Source of the DNA: Curvibacter sp. AEP1-3
GTDB lineage: Bacteria; Pseudomonadota; Gammaproteobacteria; Burkholderiales; Burkholderiaceae_C
Direction of reading: 5' to 3'
Assembly: GCF_002163715.1 (NCBI RefSeq)
Contig: NZ_CP015698.1
Span: 1,674,001 to 1,738,000 of the forward strand
DNA length: 64,000 nt
Shown here one piece after another: positions 1 to 64,000 of this stretch. The translations under genes and the position numbers were made by a program. The first letter of the stretch is position 1, and each line of letters begins with the position of its first letter. The notes under the pieces were generated by a model. It did no database searches. It saw nothing but the letters and a program-made list of their open reading frames with translations, and had not been told where the DNA came from.

Positions 1-1
1 G

Positions 2-841
2 GCGATGCGCGAGCTGGCCAAGGCCGGTGTGCTAGTGGGATTTTGCGGTGGCGGCGGCACACCGCTGTTTGCCGCCAACGAGATGGATGTGGAAGTTGCC
101 TGGCTCTCCCCCCAAAGCGAATACCGCCCTACGGAATACCTGCAAGCGTGGGTGCGCTTCTGGTTTGACGATGAACTGCGGCTGGCGGCGGCCAAGCAAC
201 TGCAACTGCAGCGGCTGAACTGGCTGCCCGCCCAATGGACCACCCGGGCACTGCGCGAAGCGGGGTTTAACGTGCCCACCGATGCAGTGCAGGCGCTGGT
301 GGCCCAGTTCAAGCCCATGGTGGTCAACGCGCCCGACATCACCGCCCTGCTCACCGACGAAGCCCGTCTCACCAAGGCGCTGTACAAGCTGGCCGTGCAG
401 GCCTGCGGCTACGGCGACTTCACCCGCGCCAAGCGCGGCAGTGGCACCGATGCCGCCAACCGTTTTCTGGACCACGGCAACTACCTGGCCTATGGCCTGG
501 GGGCCACCGCCACCTGGGTGCTGGGCTTGCCACACGGGCTGGCTGTGCTGCATGGCAAAACGCGGCGTGGCGGGCTGGTGTTTGATGCGGCCGATCTGGT
601 CAAAGACGCCATCATCGTGCCGCAGGCTTTTGTGTCGGCCATGCGCGGCGATGACGAGCAGCAGTTTCGCCGCCAGTGCATCGAAGCCTTGACCCGCAGC
701 GAGGCGCTGGACTTCATCATCGACCAGCTCAAGGCCATTGCCATCGACATCGCCCGGCTGGCACAGCAGACAGAAACGGCACCGGACGCGAAACCTGGCA
801 TCGCACCTGCCACACCCCCCAGCAGCGAGGGCTCGGCATGA
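2..841 (+). CDS. cas1: Cas1 integrase of type I-F (5' end outside window)
   Basis: This is the C-terminal ~280 residues of the CRISPR adaptation integrase. Cas1 with the Cas2 domain of the next gene forms the complex that cuts and joins new spacers at the leader end of the array. Counting from the first methionine (base 5), Glu119 lies in a LLTDEARLTKALYK stretch, His183 in LPHGLAVLHGK, and Asp194/Asp197 in GLVFDAADLVKD. These match the family's Glu-His-Asp metal site in sequence and spacing. NRFLDHGNYLAYG is also typical of I-F Cas1. I-F Cas1 is usually about 330 residues, so roughly 50 are missing to the left; the frame is open from base 2. The stop overlaps the cas2-3 start (ATGA), indicating translational coupling. 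Confidence 0.95.
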   Translation, partial: AMRELAKAGVLVGFCGGGGTPLFAANEMDVEVAWLSPQSEYRPTEYLQAWVRFWFDDELRLAAAKQLQLQRLNWLPAQWTTRALREAGFNVPTDAVQALVAQFKPMVVNAPDITALLTDEARLTKALYKLAVQACGYGDFTRAKRGSGTDAANRFLDHGNYLAYGLGATATWVLGLPHGLAVLHGKTRRGGLVFDAADLVKDAIIVPQAFVSAMRGDDEQQFRRQCIEALTRSEALDFIIDQLKAIAIDIARLAQQTETAPDAKPGIAPATPPSSEGSA

Positions 842-3800
842 ATGTGCTGTTCGTCTCGCAATGTTCCAAGCGCGCACTGACGGAAACCCGCCGCATCCTC
901 GACCAGTTTGCCGAACGGCGCGGCGAGCGCACCTGGCAAACCCCCATCACCCAGGCTGGACTGGACACCGTGCGCAAGCTGCTGCGCCAAACGGCGCGCA
1001 AGAACACCGCCGTAGCCTGCCACTGGATTCGCGGGCGCGACCACAGCGAGCTGCTGTGGGTGGTGGGCGATGCGAGCCAGTTCAACGACCAAGGCGCGGT
1101 GCCCACCAACACCACGGCCAGCAACGTGCTGCGCGCAGGTGATGAAAACGTGTGGCACCACCTTCCGCTGATGACCGCCCTGGCTGCACTCTCAGCCCTG
1201 CTGCACGACCTGGGCAAGGCCACGCAGGCGTTCCAAGACAAGCTCAAAAACCCCGGCGTGCGCGAGCGCAACCACTACCGGCATGAATGGGTGTCGGTAC
1301 GGCTGTTCCAGGCCTTTGTGGGGCAGGACGATGACGCGGGCTGGCTCCAACGGCTGGCGGCGTATGCCGATGCAGACAACGACACGCAGGCGTTGGAGGC
1401 AGCGTGGCTAGACCATGCAGGTGGGCGGCTGCTGCGCGATGGGCTGGATACGATTGAAAGTCGTGATGGAGTGAGCAGCCCGCATAACCCGTTTCGCTGT
1501 CTGCCTCCATTAGCTCAGGCGGTTGCATGGCTTGTGTTCACACACCATAGGTTGCCCTGCACGCCCGTTCGGAGGCGACAACACAACGACGAGACCGCAG
1601 AGGACGGCAAAGTCTTCCAGCCCTTCGGTTGGAAACCAGTCTCTGTAGAAGCGCGTGAATTGGACTTTCTTTTAGAGCAGATAAACGCCGACTGGAATGA
1701 ACCCCGTGATAGCGTGTCCGCCGCGACACTCGCCGCGCATTGGCACTTCCCGCACGGCCTGCCCGTCACCCAGCCCACCTGGCGCAAACAAGCCGCCCGC
1801 TATGCACGCAAGCTGCTGGAGCTATCGCAAACCGCCCGGCAAGGCACGGTGCTGCACGACCCGTTTGCCATGCACGTCGCCCGCCTGTGCCTCATGCTGG
1901 CAGACCACCATTACTCCAGCCTCACCGACGCAGCCGCACGCGCACCGCACCTCAGCCCCGGCTACCCGCTCTACGCCAACACCCGCAGCAACCACTATCA
2001 AAACAATAGCTGCTCGCGCTTGGTGGATAAGCGCCAGAGCCCATTTTTTAATCAAACCCTGGACGAACACCTGCTGGGCGTGCAAGCCCACGCCACGCTG
2101 GTGGCACGGTCGCTGCCCAACCTCACGCGGAGCCTGCCCGCGCTCAAAAACCACAAGCCCCTCAAAAAGCGCAGCGCCGACCCGCGCTTTGCCTGGCAAG
2201 ACAAGGCGGCAGACCTGGCCGCCAGCGTGCGCGCCCGCGCCGCGCACGCTGGCGCATTCATCGTCAACATGGCCTCCACCGGCTGCGGCAAAACATTGGG
2301 CAACGCCCGGGTGATGAACGCGCTGGCCGACCCGGCCACCGGCCTGCGCTGCGCCTTTGCCATGGGGCTGCGCACGCTCACGCTGCAAACCGGGCGCGTG
2401 TTCCAGAACGACCTGCAACTGAGTGACGAGCAACTGGCCCTCCAGGTCGGGGGCGCGGCCAGCCGGGCACTGTTTGAATACTGGGAGCAGCAGGCCGAAG
2501 CCACCGGCTCCGCATCCAGCCAGGCGCTGCTGGACGAAGCTGGCACCGTGCTCTTTGAGGGCAACGACCAGCACCCGCTGCTGCAGCGCCTGACGGGCGA
2601 CGCGAAGGCCCGTGCGCTGATTGCCGCGCCCCTGCTGGTCTGCACCGTAGACCACCTCACCCCCGCCACCGAGAGCCTGCGCGGTGGCCGCCAGATTGCG
2701 CCCATGCTGCGCCTGCTTACCAGCGACCTGGTGCTGGACGAGCCCGACGACTTTGACATGGCCGACCTGCCCGCCCTGACCCGGCTGGTGCACTGGGCAG
2801 GCCTGCTGGGCAGCCGCGTGCTGCTGTCATCGGCCACGCTGCCGCCTGCGCTGGTGGAAGGGCTGTTTATGGCCTACCGTGCCGGGCGCGCCGTGTACCA
2901 GCGCCACCGCAGCGAGCGGCCCAGCGAGCCTGTGAACATCTGCTGCCTGTGGATCGACGAATTCCACCAGACCCCGCAAGACTGCGCAGATGGAGCCGCC
3001 TTCCGTGAAGCGCACACCCAGTACGTGCACAAGCGCGTCGCCAAGCTCAAGCAGGCCGAGGTGCGGCGGCTGGCGCAGATTGCGCCCCTGCCTGACACCT
3101 GGCACAGCATGCAAGAAGCCGAGCGCCGCAAAGACTTTGCCCGCCTGGTGCTGGAGCAAGCGTGGGAGCTGCACCAACGGCCCCACAACCACAGCACGGA
3201 TACCCCCACCCACGCCGCCAGCGGCAAGCGCGTGAGCCTGGGCCTCATCCGCATGGCCAACATTGCCCCGCTGTACGACGTGGCCCTGGCCATGTACGCG
3301 CCAGACGCACTGCCGCACGCACTGCAAGGCCAGGTGCGCATTCACCTGTGCGTGTACCACTCGCAGTTCCCGCTATTGCTGCGCTCGGCCATCGAGCAGC
3401 AGCTGGACACTCTGCTCAACCGACGCGGTGCCAAGGACGGGCACGACCCCGCGCTGCACCGCCCTGCCCTGCGCGCCTTGATTGACGCCCACCCCGAGCC
3501 CCACCACCTGTTCATCGTGCTGGGCAGCCCTGTGACCGAAGTGGGCCGCGACCACGACTACGACTGGGCCGTGGTCGAGCCCTCGTCCATGCGCTCGCTC
3601 ATCCAACTCGCCGGGCGTGTGCGGCGGCACCGGCCAGGGGCGGTGGGTGGGGTGAACATGGTGGTGCTGGACAGCAACTTGCGGCACTACGAAGACAAGA
3701 GCAAAGCAGCGTTTTGCAAACCAGGCTTTGAAATGAACCCGCAGCCACCAGGGTCGAGCGACGCTGCACAGAACTTCTACCTGTACAGCCATAGCCTGCG

Positions 3801-4395
3801 CCAACTGATGACGCGCTTGGTCAAAGACGCTGAACCATGGGCGGTGGATGCTCAACCGCGCATTGAAGTAGCCACCGCGCAATACCACCCCCGCCGCCAT
3901 TGGGCCGACCTGGAACACGAGCGTATGCGAGACGCCATGTTGCAACGCTCTGCGACCAGCAAATACACCACCGCCCCAGAGCGCGCGGCCTTCCTGCATT
4001 GGGCACATCCCGGTCATCTGTGGCTCACCGGCCTGCTACCGCAGTTCCAGCGCTTTCGCTACGACGCCCAACCCCGCGACGACGTGGCCCTGCTGCCGGA
4101 CGAGAACGAAGAAACGCTGTTGCTGCACCGCGTGCAAGACGGAGAACGGCGCTACGAAAAGCTCTACGTGCCCATCCACCAAAGCCTGTGCCACCCGGTT
4201 CCCGCCGCGCAACTGGCATCGCCCAGCGTATCGCCCTGGCCGCAGGTGGATTTGATGGAGGAACTGGCTGCACTGGCACAGGCGCGGGGCTTGTCGCTGG
4301 AGCAATGTGCTGAACGCTATGCCACCGCCAGCCTGCCTGAATCGCAGACGGGCTGGCGGTGGGATGAGCGTTTGGGCTTTAGCAAGAAAGCCTGA
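838..4395 (+). CDS. cas3: Cas2-Cas3 fusion (nuclease-helicase) of type I-F
   Basis: Fusion of the adaptation subunit Cas2 with the interference effector Cas3, a hallmark of I-F. Cas3 is recruited by target-bound Csy complex and unwinds and degrades DNA; the Cas2 part bridges Cas1 dimers. The start at 838 gives MNVLFVSQCSKRALTETRRI, the Cas2-like N-terminus (about residues 1-95), and overlaps the cas1 stop by ATGA; an upstream in-frame ATG would lie inside cas1. The HD nuclease motif is at His123-Asp124 (LLHDLGK). Helicase motif I is TGCGKT near residue 482, motif II DEPDD near 634, followed by LLSSATLPP and the arginine-rich LAGRVRRHRPG. The length of 1185 residues is slightly above the usual ~1100. 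The stop codon lies inside a degenerate CRISPR repeat on the other strand. Confidence 0.95.
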   Translation: MNVLFVSQCSKRALTETRRILDQFAERRGERTWQTPITQAGLDTVRKLLRQTARKNTAVACHWIRGRDHSELLWVVGDASQFNDQGAVPTNTTASNVLRAGDENVWHHLPLMTALAALSALLHDLGKATQAFQDKLKNPGVRERNHYRHEWVSVRLFQAFVGQDDDAGWLQRLAAYADADNDTQALEAAWLDHAGGRLLRDGLDTIESRDGVSSPHNPFRCLPPLAQAVAWLVFTHHRLPCTPVRRRQHNDETAEDGKVFQPFGWKPVSVEARELDFLLEQINADWNEPRDSVSAATLAAHWHFPHGLPVTQPTWRKQAARYARKLLELSQTARQGTVLHDPFAMHVARLCLMLADHHYSSLTDAAARAPHLSPGYPLYANTRSNHYQNNSCSRLVDKRQSPFFNQTLDEHLLGVQAHATLVARSLPNLTRSLPALKNHKPLKKRSADPRFAWQDKAADLAASVRARAAHAGAFIVNMASTGCGKTLGNARVMNALADPATGLRCAFAMGLRTLTLQTGRVFQNDLQLSDEQLALQVGGAASRALFEYWEQQAEATGSASSQALLDEAGTVLFEGNDQHPLLQRLTGDAKARALIAAPLLVCTVDHLTPATESLRGGRQIAPMLRLLTSDLVLDEPDDFDMADLPALTRLVHWAGLLGSRVLLSSATLPPALVEGLFMAYRAGRAVYQRHRSERPSEPVNICCLWIDEFHQTPQDCADGAAFREAHTQYVHKRVAKLKQAEVRRLAQIAPLPDTWHSMQEAERRKDFARLVLEQAWELHQRPHNHSTDTPTHAASGKRVSLGLIRMANIAPLYDVALAMYAPDALPHALQGQVRIHLCVYHSQFPLLLRSAIEQQLDTLLNRRGAKDGHDPALHRPALRALIDAHPEPHHLFIVLGSPVTEVGRDHDYDWAVVEPSSMRSLIQLAGRVRRHRPGAVGGVNMVVLDSNLRHYEDKSKAAFCKPGFEMNPQPPGSSDAAQNFYLYSHSLRQLMTRLVKDAEPWAVDAQPRIEVATAQYHPRRHWADLEHERMRDAMLQRSATSKYTTAPERAAFLHWAHPGHLWLTGLLPQFQRFRYDAQPRDDVALLPDENEETLLLHRVQDGERRYEKLYVPIHQSLCHPVPAAQLASPSVSPWPQVDLMEELAALAQARGLSLEQCAERYATASLPESQTGWRWDERLGFSKKA

Positions 4396-4477
4396 GCTGC
4401 CTATGCGGCAGTAAAACGCTTTGTAACCTCTGAAGGTCTTAAGCTGAATTTTCTGAGCTGCCTTTGCGGCAGTGAAA
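4389..4477 (-). ncRNA. Mini-CRISPR: two degenerate repeats and one 33-nt spacer; candidate CreR-type regulatory crRNA
   Basis: Read on the minus strand, 4450-4477 is a repeat copy differing from the old-type array repeat (ending CAGAAA) at two positions. 4389-4416 is a second, more degenerate copy that overlaps the cas2-3 stop. Both keep the Csy4 hairpin (CTGCC stem, GGCAG). They are separated by 33 nt (4417-4449), a normal spacer length here. The guide would start ATTCAGCTTAAGA. Positions 1-5 and 7-13 match the minus strand at 4494-4482; only position 6 differs, a base that type I complexes flip out. A CC follows on the 5' side, the known I-F PAM. The match ends after 13 nt, as expected for binding without cleavage. 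Regulatory crRNA-like RNAs (CreR) that repress cas promoters through partial matches are known; assignment here is inference. Confidence 0.7.
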
Positions 4478-4481
4478 TTAT

Positions 4482-4496
4482 TCTTAAGTTGAATGG
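4482..4496 (-). promoter_or_regulatory. Seed-plus-PAM target of the mini-CRISPR guide
   Basis: On the minus strand this reads CC followed by ATTCAACTTAAGA. The mini-CRISPR guide starts ATTCAGCTTAAGA, so 12 of 13 positions agree with a mismatch at position 6. The PAM (bases 4495-4496) directly abuts the candidate -35 hexamer of the csy promoter, so a Csy complex parked here would block polymerase. A simple short direct repeat is the alternative reading. Confidence 0.6.
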
Positions 4497-4524
4497 TTGA
4501 AAATTTTCCCACACCACCTAAAAT
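4497..4524 (+). promoter_or_regulatory. Candidate sigma-70 promoter of the csy operon
   Basis: TTGAAA (4497-4502), 16 nt, then TAAAAT (4519-4524). It lies about 200 bp upstream of csy1 and is the best promoter-like pair I found in the 329-bp gap between cas2-3 and csy1. No mapping data are available; the call rests on hexamer similarity. Confidence 0.5.
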
Positions 4525-4526
4525 AA

Positions 4527-4560
4527 GGCCATGACAGCTGTTCGAGCAACTGTCATGGCC
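4527..4560. repeat. Perfect 11-bp inverted repeat in the csy1 leader
   Basis: GGCCATGACAG (4527-4537) is repeated inverted as CTGTCATGGCC (4550-4560) around a 12-nt loop that can pair further. It sits just downstream of the candidate csy promoter, with no T-run after it, so it is more likely an operator or leader hairpin than a terminator. On the minus strand it lies between hexamers (TTGCTC and TATTTT) that could drive the mini-CRISPR RNA. Confidence 0.5.
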
Positions 4561-4724
4561 GAGTCAACAACGTGCTTCGCGGCACCAAAAAAAAAGAGGT
4601 CACAGTGAATAGCTTTCACGCCCTCAGGAGGGCTTTGTCGGCTACCTAGCCGTTTTCACATCCCCGGTTGGTTCTGTGCTGACTGGGGAATTTTAACTTC
4701 CAACCCTTTTGGAAAGGTTTTCCC

Positions 4725-6089
4725 ATGTCCGAAGCCCCTGAAACAGGAGGCAAGGCAGGCTACAGAGCGGCCATCAGCGCCTTCTTGCAAGAGCGACTGC
4801 AAGCCAAGCTCGACAAGCTCAAGCCTGACGATCCCCAACGCGAAGAGGTGATTGCCTCATTCGCCCATAATGTGTGGGTGGCCAGCGCTGCCAAGCGCGT
4901 GGAACAAATCCAGGCCGTCACCCACTCCCTCAAACCCATCCACCCCGACGCCCGGGGCACCAATCTGTATGTGGAGCCCCGCACCCTGCCCCCGCTGGCC
5001 GAGGTGGGCAGCCACGCGCTGGGCGAGCGCTTTGTGGGCGATGTGGTGGGCAACGCTGCGGCGCTGGATGTGTACAAGCTGCTCAAGCTGGAGGTGAACG
5101 GGCGCAGCCTGCTCACCGCCCTGCTGGCGCACGATGCGGACGCGCTGGCAGCACTGCATGCCGACCCGGCCCAGGCCGAGAAGCTGCGCGATGCGTTGGT
5201 GACATTGACCCAGCCCCGCGCCGAAGGCCCCAGCAGCCACACCCTGGCCAAGCAGCTCTACTGGCTCACAGGCACCAACGCCTGTGACGACGCCCACTAC
5301 ACCCTGCTGGCCCCGCTGTACGCCACATCGCTGGCCCATGCCGTGCACGCCCAGGTGCAGGAAGACCGCTTTGGCGAGGTCAACAAGGCCGCCCGCCAGG
5401 CGCGGCGTGAGGGCAAGATGCATGACGGCGTGTTCCATGACTACCCCGGCCTGGCCGTGCAGAACATGGGTGGCACCAAGCCGCAAAACATCAGCCAGCT
5501 CAACAGCGAGCGGCGGGGGGTGAACTACCTGCTGTCGTCGCTGCCGCCGCAGTGGAAGGCCAGCGCGGTGCGGTTGCCGGTGCATGCGGCTTCGGTGTTC
5601 GAGCGGCTGTTCATCGCCCGGCCCGAAGTGCGCCGCGCCGTGCGGACGCTGCGGGTGTTTTTGGAGTCCAACCCCGACACCAATCTGGCCACCCGCGATC
5701 GGCGCGAGGCATTGCTCGACGCTCTGGTGGACGAGCTGGTGTCGCTGGCTGCCGAGTTGCAACAGACCCTTCCGCCCGGCTGGAGCCGGGATGACGAGCG
5801 CTTTGCGGATCTGCACCGCAGCGAGCAACTGTGGCTGGACCCGTTGCGTGCCGAACAACCTGATGAGGCCGACTTTGCCCGCGAGTGGTTGCAGATGGAC
5901 TGGCCTGCCGCCGTGGGTCAGCGCTTTGCCAACTGGCTCAACGCGCAGCTGCGCGGCAAGCTGCCTGTAGGCGATGCGGAAGCGCGTGCTTGGCAGAAGG
6001 AGTTGCTGACCGACGAGGACGGTTTTCAGCAGCAACTGCGCACACTGCGCCAGCGGCTGGACCGCACGGCGACGGGGGCAACGCCATGA
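4725..6089 (+). CDS. csy1: Csy1 (Cas8f), large subunit of the I-F Csy complex
   Basis: 454-residue I-F large subunit. In the Csy complex, Csy1 with Csy2 caps the 5' handle of the crRNA and recognises the PAM. It is identified by position (directly after cas2-3, before csy2-csy3-csy4), usual length, and I-F signatures such as the LVTLTQPRAEGPSSHTLAKQ and NMGGTKPQNISQLNS regions. The ATG at 4725 is preceded by a GGAAAGG ribosome-binding site. Its stop overlaps csy2 by ATGA. The 329-bp gap upstream holds a mini-CRISPR, a promoter-like pair and a palindrome, so the csy genes may be transcribed separately from cas1-cas2-3. Confidence 0.93.
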   Translation: MSEAPETGGKAGYRAAISAFLQERLQAKLDKLKPDDPQREEVIASFAHNVWVASAAKRVEQIQAVTHSLKPIHPDARGTNLYVEPRTLPPLAEVGSHALGERFVGDVVGNAAALDVYKLLKLEVNGRSLLTALLAHDADALAALHADPAQAEKLRDALVTLTQPRAEGPSSHTLAKQLYWLTGTNACDDAHYTLLAPLYATSLAHAVHAQVQEDRFGEVNKAARQARREGKMHDGVFHDYPGLAVQNMGGTKPQNISQLNSERRGVNYLLSSLPPQWKASAVRLPVHAASVFERLFIARPEVRRAVRTLRVFLESNPDTNLATRDRREALLDALVDELVSLAAELQQTLPPGWSRDDERFADLHRSEQLWLDPLRAEQPDEADFAREWLQMDWPAAVGQRFANWLNAQLRGKLPVGDAEARAWQKELLTDEDGFQQQLRTLRQRLDRTATGATP

Positions 6090-7177
6090 AGCAACCCCAA
6101 GCCATCCTCGTCCTGCCCCACCTGCGCATTCAAAACGCCAACGCCATTGGCAGCCCGCTCACCCATGGCTTCCCGTCCATCACCGCCTTTACGGGCGTGA
6201 TGTGGGCGCTGGAGCGCAAGCTGGCCCAGGCCGGTGTGCCGCTGCAACTGCATGGCGTGGGCGTGGTGTGCCACCACCATCAAGAGCAGGTCACGCAGGG
6301 CTATGTGCGCAACTTCAACCTGACGCGCAACCCGGTGGACAAAGACGGCAGTACCGCCGCCATCGTGGAAGAAGGCCGGATGCACCTGCAGATCTCGCTG
6401 GTGCTGGCCGTTTCAGAAAAGCGCACGCCCGGCACCCCTGCAGCGCTGGTGCAAAGCAACCAGGCGCAGTTGGACGAATGGGCTGCGCAAGCGGGCCACA
6501 TCCTGGCAGGCATGCGTGTGGCGGGCGGCAGCGTGCTGCCATCGCGCCCGGTGCCGGGCAAGCGCGTGCGGCCCTGGATGGCCGTCGTGCCCGAAGACCC
6601 ACAGGCAGCAGAGAAGCAGTTCCGCCAATGGCGGCGGCAGTGGCTGCCGGGTTTTGCCCTGGTGGGGCGCGATGACCTGCTGGCCGAGCGCCTGCAAGAC
6701 CTGCGCACCACCCAGCCCGATGCCACGCTGCTGGACGCCTGGTTGCACGCGGCTCGCTTTAACTACGCGCCTGTGGTGCCTGACAGCGGTGCCCCTGCAC
6801 CAGACGGACAGGTGAAGTGGGCAGACCCACAGCGGCCCAAGGGCAGCGGCTGGGTGGTACCCATTCCGGTGGGTTATGTCGCGCTCACATCCGCCCACGC
6901 CCCGGGCACCGTGCGCAATGCACGCGATGCCACGGTGCCCATGCGGTTTGTGGAATCGGTCTATGCGCTGGGCGAGTGGATTAGCCCGCACCGCCTGACG
7001 CACCTAGGCCAGTTGCTGTGGCATGCCGAAGCCGACGAAGACGACAAAGCGCAGGGCCTGTACCGCTGCCGCAATGGCTACCAACCCGCCAAGGCAGAGG
7101 AGGCTGGCGCAGACGGCAACCCCACCACCGACACGCTGGACGAATGGGACGACGACGAGGCTTATGCCTACACCTGA
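6086..7177 (+). CDS. csy2: Csy2 (Cas5f) of the I-F Csy complex
   Basis: 363-residue Cas5-type subunit that holds the crRNA 5' handle together with Csy1. The start at 6086 gives MKQPQAILVLPHLRIQNANA followed by IGSPLTHGFPSITAFTGVMW, the very characteristic Csy2 N-terminus. Longer in-frame starts would run into csy1, and the ATGA overlap with the csy1 stop supports this one. The C-terminus is acidic (DEWDDDEAYAYT). A 62-bp spacer precedes csy3. Confidence 0.93.
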   Translation: MKQPQAILVLPHLRIQNANAIGSPLTHGFPSITAFTGVMWALERKLAQAGVPLQLHGVGVVCHHHQEQVTQGYVRNFNLTRNPVDKDGSTAAIVEEGRMHLQISLVLAVSEKRTPGTPAALVQSNQAQLDEWAAQAGHILAGMRVAGGSVLPSRPVPGKRVRPWMAVVPEDPQAAEKQFRQWRRQWLPGFALVGRDDLLAERLQDLRTTQPDATLLDAWLHAARFNYAPVVPDSGAPAPDGQVKWADPQRPKGSGWVVPIPVGYVALTSAHAPGTVRNARDATVPMRFVESVYALGEWISPHRLTHLGQLLWHAEADEDDKAQGLYRCRNGYQPAKAEEAGADGNPTTDTLDEWDDDEAYAYT

Positions 7178-7239
7178 GCCCCTGCAAAAGCCCGCCACCC
7201 CTTCGCATTCAACCTCCCCATTTTTGAAAGATCAACACC

Positions 7240-8289
7240 ATGACCGACAAACTCACCACCGCCTCCGTCCTGGCCTTTGAACGCAAGCTGGACCCCTCTG
7301 ACGCCGTGTTCCATGCAGGCCACTGGGACGACCGCGCACAGTCGCACGCTTGGCAGCCCATCAAGCTGCGGATAAAACCCATACGAGGCACCATCAGCAA
7401 TCGGCTCAAAGCGAAAGAACAAGATCCAGCCAAGCTGGACGCGCAAATTGAAAAGCCCAACCTGCAAACCGTGGACGTGGCCGCCTTGCCCGCAGAAGTC
7501 GACACACTCAAGGTGCAATTCACGCTGCGCGTGCTGGGCGGCGCGGGCACCCCATCAGCCTGCAACAGCGCGGCCTACCAGGCCAAACTGCGGGCCACCG
7601 TGCAGGGCTATGTGCAGCAGCACGGCTTTGGCGAACTGGCCCGGCGCTACGCGGCCAACCTGGCCAATGGCCGCTTCTTGTGGCGTAACCGCGCCGGTGC
7701 CGAACAGGTGGAAGTAACCGTGGAGCAGATGCAAGGCGGGCAGGCCGCACATACATGGTCTTTTGATGCTCTGGCGCTAAATACACGGGCGGTAGACGCT
7801 ATCAATACAGAAGCAAAAGGCTTGGACGAGCTGGGCCAAGCCATTGCCGCCGGGTTGGCCGGGTCACAGCATGTGATGCTGCGTATCACGGCCTTTGTGC
7901 GCCAAGGTGCGGGGCAAGAGGTGTTCCCATCCCAAGAGCTGATCTTGGATCAAAAGGCGCAGAAAACAGACGACGGGGTACTGGTTAAAAAGAGCAAGAC
8001 GCTGTATCACGTGGACGGCGTGGCCGCCATCCACTCGCAAAAAATCGGCAACGCCATTCGCACCATCGACACCTGGTATGAAGGCGCTGAAGAACTCGGC
8101 CCCATCGCGGTAGAGCCCTACGGCTCCGTCACCACCCAGGGCAAGGCCTACCGCCAGCCAAAGCAAAAGCTGGACTTCTACACCCTGCTGGACCACTGGC
8201 TGCTGAAAGACCAAGTGCCCCCCGCAGAGCAAAAGCACTTTGTGATGGCCGTGCTGATCCGTGGCGGCGTGTTTGGCGACGCCAGCTAA
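7240..8289 (+). CDS. csy3: Csy3 (Cas7f), crRNA backbone subunit
   Basis: 349-residue Cas7-type subunit. Six copies polymerise along the crRNA spacer, flipping out every sixth base, which matters for the position-6 mismatch in the mini-CRISPR guide. The N-terminus ([20 protein letters not shown]), the central [16 protein letters not shown] and the C-terminal [14 protein letters not shown] and [12 protein letters not shown] segments match the I-F Csy3 family, as does the length. The ATG at 7240 is the first in frame, with a weak GAAAG upstream. It is followed 13 bp later by csy4. Confidence 0.93.
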
Positions 8290-8302
8290 TGCGCGAGGCC
8301 CC

Positions 8303-8878
8303 ATGACCACGCACTATCTCCACATCACCCTGCTACCCGACCCGGAGTTCAGCCCCGCGCACCTGCTGGGCGCGCTGGTGGCCAAGCTGCACCGGGCGCT
8401 GGTGCAAGGGCAGACCACCGACATCGGGGTGAGCTACCCGCAGCACATCGGCCAGCCGACCACAAAGCGCACCCTGGGCGCGGTGCTACGCCTGCACGGC
8501 ACCCCCGAGGCGCTGCAACGCCTGATGGGGCAAGACTGGCTCAAAGGCATGCGCGACCACACGCAGGTGGGTGAACGGCTGCCAGTGCCCGCCCACGCAC
8601 AGCACCGCACCGTGCGCCGCCGCCAGTTCAAGACCAACGCCGACCGCCTGCGCCGCCGCCGCATGCAGCGCAAGGGCGAAACCGCCGAACAGGCCGCAGC
8701 CGCTATCCCCGACGCTGTAGAGCGCCGCCCCGACCTGCCGTTTGTGTCACTGCGCAGCAGCAGCACGGGCCAGCCGTTTTGCCTGTACGTGGAGCACGGC
8801 CCACTGCAGGCCCAACCTGTGGCCGGGGCCTTCAACGCCTACGGCCTGGGGCACGAGGCGACCGTACCCTGGTTTTGA
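8303..8878 (+). CDS. csy4: Csy4 (Cas6f), crRNA-processing endoribonuclease
   Basis: 191-residue ribonuclease that cuts each repeat after its hairpin and stays bound to the crRNA 3' end. The start at 8303 gives MTTHYLHITLLPDPEFSPAH, which aligns with the Pseudomonas aeruginosa protein. Catalytic His30 sits in AKLHRAL (His29 in P. aeruginosa). The arginine-rich helix NADRLRRRRMQRKG enters the RNA groove, LRSSSTGQ carries the catalytic serine region, and the chain ends VPWF like the reference. An upstream in-frame start would overlap csy3. The leader follows directly. Confidence 0.95.
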   Translation: MTTHYLHITLLPDPEFSPAHLLGALVAKLHRALVQGQTTDIGVSYPQHIGQPTTKRTLGAVLRLHGTPEALQRLMGQDWLKGMRDHTQVGERLPVPAHAQHRTVRRRQFKTNADRLRRRRMQRKGETAEQAAAAIPDAVERRPDLPFVSLRSSSTGQPFCLYVEHGPLQAQPVAGAFNAYGLGHEATVPWF

Positions 8879-9017
8879 CCCTTTTTGACCCTTTTTTCCG
8901 GGGCCTGTGACAAGGCCTATGAATCAAGCACTTACCGAATGCCTCAGAAATTGGGGTGTTTGCGCTTGAAAGGGGAATGTTCTTTAAAAATCAAGAGGTT
9001 GCCGCGCTAGACTGATA
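8879..9017 (+). promoter_or_regulatory. CRISPR leader with two IHF sites
   Basis: 139-bp leader between csy4 and the first repeat. It contains two exact matches to the IHF consensus WATCAANNNNTTR: 8922-8934 (AATCAAGCACTTA) and 8989-9001 (AATCAAGAGGTTG), starting 67 bp apart, the nearer ending 16 bp before repeat 1. IHF bends the leader so that Cas1-Cas2 integrates at the first repeat; paired sites are known from I-F leaders. TTGCGC (8960-8965) and TTTAAA (8983-8988), 17 bp apart, are a weak candidate for the array promoter. Confidence 0.8.
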
Positions 9018-12000
9018 GTTCACTGCCGCATAGGCAGCTCAGAAGTCCCCAAAGACGACCCGTTCTGGGAGGGGCACGTTCACTGCCGCATAGGCAGCTC
9101 AGAAGTCGCAAATCTATCGAGCGAGGACGATGGCCATGTTCACTGCCGCATAGGCAGCTCAGAAGAGTGATACGGCCAGGCTGCCGGCTGCGATCGAGTT
9201 CACTGCCGCATAGGCAGCTCAGAAGATGGGGAGGTGCCAGCATGACCGACATCACCTGTTCACTGCCGCATAGGCAGCTCAGAAGTATGACATTGCCGCA
9301 AACTCACGCATCCGGTTGTTCACTGCCGCATAGGCAGCTCAGAAGACACAGAGCACTACGTTGGTGGGCTCTGTGCTGTTCACTGCCGCATAGGCAGCTC
9401 AGAAGTCAGGGTCAGTGGGAAATGCCTCGCACTCCAGGTTCACTGCCGCATAGGCAGCTCAGAAGACGAACAAGCTGGCGGGCTATCGGGTAATGGCGTT
9501 CACTGCCGCATAGGCAGCTCAGAAGTCGGTAACGGCAATGCGCGTGGGCACCGGTTCGTTCACTGCCGCATAGGCAGCTCAGAAGGCGCGATGGTGGGGC
9601 AAAACATCGGTACACGCGTTCACTGCCGCATAGGCAGCTCAGAAGTCGACCTCGGCAGGTTGCCGCAGGAAATACAGGTTCACTGCCGCATAGGCAGCTC
9701 AGAAGAAGCGAAAAACGGCGGCGTTTGGCCCAATGCCGTTCACTGCCGCATAGGCAGCTCAGAAGTGCACTACGACGCCGCCATCAACCGCGTAGGCGTT
9801 CACTGCCGCATAGGCAGCTCAGAAGAGACGCGAACGCGCCAAGCGTCGCCTTAACACGTTCACTGCCGCATAGGCAGCTCAGAAGAAGATGCCTTCACAG
9901 AGACCGCCTTTCCAAGCGTTCACTGCCGCATAGGCAGCTCAGAAGTTGTCTCTTGCGCGGATGAAGGCGTTGAACTGGTTCACTGCCGCATAGGCAGCTC
10001 AGAAGGCCTGGCAGCCCGTACCGCTCTGCACCACGCCGTTCACTGCCGCATAGGCAGCTCAGAAGACATCGAAGACGCAGTAGAAGAAGCCGAAGGGGTT
10101 CACTGCCGCATAGGCAGCTCAGAAGAGCAAGAAATCAACTGGCGCGGGCGCAAAGTGGTTCACTGCCGCATAGGCAGCTCAGAAGCGCTTGTAGTAGCCG
10201 GTCACTTCGTCCGAGGCGTTCACTGCCGCATAGGCAGCTCAGAAGAACCTCCGATCCAGCACGTCCTGCCGCTTGGTGTTCACTGCCGCATAGGCAGCTC
10301 AGAAGAACGCGCTTGGCTTTCATGACGTCCAGCTCTTCGTTCACTGCCGCATAGGCAGCTCAGAAGACAGCCACGTCGAGCAGACGGCAGCATCCACGGT
10401 TCACTGCCGCATAGGCAGCTCAGAAGATTTTGTCGATGGCGTTGGGGGCGGCAAATAAGTTCACTGCCGCATAGGCAGCTCAGAAGATAACAACGTCTCC
10501 ACTGGTGCGCCCACCGTCGTTCACTGCCGCATAGGCAGCTCAGAAGATACTGGATGAAATCTCCAAGTTCGACCGCAGGTTCACTGCCGCATAGGCAGCT
10601 CAGAAGAAATCTTGTCCTTCACTTCGCCCTTGATCTCGGTTCACTGCCGCATAGGCAGCTCAGAAGGCTACATCCACAACCCCCAGCAGTCAGCAAGAGT
10701 TCACTGCCGCATAGGCAGCTCAGAAGAGTGAGTCCCAGTTCACTCGTAGCGGCATCGGGTTCACTGCCGCATAGGCAGCTCAGAAGGTGGTGGATTGCTG
10801 AGCCGCAGCGGATGCTGCGTTCACTGCCGCATAGGCAGCTCAGAAGCCGTTGTCATTGCTGTTTTGCAAGACGTATCGGTTCACTGCCGCATAGGCAGCT
10901 CAGAAGCGATTTCTTCCCGCACGATTTCGACAAACTCTCGTTCACTGCCGCATAGGCAGCTCAGAAGACACAGCGGCCCGCGAAGGTAGACAAGGATTTG
11001 TTCACTGCCGCATAGGCAGCTCAGAAGTTTGCAATGGCCGTCGTGAATCCAGCGCGGAAGTTCACTGCCGCATAGGCAGCTCAGAAGTCGCTCGATAGAT
11101 ATACAAAGATCAAGCCGCTGTTCACTGCCGCATAGGCAGCTCAGAAGTCTCCAAACACCCGAACGAGCAACATGGCGCAGTTCACTTCCGCATAGGCAGC
11201 TCAGAAGTTGTCAAACACCGTACCCGTGCCCAAAGACGTGTTCACTGCCGCATAGGCAGCTCAGAAGCAGCATCACCCCATTTGAAGATGAGTCGAAACG
11301 TTCACTGCCGCATAGGCAGCTCAGAAGTACGCCAAATGTCAGCGCCTCATGGCCTACACGTTCACTGCCGCATAGGCAGCTCAGAAGCAGCGCTGCCAGG
11401 CAGGCGCGTTGCTCTGGACGTTCACTGCCGCATAGGCAGCTCAGAAGTTGGCATGAAATATGGGGCGTTTGGACATGAAGTTCACTGCCGCATAGGCAGC
11501 TCAGAAGTACAAATTCGTCAGTGAGGGTGGCGTAGTGCAGTTCACTGCCGCATAGGCAGCTCAGAAGGCTTGTACGTGGTCGAAATGAATGCAGGCGGCG
11601 TTCACTGCCGCATAGGCAGCTCAGAAGTGCTGCCCACTCTGATATGGCGCAGGTCATGCGTTCACTGCCGCATAGGCAGCTCAGAAGATAGAAGCAGCCG
11701 CTTGGACATCGTAGTTAGTGTTCACTGCCGCATAGGCAGCTCAGAAGCGTTCCCCTGTATCCAAAGGTGCGTCTAGCGCGTTCACTGCCGCATAGGCAGC
11801 TCAGAAGAGTCGCAACGATGTCGCACGCAGCGGCCACACGTTCACTGCCGCATAGGCAGCTCAGAAGAAAGTGTCAGCAGCAGCAACGTAATCATTGGCG
11901 TTCACTGCCGCATAGGCAGCTCAGAAGTTTGAAATATCGGCATTTGCATTGATGGCCTGGTTCACTGCCGCATAGGCAGCTCAGAAGATATCGCCCTGAA

Positions 12001-15000
12001 ACAGTATCGGACGCTCGGTGTTCACTGCCGCATAGGCAGCTCAGAAGCTTACGCAGGAACTTGCCGAAGGCTTGCTTGTGTTCACTGCCGCATAGGCAGC
12101 TCAGAAGTACACGCTCACCGGAATAGACCAGCATCTGCTGTTCACTGCCGCATAGGCAGCTCAGAAGAAGCGAAAAACGGCGGCGTTTGGCCCAATGCCG
12201 TTCACTGCCGCATAGGCAGCTCAGAAGATATCGGCCTGAAAAAGAATGGGCCGTTCAATGTTCACTGCCGCATAGGCAGCTCAGAAGCTGAACTCGTATT
12301 CATTGCGCACATAGAGTGCGTTCACTGCCGCATAGGCAGCTCAGAAGCCTGTGGCCTCGCACTCTATTGGGCAGCAATTGTTCACTGCCGCATAGGCAGC
12401 TCAGAAGTGGGCAAAAGCGGCGGTAATGGAGGTGAAGATGTTCACTGCCGCATAGGCAGCTCAGAAGTTGAGCTTTCCCTCAGACCACACACAGGCAGAG
12501 TTCACTGCCGCATAGGCAGCTCAGAAGACGGCCACAGACATGACAAAACGAGGGCCATGGTTCACTGCCGCATAGGCAGCTCAGAAGGTCCCCGTGTCCG
12601 GCGGGCTGGTGTTGATCGCGTTCACTGCCGCATAGGCAGCTCAGAAGCAGCAAGTGTTCTGTGCTCCAGTGATGCCGTCGTTCACTGCCGCATAGGCAGC
12701 TCAGAAGATGGATCGACTGGTGGGCGAAGCACGTCGGTTGTTCACTGCCGCATAGGCAGCTCAGAAGAGACCGCAGGGCAGGGCTCATCGATCTAGTGTG
12801 TTCACTGCCGCATAGGCAGCTCAGAAGTCTTTGTTTTGCGCTACATCCCACTGCCAGTAGTTCACTGCCGCATAGGCAGCTCAGAAGTCCTCATGGTCAC
12901 CAGCCTGCGCACCGACAAAGTTCACTGCCGCATAGGCAGCTCAGAAGTTCTAAGTCACTGTCCGCTCAATGCGGGTCGTGTTCACTGCCGCATAGGCAGC
13001 TCAGAAGACGCGTATGTAAGCAGTCGAATCGAGGCGGGGGTTCACTGCCGCATAGGCAGCTCAGAAGTGACAAATCACCGTTGAAATAAAAAGGACCAAG
13101 TTCACTGCCGCATAGGCAGCTCAGAAGTGTGAGCGACATGCCAGCTTCCTGCAGCTTTTGTTCACTGCCGCATAGGCAGCTCAGAAGTGCAACGCCGCTA
13201 CCCGCAAGAAGCCGGCGGCGTTCACTGCCGCATAGGCAGCTCAGAAGTGTTGCTGGGCTGCGCCATGGCAGAGGCCCTGGTTCACTGCCGCATAGGCAGC
13301 TCAGAAGGCTACACGCGGGAGCCTGCCATTTGACCTGGCGTTCACTGCCGCATAGGCAGCTCAGAAGTGAGCCTGTTTCGCAAAGACATCCCCGGTGAAG
13401 TTCACTGCCGCATAGGCAGCTCAGAAGACTTGCGGGTGTCGATCAAGCGCAGGGGCAGCGTTCACTGCCGCATAGGCAGCTCAGAAGAGCTCAAGTCTTG
13501 AACGGCATGCACTACTTCATGTTCACTGCCGCATAGGCAGCTCAGAAGTTGCTGGTGTCCTGGCAACGTCCATCGTCGGCGTTCACTGCCGCATAGGCAG
13601 CTCAGAAGCGCACATTCAAGCGCACCCTCGGTGAAAAAATTGTTCACTGCCGCATAGGCAGCTCAGAAGAAGCCTCCGTAGACGTTGCACAAAAAGTCGT
13701 CGTTCACTGCCGCATAGGCAGCTCAGAAGCTGGACTAAACCACCATGCCACGCTACATCCGGTTCACTGCCGCATAGGCAGCTCAGAAGACGCTCATCTA
13801 CAGCGTCAGCCACCGAACCACGTTCACTGCCGCATAGGCAGCTCAGAAGTGTTCCACGCCAACCATAACAACGTCTCCACCGTTCACTGCCGCATAGGCA
13901 GCTCAGAAGAATGCTCGGTATCCCTTTCGAGCGGGCATCACGTTCACTGCCGCATAGGCAGCTCAGAAGTGCCTTCCAAGCTTGACCTGGTCATGGCGCA
14001 GGTTCACTGCCGCATAGGCAGCTCAGAAGTTGAGCTCATGAGGCTTGGCACCGTATGGACCGTTCACTGCCGCATAGGCAGCTCAGAAGTCTTCGTACTA
14101 AATTCTTTGGTGTCGCCCATTGTTCACTGCCGCATAGGCAGCTCAGAAGGTACTTCTGGCTGTAAACACGTAGAGAGCCACGTTCACTGCCGCATAGGCA
14201 GCTCAGAAGAACTCCTGGAGGATTTTCGGCAACCGCCGGTATGTTCACTGCCGCATAGGCAGCTCAGAAGTGATACCCAGCGCGAACAGCGCCGCTTGCA
14301 TGTTCACTGCCGCATAGGCAGCTCAGAAGACCGGGTTGTTGTCGCAACCGAGGCTAAGCCACGTTCACTGCCGCATAGGCAGCTCAGAAGTTATCGATGC
14401 TGCTGATGTGGTGTGGCAGACCGTTCACTGCCGCATAGGCAGCTCAGAAGAGTTATAAGTCGCCGTACTGTCTGCTGCTTCAAGTTCACTGCCGCATAGG
14501 CAGCTCAGAAGACTGTCACCAGGCTGGGGGCGATGAGAAACAAGTTCACTGCCGCATAGGCAGCTCAGAAGACCTCAACGCGGGTGGGGTCAAGAATGAT
14601 CAGGTTCACTGCCGCATAGGCAGCTCAGAAGATTCCGGCACAGTTTTTACGATTAATCCAACAGTTCACTGCCGCATAGGCAGCTCAGAAGCGTCAACGG
14701 CGCTTTATGGTTGGGCCCCTAGCGTTCACTGCCGCATAGGCAGCTCAGAAGGTCCGCTAAAGGTGCCGCTGCGTGCTGACTTTGTTCACTGCCGCATAGG
14801 CAGCTCAGAAGATGTCCACCACCAAAAGCACCACCCAGCCAACGTTCACTGCCGCATAGGCAGCTCAGAAGCTTCGAGTCTGCTGTTGAGTGCTACAGCG
14901 CAAGTTCACTGCCGCATAGGCAGCTCAGAAGCACGCCGATGCTGGTGTCAGGTTGCCTGTGTTGTTCACTGCCGCATAGGCAGCTCAGAAGAACAAACGC

Positions 15001-18000
15001 CGCGACACCATTGAAGTCCTCATGTTCACTGCCGCATAGGCAGCTCAGAAGCTCACAAACCGCGTCGAGCAGCATGAAAAAGAGTTCACTGCCGCATAGG
15101 CAGCTCAGAAGAAGCGAGCTTGGCGCATAGTGACTTCTGTGGGGTTCACTGCCGCATAGGCAGCTCAGAAGATCAAGACCTTTTTGCAGTGAACCCGCCC
15201 ACCGTTCACTGCCGCATAGGCAGCTCAGAAGTTGCCCCGCTGCGATGTCGGCCAGGTAGCCGAGTTCACTGCCGCATAGGCAGCTCAGAAGTTCTTGATG
15301 TTGCCATCCAACACGAAGTCGATGTTCACTGCCGCATAGGCAGCTCAGAAGAGCAAGGCTCCGTCAGGTCGCGCCCGCAGGTAGTTCACTGCCGCATAGG
15401 CAGCTCAGAAGAAAAGTGACCCGTTAGATGCATCGCTGATAGGGTTCACTGCCGCATAGGCAGCTCAGAAGGAATTTGCAGCACTCGAGCAGCGGGTCAA
15501 CACGTTCACTGCCGCATAGGCAGCTCAGAAGAGCTCTTGACGATATACCGTGGCCGTAGCCACGTTCACTGCCGCATAGGCAGCTCAGAAGAGTCTTTCC
15601 AGAACTCCCGCAAGTGGAAAGCCGTTCACTGCCGCATAGGCAGCTCAGAAGATGGCAGTAACAATGCCCATTGCCAAGGGTAGGTTCACTGCCGCATAGG
15701 CAGCTCAGAAGTGGTTGTTGGCAATTCAGAAGGCCGATCAGGCGTTCACTGCCGCATAGGCAGCTCAGAAGAACACGGGGTTGGTCGGTATGGCCGCCAC
15801 CGCGTTCACTGCCGCATAGGCAGCTCAGAAGAGTGCAGCAGCAAGGCCCACGTAAAACGCGGCGTTCACTGCCGCATAGGCAGCTCAGAAGCACTTCTCG
15901 GGGTTGAGTTGCATCACTTTCATGTTCACTGCCGCATAGGCAGCTCAGAAGCACGCCGATGCTGGTGTCAGGTTGCCTGTGTTGTTCACTGCCGCATAGG
16001 CAGCTCAGAAGATCTCACGAGCCATGATCAACAAATCGGTTACGTTCACTGCCGCATAGGTAGCTCAGAAGCCAATGTTTCGTTCACGAAGAGCTGCATG
16101 GGGCGTTCACTGCCGCATAGGCAGCTCAGAAGACGCGCAACGAGATCGAGAGCCACTTCAGCTCGTTCACTGCCGCATAGGCAGCTCAGAAGTACCCGAT
16201 TTTTTCCCCGTCGCACCTGGACAAGTTCACTGCCGCATAGGCAGCTCAGAAGCTGTTTTGTCGCATCGCATTTGCGGCGGGGGAGTTCACTGCCGCATAG
16301 GCAGCTCAGAAGAGTGCGCCTGACACGTTGTTGTCAAAGGTCATGTTCACTGCCGCATAGGCAGCTCAGAAGAGTCCCGCGCCTGCATCTTTTCGTCCGG
16401 CAAGGTTCACTGCCGCATAGGCAGCTCAGAAGACAAAAGAATGCCGGAAATCAAAGCGCGTGTTGTTCACTGCCGCATAGGCAGCTCAGAAGCGCACTAT
16501 TTCACTTTCAATCTCAGCGGCTTCGTTCACTGCCGCATAGGCAGCTCAGAAGATTGCGCCCGACAAGTTGTTGTCAAACGTCATGTTCACTGCCGCATAG
16601 GCAGCTCTGAAGTCCTAGCCTAGGGGAATGCCTACACCCCTAGAGTTCACTGCCGCATAGGCAGCTCAGAAGTATTGCAGCGCAATCCCGTGGCAGCCGC
16701 CACAGTTCACTGCCGCATAGGCAGCTCAGAAGAGCCTCATTGCCATGGCCGGTGACACCGTCGAGTTCACTGCCGCATAGGCAGCTCAGAAGGATGTCAT
16801 AGTGACGGCAGTTGCGCTTGATGAGTTCACTGCCGCATAGGCAGCTCAGAAGGCTCCCCTCAGGCCAACCTGGTTGTGTTCGATGTTCACTGCCGCATAG
16901 GCAGCTCAGAAGTTCACGATCCTGGGCGAAGTGCGCGCCGCGGTGTTCACTGCCGCATAGGCAGCTCAGAAGTGGACATCGATCGAGTCCAGCCACATGG
17001 GGAAGTTCACTGCCGCATAGGCAGCTCAGAAGTTGAGGAGGCCGGCCGATCGCTCCACCAGATCGTTCACTGCCGCATAGGCAGCTCAGAAGATCAGGTC
17101 CATGCCACGGAAATTGCGGGCACCGTTCACTGCCGCATAGGCAGCTCAGAAGTATGCTTTGGCCGATGCCCGCCGCGCCCTTGAAGTTCACTGCCGCATA
17201 GGCAGCTCAGAAGAGAGAGGCCCAAACCTCGCAGCCACCCCACACGTTCACTGCCGAATAGGCAGCTCAGAAGAATGCCGCGAGTTGCGCCGCCATGGAT
17301 ACGGCGTTCACTGCCGCATAGGCAGCTCAGAAGTTGGTATGACTGCTCTCGCCGGCCAGTCTGAAGTTCACTGCCGCATAGGCAGCTCAGAAGATGTCAG
17401 GAAACAAGGGGTTGGTGCAGTCCACGTTCACTGCCGCATAGGCAGCTCAGAAGTAGCACTGTGATGGAAAGCTCATGGATATGACGTTCACTGCCGCATA
17501 GGCAGCTCAGAAGGTATCGGTTACAGGCTTTGCGGCCCAGGGATAGTTCACTGCCGCATAGGCAGCTCAGAAGTTGATGGATTCGTGGACAACCAGGGAA
17601 TCCTGGTTCACTGCCGCATAGGCAGCTCAGAAGTCAATGCGATGCATGCCTGAAAAAATCTAGTGGTTCACTGCCGCATAGGCAGCTCAGAAGTTAATCG
17701 GTTGTTTGTTCACACCGGCCGAAGCGTTCACTGCCGCATAGGCAGCTCAGAAGGTACAGATTCGTGCGCAGGTCGATACCATTTCGTTCACTGCCGCATA
17801 TGCAGCTCAGAAGATGTCTCCTGTGGGGTTTGGATTTGGGGTGTTGTTCACTGCCGCATAGGCAGCTCAGAAGTGTTACTCATACCGGGCGTTGCCCTGT
17901 TAATGGTTCACTGCCGCATAGGCAGCTCAGAAGCACCACTTCACCGCCCGCGATTACGGTTTCGCGTTCACTGCCGCATAGGCAGCTCAGAAGTCTCAAT

Positions 18001-21000
18001 AGACGTTGCCGGTCAACAGGCATTTGTTCACTGCCGCATCGGCAGCTCAGAAGGCATTGGCGCCCTGGCCCAGGCGGACACCGGCGTTCACTGCCGCATA
18101 GGCAGCTCAGAAGATCAAGAAACGCAAGCCGTCGCGCCCCAGCAGGTTCACTGCCGCATAGGCAGCTCAGAAGTTGTCGGGCTCCGGCTCTACTGGTTTG
18201 AGTATGTTCACTGCCGCATAGGCAGCTCAGAAGTTTTTCGTGCGTAAGGCTTGAGAGCTGGCTGGGTTCACTGCCGCATAGGCAGCTCAGAAGATGCGTC
18301 TTTTGGGAGCAGGTTGCGAAGCCCTGTTCACTGCCGCATAGGCAGCTCAGAAGAATTTCCTTGATTGCTCGCATGACGCCCCCTTGTTCACTGCCGCATA
18401 GGCAGCTCAGAAGATTAGCCACGCTTTAACTCAGCCTTTCTTTTTGTTCACTGCCGCATAGGCAGCTCAGAAGTGGGCCAACGTCCGCTTCGCATGCCCA
18501 CCAGGGTTCACTGCCGCATAGGCAGCTCAGAAGACCGTCATCACGGTGTCTGACACATCCAAAGCGTTCACTGCCGCATAGGCAGCTCAGAAGATCACTT
18601 CTGCGGTGTTGATGTCCAGGTACGCGTTCACTGCCGCATAGGCAGCTCAGAAGAATTGTGCTGCAATTGTTGCATCCACGACCATGTTCACTGCCGCATA
18701 GGCAGCTCAGAAGAAGGCCGCACGTGGGACACCCGCCCCGCCTCTGTTCACTGCCGCATAGGCAGCTCAGAAGATGTAGGTAGCGCTGCCTGGGATGCCT
18801 TGGCTGTTCACTGCCGCATAGGCAGCTCAGAAGATCTCCGATGCAGACGGCCACCTGACCTCTTTGTTCACTGCCGCATAGGCAGCTCAGAAGGCCTTCA
18901 GGCGCTCACCGAGCACCACATTCCCGTTCACTGCCGCATAGGCAGCTCAGAAGATGCGCTTGCCTTGATATTGAGACAGCGGCTTGTTCACTGCCGCATA
19001 GGCAGCTCAGAAGTTCCCCAAGGGCAAATACCAAAGGCTCCACACGTTCACTGCCGCATAGGCAGCTCAGAAGGCCGCAACTTTCAGCCCTCACTCGCAT
19101 CTGCCGTTCACTGCCGCATAGGCAGCTCAGAAGCAAGAGGTGCAGAGCACTATCACGAAATGGCTGTTCACTGCCGCATAGGCAGCTCAGAAGAGTCAAG
19201 ATTTGGCGTTCTCGATATCAAAGTTGTTCACTGCCGCATAGGCAGCTCAGAAGCCAATGACTTCGAGGAGTTTTGCTAAGCCAAAGTTCACTGCCGCATA
19301 GGCAGCTCAGAAGTAGGTGGTGGCTGGGTATCCACTAGCCCATGCGTTCACTGCCGCATAGGCAGCTCAGAAGAGAGATTCTGCAAGACAGCATTGCAAC
19401 AAATCGTTCACTGCCGCATAGGCAGCTCAGAAGAGGTCATCCTGCAATTGCTAGAGAAACGTGTAGTTCACTGCCGCATAGGCAGCTCAGAAGAAGATTG
19501 CACAGGCAGGGCGGGCAAAGCCGTTGTTCACTGCCGCATAGGCAGCTCAGAAGTGCAAGCATTACCGTCCCCGAAGCGCAAGTCAGTTCACTGCCGCATA
19601 GGCAGCTCAGAAGTTTACCCGCCGTGGCGGTGTAGTGCTGCTTGAGTTCACTGCCGCATAGGCAGCTCAGAAGTTAGTCCTCAATCTCAAAGTCATTTAC
19701 TGCCCGTTCACTGCCGCATAGGCAGCTCAGAAGACATAGCTCATGTCCGCTTCAGACAGATCGACGTTCACTGCCGCATAGGCAGCTCAGAAGTGATCCC
19801 GTCGAACCACCGCAAACGAAAACGCGTTCACTGCCGCATAGGCAGCTCAGAAGCTGGATGCCAAAACCGAGCTGGGCGAGTTCCGCGTTCACTGCCGCAT
19901 AGGCAGCTCAGAAGAGCCTTAGAACCCGCACTTGATACCTGCCACCGTTCACTGCCGCATAGGCAGCTCAGAAGGTACCGCTGAACTGGATGTTGTCCAG
20001 CACCGCGTTCACTGCCGCATAGGCAGCTCAGAAGTCGACCACACAAAGGCGATGATCTGGGAGGACGTTCACTGCCGCATAGGCAGCTCAGAAGTGGGGC
20101 GAGTAGCGCGGCCCCGGCGCAAAGCCGTTCACTGCCGCATAGGCAGCTCAGAAGAATTGTTGCTGGTCATCCGCCTGGTGCATCGCGTTCACTGCCACAT
20201 AGGCAGCTCAGAAGATCAAACTGGTGAGACTTCCTTGCGGATCAGTGTTCACTGCCGCATAGGCAGCTCAGAAGTTTTCCGCCTGCGTTGCTTCCGTTGT
20301 TCCATATGTTCACTGCCGCATAGGCAGCTCAGAAGAAGTTGACAGACCCAGCATCTGCAATGCTGCCGTTCACTGCCGCATAGGCAGCTCAGAAGGCAGT
20401 GACTACAACGGCCAATCTGCATTTGTCGTTCACTGCCGCATAGGCAGCTCAGAAGTACAAATTCGTCAGTGAGGGTGGCGTAGTGCAGTTCACTGCCGCA
20501 TAGGCAGCTCAGAAGAGCGCAGCTTTCCACCCGTCCCGAGATTAAATGTTCACTGCCGCATAGGCAGCTCAGAAGAGATTAATCACCGTTGAAATAGAAC
20601 GGACCAAGTTCACTGCCGCATAGGCAGCTCAGAAGTGAACGATGGCATGTGGGCAGACTTTGCCGGCGTTCACTGCCGCATAGGCAGCTCAAAAGAAAGC
20701 CAAAAAAGCAGCCAGTAGCTTTTACATGTTCACTGCCGCATAGGCAGCTCAGAAGGTCCAAAAGCGTGCATGAAGCATGGCCATATCGTTCACTGCCGCA
20801 TAGGCAGCTCAGAAGACCGCCCACCGTGTACTTAATGGGAACTTCCTCGTTCACTGCCGCATAGGCAGCTCAGAAGACAAGCATCCGTCCGTTGACAACC
20901 AAATCCGGGTTCACTGCCGCATAGGCAGCTCAGAAGAAAGCGGAGGGACGCACCTGGGACGCGTCTTTGTTCACTGCCGCATAGGCAGCTCAGAAGAGGC

Positions 21001-22429
21001 TGAATGGCACTTTGCTGGCGTGCACCAGGTTCACTGCCGCATAGGCAGCTCAGAAGACGATCATCGGCGCAGACCCTTGACCGTGGATGTTCACTGCCGC
21101 ATAGGCAGCTCAGAAGATGGCAGGCAGCAGGCTGCACACTTTGTCTGCGTTCACTGCCGCATAGGCAGCTCAGAAGCTGGCAAGTCTTACTACATCTTCA
21201 AGCACCAGGGTTCACTGCCGCATAGGCAGCTCAGAAGAAAACACGGCCATCTCCAAGCGTCGGTGCAGCGTTCACTGCCGCATAGGCAGCTCAGAAGACA
21301 TACGCATTGACTTTTGCACCGCTCCAGCTGTTCACTGCCGCATAGGCAGCTCAGAAGAGTGCGCCGACTGTGTCAATCACCCACACCGGGTTCACTGCCG
21401 CATAGGCAGCTCAGAAGTTCACGGCGGCAGATTCCGGCGTCATGTTGTTGTTCACTGCCGCATAGGCAGCTCAGAAGATGCTTCATCCACGCTTTTGGAC
21501 GGACGAGTGGTTCACTGCCGCATAGGCAGCTCAGAAGTTCTTCAATGTCCTTGCCCTGGGGAGGTGTCAGTTCACTGCCGCATAGGCAGCTCAGAAGCTC
21601 TGCAAGATATGGCCATGCTTCATGCACGCGTTCACTGCCGCATAGGCAGCTCAGAAGAGAACTCTGCCGTCAGACAAACTGGCAGCGGCGTTCACTGCCG
21701 CATAGGCAGCTCAGAAGAATGCCTGGTCTGCAGCGGCAAACATGCCGACGTTCACTGCCGCATAGGCAGCTCAGAAGGATAGACGGCGGTTGCGTTCTCA
21801 TTCATACCTGTTCACTGCCGCATAGGCAGCTCAGAAGTGCAACTGCGTATCCCAGCCCAGATCCACATGTTCACTGCCGCATAGGCAGCTCAGAAATTGT
21901 TCTCCGAAATGCCATTCTGCTTCTCTGTGTTCACTGCCGCATAGGCAGCTCAGAAACTTGATCTCGGTGATCACCTGCTGCAGGTCGGGTTCACTGCCGC
22001 ATAGGCAGCTCAGAAAGGTGAAGATGAGTGCGGCGTCGAAGATGAGGAGTTCACTGCCGCATAGGCAGCTCAGAAAAGGTTGATAGGCATGTACTCACCC
22101 GTCGAATCGTTCACTGCCGCATAGGCAGCTCAGAAAATACCGGCATGCGGCTGTGAGGTAGCGAATTCGTTCACTGCCGCATAGGCAGCTCAGAAAAGCT
22201 TGACATTGCCGCTGCCAAGGCTCACCCAGTTCACTGCCGCATAGGCAGCTCAGAAAGTACCGCTTCAGGAAGTCATCGTAATCGCCACGTTCACTGCCGC
22301 ATAGGCAGCTCAGAAATTGGCGGTTCAGCCCAGGCGGTGCGTAAGTGAGTTCACTGCCGCATAGGCAGCTCAGAAAAGCAAGTGTTCTGTGCTCCAGTGA
22401 TAACGTTTCGTTCACTGCCGCATAGGCAG
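9018..22429 (+). CRISPR. Type I-F CRISPR array, 223 full repeats plus a truncated one, 223 spacers
   Basis: 28-bp repeats beginning GTTCACTGCCGCATAGGCAG recur about every 60 bp without a gap. Counting by phase, 207 spacers are 32 nt, 14 are 33 nt and 2 are 31 nt. The stem CTGCC/GGCAG is the Csy4 hairpin. Repeats end CTCAGAAG up to about 21840 and CTCAGAAA from 21869 on. Single-base variants are at 11180, 16044, 16585, 17246, 17786, 18026, 20187 and 20668 (repeat starts). Three spacers occur twice exactly (9706/12168, 11508/20456, 14932/15952) and others are near copies. The last repeat keeps only 20 nt (22410-22429) and runs into unrelated sequence. Apparent reading frames inside the array are translations of the repeat. 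Confidence 0.98.
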
Positions 22430-22777
22430 TGTAGGGATCCGAAGTTGTTGTCGCAAAGCTCGCGCTATATCAACTACTTAGACAACAAACTTGGGCTTCC
22501 GTATTAAATGTCATTCAAACATATTGTCGAATACCTAATAACGTATCAAATTTCTTGTCACGCCGCTGGAATCAGTGCAATACGCGTACTAGTCACGCCC
22601 TGGTTTGAGGCATAGGTGAAATGAGATGCGTCTCACAGCAGCTTTCAAGTTTTGATCAGAGCTAAGTGCGGCAAAGACAAATTACGCTAGTTGGAGAGCC
22701 CACAGCGCAATTGATTATTTTTTCGGCGATCAACTGCTATTGGATGCAGGGCAAACAATGCGGAGCTACCCGAGCGA
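22430..22777. other. Junction of the broken array with the inserted island; no gene seen
   Basis: The sequence changes abruptly after base 22429 within a repeat. I see no open frame of convincing length, no inverted terminal repeat at the breakpoint, and no further repeat copies until 32348. It looks like intergenic or decayed sequence. Confidence 0.5.
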
Positions 22778-22995
22778 TCATCTATAGACTCGGCTAAGTT
22801 TCCCGCTTGGGGTGAGAATTCCGGCCGACTTGAGAACCCAAACGGCATCTTCACCCGTCAACGCTTTAGCAACCCGCAAGCGGGAACCACCACGCACCAA
22901 GGGCTGCCGCCGTTTAGCCAGTAATTCCTTCTTAACGGCAGATTCAGGGTTGAAGTGTGCAGCCAAGAGCGTGGTTTTTTTGTATCTGCAGCCAT
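22778..22995 (-). pseudogene. Small unrecognised gene, probably frameshifted in an A-run
   Basis: The main frame encodes about 62 residues ending AVWVLKSAGILTPSGKLSRV, which looks protein-like; its only in-frame start near the 5' end is TTG. A better ATG (22995) begins MAADTKK just upstream but in another frame. The two join if the run of seven A (minus strand, around 22974-22980) had eight. This suggests a one-base deletion or a sequencing slip in a ~72-residue protein. Function unknown. Confidence 0.35.
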
Positions 22996-23223
22996 ATTGA
23001 GAGTATGTCGTAAATCGAGTTTCTAAGCATCCTCACGCAATACAGCGGTCATGGTGCAGGCTGCGGACCTTAGGTCGGTGTCCACGGGCCGGCTGCGGCC
23101 CAATAGACCGCCAGCGCCGGTTTAATAGACATGGAAGCGGAGAGAAGTAGATACCGAGGTGCTAGTTACAACAGTCATTTTGCAAGTGACAGATAACTTG
23201 CTTCGGAGCAATCAGCCACATAA

Positions 23224-23472
23224 GATGGGCCCAAGACCCAATCGAGCCGCACTTCCGACGAAATCGCTGAAGTAGCGCTGGAACAGCGCGTCTGCGCGGA
23301 CGGCGGCCTGCTGATGCTCAAAGAGCGCCAGCGCCGAGCTGCCGAAGAGGTATTAGCCGGACTGCGGGAAGCCAGAAGTCTTTGGGTTGTGGGAGCGGGA
23401 GACATGAAAGGCGCCCGCTTCACGCTGAATCCAGACTCTGAATTTGCTGTCAACGGCGTCACCTGGCGATAG
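23224..23472 (+). pseudogene. C-terminal coding remnant without a start codon
   Basis: An 82-codon open frame with protein-like composition (ALEQRVCADGGLLMLKERQR, then ARSLWVVGAGDMKGARFTLN) runs from a stop at 23221 to TAG at 23470. It has no start codon near its beginning and no ribosome-binding site. It is best read as the tail of a decayed gene. Family not recognised. Confidence 0.35.
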
Positions 23473-23729
23473 GACGAGGCTCTGGTCACATTAGTAAGCA
23501 TGTTGATCAGCTCTCTTGCTTAACTGGCAATAAGTTAGGCAGCTGCACCAAACTATGCGTGCAAACTGTCATTGCTGCAGTGCACTTCTAGCATGACCTC
23601 GTCCGTCAGCGCGGTAATTCGGGTAGTTGCCACATTGCTCCGTTGAACTCTATCGGCAATTCCTCAAACTTCACTACCACCAGGCTTGACAAACTTGACA
23701 AACTATAAAAGTTTGAATAAAGTGAATCC

Positions 23730-24602
23730 ATGGACATTGAATACCTTGCTAGCGCGAATGCAGTTACTAAGTCACGCCAAGCACGCATAGTCCCCTTGCT
23801 TGTCCGGGGTAGGCCGGTCTTTTTGGATTTAGATCAGGCCATCCCTGACTTCACGTGTAGTCCTCAACGAGAGACCGTTGCAAACTTTGCGGAGCAACTG
23901 CGAAAAGAGCCGGCGGTACTCCTTGATCAGCTGAGAGAAGCTGGAGTCCACAAAGAAAATGTAGATTGCCTAGTCACCGCTACCGATAAGCAACGGCTAT
24001 TGACGTATTTGCAGCGCATGCATGGCACGGTCGGGGATCGAAAAAAGATTACGCTGAAAAAAAATGCGGTCGAATCCAAATCAGTGTCGTCCTTTCAGGA
24101 TCGAAAAAACAAGGATACCTCTACAGATCTACCAAGGGTCATCCTTGTTGGAAACAACAGCCTGGGTAGACTTTCGGATGAGTGGTCGCGCATGTTTCTG
24201 GCGGCATATTTCGATGCTTTCCGTGAATTCCCAGAATGGCGTGAATTTGAGTCGCTCAAATTGGTCCTCGATCGAATCAAAGCTTTGAAAGAAGCCATCC
24301 TTACTGGCGAGCCAGATGAACTTTTGGAGGCCATTCGCCGCTGTTTTGATGGAGTGAAGCCCGGACGAAGTGGAACAGTTCTAGCAAATATCATTCTCCG
24401 GTTGCTCCAACCATTGTTTGTCCACATGGACAACGTTCAGGTAGCAATCGCTTGGGAGCGGGTAACAACGGCTTCCGCGCAAGTCAAACTGAAAGCAGGC
24501 TGCCGTCGCGCATCACATACAGATGCCGCTACTGCTGCCTGGCGACTACGGCGACGGAAACGCTGGCTTCCTGCATGTGTGGCCACTATTAACTTGGTTT
24601 GA
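23730..24602 (+). CDS. Hypothetical protein, 290 residues
   Basis: Not recognised. The soluble, charged chain starts MDIEYLASANAVTKSRQARI at 23730 after an AT-rich stretch. The first ~235 residues look protein-like, with amphipathic helices such as EWREFESLKLVLDRIKALKE. The last ~55 (from VQVAIAWERV) are unusually rich in alanine and arginine and may come from a frameshift or recombination that replaced the original C-terminus. It lies 31 bp upstream of the Xre-RES pair on the same strand and could share its transcript. Confidence 0.5.
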   Translation: MDIEYLASANAVTKSRQARIVPLLVRGRPVFLDLDQAIPDFTCSPQRETVANFAEQLRKEPAVLLDQLREAGVHKENVDCLVTATDKQRLLTYLQRMHGTVGDRKKITLKKNAVESKSVSSFQDRKNKDTSTDLPRVILVGNNSLGRLSDEWSRMFLAAYFDAFREFPEWREFESLKLVLDRIKALKEAILTGEPDELLEAIRRCFDGVKPGRSGTVLANIILRLLQPLFVHMDNVQVAIAWERVTTASAQVKLKAGCRRASHTDAATAAWRLRRRKRWLPACVATINLV

Positions 24603-24633
24603 ATGAAGTGCCGTTCGTTCGGCAACAAGTCCC

Positions 24634-25266
24634 ATGTCTCAACATTCTTCCAAAGCAACTTCAAAACCAATTCAAGAGCCCACCATGTTATTGGCCATCA
24701 ATCCCTCCGTCTTGGCTCGCTTGGGCATTAGCCCAACTGATCTGATCGATTGGGGAACGGCCGATATTCACCCGTTGGGCCGTTTTGTCCAGTCGCAAGT
24801 CGTGAAGGTCGTATCGCTATTGTCAGGTCCTGTCCAGTCCTCCGACCCAAACAGCGAACTACTTACAGCTGAATCAATGGCCGAGCGCATGCAATGCAGT
24901 AGAGCAAACGTGTACGAGCGTGAAAAAAAGGGTGCCCTCTTTTCTATACTTCCGCCAGGACGTGAGAATGGTCGTCGTTATCCGGCATTCCAACTTCTTG
25001 CGCCGCTCGATACAAGCTTACTGACCAAGTTGATTGCACGCTTTCGAGCAGAGCGCGCACCCATGAATCTCCTTTGGGATTTTCTGAGGTCCGTCCAACC
25101 GAGTTTGGGCGGGGTTACGGGTGTAGAACTGCTGCTTGGTCGGATACCGCCGCGATCTGGTGTACTCCCGACGGTACTAGATGAATTGAATCGACTCAGC
25201 GTTGACGCGCGCCAAGAATATGTGATTGAACACGCTTTGGAGGGCCTTAGTTATGCCCTCTCATGA
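24634..25266 (+). CDS. Xre/MbcA/ParS-type antitoxin of an Xre-RES pair
   Basis: 210 residues. A helix-turn-helix-like central part (LLTAESMAERMQCSRANVYE) is followed by LLWDFLRSVQPSLGGVTGVE, which fits the toxin-binding domain of the MbcA/ParS/Xre antitoxin family. Its stop overlaps the start of the RES gene (ATGA), the usual antitoxin-first order. Expected role, from the family: bind and neutralise the RES toxin and repress the operon. An internal ATG at 24685 is an alternative start; neither has a strong ribosome-binding site. Confidence 0.7.
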   Translation: MSQHSSKATSKPIQEPTMLLAINPSVLARLGISPTDLIDWGTADIHPLGRFVQSQVVKVVSLLSGPVQSSDPNSELLTAESMAERMQCSRANVYEREKKGALFSILPPGRENGRRYPAFQLLAPLDTSLLTKLIARFRAERAPMNLLWDFLRSVQPSLGGVTGVELLLGRIPPRSGVLPTVLDELNRLSVDARQEYVIEHALEGLSYALS

Positions 25267-25778
25267 CCATCGAAAAAATATCGAACACTAGATCGCTTAC
25301 GCTCCAAGGCCGCAATGCACGGTTGTGTTGTTTGGACCCGGGTTACGGAATTCACCGGCTTTATCGCTTCCCCGAAGGAGGCTTTAAACCCGCTCCTCCG
25401 CAATTTCGTAACGGCCGCTTAGACCCCCCCGTTGGACGTCCCGACGATTACGGAATGCTGTACGCGGCCGACTCTTTGCTGACCGCTGCGCTCGAATGCG
25501 GGGCACTATTGTTGATGCCTCCTGCTCAACCTACCTACGAGATCTCATTGATCGCGGAAGCAGAACTGCCTCCCGTAAAGCATGTAATCCTTCGCGCAAC
25601 CCAAAAAGTCAAATTGGTCGACTTCATGGATAGTGCAACGGCAAGTGCATTCGGGCTGAACATCGATGGGGTATTGGATCATCTCCCTCCATGGCGACAG
25701 GCAGCAGCACAGTTGATTGAGCTGTTACGTCAAGACATGGCATATCACGATGTCGTAGGTGTCTGTTACCGGAGTTGA
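25263..25778 (+). CDS. RES-domain toxin
   Basis: 171 residues with the RES domain signature: HRLYRFPEGGFKPAPPQFRN, then GRLDPPVGRPDDYGMLYAAD followed by SLLTAALECGAL. This supplies the conserved arginine, glutamate and serine-containing regions after which the family is named. RES toxins of Xre-RES systems deplete NAD+ by phosphorolysis or hydrolysis and cause growth arrest. The start at 25263 overlaps the antitoxin stop by four bases. The length is typical. Its place next to TIR and HEPN genes fits a defence cluster. Confidence 0.75.
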   Translation: MTIEKISNTRSLTLQGRNARLCCLDPGYGIHRLYRFPEGGFKPAPPQFRNGRLDPPVGRPDDYGMLYAADSLLTAALECGALLLMPPAQPTYEISLIAEAELPPVKHVILRATQKVKLVDFMDSATASAFGLNIDGVLDHLPPWRQAAAQLIELLRQDMAYHDVVGVCYRS

Positions 25779-26223
25779 CGCCGTCCGACAGCTCTCAACT
25801 ACGCATTGATTGATGGGCGATTCCAGCATTTTTTCGTTGCTCAAAATCAAGGCTTAGCGAAACTCGATGGCCCGTACTGACGCGATTTCAGAATGCCGCC
25901 GCGATCAAATGAACGGCTTGTGACTAATGAGAAGTCAACCGAAAATCATCGCATATGCAAAGTAGGCGCAAGACCATTCGTGGTTTCGAGCACACGAAGT
26001 TTTTAGTGGGGCATCACATCCGCTAACGAAACGACACCCTGGTTCAATGCTAAATTGCAATCACCAACGTGCGATGGTTGGTATCCTTACGCTGTCTTGC
26101 GCCACGAACGTTCCAGCGGCTACATTACCAATTGCCAGCTTGACTAGACACCTCTAAGCCAACATGCAGCTTCTAAGGTTTTCCGGTCTCTGCGCAGTGC
26201 CAAACGCTTGAAAGGGGAGTTAG
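25779..26223. other. 445-bp intergenic region, no gene seen
   Basis: Between the RES toxin and the TIR gene. No convincing reading frame or repeat. The last bases (AAAGGGGAG at 26211-26219) are the ribosome-binding site of the TIR gene. Confidence 0.5.
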
Positions 26224-27426
26224 GTGCTAACATTTAACGGAAAGCAATTTAATGCTGCCGACTTCAGTCGCTCCTTGGAGAAGGCTGCTGTTGAAAGCGT
26301 CATCGCCCAAGTGCGCGAGAAGTTTGGAGCGATTCGCCATCCGGCAACAGGAGAGTTCCCGACCATCTTCGCTGTAGGGGACTCACTCAAGACGCTTCAA
26401 ATGCGCGTAGAAGGAAGCGCAGAGCTCCTTGCGATAGTCAAGGAGAGATATACGAGCGATGACTTGCCAATCGAATTTGTGACCAGGAGTACGGCTGCTC
26501 CGAAAGTATTCTTGAGCTACGCTTGGGAAGACAGGATTTTGGCTGAGAAGATTGCCATCGCACTTCAGTCGAGCGGCATCGAAACGTGGTGGGCAGAGTG
26601 GTGCATAGCCGCCGGCGACAGTCTGCGACAGAAAATCGATGCAGGTCTTAGCGAGTGCTCGCACTTCGTCGTATTACTCACGCCTGAGTCAATTCAAAAG
26701 CCTTGGGTAAACCAGGAAATGGACGCCGGCTTGGTGCGTAGGCTGAGTCAGAGGGCGAAATTCATCCCGCTGAGGCATGGCCTTGAACCTGCGCTGCTGC
26801 CTGCTTTGCTGACCGGCATGCTCTCTCCAGAAGTTGACGCTAGGGCGAGCAACATCCAGCAGCTTATCAATGACATTCATGGTCTCACGCGCAAGCCCCC
26901 ACTTGGGCAGGCTCCTAAGCAAGGGACCTCAGCCGTCGGAACGGAGACTGGTTACTCGGCGGCCGCAAACGCCATCGCCGAGGTTTTTGTAAAAGGCTCT
27001 TCTGGTGGATGCCTTTTCGACCCACAGGTGCAGGTCGAGGACATGATGAAGCAAACCGGTTTGTCAGCCGAAGACGTTGTAGATGCAATGCACGAGCTTT
27101 CGAGTTTGGCCGTTCTACATCGAGGCGAGTTAACCTGGCCGAAAGAGGAATTGTTTTCCGAGTTCGACAAGTTCTGGATGCCTTGGGACCCGGCGAAAGA
27201 TGCGCTGCAGTTGGCAGCGGACGTAGTCAATGCCGAAGGGTTCCCGGAAGCGACAGAGGACATCGCCACCCATTACGGATGGGAAGCAAGACGGCTGAAT
27301 CCTGCTATCACATACTTGGCGACCCGGGGAGCTATGCGAACGACTAGGGCGCTCAGTGCACGATGGGTGTCAATTTGGATCCAGAAGACCGATGCGATGC
27401 GACGCTTCGTCAAGTCTCGCAGCTAA
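26224..27426 (+). CDS. TIR-domain protein, putative defence effector
   Basis: 400 residues, GTG start with a strong AAAGGGGAG upstream. Residues 1-92 are an unrecognised N-terminal domain. A TIR domain follows (about 93-225): PKVFLSYAWEDRILAEKIAI, then GIETWWAEWCIAAGDSLRQK, and CSHFVVLLTPESIQKPWVNQ. Glu125 in WWAEW is the likely NADase glutamate. The C-terminal ~140 residues contain a winged-helix-like stretch (MMKQTGLSAEDVVDAMHELS). Bacterial TIR proteins commonly degrade NAD+ when a phage is sensed. The next gene, 57 bp downstream, carries a HEPN motif, suggesting a two-gene module. Exact activity is inferred. Confidence 0.75.
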   Translation: MLTFNGKQFNAADFSRSLEKAAVESVIAQVREKFGAIRHPATGEFPTIFAVGDSLKTLQMRVEGSAELLAIVKERYTSDDLPIEFVTRSTAAPKVFLSYAWEDRILAEKIAIALQSSGIETWWAEWCIAAGDSLRQKIDAGLSECSHFVVLLTPESIQKPWVNQEMDAGLVRRLSQRAKFIPLRHGLEPALLPALLTGMLSPEVDARASNIQQLINDIHGLTRKPPLGQAPKQGTSAVGTETGYSAAANAIAEVFVKGSSGGCLFDPQVQVEDMMKQTGLSAEDVVDAMHELSSLAVLHRGELTWPKEELFSEFDKFWMPWDPAKDALQLAADVVNAEGFPEATEDIATHYGWEARRLNPAITYLATRGAMRTTRALSARWVSIWIQKTDAMRRFVKSRS

Positions 27427-27483
27427 CGTTCAACGCCAATTGGCCGCATATCTTCAGTCAGAGAGTATTGAGGATTCCAAGTT

Positions 27484-28707
27484 TTGACAGAGCAGGCCGT
27501 TTCCCTTCCTGATGAATTTCTGCTTGTCCAAGACGCTGCACTAAAGGCACTTGTGGATCTGGAGCCTGCAGGTCCTCCACGCGCGGACGCCGAGGGCCGA
27601 GGCCTCTTTCTTTCCGCACGAACAAATGGAGGGAGAAGCCTTCCAGCTTATTACCTGGTGTACTTCCTACTGATTGATTTCCTCAAGTTTCCGAGCCTTG
27701 GACAATGGGAAAAGTCAGCGTGGGCAGTGCCAGTGCGATTTCGCGATCGCCTGTACGTTATTGAGCATCGAAAGATGGGCCTTGGCGTTTTTGCACCGAA
27801 TCTAGACCCTGCTGCGAGGATGAGTGGAACACCGAGCGAACAAGCGGAGGAGGATGCACGGGCGATTACGGCACTCATCACCAAGGCCGTCTCCATCGCG
27901 GAGCCGTATTTCCAATGGCGCGCGGAGCAAGCTGTATCGACGCCTGGACTCAACGTTGTCAATAAGACCTATGAGTTATTTAGCCGATACGTGTATTTCC
28001 GTGACCGCTTTCACGCGCTTTCGGAGCAGACTGAGACGCGGCGTCGGGAGAGAAATGTCGAGAAACGCACCTTGTCGAACGGTGCGGTCATAACTAGCGG
28101 GAGCAGTCCGTCGATCCAACTACGACGCGAAGCAATCTGGAACGCCCAAGCAGCGATTGAGGCATTCTTCAGTTGGACGGAGCACGTCTTCATTCATCTC
28201 GCAATCCTGCAAGGAAAGTTGAAGTCCGGAGATGAAGTTGCTCGATTGGCGGAGTCCGATTGGAAAGCCAAGTTCAAGGAGGCGTTGAGTGTTGCAGAGC
28301 CCCAAACAAAATTGCATTACGACAAATTGCTGGATCTCCGCGCACAAGTGCGAAATTTCGTGGCGCACGGGGCGTTTGGTAAGCAAGGCGAAGCGTTCAG
28401 ATTTCACTCTGGTGCGGGGGCAGCACCAGTCCTCCTCACCAATAGCCAAAAGCACAAGTACAGTCTTACTGGTAGCAAAGCATTTGACGAACGTTTGGCC
28501 ATTGCAGACATCGAGTCGTTTTTGCTGCATCTCTGGTCTGAGTCGCGCGCCCCGGCTAGGAGCTACGTTTTTAGTAGTCTTCCTAGCATCCTGACTTACG
28601 CCGTGGATGGTACGTATGCACGGGCAATGCTTTCAGACGAAGAAATGAAACTCTTTGTCGAACACCTTACTGGACAGTTCGATAGAGCCGCGGATATGGA
28701 TTGGTGA
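27484..28707 (+). CDS. HEPN-motif protein downstream of the TIR gene
   Basis: 407 residues, TTG start preceded by a TGAGGAT-like ribosome-binding site; no ATG lies near the 5' end. A hydrophobic stretch (residues 56-68, YYLVYFLLIDFLK) occurs early but is probably buried. Near the C-terminus, LDLRAQVRNFVAHGAFGKQG carries the Rx4H motif of HEPN ribonucleases: Arg290-Asn291 and His295. It is preceded by a long helical part with WNAQAAIEAFFSWTEHVFIH. HEPN proteins cleave RNA in toxin-antitoxin and abortive infection systems. The pairing with TIR is the main support for a defence role; the full family is not recognised. Confidence 0.55.
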   Translation: MTEQAVSLPDEFLLVQDAALKALVDLEPAGPPRADAEGRGLFLSARTNGGRSLPAYYLVYFLLIDFLKFPSLGQWEKSAWAVPVRFRDRLYVIEHRKMGLGVFAPNLDPAARMSGTPSEQAEEDARAITALITKAVSIAEPYFQWRAEQAVSTPGLNVVNKTYELFSRYVYFRDRFHALSEQTETRRRERNVEKRTLSNGAVITSGSSPSIQLRREAIWNAQAAIEAFFSWTEHVFIHLAILQGKLKSGDEVARLAESDWKAKFKEALSVAEPQTKLHYDKLLDLRAQVRNFVAHGAFGKQGEAFRFHSGAGAAPVLLTNSQKHKYSLTGSKAFDERLAIADIESFLLHLWSESRAPARSYVFSSLPSILTYAVDGTYARAMLSDEEMKLFVEHLTGQFDRAADMDW

Positions 28708-28830
28708 ACACAACCGTCGCATATTCCCGTCCTTATGCATCAATCCTGACTGTCATCTATCCGGTAATGAACCTTGAACAGTCTGGATCAATGTGCGATA
28801 AAAACAACCGCCTTGGACAGGAAGCTGTAT

Positions 28831-30003
28831 CTACTCAATTGGTATTACTTTATTTTCAGGGTCCTGAGATCCAAAGCGCTCTAGATAGTATTGGAGACTG
28901 GATCTAATTATGGATACGGTCACCTTCCCGCCCGCAACCTTTGAAGATGTCAGTCGGCGACCTTCATATCCCTCTGCGAACCGCTTTGAATCGAGCACCT
29001 TTCCTTCAACCTCGCGATACAACGTGAGGCGGAAGAATTTAGGCGTATTGAGTTCCAGCGCGAGCCTGGACGAAGTCCAAGATGGCTCCGCTGGAGGATC
29101 CAAAATCGGAGGTATTTTGAACAGTTCAAACTGCTCCAACGGCAGTGATATTTCTTCACCCACATGGACTTGCATTGGCAAGTCAAACAATGAAAGTACT
29201 AAAAGCCAATCAGACACATAGCGATGGTAGAAAACCCGTCGCAACTCCAAGAAAGAGTTCTCTCCTTTCCCTCTGATGGCTGCAAATATCGTGAGTACAG
29301 AGTCAACAGGTTCAATCGTATGCTTGCCTATGTAAAAGGCCTCGTAATACCCTCCGACACCATTGCGAATGGTTCTCAAAGTACTTCTTGTGTCCTCCTC
29401 CAATAAGAGCGATGGAATCAAGTTAACGGCGCGATCAGAGCGCGCGGTCATGGATTCGCTGCCAAGCTTTCTCCTGGCGTATTCTTCGCCCCTCTGATAC
29501 AACCATCGAAAGAGATCTGCTCCACCGCCTCCAGCCACCCTAGTTTCACCAAAGTACGGCAAGGAATCGAGTACGCGATTTTGATCAAAAAGTCTGGCGA
29601 AATCTCTGCCGTCAAATACACCCAATATCTCAAACTCCCTAAGTCCTTCGCCCTCCGTGAAGAGACAGGAAACATGAAGTGCGCTCAAGGCGTCGTCTTC
29701 GTTGAGATGCCTTTTGTAATGCTCATCCAAGGTCAGCGGAAAATCACGAACGCGCTTTATGTTGAGCACCAGTCGCTTGATATGCGATACGGTACCTGCA
29801 ACTAGGAAAAGCCCACTTTTACCTCGATAAGTAAGTCGGAAGAATTTCCTCACAAGTTTTGTCGGAGTCACAGCTAGCCCCACGCCCATATTTTTGGTGT
29901 AACCAGTTGATGGCAAGGTGGCGTGCCCACCGGGCTCCTCGATTGATAGCATTACGTCCGAAAAAGCAAGTCCAAGTTCAGTAAGTAATGCCAGAACCGT
30001 CAT
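28831..30003 (-). CDS. Hypothetical protein, 390 residues
   Basis: Not recognised. The ATG at 30003 has a good AGGGGAAA site upstream. The chain is soluble, with beta-rich sections (FFRLTYRGKSGLFLVAGTVS) and glycine-rich AGGGGADLFRWLY. The C-terminal part repeats the word KFFRLT (FFRLTYRGK early, FFRLTLYREVEGK late), possibly two related sub-domains. It is transcribed towards the HEPN gene and follows two other minus-strand genes, so it may belong to their operon. Confidence 0.6.
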   Translation of the reverse strand: MTVLALLTELGLAFSDVMLSIEEPGGHATLPSTGYTKNMGVGLAVTPTKLVRKFFRLTYRGKSGLFLVAGTVSHIKRLVLNIKRVRDFPLTLDEHYKRHLNEDDALSALHVSCLFTEGEGLREFEILGVFDGRDFARLFDQNRVLDSLPYFGETRVAGGGGADLFRWLYQRGEEYARRKLGSESMTARSDRAVNLIPSLLLEEDTRSTLRTIRNGVGGYYEAFYIGKHTIEPVDSVLTIFAAIRGKGENSFLELRRVFYHRYVSDWLLVLSLFDLPMQVHVGEEISLPLEQFELFKIPPILDPPAEPSWTSSRLALELNTPKFFRLTLYREVEGKVLDSKRFAEGYEGRRLTSSKVAGGKVTVSIIRSSLQYYLERFGSQDPENKVIPIE

Positions 30004-30131
30004 ATATTTCCCCTGGTGGTTTTGAAAGAGAATACTGATTTGATTGACCCCTAGAGGGCACTTCCAGAGTGACGCACATTGACGCTTCTTGCATCGCTCA
30101 GGCTAGTCGGGCCGTAAATTGGGGCGACTGA

Positions 30132-30677
30132 TCAAATCAGCGATGCGCTATTCCAATAAAGAACATCTAGTTCGTACCGATGCAATCCTTTGTCCATTGC
30201 AATTTTCGTGGCGGCACTCTGAATTTCAGAACTGAGTTGCGATGTGAGATTCTTAATCCGGAAATTCTTCGCGTATGCTGAACCGATCTCCCTATCGATT
30301 TTCTTAACCACGTGACTATCGAGCGGGACTTCAAGGTACGGCTCAATACTCACTAAATTGAAGCCCTGGTGCAGATCCTTGTTCATGGCGCACAACCGCA
30401 TAAAAATATTGATGGCCTTGCGCGCTGCACCCCAGTTAGGTCTTCCATCTTCCGGCCGAGGGAGCTTCAGCGCCAGCGCTTCTGCCTGGCCATTTAGAAA
30501 ATCGGCGTAATTGAGATCGCTGAAACTCGAAAACTGAGTGAGCGGTATGCTGGAAATGAGGAATTCTCTTGCTCTTTTCACACCACCTTCAGTTGATTGC
30601 ATCCTCAGTGTTGAACCCCCAACGCTTGCGACTGCCAAGTGAGATCTAACGTCTTCCGCCCATCCTTCGCGTGCCAC
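30132..30677 (-). CDS. Hypothetical protein, 181 residues
   Basis: Not recognised. GTG start at 30677 with a clear GAGGAG site upstream. Mostly helical; the segment NWGAARKAINIFMRLCAMNK is distinctive. Reads in the same direction as the YegP-like gene 87 bp upstream and the 390-residue gene 128 bp downstream. Confidence 0.6.
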   Translation of the reverse strand: MAREGWAEDVRSHLAVASVGGSTLRMQSTEGGVKRAREFLISSIPLTQFSSFSDLNYADFLNGQAEALALKLPRPEDGRPNWGAARKAINIFMRLCAMNKDLHQGFNLVSIEPYLEVPLDSHVVKKIDREIGSAYAKNFRIKNLTSQLSSEIQSAATKIAMDKGLHRYELDVLYWNSASLI

Positions 30678-30764
30678 GATTTCTCCTCAAGTTGCAGTAC
30701 GCTTCACCGACAAGACCCACCCCAGGCTTGCAGGGAGCGAGCCTTTTCGGTGAGCCAGAAATGG

Positions 30765-31097
30765 TTAGGTGTTATCTTTAATTGTCTTGGTCGATCCATT
30801 CGACTTCACACTGGTAATCCCCTCATCACGCGAAGCGACGGAGGCGTGCATCTGAATCGTGCCAATTACTTGGCTGTTTGCCGCCTTCAAATTGAAGTAG
30901 GGCTTTCCGTTGGTAGATGTTTTACGCTCGTATCGATCATCAATCGCACAATTCGTTTGTACAGACGTGATGCCAGCCTCCGCCGAGCTCTTGGCTTTGT
31001 ACAACTCACTCGTGAGAATAATTTCGCCGTTGCCGGCCTTTAGGACAAAACGGAATTGTCCATCGCTGCTCTTTCCAAGTTCGAACCAACCAGCCAT
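30765..31097 (-). CDS. YegP/DUF1508-family protein
   Basis: 110 residues with two tandem ~50-residue YegP modules. The first is GWFELGKSSDGQFRFVLKAG with AKSSAEAGITSVQTN; the second is GKPYFNLKAANSQVIG with SRDEGITSVKSNG. The start at 31097 is chosen for its AAGGAG site; a longer frame would run into the IS end at 31120. Function of the family is poorly defined. The ISA element begins only 22 bp upstream, so the native promoter has probably been replaced. Confidence 0.75.
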   Translation of the reverse strand: MAGWFELGKSSDGQFRFVLKAGNGEIILTSELYKAKSSAEAGITSVQTNCAIDDRYERKTSTNGKPYFNLKAANSQVIGTIQMHASVASRDEGITSVKSNGSTKTIKDNT

Positions 31098-31135
31098 CTG
31101 AATACTCCTTTTGTGAAAACGACGTCCCCCCAGTT

Positions 31136-31999
31136 TCAGTAGCACTGGGCTTTGGAGTCCGGGGTTAATTTAACTGGTTTTTGAATCAATGTTTTTGCAT
31201 AGGCTGTCGGCGTTAGGCCACCCAGCGATTTCTTCGGTCTTTCCTCGTTGTATTCCTTTCTCCATGCTTCCACGACGACGCGTGAGTGCTGCAAGCTTGT
31301 GAACCAATGTTCATTGAGGCATTCATCACGAAACCGCCCGTTGAATGATTCGATGTAAGCGTTCTGATTGGGCTTGCCGGGCTCGATCAGGAACAGTTGC
31401 ACACTGCGTGCATGGGCCCAGGTCAGCATGGCTCGACTGCAGAACTCTTTGCCGTTGTCTGTTCGTATAGCTTTGGGCAGCCCTCTGGTGCTGGCAAGTT
31501 GCTCTAGGATTCGCACCAGTTGGTTTCCACCCAATGCACGCTCCGGCACGATCGCTACCGCTTCATGGGTTGCGTCGTCTACCACCGTGAGGCTCTTGAT
31601 GCTGCGCCCCTCAGCCGTGCGGTCAAACACGAAGTCCATAGACCACACCTGATTGGCTGAAGTTGGGCGCTCCAATGGATGTCTGTCGCTCAGGGGAATC
31701 TTCTTGCGTCTGCGCTTCTTCACCTGCAGGCCCGCCTCGGCATACAGGCGATCTACACGCTTGTGATTCACGATCTCGCCTGATTGGCGTAACTTCAAAT
31801 AGATCATGCCAGCGCCGTATCGGCGATGACGTTGGGCCAAGGCAACGATCTTCTCCTTGAGCGCGCAGTTGCGGTCCTGAGCTGGATCATAGCGGTAGGC
31901 ACTGGTACTCATGGCGACGATACGTAGCGAGCGCCGCTCGCTCAATCCCTTGTCGATCATGTAGCGCACCAGTTCGCGTCTGGCCGGTGCGCTCACCAC
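31136..31999 (-). CDS. ISA OrfB (DDE transposase catalytic part)
   Basis: 287 residues, rve-type integrase core. Catalytic residues are visible: Asp in VWSMDFVFDRTAEGRS, Asp in AIRTDNGKEFCSRAML, and Glu in AYIESFNGRFRDECLNEHWF. The C-terminus RPKKSLGGLTPTAYAK is typical of the IS407 group of IS3. It overlaps orfA by seven bases and is expected mainly as the frameshifted OrfAB. It appears intact, so this copy could be active. Confidence 0.85.
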   Translation of the reverse strand: MVSAPARRELVRYMIDKGLSERRSLRIVAMSTSAYRYDPAQDRNCALKEKIVALAQRHRRYGAGMIYLKLRQSGEIVNHKRVDRLYAEAGLQVKKRRRKKIPLSDRHPLERPTSANQVWSMDFVFDRTAEGRSIKSLTVVDDATHEAVAIVPERALGGNQLVRILEQLASTRGLPKAIRTDNGKEFCSRAMLTWAHARSVQLFLIEPGKPNQNAYIESFNGRFRDECLNEHWFTSLQHSRVVVEAWRKEYNEERPKKSLGGLTPTAYAKTLIQKPVKLTPDSKAQCY

Positions 32000-32256
32000 T
32001 TTTTTCTCAAGGCTTCTTTCGTCACCTCGTTCTCCAGCATGGATTCGGCCAGCAGCCTTTTGAGGCGAGTGTTTTCTGCCTCCAACTCCTTCAGGCGCTT
32101 GGCGTCTGATACGTTCATACCGCCAAACTTACTGCGCCAGAGGTAGTAACTGGCCTCCGAGAAGCCGTGCCTGCGGCACAGCTCGGCAACCGCTAGGCCC
32201 GCTTCCGCTTCGCGTAGGAAGCCAATGATTTGTTCTTCGGTAAATCTCTTCTTCAC
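31993..32256 (-). CDS. ISA OrfA (IS3-family transposase, N-terminal part)
   Basis: About 87 residues: helix-turn-helix (RFTEEQIIGFLREAEAGLAV, then CRRHGFSEASYYLWRSKFGG) followed by a leucine-zipper-like segment (LKELEAENTRLKRLLAESML). OrfA binds the inverted repeats. A GTG start at 32256 has AGGAGA upstream; a longer TTG-start version is possible. The end overlaps orfB at AAAAAAG, the -1 slippage signal that makes the OrfAB transposase. Confidence 0.8.
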   Translation of the reverse strand: MKKRFTEEQIIGFLREAEAGLAVAELCRRHGFSEASYYLWRSKFGGMNVSDAKRLKELEAENTRLKRLLAESMLENEVTKEALRKKW

Positions 32257-32347
32257 GTCCAATCTCCTGTCTATGGGATTGGACTCCAAGCTTAGGCGCT
32301 ACTCAAATCCGGGGGGACGTCGGTCCGTCTATGTTTTTGCATATGTA

Positions 32348-32797
32348 GTTCACTGCCGCATAGGCAGCTCAGAAAGTACAGCTTCAGTTCGGGCGGTCGC
32401 CAGTTGATGTTCACTGCCGCATAGGCAGCTCAGAAACGCTCGCACTCAAGAAAATTCAGGAGAAAAGCAGTTCACTGCCGCATAGGCAGCTCAGAAATTC
32501 GTCGCCAGTGCCGTATTCACCGCACTCAAGTTCACTGCCGCATAGGCAGCTCAGAAAATAACGAGTGCGCAGAGGGCACTCACAACTGAGTTCACTACCG
32601 CATAGGCAGCTCAGAAAGATACGCTTGATACTTGACTCTGGAAGCCCGTGTTCACCGCCGCATAGGCAGCTCAGAAAAGTAGGGCCAAGTCTTGCTTGCC
32701 CATTGTGGAGTTCACTGCCGGAAAGGCAGGTAAGAAAAAACACATTCAGGCCAGCCCACAATCGTCTTTGTTAAATTCCGCAAAGGCAGCTCAGAAA
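32348..32797 (+). CRISPR. Displaced trailer-end piece of the CRISPR array, eight repeats
   Basis: Repeats start at 32348, 32409, 32470, 32530, 32590, 32650, 32710 and 32770, all ending AGAAA like the last repeats before the break at 22429. The first four are perfect; the fifth and sixth have one change; the last two are strongly degenerate, and a ninth trace begins near 32829. Decay towards one end and same orientation show this is the old end of the same array, cut off by the island. The spacer before 32348 is only 25 nt because ISA sits in it. Confidence 0.9.
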
Positions 32798-32839
32798 GTT
32801 GTGCTCGCACAGTGGCTTTGTCGATCGCGTTTATTGCCG

Positions 32840-33108
32840 TGCTCCTATTGAAATGAATACTTCTGTCAAATGAGTAAATACCCGACATGCAGATCCCGGC
32901 TCTGCATGTATTTCCGATACCAGCCCTTCAATGCGTTCCTGGTGGGGTAGCCAAGTTGCCGGATGGTCCCGTTGAGGCGCTCGCCAAGCTTGACGTACAG
33001 CTTTACCGCCCCAATTTGTTCTTCGTAGGAATAAATTAAACACCTAACGGAAGTCCAGAAATATGTCCGCACCACTCATGTACGGAAATTTCGAGTGGCA
33101 TTAAAAAG
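32840..33108 (-). mobile_element. Remnant of an ISB-type element (orfA part and one end)
   Basis: On the minus strand this encodes AVKLYVKLGERLNGTIRQLG then YPTRNALKGWYRKYMQSRDL, close to the orfA start of ISB at 59780-59862. The outer end (ACGGAAATTTCGAGTGGCAT) resembles the ISB right end at 59907-59926. The catalytic part is absent. It directly abuts the last degenerate CRISPR repeat, so an IS insertion has removed whatever followed the array. Confidence 0.7.
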
Positions 33109-33287
33109 CGGATCTACACCTAATGCGCAAGGACATCGACGGAGTTCAAAAGGCAAGGCGTCGGAAGCTCACTACCACAAAGGCAATACCGATGCTGAGG
33201 TTATATATTCACTCTCATCGATGATCGGATTACGCGAGCTGCCTTGGATGCCATTTTTCAGTTCGTGATTGATGGACTTGGGTACTG

Positions 33288-35300
33288 TCAGATACCCAAC
33301 TGGCCAACAAATTCGCTTGGTTGGGTAGCACTGGTTATGACCGAAAGAACGGACCGAGCACGTGTCATCGCCACGTACATCATGTTGCGTTCGTCTGTAG
33401 GCGATTCGCAGTTACTTGCTGGAAACTCACCTTGAGCCAAAAATGGCAAGATCACGTGCTCAAACTCAAGACCTTTTACGGTAGCCACATCAGCTAGGTG
33501 TAGCCTAGACAATTTCGCGGCTCGTTGATATTCTTCTTCGTGTTTCTCATGCTTAATTTCCATTTGGTTGAGGTGATCGAAAAACGCTACCACATCGGAA
33601 TAGCCCGATGCTGCGATCTTTAGCCCTTGCAGATGAGCTATCGCATCCACTCTGCGCTGCTTTTCCACCCACCTGTCATTTGCCCATACCGCCATTTCAA
33701 GTGCATTTAGCATCATGGGAAACATACTAGCCTCGCGGACCTCTTGAACGATCTTCAGAGATTTACTCAACCGTCTACGCACTGCTGCGGACGATCCACG
33801 AAAGATAGGGCCCTCAAGGAAAATCCGAATCGTGTCTGGATGAAGAGTCACTTCATTGATCGCTATCTCAAGGCGTTGGACAGGTGTCAAGTATTTATCG
33901 TCATCCTGACCGTAATCTAGTTCAACTTGGCAAAATGACACCAATGCTTCTACGATACGTTTGCGTGTCTGCACGCTGGTGATGGTATCGAACCGGTTAA
34001 GGCCAATGGCCAATAAAGCCCGTACAAGTAGGACCTCTGGGCGATGCAGATAGGTTTCAAATCCAGTCGTGGAATATGGCATCCCAGCCTCTAGTAAGGC
34101 GTTCTCTATGAGAATAGATTGGTGCGGTTGCCTTAAGAGAACGGCCAGTTCGCTCAAGGGCCTCTTTTCAGACTTCCAGGCCTTGGCTGCGGACACTACT
34201 TGGGTTGCACAATCTATGTCATCTTCATATGTGGTGTGGATAACTTGAGTCTCATGCTTCGCACCAGATGCATAGGGCTTGGTTGAAAAAAATCCAACGT
34301 GGGTCGCAAGCCCTTTGCCGAAGCGGAAACTCGCTGTCAAATTCATCACTTTTACTTGGCGCCCGGTAGTGTCCTCAAATAGTGCCTTGTCCATGTATTT
34401 TCGGTCTGCCCCAGCACTCGCGTGAATGACCTGATCAGAGTCACCAACCCCGCAAAAATAAGCGTCTGGAAAGCTTTCCACTATTCGTTTTGTAATCGTA
34501 AACATCGCCGCGTTGAGGTCGTGCATTTCGTCGACCAAAAGAGCCTTTACAGATAAGGGCCACTTGCCAATGAGTGACCGCCGGTCAGACATTGGATAGT
34601 TGGGATCACCAATAATTCTTGCCAGATCATAGGTGGCATCGTGGCCGAATCGGAATCTGGGCGGAAAGTCATCACCTTGCGGGAAACGTAGTTTTTCATA
34701 TTTTCCGAGTAGGCGCAAAAGTGTGAAGTCCATCCCGATTTCCTCGGCGAAGTCCCACGTGATGTTTCGTTCTTCCCAAAATGCTGCTTCTCTTACCAAC
34801 ATACCCTTTGCCTTGGCGGCAAAACGCAGAAACATCTCAGAAAAGTCATTGTCACCATCAACTGGACTCCAAAACCTCTTGATGTCGTGCTCGCTGGACT
34901 GCTCGCGTAACTGCTCTAGAGCCTTCCATATATGCCCGTTTGTCTGCTCGGGCTCAGAGATGACTTGTGTGTCATCATCAAGACAGTGCACCGCAAACCT
35001 GTTGTAAGTCGTAACCCCCACTCGGGCCAACATATCTGATTGAATTCCTACTTTCACCATGGCGTCTCTCAATGCACGTCGGGCGGAATCTGTGTAGGTC
35101 AGCGCAAGAATGTTCTGAGGCGGATGTCCACGGGCCAACAGTTCTCCGATGCGCAATGCAAGAGTCGTGGTTTTGGCAGCCCCAGCGTTTGCTTTTACTA
35201 AAACTGAGCGATGAGCGGTGCTTTGAATACCGAGTTGCTCAATCGTCGCCATCATGCTCTTTGCCTTAAATTTATGGAGGCTGGTAGTTTGAAAATTCAT
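33288..35300 (-). CDS. UvrD/Rep-like superfamily 1 helicase
   Basis: 670 residues with SF1A motifs in order: Walker A KANAGAAKTTT (about residue 37), Ia LALTYTDSARRALRD, Walker B KALLVDEMHDLN, GVGDSDQVIHASAGA (motif III), NLTASFRFGKGL (IV), VKGLEFEHVILPF (V) and NMMYVAMTRARSV (VI). It is an ATP-driven 3'-5' DNA translocase by family. A second start (MMATIEQL, 35255) is possible. No nuclease gene is adjacent, so a Gabija-like pair is not supported. Its setting among defence genes suggests anti-phage or repair function; not proven. Confidence 0.8.
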   Translation of the reverse strand: MNFQTTSLHKFKAKSMMATIEQLGIQSTAHRSVLVKANAGAAKTTTLALRIGELLARGHPPQNILALTYTDSARRALRDAMVKVGIQSDMLARVGVTTYNRFAVHCLDDDTQVISEPEQTNGHIWKALEQLREQSSEHDIKRFWSPVDGDNDFSEMFLRFAAKAKGMLVREAAFWEERNITWDFAEEIGMDFTLLRLLGKYEKLRFPQGDDFPPRFRFGHDATYDLARIIGDPNYPMSDRRSLIGKWPLSVKALLVDEMHDLNAAMFTITKRIVESFPDAYFCGVGDSDQVIHASAGADRKYMDKALFEDTTGRQVKVMNLTASFRFGKGLATHVGFFSTKPYASGAKHETQVIHTTYEDDIDCATQVVSAAKAWKSEKRPLSELAVLLRQPHQSILIENALLEAGMPYSTTGFETYLHRPEVLLVRALLAIGLNRFDTITSVQTRKRIVEALVSFCQVELDYGQDDDKYLTPVQRLEIAINEVTLHPDTIRIFLEGPIFRGSSAAVRRRLSKSLKIVQEVREASMFPMMLNALEMAVWANDRWVEKQRRVDAIAHLQGLKIAASGYSDVVAFFDHLNQMEIKHEKHEEEYQRAAKLSRLHLADVATVKGLEFEHVILPFLAQGEFPASNCESPTDERNMMYVAMTRARSVLSVITSATQPSEFVGQLGI

Positions 35301-36408
35301 TCTGAAGGTAAGTATTTGGTACTCGGCTGCACGCCAAGGCCCGTTGCACTTTCAATTGAGTGTCGCCTGTAGCCAAGCCGTTAGTAGAGTTTGGCTAACG
35401 TTTTTACAGAACGTTGTCGTGGTGCCGGTCAATTAACCTATCGCTTCTCGCAGAGCCGCGACATACTATTTGGCCTCGACATGTCGAGCGACTTCGAAGA
35501 ATTCGTCTACGCGGACTAAAGTCTCCTTGGTCACTTAGTCTTAACTTAGGATGCCTTGCCAACTGAAACAGTAACCGCGCGGAATTCTTGGTACTACCGA
35601 TCCACGCGATCTGCGAGATCCGCAGGCGTTAGGTCCACCTCTGCTGCCAGCTTTCACAGGATGCCGATGGTTGGCTGCATGGCCACCTATTCGATCACCA
35701 TAATGAACTAGCGGTCGATATGCGCAACCTCAGATACGACTTCTTGTGTGAGCCCGAGTTTGCCTCGTCACTATTTCAGAGTGGTTCCGAAGGTTTGCAG
35801 AAACCACTGGGTTTTTACAGGCACAGGCGCTGGAGGTTGTCAGGACGCATAATCTGCTCGATTTCATATGTAAAGGTTGGAAAATGAGCAGAAACGTTTC
35901 AGACTCACGCATCGAGGTTTCGTTCCGTTTTAGCGCTAGTTTGCAGAATTCGAGGTGGCCTTTTATATTGTGACTTTTCGAAATTCCGCTCCAATTCTTT
36001 TAGCTTAAGTTTATTAACCGAAATCTGCAATGTGGTAAGTGCATTTGCCAATTCCTTCCGACAAATGTCGAATTCATTTCCCTCTCCGGAATAACTTCCT
36101 TCGCTTGTAGCGTATCGACCCCGCCACCTTAGTTATTGGTGTCAGCGTCTCATCCACCTGGTGATAACAATAAAGATCGACTAGATACATGTCCTGAAGA
36201 CTCAAGAGGATGTAAGAAAATTTCATCATTCATTCCCAAACTCAAGTTGGGTACGCGATGAATAACGTCTTCAAAATTAATTTATTCAAAAATGAAAAAC
36301 TGCATTCGTTCAGTACTAAAAAATGAATGCTAAAAAAATATACCAACGTCATTGAAAAGCATATGCAATGCTGTCATGCGTAGTCCTGCAAATTTATTCG
36401 AACAACTT
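35301..36408. other. 1.1-kb region without a recognisable gene
   Basis: Between two minus-strand genes. GC falls to the right towards the AT-rich SDR-GGDEF gene. Only short frames interrupted by stops are present, for example a minus-strand stretch around 35600-35690 reading AEVDLTPADLADRV, which may be a gene relic. No repeats or RNA genes recognised. Confidence 0.4.
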
Positions 36409-38019
36409 TTAAGCTTGTTTCATGGACTTTATTAGTCCAAAATTTCGTAGTGCATTTATATCCAAGTTTTTTGGCGATAAACCAATACTATCAATCGTAT
36501 TCAAATCAGCATCTGTGCCAAACCACTGGTTCCTACCGTTGTTTTTTGCAGCGTACATACACGAGTCTGCGATTGAGACAACTGTCTCCCATGAAGGCGT
36601 AAACGAATTAGCGGAAAGTGAGAGTGCAGCAAATCCAATAGAGCAGGTGCACTTCAAGTTAACTCCGTTCTCACCAATGAAAAGGTGATTCTCGACCGAC
36701 AACCTTATTCGTTCGACTAAAGACTCAATGCTGTAGTTTTGAATATCTTTTGCGATAACCAAGAATTCTTCCCCGCCCCAACGAATGATTTTGTCCGTGG
36801 AGCGACACTGGCTTTGAAGAATTATTGAAAATTCCTTCAATACGTGGTCGCCAAATGAGTGGCCAAAATGATCATTGATACTCTTAAAGTGGTCGATGTC
36901 CATCAGAACTAGGTGAATTCCTTGTGGGGTTTCTTCACAATTTCGCATTGCGAGGGCAATTTCTTCTCGTATCGCAATGTCTGCATATCGACGATTCCAT
37001 AGTCCGGTCAGAGGATCCGTCATGCTCGCTTCAAGCAACTTCTTGTTTGCAATTTCTAATTCGCGAGTTCGTTCGTTAATTCTATTTTCCAAACTTCTGT
37101 TAACTTGAATTAACTCGTTCATATCTCTTTCAAAATTGGGTATGCTTGAGTAATTGCCCGGTTGAGGCTGTTTGTTACTATAGTCATCTAATTCAATGAT
37201 ATTGTGTTGACTAAGCGGCAAAAATCCGTCGACAAACTGACCATGAAACTGGGGTGCATTACAGCAAAACCAAGCTAATGACGCCGCGGCATGAGCTACA
37301 GGAACCAGTCCTTCATAGCCTGGGTTGTTAGACATCATCTGTTTGATTTCGGGTTCGCTTACGCCAACTAGTTTTGAAAAGGAACTAATCATGTTGGCTA
37401 TAGTTAAAGTATCGACTGCACCTGGCATGACCGAAAACACGGAAACTCCAGATTCCGCAGGAATTTCCTTCCCTAAAGAAATCATTAATGACCTTAGCGC
37501 CATTTTGCTGGAGCAGTAACTGCCCATAAATGGCATGCCCTCAAGTGATATAAGTGAAATGACTGTGCCAGCTCTCGCAGCCAGCATTTTGGGAACTATA
37601 TTTTGCATCAACTGTAATGGTGCAACAAGATTGGCGGAATAGTCACTATTCCAATCTACGATCGATTTTTCTAAAGTCTTTCCAATTTGTATTTGCGCAG
37701 CATTGTTGATCAATATGTCAATGTTGCCAAACTTCTCATAGATATCATTAATGAGAAGTGATGTGGATAACTCGGATCGCAAATCAGTTCTAAAAAATAC
37801 TGCAGAGCCTCCGCTATCCAATACTCGGTTTGCAACGGTTTTGCCTTCTTCCGATATGTCTGCGATCACTACAGTTATACCCAAATAGGCGAGGGCGTAA
37901 GCAGTGTGCTCTCCGATACCTCTTGCTGAGCCAGTGATTAACGCTGTTTTCCCGGACATGCTATGTCGTTGCATTCCAAGTTTGGCAAGTAAATCCTCAT
38001 CTGCAAAAAGATTTTTCAT
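36409..38019 (-). CDS. SDR dehydrogenase-GGDEF diguanylate cyclase fusion
   Basis: 536 residues in two parts. Residues ~20-270 are a short-chain dehydrogenase/reductase: cofactor motif TGSARGIG (29-36), NNAA (105-108), Tyr168-x3-Lys172 and PG at 199-200. A coiled coil (~298-332, NELIQVNRSLENRINERTRE) leads to a GGDEF domain (~333-500) with DPLTGLWNRRYAD, DIDHFKSINDHFGH and GGEEF at 415-419. An RxxD inhibitory site (RSTD, 406-409) lies five residues before it. The second half should make cyclic di-GMP; the first would sense or use NAD(P)(H). I do not know this architecture as common. The gene is AT-rich compared with its neighbours, suggesting transfer. Confidence 0.8.
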   Translation of the reverse strand: MKNLFADEDLLAKLGMQRHSMSGKTALITGSARGIGEHTAYALAYLGITVVIADISEEGKTVANRVLDSGGSAVFFRTDLRSELSTSLLINDIYEKFGNIDILINNAAQIQIGKTLEKSIVDWNSDYSANLVAPLQLMQNIVPKMLAARAGTVISLISLEGMPFMGSYCSSKMALRSLMISLGKEIPAESGVSVFSVMPGAVDTLTIANMISSFSKLVGVSEPEIKQMMSNNPGYEGLVPVAHAAASLAWFCCNAPQFHGQFVDGFLPLSQHNIIELDDYSNKQPQPGNYSSIPNFERDMNELIQVNRSLENRINERTRELEIANKKLLEASMTDPLTGLWNRRYADIAIREEIALAMRNCEETPQGIHLVLMDIDHFKSINDHFGHSFGDHVLKEFSIILQSQCRSTDKIIRWGGEEFLVIAKDIQNYSIESLVERIRLSVENHLFIGENGVNLKCTCSIGFAALSLSANSFTPSWETVVSIADSCMYAAKNNGRNQWFGTDADLNTIDSIGLSPKNLDINALRNFGLIKSMKQA

Positions 38020-38338
38020 GGCGGCATTTCCAGAGATTTTTTGACAAATTGATAGTTGTGACTTAACACTCTTAAGTATTTTTAATTAAATTTTACTTTT
38101 TGTTGGGCTTCAATTGTTTATTGCGGATCATTTGAGTCAAAAATGCGTCCATGGCTAAGTGATAGCTAAAGTCAAATTAGTGCACCGTTTTCCACCTGCG
38201 TTCCTCCTTGTTGATTAAGCTCAAATTGCGTTAAATTAATACATTTCTTCTTGAATTGAATTTGTTCTAATCTAATGAACAGAATTCTGGTTAGAAATTA
38301 TTGGGAGGGTGGTTTATTGTTCTTGGAATAGAATATGC

Positions 38339-39574
38339 CTGAATCGCCCCGGAATATGTAGACACCTCAGAGTCTCAAACGTGAGGCCTAATAGGAGGTG
38401 ATATGTGTCAGAAGAGATTTCCCGAAGAATTCAAGATCGAAGCGGTCACGTAGATCACGCAACGCGGCCATTCAGTGGCCGAGGTGTCCGCCAGATTGGG
38501 GGGCAGTCAGCACAGTCTGTACAGGTGGATTCAAGAGCAGCAATTGCCCCCCCCTGGGCAGCACAAAGAGCAGTTGCCCCAAACGGTGGAACTGCGCAGA
38601 CTCAAGGCCGAACTCAAACGGGTGAGCGAGGAGCGCGACTTCTAAAAAAAAGCCGCCGCGTACTTTGCCAAGTTGTCCTGGTAAGGTACGCGTTTATTCA
38701 GCGTCACGAACGTGCCCATAGCGTGCGCAGGATGTGTGCGGTGATGTATGTACACCCCAGCGGCGGCTACGCATGGAGGCGTGAACCCATCGGTGAGAAG
38801 CGTAGAGATGACCATCGCGTGCTGGGGCTACTCAAGCAGGCTTGGCTGGAGAGCGGCTGCGTTTACGGCTACCGCAAACTCACACTGAATATTCGTGACC
38901 TAGGCGAGCAATGCGGCAAACACCGGGTTGCCCGGGTTTTGCCCTGCGAAGGTATCCGCTCACAAACAGGTTGCCGGCGCCGCTCAAGTGCACCCGGTGG
39001 CAAACCTGCTGTGGTTGCCCCCAAGCACCTGAACCGACAGTTCACCCCGGATCAACCTAATAGATCATGGGTCACGGACATCACCAATATCCGTACACAT
39101 GAAGGCTGGCTGTACTTGGCCGTGGTGATTGATCTGTTCTCCAGACAGGTCATTGGCTGGTCCATGGACAGTCGAACAGATGCAGACTTGGTGCTCATGC
39201 ACTCTTGATGGAGCTGTGGCGCAGACAGCCCCAGGAATCGGTACTGGTGCATTCAGATCAGGGGTGCCAGTTCACAGCACATGCTTGGCAAACCTTTTTG
39301 CGCGATCACAACTTAGTCAGTAGCATGAGTCGGCGAGGTGACTGCCATGACAACGCAGTGGCCGAGAGCTTCTTCCAGTTGCTCAAGCGCGAACGCGTTC
39401 GGCGTCAGATCTATCTGACCCAACAGAATGCGAGGGCCGATGTCTTCAATTACATTGAGATTTATTACAACTTCAAGCGTCGGCACAATACCGCTGACGA
39501 CATCTCGCCCGTAGAGTTCGAGAAACGCTGTTTCCAACGGCTCGGAGGTGTCTAGTAAACACGGGGCAATTCAG
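38339..39574 (+). mobile_element. Decayed IS3-family element (IS3-group-like)
   Basis: Inverted ends CTGAATCGCCCCGG (from 38339) and the mirrored CACGGGGCAATTCAG (to 39574) both continue into TAGACACC/GGTGTCTA. orfA (from about 38404) contains two in-frame stops; orfB is frameshifted. No clear target duplication. Likely inactive. Confidence 0.75.
38684..39555 (+). pseudogene. IS3-family OrfB transposase, frameshifted
   Basis: The first part (to about 39205) gives [20 protein letters not shown] with the first catalytic Asp. After a one-base shift near 39205 the second frame gives VLVHSDQGCQFTAHAWQTFL and CHDNAVAESFFQLLKRERVR with the second Asp and the Glu. A DDE transposase is therefore complete in content but not in frame. 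The preceding orfA segment is interrupted at 38452 and near 38643. Confidence 0.75.
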
Positions 39575-39813
39575 TCTAATGGATGGGGCACAAAACACAA
39601 GATGGTGATGGTGGCGGCTACGCCTGAGGAGTTTGAGGCTCAGATCAGAACGCTAGAAATCTCCCAACTAAAAAAACTTGTTTCACCAGATGATGATTTT
39701 TTTGACTAAGAAATCGACTTACGGTGATGAGTTCGGTGACGCTGCAGATCGGTTCGCTGAGGTCTGCCGCAACATAGTCACCGCTCAGGATGCATGACGT
39801 CTCGGCAAGTTGA
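39575..39813. other. Short coding relics between IS and hipA
   Basis: On the + strand, a frame ends EEFEAQIRTLEISQLKKLVS at TAA 39707, and another encodes YGDEFGDAADRFAEVCRNIV up to about 39797. Both look like protein fragments without starts. Not recognised. Confidence 0.3.
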
Positions 39814-41412
39814 TTAAGGTGCTCTTTGAGTATGCGAAGGTCTCGGATCTATTGGAGCCTGCGTAAGCTTGTTCGCCATGGCATCCACACGTTGCGCGAG
39901 ATCGGCTTGCTGTGCTTCTGTCACGGCGCCTGGGCTATGAATGCGCAAGACGTCGTAGACGCTCTCGGCAGTTTGTCCCTTGCTGCCCATGCTTTCTGCG
40001 ATCGTAGCGTCCTCCACCGCCTTCCAATCGATCGCAGTGTCTCCCGTCTGTTGCATGGCAGTCGACGCACATTGCCAGAGCGTGTACCTCGCGCCCGCCA
40101 TGTGCGATAGCGTCGGCAGCGCATGCAAGCGGAGCTGGACCTGGTTCGCTGTGTTTTCCCCTGCTGTCGCCAAAAAAACAGTGCCACGCGTGCGGCTGGG
40201 CATCCCCTTCTCCCAGGCGGTGCCCATCTTGGCTATCAGTCCATCCGGAATTCGCGTGTCCATCTTGTACTCTTGCAGCGTCTCCAGCAGGGCCTGCGCA
40301 ATGCGCTCTAGCACTTCCAGCGGCCGTGTCACACCACACACCTGAGTACCAAACTGGATCAGCTCATCAGGCAGCGGATAGGTCTTTGTCTTGCTCTGCT
40401 TACCGCGGAACAATTTGAGAGCCATTGTGTTGTCTTCCATGCTCGGACCGCCAGGGAAGCGTTCGTATTGGTAGATCGAAGTGGTTATCACATCGAACAT
40501 GGGCGAGAGGTGGACGTCAGCCGCCGATGTGTATAGCACCCCAAAATTCTTGAGGTGACCATCACCATTGCGGACCATCGCAGAAAACGCCACCTGCGCA
40601 AAGAATTCCTCCAGGTCTGAGGCCGACAAGTTGATGGTGCGAAACACTTCGGCAATCATCTCGTAACTGCCGTGGTACTTCCGATCGGAAAGCTTGTCAT
40701 GCACCTGCAGCCCCATCAGCGCAGCGACATCTTCAAATCCCAGCCTGGTACCGTCTTCGCGCAGATCAAAGCGGTCCAGAATCATCATGGACCCATCGTC
40801 GGATAGATCAAACGCCGGCACCGTGATCCCGGCCCTGTCTGCGGCGGTCATACACAAAAACTCGTTCGCGGCTAGCCCTGGATACACAGGAGATCCCGTT
40901 TTGACAATGAGATTGGGCACAGGCACCGTAGCTCTGTCGGGAACCATGATTTTTGGCTGCATGCCAGCAATTCCAGTACCGGTACCCAGGTAAGTACGCA
41001 CCAGTTCATCGAACAGACCTTGGTCAGGGTGTGCACGCAAGAGTTGCTCGCGCGACACGGTCTGCATCTTGGTGGGCTGCTCTCCTTTTTGCAGAAAACC
41101 TAAACGACCAATACCATTGGTCCCTGCAAGCGCGAGCAGGTGCATCGGGGTCAACGCCTGCTTCGGAAACATTTCCCGAATGCGCTGAAACAGGTAACCT
41201 TCGGGAAGGTTCTGATCCATCACAGGAAACAGCGCAGAATCCTGGTACGACAGCGAGGTCCTTGGCATGAACAGACCCACAACAGGCTTGTTCGAGGCAT
41301 CTTCGGCGTAGCTGAAGTTGTAGATGGAGTCTTTCACCAGATTCCCTGCGATGTCCTGGCCAACCAATACATCGAGCTGCTTGATTTTGTCTGGAAGCTC
41401 ACGCGTCGTCAT
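39814..41412 (-). CDS. hipA: HipA-family serine/threonine kinase toxin
   Basis: 532 residues; start MTTRELPDKIKQLDVLVGQD at 41412, overlapping hipB by 14 bases. HipA features are present: couple-hipA N-terminus, a glycine-rich loop (GTGTGIAGMQPKIMV), catalytic NGDGHLKNFGVLY and metal-binding SPMFDVITT. By family it phosphorylates a translation factor or tRNA synthetase to cause dormancy and is neutralised by HipB. It is about 90 residues longer than E. coli HipA; the C-terminal extension (from TRGTVFLATAG) is not recognised. Confidence 0.85.
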   Translation of the reverse strand: MTTRELPDKIKQLDVLVGQDIAGNLVKDSIYNFSYAEDASNKPVVGLFMPRTSLSYQDSALFPVMDQNLPEGYLFQRIREMFPKQALTPMHLLALAGTNGIGRLGFLQKGEQPTKMQTVSREQLLRAHPDQGLFDELVRTYLGTGTGIAGMQPKIMVPDRATVPVPNLIVKTGSPVYPGLAANEFLCMTAADRAGITVPAFDLSDDGSMMILDRFDLREDGTRLGFEDVAALMGLQVHDKLSDRKYHGSYEMIAEVFRTINLSASDLEEFFAQVAFSAMVRNGDGHLKNFGVLYTSAADVHLSPMFDVITTSIYQYERFPGGPSMEDNTMALKLFRGKQSKTKTYPLPDELIQFGTQVCGVTRPLEVLERIAQALLETLQEYKMDTRIPDGLIAKMGTAWEKGMPSRTRGTVFLATAGENTANQVQLRLHALPTLSHMAGARYTLWQCASTAMQQTGDTAIDWKAVEDATIAESMGSKGQTAESVYDVLRIHSPGAVTEAQQADLAQRVDAMANKLTQAPIDPRPSHTQRAP

Positions 41413-41680
41413 CAGCGTCCTCCTTGAACATAGAGCGCATCTGGTCCATTGTGGGAAGGCCAGCCGGCACGATCTGAATGGCATGGCCTGTGGCCCGCAG
41501 AAGATCAAGTAGTGCGCTCACAGAGACGTCTTTGCCGCCCTCCAGTCGGTATAGGATATCTCGGCTGCGGCCTGCCCGTTCCGCGATTTTGCTGGGTCGA
41601 AGGCCGGCCTCGCTACGCATTTTGTGAAACGCAGCGCCAAGCATTTGAGGCGTCTTTATTTTGTCCATAATAAAGGACAT
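41399..41680 (-). CDS. hipB: HipB-family antitoxin and autorepressor
   Basis: 93 residues if started at 41680 (MSFIMDKIKTPQMLG), or 89 from 41668. Helix-turn-helix: RPSKIAERAGRSRDILYRLE. The tail (MFKEDADDDA) is acidic. It precedes hipA and overlaps it. An 18-bp palindrome covers its start, as expected for a self-repressing antitoxin. Confidence 0.85.
   Translation of the reverse strand: MSFIMDKIKTPQMLGAAFHKMRSEAGLRPSKIAERAGRSRDILYRLEGGKDVSVSALLDLLRATGHAIQIVPAGLPTMDQMRSMFKEDADDDA
41662..41679. promoter_or_regulatory. HipB operator-like palindrome
   Basis: TGTCC, eight bases, GGACA. This has exactly the layout of the E. coli HipB operator (TATCC-N8-GGATA) and covers the hipB start. A further TGTCC half-site lies upstream near 41702. 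Confidence 0.65.
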
Positions 41681-42125
41681 TATGGCAAGCAATCTAATAT
41701 TTGTCCAGAATACAGTGCATTCCAATAAAATTTCTTAGGGTTGAGAGGTACGATCGAATAGAGGTTGTATCTCGACATCCCTCCGAGTTGGCAAGTTTGG
41801 CAAGCCAGTTGCCGCAGCCCCCACTGTCAAGATTCCATTGGCGCCAACAACACGGGAGCAGATTTGAAAAACATGCGCCATCTCGCCAAAAAGTTCAAGA
41901 CCACTTGTGGATTTTGGAATGCCGCATGCTGACTTGACCCGCCCTGGTGTTCGAGCGTAGATAACGCCAAAGGCCTTAAATTAGGAGGCTGATAATGGGG
42001 GCAGGATGCGCCTGTGCGATGGTCAATTTACTCCATCACCTGCATCAATGAACAAATTTAAAAATCAGACGAATACAAAGCCGCTTTAGAAAACAATTTC
42101 TGTAAACTTGATAATAAGGGGACTT
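41681..42125. other. hipB upstream region; no other gene seen
   Basis: Contains the hipB promoter region and about 350 bp with no convincing frame, up to the ribosome-binding site (AAGGGG, 42116) of the next gene. Confidence 0.45.
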
Positions 42126-43061
42126 ATGGCCGAAGCAGAAGGAAGTAAAAAAGAAGAAAAAACAGGCACCGGTAAATGGTGGGAGTTCTACTTCGTTCGC
42201 TACGCACTAGGAACCGTCTTTGGTGTATTGATAGTCAATTTTCTTGTACAGAATGGCGTTGCCATTCCATTCCCTGAAGGCAATGTCAACGAGATCACCA
42301 AGGGGGCGGGAGCCCCGCTACTGATCACATATGGATTGGCCTATGGGTATTTGGCAAGCGCGCCGATTCTACTCTTCCACGCAACCCGATTTGAGATGCC
42401 TAGAACAGGTTTCCGGGGAAGCACGATGTGGCTTACCTTAACATCTGCAGTGCTCGCTACGGGTTGGGGGCTCTACGCGCGAGACAGCGGAAGAAAGCCA
42501 GCAGAGGGATTGTTTTTAGTTGCCACGGTAACGATATTCATGCTGATATTTTTCACGCTCAGCCAAGTTCGCGCGCTCGTGACTGGGTTTAAAAAAACTC
42601 CGGAAATGTGGGACTACTATTTGAAGCTCGATAGGAATAGACGGATCAAAGAAAACAAAGAGTTAGTTGATTCTTATCGCCACCTTCGGGAACATGGGAA
42701 TGCGTTCTTTGTCGTGCTTCTCGAAATACTTCTAGGCTTAGGGCTATACATTTCAGGAAAGATTAGCCTCATCCCCCCGGGATTGATAAAAGCCTGTGAA
42801 ATATCGGGCTCTCAATGTGAGCCGACATCTTCGACGGCGATCATCCAAACGTTGGTATTGGTACTGATTTGGATCATCCCAGGTGCAGCCGTGTGGGCCA
42901 TAGGCTGTCATCTCGAGTACGAGTTTGCGCATGACACGACTATTGGGAAGTCTGACCAATTGTCACCATCATCTACGCCTACGCAATCACCTTCTTCGGT
43001 CACAGAAACGGTTAATACCTTGAAGAAAGGAAGCCAGCGGAGAGTTACTCCGGGTAGCTGA
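42126..43061 (+). CDS. Multi-pass membrane protein, function unknown
   Basis: 311 residues; ATG at 42126 with AAGGGG six bases upstream, preferred over an upstream TTG. About six hydrophobic segments are visible: YALGTVFGVLIVNFLV, PLLITYGLAYGYLA, MWLTLTSAVLATGWGLY, LFLVATVTIFMLIFFTL, FFVVLLEILLGLGLYI and IIQTLVLVLIWIIPGAAVWA. A basic cytoplasmic loop (KLDRNRRIKENKELVDSYRH) lies between the fourth and fifth. The C-terminal ~35 residues are Ser/Thr/Pro-rich. No family recognised; it might be the membrane component of a defence or stress module. Confidence 0.65.
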   Translation: MAEAEGSKKEEKTGTGKWWEFYFVRYALGTVFGVLIVNFLVQNGVAIPFPEGNVNEITKGAGAPLLITYGLAYGYLASAPILLFHATRFEMPRTGFRGSTMWLTLTSAVLATGWGLYARDSGRKPAEGLFLVATVTIFMLIFFTLSQVRALVTGFKKTPEMWDYYLKLDRNRRIKENKELVDSYRHLREHGNAFFVVLLEILLGLGLYISGKISLIPPGLIKACEISGSQCEPTSSTAIIQTLVLVLIWIIPGAAVWAIGCHLEYEFAHDTTIGKSDQLSPSSTPTQSPSSVTETVNTLKKGSQRRVTPGS

Positions 43062-43199
43062 CTCCCGTCCCAAAAGCTACTGCAGCAGTTCGGGCACCCA
43101 CGATGGAATTGCCGGCACCGGCGGGTTAGCTCCCCCGGTTTTTCGCATGGACTCGCTGTATTGACCCAGCGGTATCTGCACAGGCTAGGCTGCTAAAGC

Positions 43200-44006
43200 C
43201 TAAACCTCAGCAGGGGTACGCATACCAAGGGCCTGGTGAGGCCGCTGGTTGTTATAAAAACCAATCCAGTCACCAATAAGTCGACTGACATGTTGCAGGC
43301 TTTCAAATCGATGGCGGTGCACGTATTGATCCTTCAGCGTGCGTATCACCCGTTCCACCATTCCGTTTTGCTCTGGCGTGTACGGCGTGATGAATTCCTG
43401 GCGCAGACCGTAGCTTTTGACCAATGCTGTGTAGCTGCGGCTGGTAAAAACCAAGCCGTTGTCTGAGCGAAGCAGGAACGGCGCTGGCACCTTGCCCAGG
43501 CACCCATAGCGTGTGATCAAGGCCTGTTCTAGTGCTGATTCTGCTGTCTTGAATTTGCCGCTTCGGCTCAGGTGCCAGCCCAGCAGTTCACGCGTATGGC
43601 AGTCAATCACCAACGCCAGGCTGGTCCAACCGTCTCGACCAGCCCATACCCGACAGAGGTCGGTCGCCCAACGTTCATTAAGTACTTTGGCTACCGATGG
43701 CACCGCCTGGATGCGCGGTCTGAAACCCACTGGGCGCTTGCGAACCTGCCAGCCCTTGCATTGGAATACCCGCTGTACCGTGTTCTTGTTCATGCCGAGA
43801 AGATGTGCCACGGTGCGATAACCGAATGATGGGTTCTCTTCGATCATGGCTTTGATAGGCGTGACAAACCGGTCTTGCAGCTTTGGCTCCATCTTAGTTG
43901 GCGTGTAACAAACGGTGGGTCTAGGGACTTCAAACCAGCGGCACAGCTTGACTAGGCTGACTTCAATGCCATCTTCTTTCAATTGCTGTTGCAGCCCCAG
44001 GATCAT
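43200..44006 (-). CDS. IS3-family OrfB transposase
   Basis: 268 residues with the DDE core: first Asp in ERWATDLCRVWAGRDG, second in PFLLRSDNGLVFTSRSY, Glu in EQNGMVERVIRTLKDQYVH. Ends NNQRPHQALGMRTPAEV, a typical IS3-family tail. Open throughout, so probably functional. Confidence 0.8.
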   Translation of the reverse strand: MILGLQQQLKEDGIEVSLVKLCRWFEVPRPTVCYTPTKMEPKLQDRFVTPIKAMIEENPSFGYRTVAHLLGMNKNTVQRVFQCKGWQVRKRPVGFRPRIQAVPSVAKVLNERWATDLCRVWAGRDGWTSLALVIDCHTRELLGWHLSRSGKFKTAESALEQALITRYGCLGKVPAPFLLRSDNGLVFTSRSYTALVKSYGLRQEFITPYTPEQNGMVERVIRTLKDQYVHRHRFESLQHVSRLIGDWIGFYNNQRPHQALGMRTPAEV

Positions 44007-44044
44007 TTCTCGTCCTCTAGCCCCAGCATGGAGTTGAGCTTTTT

Positions 44045-44320
44045 TCAGGCACGCAGCTCCAACATGGCTTCGCCGTAGGCCTCCTGCAAATCCTTGATCT
44101 GACGCTCATACTGCGCTTTGATTTCCAGAGGCTTGGTACGCAAGGCGTTCTCCATCCCGCACTTGGCTTCGTCCACCCATTCCACGATTTCCGAGGGTGC
44201 TATGTCAAAGCTTCGGCTGGCCTCTGCGACCGTGGTCTTGCCTTGAATAATTTCCATGACCAAGGCAGCTTTGCGCTTGGCTGTCCAGCGTTTGATGTCT
44301 TCTTCCATCCTCGTGCTCAT
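44045..44320 (-). CDS. IS3-family OrfA
   Basis: 91 residues from MSTRMEEDIKRWTAKRKAAL (start 44320, AAAGGAAAC upstream). A helix-turn-helix (GKTTVAEASRSFDIAPSEIV) is followed by a charged helical tail. An AAAAAAG lies just after its stop, close to where a frameshift product with OrfB would form. Confidence 0.75.
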   Translation of the reverse strand: MSTRMEEDIKRWTAKRKAALVMEIIQGKTTVAEASRSFDIAPSEIVEWVDEAKCGMENALRTKPLEIKAQYERQIKDLQEAYGEAMLELRA

Positions 44321-44372
44321 CTGTGTTTCCTTTAAAGAGAACACCTGAGCAGAAATTCACTGGGTCAATACA

Positions 44373-44768
44373 TCACGTCATAGCTCGAACACGGGGAGAC
44401 CAATCTCCGCACGCTTGAGTGCTTCGATGATCTGGCTGCCGGAAAAGTTTGACTTCTACATGTAGGAACTCTGCTCTAGAAATTTCTACTTCCACTTCAT
44501 CATTTTCTCGAGGAGGCTATCAAACGCAACGCTCTATTTTATGAATGCAGTTATGAACATAAAGGTGAGGCTTCCGTACATGCAGGCTGACAGTCGATTG
44601 CTTACAGAAGAGGCTACTTGCATCAAATTCTTCTTAAATTGTTTCGCGGTAATCAATTGCTGATGAAGAACAAGAACACTGGGTTGAAAATAAAAAACAG
44701 TTAGTTTTTTCTGATATCCAATTATCTCAACTTCTATTTTGACTCTAGTAAAGTAAAAATCTACCCCC
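44373..44768. other. AT-rich intergenic region
   Basis: No supported gene. A 78-codon minus-strand frame (44534-44770) starts on top of the bPH2 start codon and lacks a ribosome-binding site, so I treat it as chance. TTGACT at 44739 may be part of a promoter for the gene that follows. Confidence 0.4.
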
Positions 44769-45212
44769 ATGAGTTACGTGCAGTCCAGTTTAATGAATGG
44801 AGAAAAGATAATTTTATTCGGCAGTATTCATCGCGCGGATCTATATTTTAGCTTCACGATTTCCACCATCGGACTCTCGTTTTCCTTATTGGGCTTCATT
44901 TATTTGTGGCCGATCTTCATTTCTGGAGTTTTTCTTGTTTGCCAGAGTTGGGCAAAGATTAGCTCCACCGAGGTAGCAGTAACAAACAAAAGGATTATTA
45001 TTAAAGTTGGTCACATTCTCAGGAATACAGTTGAACTCCCATTAAACAAAGTTGAATCGATTAGTGCATCTCAAAACAAACCGGGGGAAATTCTAGGTTT
45101 TGGAACGATTTACATTAAATCTATAGGACCTTCTACTACAGTAATTCCCAAAGTTTGCGATCCATTCCGTTTCCAAGAGATCGCCTCCAGTGCTGTTAAA
45201 GCACATAAATAG
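44769..45212 (+). CDS. bPH2 (PH-like) domain membrane protein
   Basis: 147 residues. The N-terminus MSYVQSSLMNGEKIILFGSI, two adjacent hydrophobic segments (FTISTIGLSFSLLGFIYLW, PIFISGVFLVCQSW) and then a bacterial PH fold with VTNKRIIIKVGHI, ELPLNKVESI and LGFGTIYIKSIG. This is the standard layout of the YdbS/bPH2 family, inner-membrane proteins of unclear function. AT-rich relative to the window. Confidence 0.8.
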   Translation: MSYVQSSLMNGEKIILFGSIHRADLYFSFTISTIGLSFSLLGFIYLWPIFISGVFLVCQSWAKISSTEVAVTNKRIIIKVGHILRNTVELPLNKVESISASQNKPGEILGFGTIYIKSIGPSTTVIPKVCDPFRFQEIASSAVKAHK

Positions 45213-45325
45213 CTTCAGCTATCCGAAGCGCGATTTCATGAACGCAAGTTTGCCTAACCAAATATTTGACACTTTTTATCTAAGAACAGTGGTCTTTTCA
45301 GTTTTTTTGCATACTTGTTTATTCT

Positions 45326-45655
45326 ATGCATTCATTGTACGAAATACTTGAAGTTAGCCCCAATGCTAGCGGAGATGTTATCCGCGCAGCCTATCGATGT
45401 TTAGCTCAAAAACATCACCCAGACAAACTTGAGCAGGCTGCAGTTAGGGATCGTGACAAAAAAATGTCAGACTTAAATTTTGCGTATTCTGTACTTTCAG
45501 ACCCTGCAAAAAGGAGTAAATATGATATTCAGATCGGCTTAAACATTGGTGCGCATGATCGGCGCAGGGGCGAAGGTTCAATCCGAAATAATGGGATATC
45601 TAGTCGTGACAACAAACCATCCGTACGTCCGTTTGGTTTCCGGCCTTTCGTTTGA
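45326..45655 (+). CDS. J-domain (DnaJ-like) protein
   Basis: 109 residues. A J-domain fills residues 1-70: HSLYEILEVSPNASGDVIRA, the invariant HPD (HHPDKL) and FAYSVLSDPAKRSKYD. J-domains stimulate DnaK-type ATPases. The remaining ~35 residues are basic and disordered, with no zinc or glycine-rich region, so it is a short specialised co-chaperone. It lies in an AT-rich run of small genes. Confidence 0.85.
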   Translation: MHSLYEILEVSPNASGDVIRAAYRCLAQKHHPDKLEQAAVRDRDKKMSDLNFAYSVLSDPAKRSKYDIQIGLNIGAHDRRRGEGSIRNNGISSRDNKPSVRPFGFRPFV

Positions 45656-45763
45656 TCATTATTTTTTTACAAATTAATAAACATTAACGCAAAGCAAGAT
45701 ATTTGAGTATCTAGCCACGCACTATAAATTCACATCACCAGCGTATTTTTTTGGGAGGAAATT

Positions 45764-45919
45764 TTGCCAGGTTTCTTTATTAGCGCGCTCTCAATAGTTT
45801 GCATCCTTTCATTTCTGCTGTTTGGTACCGAAATTCTTCCTGCCGTGATTTACGGAATTATTTGCGGTAACTCACTTTATCTTTTTAGAGTCATCTATGG
45901 ATTCCTCTTAAGGAAATAA
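45764..45919 (+). CDS. Small membrane protein, 51 residues
   Basis: TTG start with a strong GGGAGGAA site six bases upstream. Hydrophobic throughout (FISALSIVCILSFLLFGTEI, then AVIYGIICGNSLYLFRVIYG) with a basic end LLRK, suggesting two membrane segments. No family recognised. Confidence 0.55.
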   Translation: MPGFFISALSIVCILSFLLFGTEILPAVIYGIICGNSLYLFRVIYGFLLRK

Positions 45920-45949
45920 TTGTCACCTAACTCCTACTTTAATATAACT

Positions 45950-46156
45950 ATGTCGACCAGAACCGAGTTTGAATTGTTAGCCAAGCAGCTGTTTGAGCTT
46001 AGGGATGAATTAGTTCAATTGTCTTGCTCTCTTCACGATTTAAGCTTCGAATTAGCTCAGTCAGAAAATGGCGAAAAAATTACAAGGATTAACGAAATTT
46101 ATGATCAATTAAGCTTATTGCTTTCCCAACGAAATGTCAGAGATTTAGGCCATTGA
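45950..46156 (+). CDS. Small coiled-coil protein, hypothetical
   Basis: 68 residues from the ATG at 45950 (an in-frame TTG at 45920 would add ten). Predicted helical: FELLAKQLFELRDELVQLSC then LSFELAQSENGEKITRINEI. Its stop is next to the left end of ISA copy 2, so the C-terminus may have been altered by that insertion. Function unknown. Confidence 0.4.
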   Translation: MSTRTEFELLAKQLFELRDELVQLSCSLHDLSFELAQSENGEKITRINEIYDQLSLLLSQRNVRDLGH

Positions 46157-46157
46157 G

Positions 46158-47277
46158 CGACGTCTCCCCGGTTTCATCAGCATTGGGCTTCCTAGTCCGA
46201 GATTAATTTAGTTATTTTCTGAATCATTGCTTCTACATAGGCGGCTGGATTCAATCCGCCCAGCGACCTCTTTGGTCTTTCTTCGTTGCGCTCCCCGCGC
46301 CAAGCTTCAACGACAACTCGGGCATGCTGCAAACTGGTGAACCAATGTTCATTCAGACATTCATCCCGGAATCGCCCGTTGAATGATTCGATGTAGGCGT
46401 TCTGGTTTTGTTTGCCGGGTTCGATCAGAAACAACTGAACACCCCGCGCATGGACCGAGGTCAACATGACCCGAACGCAGAAATCCTTCCCGTTATGAGT
46501 TCTGATTGCTTTGGGCAGCCCTTGCGTGTGGGCCAACTGATCCAGCGTGTGCACCAGTTGATTTCCACCCAGAGCACGCTCCGGCGCGTTGGCCACAGCC
46601 TCATGGGTGGCGTCATCCACCACCGTGAGGTTCTTGATGCTACGTCCCTCGCGGTGCGGTCAAACACGAAGTCCATGGATCACACCTGATTGGCTACGGG
46701 TCGGCCGCTCAAGAGGATGCCGGTCTGAAAGGCAATCTTCTTGCGCCTGAGCATCTTCACCTGCAGGCCTGCTTCGGCGTACAGGCGATCCCCACGCTTG
46801 TGTTTGACCAATTTACCAACTTGGCGCGGCTTCAGATAAATCATGCCAGCGTCATAGCAGCGAAGCCGCCGAGCCAGGGCAATGATCTTTTCTTTGAGCG
46901 CACAGTTGCGATACTAGGCTGGCTCATGGCAGTAGGCACTGGCGCTCACACCGACGACGCGTAGCGAACGGCGCTCACTCAAACCGTGGTTAATCAAGTG
47001 GCGCACCAGTTTGCGTCGGGCCGGTGCGCTCACCACTTTTTGTTAAGTCTACTTTCGTTACCTCGTTCTCGGGCATGGCTTCGGCTAGCTAGCGCTTGAG
47101 TCGCTCTTGCTCCGTTTCCAGTTCTTTCTGGCGATTGGCGTCTGACACGTGTGCCGCCAAACTTGCTACGTCTAAGGTCAAAGCAGGCCGCTGAGAACCT
47201 GTGCCTGCGGCACAGCTCGGCTACCGCCAGGCCCGCTTGGGCTTCCCTCAGGATGCCAATGATCAGCTGTTCGGTAA
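46158..47277 (-). pseudogene. ISA copy 2, left part (orfB and 3' part of orfA, degenerate)
   Basis: Left end CGACGTCTCCCC (46158). The orfB C-terminus is readable (NAYIESFNGRFRDECLNEHW), but frameshifts and stops break the N-terminal half (46624-47030). orfA is cut at 47277, where ISB is inserted; its missing start and the right inverted repeat lie at 59937-60016. A dead transposase. Confidence 0.8.
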
Positions 47278-47333
47278 TATGGCTGCCGCTTGAATAATGG
47301 GCCAATGGGGGTGCGGCGTAAAACTTGGACTGG

Positions 47334-47563
47334 TTAACCGCAAATTCCAAGGCTTTGACGGTACTCGACGGGAATCAGTGAACCCAAGGATATCTTCATC
47401 ATCTTCTCGTTGTACCAGCGGATGTAAGAGTCGACGGTCTGGATGAATTGATCCACTGTTGTGTTGTGCCAGTTGCGCGGATAGAACAACTCCGTCTTCA
47501 AGCGACCAAAGAATCCCTCACAGGCCGCATTGTCAGGTGAGCAACCTTTGCGCTACATCGATC
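47334..47563 (-). pseudogene. ISB OrfB, C-terminal fragment
   Basis: Encodes RKGCSPDNAACEGFFGRLKT then YPRNWHNTTVDQFIQTVDSY and ends QSLGICG. This is the Glu-containing last third of an IS3-family transposase (Glu in CEGFFGRLK). It continues the frame that stops at 58658, after removing the 11.1-kb unit and one duplicated 8-mer. A TAG follows the joining methionine, so this copy also carries a nonsense change. Confidence 0.8.
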
Positions 47564-47663
47564 GTAAGCGCCAATTTCTCCCCCTTCTTGCGCAGTGTGG
47601 AGGTAACTGGTCACTCAGCTGCAGTGTCCGACCCTAGTCAAGTTTCATTCATTGAGTTGCGCG

Positions 47664-48239
47664 TCACGGCATCGAATTGAGCCTGCATTGCAACGCCATT
47701 TCGTAGGCTTTCTCGAAATGCGGAGCGAGCGGGCGCTCCATCGACTGGTGCTGTGCAATGACGGTCGCCTTGTCCGAGTCGCCAAGGCGGCCTTTGAATA
47801 TCAGCCAAGAAAACAGGTGAGAAGTGGTTTGCGCGAGGGCATGGCCTGAATCTTCAGCCAGCTTGCGCGCCTTCATGTCGTCGGTGATGACGGCTTGGCC
47901 AATCTTCATGGCGAAGGCGATGGAGGACAGCTCACCCTTGCCCAGCTTTTTTCGGCTTTCAAGCAGCTTGATGGCCTGCAGGTCGCCGATGTCGCATGAG
48001 TGGGCGGCGAAGCCGCCTCGGGCCTGCTCTTGGGTCAGCCGTCGCATCAGCTCGGTCTCTGTTGGAGACGAGGCCCTTCGCGGCTTGGTCAGGCATTCGT
48101 AACGCACGAAGCTGGTGACGCAGAACTCGCAATGCGCCTCTTTGGCGGCGGAGTGCAGCCGAGCAGACGACAGCACGTTCCATACCGAACAGGTGTCCGC
48201 GACATTGATCAGATGGAATTTCGATGGATCAATGGCCAT
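47664..48239 (-). CDS. PIN-like domain protein, putative toxin/ribonuclease
   Basis: 191 residues from 48239 (a start at 48254 is also possible); it overlaps the upstream XRE-ImmA gene, indicating coupling. PIN-like acidic residues are visible: INVADTCSVWNVLSS (first Asp), FVRYECLTKP (Glu), KLGKGELSSIAFAM (Glu) and QAVITDDMKARKLAE (Asp pair). PIN domains cut RNA in toxin-antitoxin modules. Pairing with an XRE-COG2856 (ImmA) protein has been proposed as a toxin-antitoxin arrangement, which fits here. Confidence 0.65.
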   Translation of the reverse strand: MAIDPSKFHLINVADTCSVWNVLSSARLHSAAKEAHCEFCVTSFVRYECLTKPRRASSPTETELMRRLTQEQARGGFAAHSCDIGDLQAIKLLESRKKLGKGELSSIAFAMKIGQAVITDDMKARKLAEDSGHALAQTTSHLFSWLIFKGRLGDSDKATVIAQHQSMERPLAPHFEKAYEMALQCRLNSMP

Positions 48240-49371
48240 GTAGTGTCCGGCCATAGAGGTTCGCAAGTTCGGCGAGCTCGCCGTGGCTGCATAGCAGGGC
48301 TTCGGCCAAACGACCGATGCTGATCACACCAGAGCTGAAACCCTCGAAGCACAGGTCGACGTAGAAGTCCGAGAGGCCAAGCTCTAGGAGGTGAGCTTTG
48401 CGCTGGCGCTGCGTGGTGTTGAGACTGGCGGGCAGTTCGGGATCGATCTTGGCTTCGCGCGGCACACGCAATCTGCGTATGCGGTCGTAGTTGGCTTGGT
48501 CGATGAGCTTGGCCTCTTTGAGAGCGATGGCAAGCGCGACGCAGCTCACTCGCAAATCGTTGGCCCATCGCTGAGCATCCGCGTCGCTCCACTGGTTTGG
48601 CGGCGGCAGCTTCTTCAAAAAGGCGGGCGGCATCAAAAAACACGATGCGAAGCGATTGGCGCGAAGCTCCAAATAGTCAGACCCGCTGGAGCCATCGAAA
48701 CTAACGCTGGCGCCCTGCGCAGAGTCGAAGATGGCGTGGGCCATTTCGTGAGCAGCGCTGAATCGCTGGCGGTAAATGTCTTCGCTATGGTTGACCAAGG
48801 CGCACTTTCCGGCAACCGGATGCATGATGAAGAGGCCGGAAATGTTCGAGTTGCCTAACTTGCGGCGGAAGACATGGACGCCGACGCTGCGAAATTCCGC
48901 GTAGACATCGCGTGGTACCACGCGGTCATCATGTCCCAGAGCGGCGCGCAGTCGCGCGGCGGCGGCCTCGCCGTGGCCTTTAAAGAAGTCGCCGCTTGGC
49001 GAAAAGGAAAAGTCCTTGGGTGGACGCCCCAGTTCCCTCATCAAGAAGTCTTCGGTCTCACACAGATATAGGAAGTCTTGGATGGACCGGCGATCTTCCT
49101 TCGTGAAGTCGTTGCCATGGGCCCGGTAGAGCGTCTCGGTTTGCTCGAACGGCGCCACCTGTTCGTTTGAGATGAAGAACTTGAAGTCGCAGCGATAGTG
49201 GTCGGCCAGGATCAGCACTTCATCGCCTGTCGGTTCGACCTGTCCCGCTTCGATGGCCGTTAGACGCGCGGCGTCAATGCCGGTCGCGGACGCGACCGCA
49301 ATGATGGACTCTTTGAGCTGTCCTCGGTATTTGGCGAGTTTTGAGCCTAGGGTTTTCAGGTCGATGGCCAT
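48229..49371 (-). CDS. XRE-ImmA/IrrE metalloprotease fusion
   Basis: 380 residues. The N-terminal helix-turn-helix (~10-70) includes IIAVASATGIDAARLTAIEA. A zinc protease domain follows with HExxH (RFSAAHEMAHAIFD) and a downstream Glu in YLELRANRFASCFLMP. ImmA/IrrE proteins cleave repressors in response to DNA damage or act as antitoxins for partner nucleases. The PIN gene directly downstream is the likely partner. ATG at 49371; no strong ribosome-binding site seen. Confidence 0.85.
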   Translation of the reverse strand: MAIDLKTLGSKLAKYRGQLKESIIAVASATGIDAARLTAIEAGQVEPTGDEVLILADHYRCDFKFFISNEQVAPFEQTETLYRAHGNDFTKEDRRSIQDFLYLCETEDFLMRELGRPPKDFSFSPSGDFFKGHGEAAAARLRAALGHDDRVVPRDVYAEFRSVGVHVFRRKLGNSNISGLFIMHPVAGKCALVNHSEDIYRQRFSAAHEMAHAIFDSAQGASVSFDGSSGSDYLELRANRFASCFLMPPAFLKKLPPPNQWSDADAQRWANDLRVSCVALAIALKEAKLIDQANYDRIRRLRVPREAKIDPELPASLNTTQRQRKAHLLELGLSDFYVDLCFEGFSSGVISIGRLAEALLCSHGELAELANLYGRTLHGH

Positions 49372-49409
49372 GGCTCTCCATCATAGGTGGACTAGCGCTG
49401 GTGTCCGCC

Positions 49410-49730
49410 TCAGCGGCCACTTGCTTGCCAAAGTTGACCGGCAGCAACCAGCCTGAAGCCGCCAAACGCAGTCAAAGTCAAGTCAGCCGCCAGTTGCGGA
49501 CCTTGGCGAATGACTGGCTTTCTAGCTCGCATAAATGGATAGCTCGTGCTGCGGCAGCATCGCAATGCCGTGGTGATCGCATATGAAACCTTGGTCCGCT
49601 CTGCCACCCTCGACGAACCGCAATCGGGCGATCGTTTGGAGTCCAGGAACAGCGACTCGGGCATGAGGTCATCAAGCGCCGCCAGACCCTGGCTGCGGAG
49701 CTTCTTGAAGATACCTTTCGCACGAGACAT
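49410..49730 (-). pseudogene. Short degenerate frame after the nuclease gene
   Basis: Starts five bases after the nuclease stop: MSRAKGIFKKLRSQGLAALD continues plausibly for about 50 residues (DLMPESLFLDSK, VAERTKVSYAIT). It then turns into a low-quality Arg/Cys-rich sequence and competing frames, suggesting a frameshifted third gene of the helicase-nuclease operon. Not recognised. Confidence 0.3.
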
Positions 49731-49735
49731 ACAGA

Positions 49736-50308
49736 TCAGGTCGGTGCCACGGTGTAACGGGCAACAATGTGTGACGCATCAAGTCCAAAGTGCACCAGCG
49801 CTTCCGCAAACTTTGGGGCTGGCGCGAAGGTGGTATCGCCAAAGAGGATTGCTTTGACGAATCCGTCTACCGCCACCTTCAGCTTTTGCAGCGACACGAT
49901 GTCCATGACTCGCATGTTCCCGGCCGGCGATGCAGCTGGACCGAATTTACTTGATGGATGAATTAGGATGAGATCGGTGACCAGGTTACCCTCATACCGA
50001 GTCTTGAACCAAGACTCGGATCCCAAGAGCTGGTTGCAAAAGTCCTTGGATATAGGCTTAGCCGGATCGTCGAGCCCGCTCTTGCATTCGATCACTGCAA
50101 ACCGGATGCTGCTCAGCGCCCAGAGGTTGTCAGGACCACCGTCCTTATAGCTCTTGTCGGGGCGCTGCGAACCGAACCCCAGGAAGTGGCCCAGGTCCTG
50201 CATCGCTGCCTCGAATTTGTCGGTCTTATCCGGGTCCCAGGAAAGGTCAGCGAGCAGCGCCTTGGCCCACAAGACAAGCGCGTTGGGATCGATAAAACGT
50301 CCCCTCAC
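49736..50308 (-). CDS. PD-(D/E)XK nuclease-like part, downstream of an in-frame amber codon
   Basis: 190 residues from a GTG at 50308. GPDNLWALSSIRFAVIECKS gives an Asp followed by Glu-Cys-Lys, the D...ExK pattern of restriction-like nucleases. The reading frame is the same as the helicase upstream: between the helicase stop TAG (50480-50482) and 50308 there are 57 open codons. They encode LKQQLAELTHHDSPVEAQ and LLLAGIADNPRILRPLQG. The ancestral product was probably one ~829-residue helicase-nuclease. Whether this part is now made from the GTG is uncertain. Confidence 0.6.
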   Translation of the reverse strand: MRGRFIDPNALVLWAKALLADLSWDPDKTDKFEAAMQDLGHFLGFGSQRPDKSYKDGGPDNLWALSSIRFAVIECKSGLDDPAKPISKDFCNQLLGSESWFKTRYEGNLVTDLILIHPSSKFGPAASPAGNMRVMDIVSLQKLKVAVDGFVKAILFGDTTFAPAPKFAEALVHFGLDASHIVARYTVAPT

Positions 50309-50479
50309 GAAATCTTCTGACGATTCCCCCTGGCCACGGGTCGCTGTCGGGATACGTTTGTACGTGACACCCTGGAGGGGCCTCAGGATTCGAGGGTTGT
50401 CGGCGATACCGGCCAGCAGTAGTTTCTGCGCTTCGACAGGGCTGTCGTGATGCGTGAGCTCGGCAAGTTGCTGCTTGAG

Positions 50480-52225
50480 CTATCCGCGGACGATTGGATC
50501 ATTCTCAGCATGAGCAGCTGGTTGCAGCGCAGCGGCTGCGGTTGACCATTGGCCCAGTGAAGCCTGGTCAAAGGCCTTGCGTGCAAGAGGAATCGAAATA
50601 TCAACATGACTCAAAGCCCCCTCAGGTGCCTTTGCGACGTACTGGCGGCCCATCAGCCACCACTTCGGGTCTTTACTGATGCAGAGCTCAAGGATGGGCA
50701 GCAGGTCGTTGATTGGCTTGCCTTTGAGCTGCTTGGTTACGGCCTTGCCGAGGTCGATTTGCGCGAGCGTGGCAGCAGTAAACATGCGCCGAGCCTCGGG
50801 CATGTTAATGCGCTGAGTCAATCGAGCGCCGAGTAGCAGCACCGCACAGCGGTCCTCGCCAGAGCGTACGCCGCGGCCCATGCCTTGCTCGATGCGTTGG
50901 ATTTGCCTAAGCAACAGCAACTCCGTGCCGTCGAGAACTAAGGCTTCATTTCGCTCGACTAGGTCATGCACCTCGGGGATGCCATCGACGATGAGCAGCC
51001 GGCAGGCATTTTCCGGGAGATCTACGCCATCGTACCGATTGACCAGCACGGTCAACCCCATGTGCTTGTTTTTGAGCGCGACTACACCCTCGGCGATCGA
51101 GTCCTTGCTCAACGTCTGGTTCGCTACGCTACGCCAGAAGGTGGCTCGCGTGAACGACGGTACCAAGACTACAACGTTATGGTGGGCCGAGATAGCCTTT
51201 GCCAACGTCTTGACGTCTTCCTCGGTAATCTCAGGGTTGAACTCCTGGGGCGCGACGATCATGCGGTCACCAATCTCGCCAGCACCTTTAGGCTTGATCG
51301 GATCCGCGATCGCCTCCGGGTTTGCGTCGAGGTGGGTGATTAGGATGCCATCGTCGGCTAACGTTGCGGTCATATAGATCCGTCGCTTTGCGCGATCGAA
51401 AGCAGGGATCTGAGCGATGGGAAGGCAGCGCGGCTTGATCTGAAGTGCGTTAGCTCCGAATACGCATGTGCACAACGGGATTACGCCCTTGAGCAGCGGC
51501 CAGCTAAACTTCAACTCATCCGAATCTCGGTGTGCATCAAGGATCTCCAATACCTGTTGGCATTTATCCTGCCATGCCCAGAATGGCACTGCGATCAAAG
51601 TCTGAGGGTCGTTTCGATCAAGCTCTATCCAGCCAACTGCGGAGTACTGCTTCAGGTCGTCTTCGAATAGCTTGAGCAATGCTTTGTGGGCGGCATGCCC
51701 AGTGGGAAGGTCGATGCTGAACTGGTCGGCCACAGCATCGAGACAAGCATGCGCATCGTCGATGACGACGCTGCCCAGCGGGACACGGACGTTTCCAGCG
51801 CCGACACCGAACTGCGACTTCCCGTTGACCAGTTTGTCGATATTGGCGACCAGAATTGCCTGGCCGGACAGGAAACCAACATGATTGAGGTCGTTAGTGG
51901 CAGGGATGCCGAGGTCTTGCGCTTCCTTGAGTACCTGGGTCACCAAGTAGTTGTCCGGCGTGACGTAAATGGCCGGCCCGACCTTCTCGTTTAGACAGCT
52001 CTGAAGCGCCAGCAAGCCCACCAGCATCTTGCCGGAGCCGGTGTTCATTTTGATCGTGTTGTCACGCCGTGCACGCTTCTCGAACCACTTGTCCAAGACC
52101 TCGCCCTGGTTGGCGGAAGGAAACATGAACCGTGGGTGTCGTGCCAACGTCGTGAAAATCTGCCGGGGCTCAATGATCTCTGCCGCGCCGCTAATTGCGC
52201 CACTCAGCGCATCGAAATCCAGCAT
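50480..52225 (-). CDS. SF2 DEAD/DEAH-like helicase, ends at an amber codon
   Basis: 581 residues; start MLDFDALSGA at 52225 with GGGAGAGAG upstream. Motif I is MNTGSGKMLV (63-67; Met replaces the usual Thr after Lys), motif II VIDDAH (156-159), motif III IYMTATL. LVNRYDGVDLPENACRLLIV resembles XPD/DinG-type helicases, and motif VI is QRIEQGMGRGVRSGED. The stop is TAG, after which the same frame continues through a nuclease domain. It therefore looks like the front two-thirds of a broken or read-through helicase-nuclease. Such pairs act in phage defence or DNA repair. Confidence 0.75.
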   Translation of the reverse strand: MLDFDALSGAISGAAEIIEPRQIFTTLARHPRFMFPSANQGEVLDKWFEKRARRDNTIKMNTGSGKMLVGLLALQSCLNEKVGPAIYVTPDNYLVTQVLKEAQDLGIPATNDLNHVGFLSGQAILVANIDKLVNGKSQFGVGAGNVRVPLGSVVIDDAHACLDAVADQFSIDLPTGHAAHKALLKLFEDDLKQYSAVGWIELDRNDPQTLIAVPFWAWQDKCQQVLEILDAHRDSDELKFSWPLLKGVIPLCTCVFGANALQIKPRCLPIAQIPAFDRAKRRIYMTATLADDGILITHLDANPEAIADPIKPKGAGEIGDRMIVAPQEFNPEITEEDVKTLAKAISAHHNVVVLVPSFTRATFWRSVANQTLSKDSIAEGVVALKNKHMGLTVLVNRYDGVDLPENACRLLIVDGIPEVHDLVERNEALVLDGTELLLLRQIQRIEQGMGRGVRSGEDRCAVLLLGARLTQRINMPEARRMFTAATLAQIDLGKAVTKQLKGKPINDLLPILELCISKDPKWWLMGRQYVAKAPEGALSHVDISIPLARKAFDQASLGQWSTAAAALQPAAHAENDPIVRG

Positions 52226-52269
52226 CTCTCTCTCCCTAGTGCGGGTTATCGCCCATAATTTTCTCAAAT

Positions 52270-52306
52270 ATAACCGCACTAGGGGCCGACGGAGAACTTG
52301 GACTGG
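52270..52306. repeat. Relic of an ISB-like end
   Basis: AACTTGGACTGGTTAA here is identical to bases in the ISB left end (47322-47337), and the preceding GGGGCCGACGGAG resembles its inner repeat. A small footprint of a former insertion upstream of the helicase, which may have supplied or removed its promoter. Confidence 0.5.
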
Positions 52307-52456
52307 TTAAGCAATTATCCTCAGGCACGCGTGAAGCTCTGCAGGATTGCGATTTTCAAGATTTTTACTGAAGCATTGGGTAAACGAGTGAAGCGGCGCA
52401 TGCCCATCTTTGGGCCAAGAACAAAGGCCAGCCGCTCACGACCCATCCTAATACGG

Positions 52457-53020
52457 TCAAGTTTTAAGTGATGATGAGACACGGCCCAACTCAATCGCGA
52501 CCGAAACAACCGATGCGTCGGCCACATCTTTGCCCAGCAAGGCATGACAAATGGCACGGGCAGTCCTCACGCGCTCATACACATCAATGGCCGCGTCTTG
52601 TTCCGACTTTGGTGCATTGGCCCGTTGCAATGCCGCCAAACGCGTGTCGAACTCATCTGTCAAGTCATTGACGACTGCATCACTTGCTTCTCCGTCTGCG
52701 GCATGTAAGGGGGCGCCATGAAAAATTTCTCCATCCCATTCAAATTGGGTAATGGTTTGTTTCGCGCAATGGAGGATAGCTAACGCGCCCTGATCGGCAT
52801 GCGTCAAACCATCAGCTAACTCGAAATTGCAAGTACACGAGTTGCTATCGTAAAAGACGCTGGTCACCAAATCTTCGTATCCCATCTGCGCGACCATGGT
52901 CGCAAAGTTGAGCATCTCAACCAGCTCGCCCGCCTTGTCATGTCGAGTTGACAGACTGATACCAAGTGCAACAGCCGTGCCGGGTGACACCTGTCGCGAT
53001 TTTTCGTCAAGATAGTTCAC
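52457..53020 (-). CDS. Hypothetical protein, 187 residues
   Basis: Not recognised. Starts MNYLDEKSRQVSPGTAVALG. Acidic, soluble and helical, with a cysteine pair (NSCTCNFEL) near residue 62. The C-terminal segment DEFDTRLAALQRANAPKSEQ is probably a helix. It lies between the helicase and the XRE regulator, all on the minus strand. Confidence 0.55.
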   Translation of the reverse strand: MNYLDEKSRQVSPGTAVALGISLSTRHDKAGELVEMLNFATMVAQMGYEDLVTSVFYDSNSCTCNFELADGLTHADQGALAILHCAKQTITQFEWDGEIFHGAPLHAADGEASDAVVNDLTDEFDTRLAALQRANAPKSEQDAAIDVYERVRTARAICHALLGKDVADASVVSVAIELGRVSSSLKT

Positions 53021-53103
53021 TCCACCCTCCCTGAATTAAAGAAGTCATTCTGGCGCAACGATTCAGCTTAACCCAACTGCATTCGCCAAAAATTGTTCAG
53101 GCA

Positions 53104-53394
53104 CTACCGCTTAACCCTACCTCGGGATATCGGTTTCGCCGACTTCACTTTAGGCGGCACGCTTTTCGCGGGGCTGAACAACTCTTCAATTTCAACCTCC
53201 AGCGCACCTGCAAGTGTGTGCAGCATGGTCAAAGTGGGATTGGCCAACCCTGCCTCGATCCGGCTCAAATAAGTCCGGAACATGCCCGTGCGGTCAGCCA
53301 AGTCTTCTTGCGTCAAGGACTTTTCATAACGCAGCTCTTTAATCCTTAAGCCAAAGGACTTTTGCGGGGGCAGTTGGCGTTGTGACACCACCAA
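53104..53394 (-). CDS. XRE-family transcriptional regulator
   Basis: 96 residues, nearly all a Cro/CI-type helix-turn-helix: RIKELRYEKSLTQEDLADRT, then FRTYLSRIEAGLANPTLTML. A basic tail (KSAKPISRGRVKR) follows. Divergent from the zinc-ribbon gene, with a pair of 9-bp direct repeats in the gap that could be its operator. The narrow gap suggests it controls both directions. Confidence 0.8.
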   Translation of the reverse strand: MVVSQRQLPPQKSFGLRIKELRYEKSLTQEDLADRTGMFRTYLSRIEAGLANPTLTMLHTLAGALEVEIEELFSPAKSVPPKVKSAKPISRGRVKR

Positions 53395-53414
53395 AGTGTC
53401 GATTTGGTATATTC

Positions 53415-53439
53415 ATTCGTACACACACCAATTCGTACA
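53415..53439. promoter_or_regulatory. Direct repeats in the divergent promoter region, candidate XRE operator
   Basis: ATTCGTACA at 53415-53423 and 53431-53439, 16 bp apart (about 1.5 helical turns). TATATT at 53408-53413 could be a -10 element for the + strand genes. Confidence 0.45.
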
Positions 53440-53458
53440 TTTACCGAAGGGAGCGAGA

Positions 53459-53677
53459 GTGAACGAGGAAATCAAATCTGCATCAGGCCCGCTAGCGCAG
53501 TTCTGCAGTGCATGCGGCAACAAACTGCAGGACGGTATGAAGTTTTGTGGCGGGTGCGGCCTTGCGTTGGACACCGGAGGATTCGGTAACGCCTCCCATG
53601 GGGATCAATCGGCAGAAGCATCTGACCTGCATATCGGCGACCAGAACCTGACCATTGCCCAGGGCTGGGGCTACTAA
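53459..53677 (+). CDS. Small zinc-ribbon protein
   Basis: 72 residues from a GTG at 53459 with GGGAGCGAGA upstream; a longer GTG frame would start inside the operator region and is less likely. Two CxxC pairs: QFCSACGNKLQDGMKFCGGC. Such ribbons occur at the N-terminus of membrane or regulatory proteins. The next gene is a short membrane protein, so the two may once have been fused or work together. Confidence 0.6.
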   Translation: MNEEIKSASGPLAQFCSACGNKLQDGMKFCGGCGLALDTGGFGNASHGDQSAEASDLHIGDQNLTIAQGWGY

Positions 53678-53695
53678 TTTGGCGGTCTGGCTGTC

Positions 53696-53914
53696 ATGGC
53701 ACTCATCGTATGGCTGCTGGGATCCATGTTTCTGATTGGCTATCTCGCGATCGGTGTTTTCATGTCCCGATACGTAATGAAGCATCTGGTTGAGTGGCAC
53801 CCAAACTACAACACTCTGGATAACGTGTTCAGCGCAAAAATCTGGATGGTGCTGGCGTGGCCTTTGCGCATGCTCGTATTGCTCTTCAAGCTGAGCGCAA
53901 ATCAAGTACTTTGA
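53696..53914 (+). CDS. Small membrane protein, 72 residues
   Basis: Two hydrophobic segments: LIVWLLGSMFLIGYLAIGVF and IWMVLAWPLRMLVLLFKL. Starts 18 bp after the zinc-ribbon gene on the same strand, and ends just before a lipoprotein gene. Family not recognised. Confidence 0.55.
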   Translation: MALIVWLLGSMFLIGYLAIGVFMSRYVMKHLVEWHPNYNTLDNVFSAKIWMVLAWPLRMLVLLFKLSANQVL

Positions 53915-53919
53915 CTCAC

Positions 53920-54315
53920 ATGCCGCAAACAAATATGCACAAATCTCAGCCCACTCGTCGCAATGGCTCGGCCCCTTTTTTGACCACCGCACTCCTTTGT
54001 GGCGTAGTCGGCCTGCTGACCGGTTGCGGCGGGTCGAAACCTACTGCTGAAGAGATCGCAAAGGCCATACGACCGAAATTTCCTTCGGATTATGTGCTGA
54101 CCGTTGTATCAGTCGAAGTGACAAACGTGAATTGTGCGACGAAGGTTGACGGCTATCTTTGTGATTACGAGGTGCTGCTCAAAGGCAATAGGCGTCTAAT
54201 GAAACAAGGCAAGTTCTATGAAGACCCCGTGGAGCAGCGATTCCCTAAAAAGTCATATCTTGTGAAGGGCGATCAGGGTTGGATCGACCAACCCATCATG
54301 CCCTCCATGTTGTGA
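53920..54315 (+). CDS. Lipoprotein, 131 residues
   Basis: Start at 53920 (or 53935). Basic N-terminus, hydrophobic core FLTTALLCGVVGLL and lipobox LTGC, so it is lipid-modified at the cysteine and anchored in the envelope. The mature part has two more cysteines (NCATKVDGYLCDYEVLL), probably a disulfide. Third gene of the zinc-ribbon/membrane/lipoprotein run. Function unknown. Confidence 0.65.
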   Translation: MPQTNMHKSQPTRRNGSAPFLTTALLCGVVGLLTGCGGSKPTAEEIAKAIRPKFPSDYVLTVVSVEVTNVNCATKVDGYLCDYEVLLKGNRRLMKQGKFYEDPVEQRFPKKSYLVKGDQGWIDQPIMPSML

Positions 54316-54372
54316 CTCATATCGAATGGAGACGTATTGCCAACCTGAATCAAACGAAGAGGTGTGTAAGCG

Positions 54373-55338
54373 TCAGCTACGAGTTCGCAGCAAACGCAAT
54401 CCGTCAGTGACTTGGTGAGTCAACCCTGCCTTTTGCATGTTGGCGATGCAGTCCGGCAATGAACCCCACTGCTGCCCGCCGTGACGCAAAAAAAGCGATA
54501 CCGGCCGGTCAATGAAGTGAACCACGACATGGGCCACATCGGGTCGCCCTTCATGCAACTCCAATCCTGGATCAATTTCCGTGATAAAGGATAGGTCTGC
54601 TCTTCTGGTACCGTGCACCAGGATGTCAAGCTGCGGCGAAGCAGTTGCATCCAGAGCGGGCAAGTGTTGGATAGCTCCCATCAATCCACCGACGGCAAGG
54701 TCTTCCCGCTTCAATCGCGCCAGGCCTTTGGCCAGCCGGCTGGCACTTCGGGGAGCGCCCGAACGGTCAATGAAATAGACGCTGGAGAGCTGGTTGCTGC
54801 GCTGAATCCAATGCTGCCAGTCGTTTTGACCAAAGGACCGTAACCGCAGGGTCTTCTCTTCCGGATCCTTGTCTATGCAGTGACCATAGGTCTTGAGCAC
54901 CTTGTAGATAGTCGGTAAGCTGGCCTGGGTTTGCTCGGCGATGGTGCTGATGCTCACGCTAGGTAGAGAGTCGAGATACCGTTGGAGCAAATAGGCAACC
55001 ACGGCTTCCTGGCTGGCGGTGCTGGGTTTCCTGACATGGTCACTTGCTGCGCCAGCAGCATCCCTTGAAAGCACCAACTCGCGCTCTGCTGGCAATCGGG
55101 TGTCGTGCAGCTTGATGCGTTTGCCAATTTTCGGCAGCGCGATCTGTTTGAACTGTTCAAACTCCGTGACCACCCGCTTTTTGGCCAGTGTGCAGTTGTG
55201 CAGGTAGATATGGGCCTCGGTAACGGCGGGGCGCTCCTGCAACGCGTACGCAGCCTCCAGCAACAGGGTGCGCAGGTCGCGGGTGTTTTTGAGGTCGTGC
55301 GAGTGCAACTGGATGGGGATATCCGATTGATTGGGCAT
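54373..55338 (-). CDS. Hypothetical protein with a helix-turn-helix-like segment, 321 residues
   Basis: Family not recognised. The middle part (LPSVSISTIAEQTQASLPTI, then YKVLKTYG) resembles a helix-turn-helix. The N-terminal third is basic (IALPKIGKRIKLHDTRLPAE). The C-terminal half has beta-like segments (PQLDILVHGTRRADLSFITE, VAHVVVHFIDRPVSLFLRHG). Adjacent to the IS66 genes inside the unit. A regulator or an abortive-infection-type protein are both possible. Confidence 0.5.
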   Translation of the reverse strand: MPNQSDIPIQLHSHDLKNTRDLRTLLLEAAYALQERPAVTEAHIYLHNCTLAKKRVVTEFEQFKQIALPKIGKRIKLHDTRLPAERELVLSRDAAGAASDHVRKPSTASQEAVVAYLLQRYLDSLPSVSISTIAEQTQASLPTIYKVLKTYGHCIDKDPEEKTLRLRSFGQNDWQHWIQRSNQLSSVYFIDRSGAPRSASRLAKGLARLKREDLAVGGLMGAIQHLPALDATASPQLDILVHGTRRADLSFITEIDPGLELHEGRPDVAHVVVHFIDRPVSLFLRHGGQQWGSLPDCIANMQKAGLTHQVTDGLRLLRTRS

Positions 55339-55589
55339 TTCGTTGCAGTCGGTAGCCTGTATTACCTAGCGAGTAGAAATGCTGGATTTTAGGTGCGCAA
55401 GTAATTTAATGCGCGCCTTATTTAATCGCAAAATTGCCAACCGAATCAGAGTACGCGGGCAAAAAAGCTGGTGCTCCCGAAAGGTGGCAAATCAAGGGCG
55501 CCACGTCCGCGCCGAACGAAAGCATGGGCGTGCCGCTTTTAATGTCACTGGGGGCCTAAGCGGTACTGAATTGATTCCAGTGACACGTA
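55339..55589. other. Gap between cargo and tnpC; no IS66 end found
   Basis: I looked for a GTAAGCG-type end here, where a simple IS66 would terminate. Only CTAAGCGG (about 55559) is vaguely similar. No gene. Confidence 0.45.
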
Positions 55590-57536
55590 TTAGGCGACCA
55601 ACTTGACTGCGGCAGCTTCGTCTTCAAATTCTTGCTTCAGAGCCCAGGGCAGAAGCGCCTCCAAGTCGGTTTGCGACTTGGCGTATGGCATGCGCTCGAT
55701 GACGGCCTTGAAGTACCGATAGGGGTCAACCTGATTTGCTATGCAGGTCTGCACAAGACTGTATAGGACTGCATTGGCTTCCATGCCATCGACACTTTCT
55801 GCAAATAGCCAAGCCTTCCTGCCCATGACAACGCGTTTTATGTCGCGCTCGGCAATGTTGTTGTCAATTGAACATCCCGGGTCGTCGAGGTATTTCTTCA
55901 TTGCAGGCCACTGATCCAAGGCGTAGCGAACGGCGTTGCCGAGTGCGGTTTTGGGAAGTACCGTATTGCGATGTTCTTTGAGCCAAGCCTCAATCCGAGC
56001 GACGAGGGGGCGACTGTCACGATTCCGAAGTGCCAAAAGCGCCTCATCCGTAAGCCCCTTGCCGGAACGTTCAACAGCATAGAGCTCGCCAATCAGTTCA
56101 ATAATTTCCGCCGCAACCGAATCAGAACGTGCAGGCGATGGGACAAGCTTCAGTGCGTCAACAAACTTTCGTCGAATGTGTGCCATACAGGCAATTCGAA
56201 CAGCCTCGCTGACGGAGTTGTATCCTGCGTAACCGTCGGCCTGCAGCTTTCCGCTGTACATAGATCCATCGTCTTGAGTCAGGAAGTTCAATGCGTGAAT
56301 ACCGGCCCGTGTTTGCTGGTACTCAAACACGACCATTTGCTGTTCCGCCTTGGCGCCACTGCGGAACAACCAAAGATAGGACTGTTGCTCCGGGCGACGC
56401 CCTGGCTCTTTCAGCACTTGAACCGTAGTTTCATCGGCATGGATCAATGGCTGCGACAGCAGCTTTTCCCGCAAGAGGATGTGCAACGATGTGAGGCGAT
56501 CCCCCAACGTGATCATGAGGTTTGCGAGGGTGGTTCGGTTGAGCGGCACGCCGCTCGCTGCGGCCATATCGACCTGACGATAAAGCGGGATTCCGAATTG
56601 GTATTTGGCTGTCGCGACATCGGCCACAAATTCAGGTGACCCGTACGAACTGCCCGCAAACATTCGGAGTGGCATCGGCGCACTGGTAAATCGATTGCAG
56701 CAGCGGCAGTGGTAATTTGCCTGCGCGTGCCGACGCACCACGTGCCGCTTGGGGATCGTGTACATTTCCTCTGCGACAGTTGGGGAAAGTTCAATTAGCT
56801 CGCCATTGCAGGCTTGGCATTTGCGTTCGTGCGGTTGGAGTTCGTGACGGACATCTTCCCGTGGCAGGTGAGCAGCGAGTGGTTTTCGCCCCCCACCCGA
56901 AGCGGCGAGGCGCAGTTTCTTCTTTGGCTCCGCGTCGTCGCTGATGACCGGTGGCGAGTCAGCTTCAGCGCCGGGGCTTGATACCTGCAGTTTCTGCTCG
57001 CTACTCGTGCCGAACTGACGTTCCTGAGCCAACTTGAGTTGCTCGGCCAGTCGGGCACATTCTGCCTCGGCTTGTTCGCGCGCTCGTTTCTCACCCGCAA
57101 TCTGTTTTGCCAGTACCTCGATGGAGGTAAAGATGATTGACCCGACGTCGCCAGCCTTGCGCAAGACGATTCGCTTCATCGAGCAGTATGTATGCAGGTC
57201 AAGTATGGCCTCATCCGGACCTCGGCCTGCCGACAATTCGACCACAGGCTCTGGATCTAGGATTGGAAAAATCTTTCCATCAACAACGTCGAAGATGGGC
57301 CCACCAAGTCCACTCGCTGTGTCAGTCCAGCCGTCAAGTTCTACTGGGTCTGCCGGGCCGAATAATTCTGCGCCCTCTGCAAATGTCCGCTGTATGAAGC
57401 GCGTCGCGAATTCCGGCTCCACTTGGGCGATTCGGGCCACCCGAGCGCTTACATAAGGACTTGCAGCCCCTTGCGCTTGATCAGGCTGAGGAGCGTTGCT
57501 GTAGCTCCCGTTGGAGTGCGTAGGCTTTGTTCCCAT
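55590..57536 (-). CDS. tnpC: IS66-family transposase TnpC
   Basis: 648 residues. It has a coiled-coil/DNA-binding section (AECARLAEQLKLAQERQFGT then SSEQK), a zinc-binding region (CQACNGELIELSP; HCRCCNRF) and the DDE core with LIHADETTVQVLKEPG, KLQADGYAGYNSVSEA and SIDNNIAERDIKRVVMGRKA. The N-terminal ~130 residues before the coiled coil exceed the usual ~520-residue length and overlap the XRE gene by 88 bases, so the true start may be further in. It appears intact. Confidence 0.85.
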   Translation of the reverse strand: MGTKPTHSNGSYSNAPQPDQAQGAASPYVSARVARIAQVEPEFATRFIQRTFAEGAELFGPADPVELDGWTDTASGLGGPIFDVVDGKIFPILDPEPVVELSAGRGPDEAILDLHTYCSMKRIVLRKAGDVGSIIFTSIEVLAKQIAGEKRAREQAEAECARLAEQLKLAQERQFGTSSEQKLQVSSPGAEADSPPVISDDAEPKKKLRLAASGGGRKPLAAHLPREDVRHELQPHERKCQACNGELIELSPTVAEEMYTIPKRHVVRRHAQANYHCRCCNRFTSAPMPLRMFAGSSYGSPEFVADVATAKYQFGIPLYRQVDMAAASGVPLNRTTLANLMITLGDRLTSLHILLREKLLSQPLIHADETTVQVLKEPGRRPEQQSYLWLFRSGAKAEQQMVVFEYQQTRAGIHALNFLTQDDGSMYSGKLQADGYAGYNSVSEAVRIACMAHIRRKFVDALKLVPSPARSDSVAAEIIELIGELYAVERSGKGLTDEALLALRNRDSRPLVARIEAWLKEHRNTVLPKTALGNAVRYALDQWPAMKKYLDDPGCSIDNNIAERDIKRVVMGRKAWLFAESVDGMEANAVLYSLVQTCIANQVDPYRYFKAVIERMPYAKSQTDLEALLPWALKQEFEDEAAAVKLVA

Positions 57537-57748
57537 TGGGTTACCGAAGCGGTGCTGGTACCAAGGTAGAGCGCCAATACAGCCTGGCTAACCCCATTCG
57601 ATTCGCGAATTGCACGCACATCGCCGGCCGAGACAGACTCTCGGTCAGGGACAGCAACTCTCGTTCGACGTAGGGCACGAACATCTGTTTTTCCTTTGGA
57701 CACGGTACGCGCACTCTGCTTGGTGTCCTTATTGCGAATACTTTTCAT
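57449..57748 (-). CDS. XRE-type helix-turn-helix gene inside the IS66 module
   Basis: 99 residues from MKSIRNKDTKQSARTVSKGK (start 57748, GGAGGTGAG upstream). The C-terminal half (SAGDVRAIRESNGVSQAVLA, then YLGTSTASVTQWEQ) is a HigA/antitoxin-like fold. It sits between tnpB and tnpC, an unusual passenger position, and overlaps the annotated tnpC start. It may regulate transposition or be an orphan antitoxin. Confidence 0.65.
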   Translation of the reverse strand: MKSIRNKDTKQSARTVSKGKTDVRALRRTRVAVPDRESVSAGDVRAIRESNGVSQAVLALYLGTSTASVTQWEQSLRTPTGATATLLSLIKRKGLQVLM

Positions 57749-57860
57749 GTTGCTCACCTCCATGGGTTCCGTTGGGCGAGCCACCTCTTGCTGCAAACTA
57801 TATGGCATTGACAGATAGTTTGCAAGAAGGGTCGGCTCATAAAAATTCGTCCTGCAATGG

Positions 57861-58211
57861 TTAAGCGACTACAGATGCCCTCACCGGCTTGTGGGCTTGG
57901 CGCTGCTCAATGTGCAAGCCGTCAAGGAGCCACGCCAGTTGGCGGCGCGTAAGAAGTACGGATTCGGTTCCCGTGGTGGGCCACCGGAAGCAGCCCTTCT
58001 CCAAACGCTTGTACAACAGCCAAAAGCCATTGATGTCCCAATACAGTAGTTTGATTCGGTCACGCCGGCGACCACAAAACACGAAGATTGCGGGCGAGAG
58101 TGGATCGAATTCCATCTCGTACTTCACAATGGCTGACAACCCATCGATTGACTTGCGCATGTCTGTGAAGCCGGCGGCCAACCAGACGCGATCTGCAACG
58201 AAGTCGATCAT
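57861..58211 (-). CDS. tnpB: IS66-family TnpB
   Basis: 116 residues, the standard IS66 accessory protein: VWLAAGFTDMRKSIDGLSAI, FVFCGRRRDRIKLLYWDING and FWLLYKRLEKGCFRWP. Start overlaps the tnpA stop by four bases. Confidence 0.92.
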   Translation of the reverse strand: MIDFVADRVWLAAGFTDMRKSIDGLSAIVKYEMEFDPLSPAIFVFCGRRRDRIKLLYWDINGFWLLYKRLEKGCFRWPTTGTESVLLTRRQLAWLLDGLHIEQRQAHKPVRASVVA

Positions 58212-58576
58212 TGCGTAACTCCCGCAACGGCTTTCAGCACATTGGCAAGGTGCTTAGGATCAACGCCGAAAGGAACGTCCACAACCCATTGCCTGTCGTC
58301 TAGTCGGATTCGGATATCACGAATACAACCAATCCTGGTGTCCACCACCTCTGGCTGCGCCAAGCGCACTGGAACCAGAGACATTGGTTTTTCGATGGTT
58401 GGTGGCACCGGAACTTTCCCAGTTAACGGGGCAGCTAGCAGGAGTTTCCAGCGGCTGAAAGTCTTAATGTTCAGCCCTGCACTGACGCAGTACTGGCTCT
58501 GTGTTTGCCCTGATTTACGCCATTTCCTGAGATGACGTTCCCAGTAATCTTTGCCGAGTCGAGTTAGTGTTGCCAT
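58208..58576 (-). CDS. tnpA: IS66-family TnpA
   Basis: 122 residues from MATLTRLGKDYWERHLRKWR (58576). Helix-turn-helix region SGQTQSQYCVSAGLNIKTFS. First gene of the IS66 module, 81 bp from the right inverted end. Confidence 0.85.
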   Translation of the reverse strand: MATLTRLGKDYWERHLRKWRKSGQTQSQYCVSAGLNIKTFSRWKLLLAAPLTGKVPVPPTIEKPMSLVPVRLAQPEVVDTRIGCIRDIRIRLDDRQWVVDVPFGVDPKHLANVLKAVAGVTQ

Positions 58577-58657
58577 TTCTTTACCCAGAGTTGTGGAGGC
58601 TCTTAGCTTCATGGGCTACCTCAATCGCGTCTAGTACGTGTAGAAATGGGCGCTTAC

Positions 58658-59368
58658 CATCGATCGGATGAGTTTGGCCTTTCGGACCTTTTGCAACCAA
58701 CCCGACCAACGGTAGTCAGCACCACGATCAGAATGAATGACGGGTTTCATTGCACCGGTGGCAACCGACTCAATGGCAGCGTCCAGCATCGTATTCACCA
58801 AGTCGGAGTCCGGACGCGTTTCGATAGTCCAACTCACCACCAGGCCATCAAAGCAGTCAATCATCGGAGAGAGATACACCTTCCCCGATGGGATCTGGAA
58901 TTCTGTGATGTCTGTCGGCCATTTCTCATTCGGGGGATCTGCCTCGAAGTCCCGATTGATCAGGTTCTCCGGCGCTGGACTGATTTCTCCGAGATATGAC
59001 CCATACCGTCGCCGCTTGTTGGCTGCAACTACCAAGCGTTCCTGCTTCATCAAGTGCTGCACGACCTTCTCCGAGAGGTGCACATGCCGCCTGCCAAGTG
59101 CAGCCCGCATTCGCCTGTAGCCGTAGCAACGATGATTGCTTTGGAATACGTCGGCAATAGCTATGCGGGCGTCTGCATACTTGTCCGACTCTTTGAGTCG
59201 GGCGCAGTGATAGAAATAAGTGCTGCGGGCCAAATCCAGCTCGGCCAGCAATTCCGCCAGCGTGTAGGTGTCCTTCATGGCGTCAACCAGCAAGGTCTTC
59301 TCCCTGTTGCTCAGGAAGTGCGGGGTGACGCCCAGGCCTTTTTTCAGGAGTTCATTGGCCTTATTCAA
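58658..59368 (-). pseudogene. ISB OrfB, N-terminal two-thirds
   Basis: Begins MNKANELLKKGLGVTPHFLS and includes the first two catalytic positions: KWPTDITEFQIPSGKVYLSP and PVIHSDRGADYRWSG. It ends at KLIRSM exactly where the IS66-type unit begins; the rest is at 47334-47563. Confidence 0.8.
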
Positions 59369-59370
59369 GA

Positions 59371-59862
59371 TGTCGTGCTCAAGTTGCAGACGCCGGATAT
59401 CGCGCTGTAGAGTGGCGACCTGCTCACTGCAACGGACTTTGCAACCTCAGTTGCACTGGTTTGCCTGGTACAAGAATCCAGGACTGCAGTAGCCTTGTGG
59501 GCTGGAGTGTGTGACACGTTAGCCGCTTTGGTCACAAACTTGCGCCGCCGTTCCGGGTGTAACTCGTTGATTCAATCGGTCAAAGCTTCCCGACTCGGAT
59601 ATCCCATGGCCCTTCTGGTGAAGGCTATGCATTGACCATGATCCATGAAGTGCTCCACTGCAACTTGCTTCTGCTGCTTTGAATACTTCTGCCAAAGGCG
59701 CACATAACCGGATCTCAGATCCTGACTCTGGATGTAATCCAGATACCAGCCCTACAGAGCGTTCTTGGTGGGATAGCCTAGTTGCCGGATGGTCGCGTTG
59801 AGGCGCTGGCCAAGCTTGATGTACAGCTTTACTGCACGAATTCGCTCTTCGTGTGGATACAT
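59371..59862 (-). pseudogene. ISB OrfA with internal stops
   Basis: MYPHEERIRAVKLYIKLGQR then LNATIRQLGYPTKNAL, followed by a stop near 59754 and another near 59575; the helix-turn-helix content continues (QSQDLRSGYVRLWQKYSKQQ). Non-functional. Confidence 0.7.
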
Positions 59863-60016
59863 GAACTACCTCCAGGTAGTCCAAGTTTTACGCCGCACCC
59901 CCATGTGCGGAAATTACGAGTGGCATTGACAGGTAAATCGCTTCTTCACGTCCAATCTTCTCCTACACGGGATTGGACTCCAAGCTCAGGCACCACTCAA
60001 ATACGGGGGGACGTCG

Positions 60017-60207
60017 TCAGAAAATGAAAACTCACGCAGGAAGAGGCAGCTAGACTCTGTCAAATCACGCAACCGCGCATGAGCGATCTTATTCAGGGGA
60101 AATTTCAAAAATCTCTCTGGATGCTTTGGTAGATATCGCAGCAAGCGCAGGACTATATATTTCTGTGGATGTGCAAGTATCTGCGGAAGAGAAAGCATTC
60201 GCTTAGT
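60017..60207 (+). pseudogene. XRE antitoxin-like gene, 5'-truncated and frameshifted
   Basis: KLTQEEAARLCQITQPRMSD then LIQGKF is a typical HTH_37 antitoxin helix-turn-helix. A one-base deletion near 60105 moves the rest, SLDALVDIAASAGLYISVDV, into another frame. The start is missing at the ISA right end. Confidence 0.65.
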
Positions 60208-60490
60208 TGTTGGGTAACAGGTTACTCACTCCAGAAAATAGCACACTATCTAGTCGAGTCGCTGAACTAAAGTATTGAATGAAAAAGCCTCCAATTTGGG
60301 CTAGCGGCTCACCTATAGTGCAAAAAACTAATTTACCCTCTCTTTGATCGGGTAGGGTATTTATTTACCACATCACGAAGTTATCATCGCGTACCGCATG
60401 CAAGGGCTACATAAACGCGTGGGGCGGCTAAAGCCAGTGATGGAGTAGGAATCTATGAATTGGACGTGAGGTAACTGAATCCTGAATAGC
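60208..60490. other. Intergenic region, no gene seen
   Basis: AT-rich, no open frame of note and no repeats. It ends just before the 493-residue minus-strand gene. Confidence 0.4.
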
Positions 60491-61972
60491 TCAGGTTACC
60501 AAACCTTTGTCCACACCCCACACGTGCAAAGCATCTCTGAACATCTGCTTTCCGTTCTTTGAATGCAGCGCAGTACGAACGGTCGTCAAGAGCCTGTCTG
60601 GTGCCTGTGGCGGCAACCCAGGGGAGCTGGGCGTCAGCTTTGTTGGCACAAAATGCAGCACTATCTCATCGAACAGTGGGTGTGCTTTGACATAGCCGTA
60701 GGCTTCATCGGTCAACCGTCGAATCGTGTTTTCAGAAATCCCAACCAGTTCGGCAAAGTCGTCAACAGTAAGTGCGTAATGATCTGATTGACGCACGGCG
60801 ACATTTAAAGGTTCCAATTTTTTTGCCGACAGCAATGCCCTGTCGAGCCACCCTTCTGGGAGTCGCCCTTCCTTCCCATCCACTTCAAGTACATAACGAA
60901 TCGCCAGCCACTGCTGCCACACCTTCTTGTGTCGTTCAGTCAAAACAATGCGATCAGGCCCAACGGGCTTGTTGTCCATTTCAACAATCACCTGACTAAC
61001 CAAACCAAGCAAGCTCTTCACACGCAAAAACGTATCAGAAGCCCCCAACGGAACATGGGCTTCCACCTCCAGAGTTACCTCGGCCGGGTCTTCTACATTT
61101 TGCCCGCGCGCCTCGGGCGTATCTGCCATTCGGCCCAGAGAGACTCCGGGGAGCTCTTGTAGCGCCTGCTTCTTCAACGCATCCAGCAGCAAGCTCACTG
61201 CCGTCGGCATTGACGACCACAGTTGCAGTTCTGCGGTCCTGCCTCGGTCCTGTTCTTCCACTACATCATTGGCAAACACCCGCCGGATGCGGTAGCTAAA
61301 GGGTTCCAAAAACCGGATCACCCAAGCCCTGGGCGTCTGATCTCTGTCGAGTCCTTTATCCTTCTCCCGCCTTAGCTCCAATTGATCGTCATGGAACCGT
61401 TCAACCGCCATCAGCATTAGCAGGCAACATGCATCGCAATCCTGTGCCTCATCATTCAGAAGTGCTCCCTGTGGCACTTCGCCGCCGCAAAGCTTCAGTA
61501 GTTCTCTTTCCAGTGCATCAAAATAGTCCCGCACCACATCTCGGTCGCCTTTGTCTTGCCCGTTCCAGAATTTAGCCAAATCCGCCGTCACTGGGGATGC
61601 CAGCTTTCGAACCTTCCATTCCATGGGGTACCAGTCCTCGGCAAGCCAAGTGGCCTCGCCGGCGGCAAGCCGCGTGAGCATCTCTTGTGCCCATACTTCC
61701 CTGTCACCTTGGTTTTTGATGTGCCTGCCTGCAAGCTTGATCAACAGATTCCGAAGTTCAGCGTAATGGGCTCTCTCCTTCGCTAGGTCTAGAGGGTCGA
61801 CCCAATACGCCTGCGAGGCGGTCAATTGCACGTCGGCGTCCTTCCCGTAGGAGCGCAGTAAGGCGCGCAACTCGGCCTCTCGCTTCTGGGGGGCGACTTT
61901 CTTCAACGCCGCACTGATCTTTTTTTCCCGCTCTTGTTGGGCGGATTCCTTGGGTGATGGGCTGGCTTGCAT
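60491..61972 (-). CDS. Hypothetical protein with C-terminal helix-turn-helix, 493 residues
   Basis: Start MQASPSPKESAQQEREKKIS at 61972 with GAGAGG upstream; a longer frame would overlap the divergent gene. Largely helical and charged. Near residue 420, LTVDDFAELVGISENTIRRL looks like a helix-turn-helix. Not recognised as a family. It is divergent from the SEDS-like gene 88 bp away and could regulate it. Confidence 0.6.
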   Translation of the reverse strand: MQASPSPKESAQQEREKKISAALKKVAPQKREAELRALLRSYGKDADVQLTASQAYWVDPLDLAKERAHYAELRNLLIKLAGRHIKNQGDREVWAQEMLTRLAAGEATWLAEDWYPMEWKVRKLASPVTADLAKFWNGQDKGDRDVVRDYFDALERELLKLCGGEVPQGALLNDEAQDCDACCLLMLMAVERFHDDQLELRREKDKGLDRDQTPRAWVIRFLEPFSYRIRRVFANDVVEEQDRGRTAELQLWSSMPTAVSLLLDALKKQALQELPGVSLGRMADTPEARGQNVEDPAEVTLEVEAHVPLGASDTFLRVKSLLGLVSQVIVEMDNKPVGPDRIVLTERHKKVWQQWLAIRYVLEVDGKEGRLPEGWLDRALLSAKKLEPLNVAVRQSDHYALTVDDFAELVGISENTIRRLTDEAYGYVKAHPLFDEIVLHFVPTKLTPSSPGLPPQAPDRLLTTVRTALHSKNGKQMFRDALHVWGVDKGLVT

Positions 61973-62060
61973 AACCTCTCCAAAAAACGGTTGAACTTTG
62001 CGCCGAATTGGTGGCTGGCGTCGTAAAAGACTTATCCCTACTCCAAACCAAAGATGCCCC

Positions 62061-63830
62061 ATGCCTGAAGCCACCTTCCAGCCGATCCACTCCATCATAC
62101 GAAGCGCCTTTTGGCAAGCGACCCTACTATGTGCGATTTTTGCCTTCTTTGACAATCTCGCCGCCCCTTTGGGAAGCGAACCGTCACTGCACGGCCTGGG
62201 GGGACGCTATCCGGCGCTCCCGCCAGAGATTGACGGTGCTTTGTCATGGCAATGGCTACGGCACTACGGCACCTATCTTATGAACAGCCACTTGTCTGGC
62301 GCGTCGCTGCTGAACAGCTTGTCCGTTCTCGCCGCAATGCACGCCTGTTGGGCTATCGCACTCATTGCCGCATTGGGGTACGTAAGCTTACTGTTGCTGC
62401 GCATAGGCACCACTCCAGCACTTGCATTGGCAATCTGGTTACCGGGGGCATTTCTCCTTGGTGCTGGCCCCCTAGCGCTGGCATCCATCGCTGGCGTCGT
62501 TGCGCTGGCCGCCGTGTTGCACGCGGCGATGCCGGGCTCTCCTTCTGGCCAACTGCAGCCGCCCCCGTTGCAGACGCTGGTTTGGCCTGGGTGGATTCTC
62601 CTCGTCGGCATTCAATGGCTCACGCTGGTGGACTTTGCCGGGCGCGGGCCCATCGTCCCAGGTGGCATGAGCAGCATGCCTGCTGAGTATGGAGCGCGCT
62701 ACTACGGGCTGTGGCAATTGCACGCCATGCTGTATGCCAGCATAGTGATGTGTGCGGTCTCTGCCTGCCGCGATGCGCTGCTGCAACTTTGGATACGCGT
62801 ATGCACGCGCTTGGAGGCCAGCGCTCACGGCTGGTGCGGGTGGCTTCGCCTGCTTGCGCTGGCAGGCTCCCTGGCGCTGCTTTTGGGGTGGATAGGCTTT
62901 TACAAGCGTCAGCAATACTTGGGCATCAGCGGCTTGCACGGCCTGGGCAAACCGCAACTCAGCGGGGAGTTGCTCAAGTTGATGGCCTGCTGCACTCTGT
63001 CGTGGTTTGCCTATCGCATTGGCGAATGGCCCACCAGCCCAGGGCGCGTGTGGCTTGCGGCCAAGGGTGTGATATGCGTCCTGATAGTCAGCGCAGGGGG
63101 GCTGATTTTGTCCGACGACAAAGGCCCCATGCTTGTGCTCGCGCTGGCGGTGCCCTTGCTGTTCGGCATCCCTTTGCTGGGCCGCACACGCTCGGTTTTG
63201 AGCAAAGCCGTCCTTTGCGTCGTGCTTGCCGTGGCCTGCGTTGCTGTGTGGAACCTCATCCTGATGGAGGTGATTCCCCTGTTTAGCCGCATGGGGCTGT
63301 TGCGTGCGCAAATGGCAGAGAACCCCTACAACGCCTATAGCCCCACGCTGGCGCTGGCCATGTGGCTTATGGACGCCGTGCCATCACGGCCCTGGGGCCT
63401 GGGTGGCTTTGGGCTGGGGCAAGTGCCCTACTGTGGCGCAAGACCATTGTTTGCACTGGCCGAGTGTTCTCTGGGCACCGGTGCGCCCATTGTGATGCCC
63501 TCTGACCTCGGCTACGCCTTGTTGTATGCCAGTTTTGGTGCCACCGGGGCCCTGCTCATAGCCGCCTGCCTGGTGGGCTGGAGCGGCAGCGTATTGGCCG
63601 CTTCATTACCAGCAGCCAGCACCACGCCCGCTGCCAAGCCGGTGGCGCTGCTCGGTGCATGGATGGTTGCCGTTCCCGTACTGGTATGCATTGCGCAGGT
63701 GCTGGTATCTGCCGGCGCCCTCATGGGTTGGTCTTCGCTCACGGGCGTTACTTTCCCCATGGGGTACGGGGGGATAGCGCTTATGGGCACGGCAATGTGG
63801 GTGGGACTGGCCCTGGGGCGCGCAGGCTAA
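62061..63830 (+). CDS. Polytopic membrane protein, SEDS (FtsW/RodA)-like
   Basis: 589 residues from MPEATFQPIHSIIRSAFWQA; about 12 hydrophobic segments. The C-terminal third has SEDS-like features: a loop with YSPTLALAMWLMDAVPSRPW and GLGGFGLGQVPY, then VMPSDLGYALLYASFGATGA and SSLTGVTFPMGYGGIALMGT, close in layout to the FtsW/RodA end. SEDS proteins polymerise peptidoglycan with a class B penicillin-binding protein. The next gene starts with a single membrane anchor, as such a partner would. Divergent and N-terminally extended, so the call is tentative. Confidence 0.55.
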   Translation: MPEATFQPIHSIIRSAFWQATLLCAIFAFFDNLAAPLGSEPSLHGLGGRYPALPPEIDGALSWQWLRHYGTYLMNSHLSGASLLNSLSVLAAMHACWAIALIAALGYVSLLLLRIGTTPALALAIWLPGAFLLGAGPLALASIAGVVALAAVLHAAMPGSPSGQLQPPPLQTLVWPGWILLVGIQWLTLVDFAGRGPIVPGGMSSMPAEYGARYYGLWQLHAMLYASIVMCAVSACRDALLQLWIRVCTRLEASAHGWCGWLRLLALAGSLALLLGWIGFYKRQQYLGISGLHGLGKPQLSGELLKLMACCTLSWFAYRIGEWPTSPGRVWLAAKGVICVLIVSAGGLILSDDKGPMLVLALAVPLLFGIPLLGRTRSVLSKAVLCVVLAVACVAVWNLILMEVIPLFSRMGLLRAQMAENPYNAYSPTLALAMWLMDAVPSRPWGLGGFGLGQVPYCGARPLFALAECSLGTGAPIVMPSDLGYALLYASFGATGALLIAACLVGWSGSVLAASLPAASTTPAAKPVALLGAWMVAVPVLVCIAQVLVSAGALMGWSSLTGVTFPMGYGGIALMGTAMWVGLALGRAG

Positions 63831-63892
63831 GGCAGGTTTGCGCCTAAACCGCCGCCAGCGCCGTAAAGCCAATACCACCACAGGAGAAAAAC

Positions 63893-64000
63893 ATGAAGAC
63901 CTCGCCGCAAAAGCCGCTTTCAACGCATCTGCCCCACATGGTCTGGCTGGCCTGGGTGCTGGGAGCCATCACCATTGCCCTGCTTGCGATGCTCAGCATC
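63893..64000 (+). CDS. Start of a membrane-anchored protein (3' end outside window)
   Basis: The first 36 codons: short basic N-terminus (MKTSPQKPLSTHLPH) and one membrane segment (MVWLAWVLGAITIALLAMLS). AGGAGAAAAAC upstream is a strong ribosome-binding site. It could be the penicillin-binding partner of the SEDS-like protein, but too little is visible to tell. Confidence 0.5.
   Translation, partial: MKTSPQKPLSTHLPHMVWLAWVLGAITIALLAMLSI

Follow-up and report, generated by a model that had tools for sequence, protein, structure and literature searches.

The interval from 4389 to 4695 in the window (the whole 64,000-nt stretch of Curvibacter sp. AEP1-3 DNA analyzed here) is probably a CreTA module of the I-F1 system, in which creA would guide Csy to silence a toxin RNA, creT; judged from the sequence, we put the probability of this reading at about 0.74. 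The anatomy and conservation of the module and the covariation within its RNA were observed. The initial annotation had taken the same unit for an autoregulatory, CreR-type crRNA of csy. A crRNA-like guide is indeed aimed at a promoter there, but the first element downstream is a structured RNA with a mini-ORF. Because this element has the features of an I-F CreT, CreA (an RNA antitoxin) is the more fitting name for the guide, and csy autoregulation may still come about through read-through. What appeared to be a self-regulating crRNA is now a probable addiction module, and if it is a CreTA, then csy deletion or anti-CRISPRs are predicted to harm the host cell. CreTA-like pairs are already known from a few microbes, and the window looks like a further member with unusually clear evolutionary evidence.

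We infer transcription, processing, binding, repression, and toxicity of the module as follows. creA would be transcribed from the minus strand (4477-4389), Csy4 would cleave the transcript in each of the degenerate repeats, and the CreA guide, loaded into the Csy complex, would bind the CC-flanked site at 4494-4482 through 11 matched bases that are not sixth bases. Csy on the edge of the -35 box would block the promoter at 4497-4524, with pairing too short to trigger Cas2-3 cleavage. This promoter would drive creT, whose structured RNA has a ribosome-binding site, a hairpin enclosing the GUG start, and two rare AGG codons; once released, creT would stop growth by trapping both initiating ribosomes and the rare arginine tRNA. 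Loss or inhibition of Csy1-4 would free creT, leaving the cell addicted to its CRISPR effector. With creT as the leader of csy1, part of csy transcription may fall under the same control.

Table 1. Features of the csy locus and of the putative CreTA module (positions in the window)
Feature	Position	Strand	Details
cas2-3 (Cas3f)	838..4395	+	NCBIfam TIGR02562, 1191 bits
R2 (psiR2), degenerate repeat	4389..4416	-	Rfam CRISPR-DR4, 25.2 bits; would supply the 3' handle of the guide
Spacer (CreA guide)	4417..4449	-	33 nt
R1 (psiR1), degenerate repeat	4450..4477	-	Rfam CRISPR-DR4 (RF01317), 36.0 bits; would supply the 8-nt 5' handle CTCAGAAA
Target of guide bases 1-13	4482..4494	-	base 6 mismatched
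PAM	4495..4496	-	CC
sigma70-like promoter of putative creT (perhaps also csy1)	4497..4524	+	TTGAAA (4497-4502), 16 nt, TAAAAT (4519-4524)
5' stem-loop of putative creT RNA	4527..4560	+
Shine-Dalgarno core	4596..4599	+	GAGG, 5 nt before GTG
Mini-ORF (putative creT)	4605..4649	+	14 codons, GTG AAT AGC TTT CAC GCC CTC AGG AGG GCT TTG TCG GCT ACC TAG
Start-codon hairpin	4605..4619	+	GUGAA-UAGCU-UUCAC
Consecutive rare codons	4626..4631	+	AGG AGG (codons 8-9)
Stem-loop at mini-ORF end	4639..4652	+
Terminator-like end of putative creT	4661..4695	+	12-bp hairpin and ATTTTA tail
csy1 (cas8f)	4725..6089	+	TIGR02564, 378 bits
csy2	6086-7177	+	NCBIfam match (TIGR02565, TIGR02566, and TIGR02563 cover csy2, csy3, and csy4)
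csy3	7240-8289	+	NCBIfam match (same set)
csy4	8303-8878	+	NCBIfam match (same set)
Main CRISPR array	9018..22376	+	223 repeats

Guide unit and target site upstream of csy1

The host is GC-rich, and the nearest named csy1 relatives are Comamonadaceae. The mini-CRISPR unit occupies the gap between cas2-3 and csy1, with creA and creT divergent, an arrangement that characterizes the Acinetobacter subgroup of I-F CreTA. As the initial annotation had described, two degenerate inverted repeats with intact stems (5 bp in both R1 and R2) surround a single spacer in this gap. R2 overlaps the last 7 bases of cas2-3. When up to 8 mismatches to the array repeat were allowed, the minus strand of the 64-kb window yielded these two repeats and no other site. 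R1 scored above the Rfam gathering score of 35 and R2 below it. A search of 4380-4740 for sigma70-like sites returned TTGAAA-N16-TAAAAT alone (0.2 expected) and none for the minus-strand creA unit. Phage records gave no DNA match; plasmid records gave two, both covering the repeat part alone.

Every element of the reported match between guide and promoter was likewise found in its place. The guide and the protospacer agree at bases 1-5 and 7-13, base 6 is G in the guide and A in the protospacer, no match extends from base 14 on, and the PAM directly abuts TTGAAA. With sixth bases set aside, 11 bases in a row from the PAM are matched (1-5, 7-11, and 13). When the 32 candidate units of a first pass over 79 regions were each shuffled 200 times and placed in their own regions, 0 of 6,400 shuffled guides exceeded a run of 9, versus 11 in the window. 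Guides tested on the regions of other loci gave runs of 13 to 15 in 11 of 2,496 cases, which probably come from loci with near-identical guides. With up to 1 mismatch allowed, CCATTCANCTTAAGA occurs once in the genome (4.38 Mb), at this target with 0 mismatches, and a reversed-pattern control also gave 1 occurrence. Degenerate repeats around a spacer and a partial match at a PAM-flanked promoter site are features of a CreTA-type creA.

For comparison, the regions upstream of csy1 were taken from 18 public loci and from sampled whole genomes and were oriented by tblastn. The 143 regions included 9 identical ones, giving 134 distinct regions, window included; the sample consists of the loci returned by searches (for example, 30 of the 73 positive genomes in the order of G631). 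A unit was found on the minus strand in 65 of the 134 regions and on the plus strand in 4. It is important to note that the unit rule relies on a recognizable 5' handle and a stem alone, so the 69 silent regions are not proven to be empty.

The initial annotation had asked whether relatives keep the repeats and lose the match between seed and target; the outcome spoke for the annotation. With the best target sought regardless of PAM and place, it lay on the same strand and was flanked by CC in 60 of the 66 minus-strand units. The six exceptions were L022 (TC PAM), L113, L122 (second unit), and L148 (opposite strand, CC), and L024 and L047, which had another best site and yet contained CC-flanked runs of 10 and 14. 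Removing 5 redundant guides from the 60 left 55, and these carried 32 different seeds (first four bases), each fitting its own target. Within bases 1-17, the window matched at 11 of 15 positions, which places it in the lowest group (3 of the 60 units).

Among the 55 guides, bases 1-5 were each matched in all 55, whereas bases 6, 12, and 18 were matched in 12, 18, and 13, respectively (together 43/165, or 26%, which is chance level). The other bases among 1-17 were matched in 761 of 825 cases (92%), a value that is high partly by construction because bases 1-17 minus 6 and 12 were used for target choice; bases 6, 12, and 18 were unused. Such neutrality is expected from type I complexes, in which the sixth base is flipped out (PMC7305327, in excerpt), and the pairs are therefore read as Csy RNA-DNA pairs and not as plain duplications. 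Selection for a mismatch at base 6 was also considered and dropped, since the 12 matches among 55 guides are near the chance rate. From these sequence counts, we judge that the guide-target design is real biology, beyond chance.

The repeats decay in a pattern that seems to follow, roughly, the outline of a mature crRNA. Bases 1-5 of R1 matched the consensus in 7 to 21 of the 43 loci with a 5-nt loop, while its last 8 bases are kept across loci, a retention that the finder rule demands. In R2, bases 2-5 are kept in 36 to 44 of 54 loci, although stem retention there is a requirement of the unit finder and not an independent result; base 1 is kept in 12 of 54, and most of the last 8 bases are lost. 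CreA repeats have been reported with this outline, psiR1 retaining the 5' handle and psiR2 the 3' handle (PMC8501985, in excerpt).

Of 55 loci, 28 have a best-scoring sigma70-like -35 element that begins 0 to 2 nt past the PAM, and in 9 this element falls on guide bases 6-1; a best site was always returned, and the counts are raw, uncorrected for shuffles. The PAM-abutting -35, as in the window, is the commonest arrangement among the 55 loci. The distance from the PAM to csy1 (csy1 starts being extrapolated from tblastn) is bimodal: at most 72 nt in 29 of 62 loci, 135 to 290 nt in 31, and longer in 2. At 228 nt, the window belongs to the long class.

Leader RNA and its mini-ORF

The leaders of the long class are mostly structured RNAs, with a 5' stem-loop, a Shine-Dalgarno (SD) sequence, a short ORF, and downstream hairpins. 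In the window, the RNA at 4528-4700 folds with a z score of -4.2, and 0 of 200 shuffles were equally stable. An alignment of eight relatives contained 46 pairs, 11 of them with changes on both sides and 9 of these in the 5' stem-loop; the covariation term of this eight-sequence alignment was small (-1.44). The downstream hairpin begins 53 to 66 nt past the start codon in 18 of the 20 loci tried, and ATTTTA or ATTCTA follows it in 12 of those 18. Rfam returned no family for the leader of the window or of five relatives. The hairpin at 4527-4560 had also been flagged as a minus-strand terminator; L053 and L055 are without a T-run, and a 5' stem-loop of creT is preferred. The tail past the hairpin at 4661-4689 holds four T only, and creT may extend further.

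Under the targeted promoter, the putative small RNA gene carries an SD-led mini-ORF, as expected of a CreTA. An SD-led mini-ORF with tandem AGA/AGG, TTA/CTA, or ATA codons was present in 23 of 62 leaders (near-identical leaders included), against 0.5 expected from dinucleotide shuffles. Some 25 relatives share the design of the window, with AGA/AGG, TTA, or ATA as rare codons. The mini-ORF is tied to the guide unit: of the 65 regions that have a unit, 24 contain it, and of the other 69 regions none does (Fisher P = 2e-9), in a table entered by hand after the hits in L018, L020, L080, L082, and L149 had been judged by eye to be chance; before this judgment, the mini-ORF was counted in 29 regions, and all but 2 of these (27) had a unit.

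The rare pair has a strikingly fixed place. In the set of 23 mini-ORFs, L039 and L115, which had passed an earlier screen, were left out, and L053, L055, L056, L063, and L067 were added by position, so that codon 8 and 9 counts in this set are partly a matter of choice. We repeated the test with the start defined by the SD alone, which could be placed in 28 of the 33 long leaders; after removal of 3 redundant ones, 6 of the remaining 25 ran into a stop at codon 2 and were excluded from the codon counts. A rare codon then stood at codon 8 in 14 of 17 and at codon 9 in 16 of 16, with 0 or 1 at each other position. The pairs seen were AGA-AGA, AGA-AGG, AGG-AGG (the window), AGG-AGA, TTA-TTA, AGA-TTA, and ATA-AGA, and AGA, TTA, AGG, and ATA all rank among the five rarest sense codons of this genome (96,553 codons in 216 predicted genes). 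A tRNA-sequestering CreT is characterized by a mini-ORF with two adjoining rare codons and by a stem-loop downstream, and the window has both.

The start codon, in turn, pairs with codon 5 (GUG-CAC, GUG-CGC, or AUG-CAU). Over 23 distinct mini-ORFs, the start-codon hairpin had 78 standard pairs of 92, compared to 12 to 57 in six slid controls. In the local fold the SD is paired with CCUC at 4622-4625, and in the centroid of the longer fold it is free. The mini-ORF of the window is 45 bp long, in contrast to the 33 bp of the Acinetobacter subgroup (L015, L021, L033, and L036 have 33 bp), and we have therefore filed it under CreTA and not under the 33-bp subgroup.

Known systems and alternative explanations

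I-F CreTA modules have been described in the cas3-csy1 gap of Acinetobacter, experimentally in WCHA45 and also in LoGeW2-3 and ANC3789 (Wang 2023; PMC10097628, in excerpt). The window resembles them in gap position, divergent creA, two degenerate repeats, CC PAM, a partial match with base 6 mismatched, an SD-led mini-ORF downstream of the target, a start codon that pairs with codon 5, and a rare pair at codons 8-9. It differs, within the excerpts compared, in its GUG start, 14 codons instead of 10, AGG AGG pair, GC-rich host, 33-nt spacer (20 nt in WCHA45), and match of only 13 guide bases. The mini-ORF at the same place on the LoGeW2-3 plasmid (ATG TTT AGC ACA CAT TTA GTT AGA AGG GTC TAG, 33 bp) has AGC as codon 3, in common with the window, CAT as codon 5 to pair with ATG, and AGA AGG as its rare pair; the first 20 bases of its guide-target pair mismatch at 6, 12, and 14 only. 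On these sequence likenesses, the window and LoGeW2-3 modules are taken to be of the same family.

What makes CreT toxic may differ from what the rare codons suggest. In the Acinetobacter CreT, synonymous changes at codons 2, 3, and 5 (hairpin and loop) abolish toxicity, the stop codon is dispensable for it in WCHA45, the published I-F homologs share the 33-bp mini-ORF, and rRNA is the target suspected by the authors in Acinetobacter (PMC10097628, in excerpt). Given this loss through codons 2, 3, and 5, toxicity may reside elsewhere than in the rare codons. At the same time, the rare pair keeps its place so strictly from genus to genus that it may well matter too. The haloarchaeal CreT of Haloarcula hispanica and Halobacterium hubeiense is tRNA sequestering, via rare codons (PMC8501985, in excerpt). 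Like the window, that system has a rare-codon pair in a mini-ORF followed by a stem-loop, psiR1 with a 5' handle, and psiR2 with a 3' handle; unlike the window, it is archaeal and uses AGA or AUA codons, with no obvious sequence likeness by eye. The terms "rare codon," "leucine," and "UUA" are absent from the main text of PMC10097628, and UUA appears once in the excerpted PMC8501985, for another mutation.

Through the survey, the I-F CreTA family gains some two dozen candidates, with possible overlap with the dozen homologs of PMC10097628 (in excerpt); the survey also points to a UUA (leucine) class of CreT. Among the matches listed, we recognized no literature on the spacer length of regulatory guides or on UUA-type CreT. 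The excerpts of the literature compared, which leave Shmakov 2023 and Liu 2023 outside, contained neither the rare pair at codons 8-9 with its UUA class, nor sixth-base neutrality, nor 6-nt spacer steps, nor CreR-like and CreTA-like loci at the same place; we claim no priority.

Shmakov 2023 reportedly describes regulatory mini-arrays that partially match cas8 promoters, including an experimentally tested I-F1 case. Autorepression of the CreR type alone, with the guide holding Csy levels and the leader plain or regulatory and nontoxic, is an unlikely reading of the window, yet the strongest of the alternatives. The same guide-target design exists in the short-leader loci (29 of 62, with at most 72 nt between PAM and csy1), which leave no room for creT and for which the CreR reading is preferable. 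In addition, the targeted site is the only promoter-like site found in 4380-4740, so that csy1 would need transcription through creT or from cas2-3. CreR, like perhaps the window, has a mini-CRISPR guide partially matching a cas promoter (PMC12737573, PMC13131331, and PMC12948488, in excerpt), and the sensing of competing array crRNA by the guide, part of the initial proposal, has been reported for CreR (PMC12737573 and PMC12948488, in excerpt). However, CreR is generally uncoupled to a toxin gene in these excerpts, whereas the targeted promoter of the window lies 5' of csy1 with the putative creT, a toxin-like gene by sequence, in between. CreR alone would leave the SD, the start-codon hairpin, the rare pair at codons 8-9, and the likeness to the published CreT family unexplained.

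A leader-peptide attenuator, in which stalling at the rare codons would govern read-through at 4661-4689 and sense the supply of rare tRNA, with the guide as a second layer, would make sense of rare codons followed by a terminator-like hairpin close upstream of csy1. We consider it improbable: no sign of antiterminator pairing was seen, the segment ahead of the hairpin forming no better duplex with the 5' arm than shuffles did (18 of the 20 loci tried; mean z, +0.14), the codon pair varies among Arg, Leu, and Ile, and the mini-ORF accompanies the guide unit, at least after hand judgment of the hits. An origin of the unit as a decaying piece of an array or by duplication, with an incidental match, is more doubtful still, and we give it very little credence. 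The degeneracy of both repeats and the shortness of the match would fit it, but conservation on one strand, the prevalence of the CC PAM, the neutrality of sixth bases, and seeds that differ and yet suit their own targets all speak against it.

Spacer lengths of the guides

In 54 nonredundant units, spacer lengths were 15 nt (2 units), 18 to 21 nt (17 units), 24 to 27 nt (24 units), and 29 to 33 nt (11 units), with lengths of 16, 17, 22, 23, and 28 nt absent, so that they cluster near 14, 20, 26, and 32 nt. A period of about 6 was supported by a Rayleigh test (P = 3e-7; 7e-6 for unique seed-length combinations; median P = 4e-4 with one unit per seed family) and by a smoothed null with a 3-nt spread (0 of 20,000). 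The period is not sharp, with a resultant of 0.509 at 6, 0.495 at 6.5, 0.451 at 5.5, and 0.444 at 7. The I-F1 Cascade follows the rule L = 6N-4, which gives 14, 20, 26, and 32 (PMC7296934, in excerpt). The natural guides agree with this rule in having spacer lengths near 6-nt steps, and every sixth base in them is free of selection.

A broader joint reading is possible, for which we would offer somewhat less than even odds. The I-F systems of beta- and gammaproteobacteria would share one CreTA family, with a start-codon hairpin and a rare pair fixed at codons 8-9 and chosen by rarity (Arg AGA/AGG, Leu UUA, or Ile AUA). Guides would come in Csy3 quanta (about 14, 20, 26, and 32 nt), most of them forming shortened, noncleaving Csy complexes able only to repress, and one R-loop would serve for both the toxin and the csy operon.

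Guide length showed no link to the extent of the match, which averaged 17.3 to 17.4 in the three longer classes and 14.5 in the two 15-nt units. With a spacer shortened by 6, plasmid interference was lost in vivo; in binding tests, suppression fell with shorter spacers and was gone at 14 nt; and R-loops of at most 26 bp failed to start cleavage (PMC7296934, in excerpt). By analogy, the loss of suppression at 14 nt would be a caution for the shortest natural guides. The 33-nt spacer of the window is of full length, and avoidance of cleavage there would thus depend on the short match.

Hairpin tail and atypical guide loci

In the long-leader loci, where the PAM lies far from csy1 (135 to 290 nt or more), the hairpin preceding csy1 was positioned ∼60 nt past the start codon of creT, the structured toxin-like RNA. 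ATTTTA or ATTCTA followed this hairpin on its 3' side in 12 of the 18 loci, as printed; a simple U-tract would call for less constancy than this tail shows.

At L178 (positions 1560-2000; Acinetobacter sp. ANC 7970 plasmid), the guide unit and its matching target seem by eye to be retained, and the mini-ORF lacks both the codon-5 CAT and the rare codon pair; the locus gives the impression of a toxin lost to decay beside a guide that persisted. For the L148 guide, the best CC-flanked match was on the opposite strand, several hundred nucleotides from the degenerate repeat R1 rather than adjoining it.

HigA-type ORFs beside the mini-array

Four related loci (L015, L018, L021, and L022) carry a minus-strand HigA-type antitoxin ORF behind the degenerate repeat R2, between cas2-3 and the mini-array. 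The L018 copy matched TIGR02607 (NCBIfam), and the other three resemble it by eye. A small ORF, HigB-like by eye, adjoins the HigA-type ORF in L018 and L022; the L018 small ORF had no NCBIfam match. Similar sequence was also present in L020 and L025.

Second CRISPR array

The window's 223-repeat array is separated from a second array by ∼10 kb (22376-32348).

Features between the window's two arrays and at the second array
Feature	Position	Remark
TIR-like ORF	26224-27426	by eye; within the ∼10 kb between the arrays
Transposase-like ORF	31136-31999	by eye; within the ∼10 kb between the arrays
Second array	32348-32677	6 repeats
Degenerate repeats, second array	32710 and 32770
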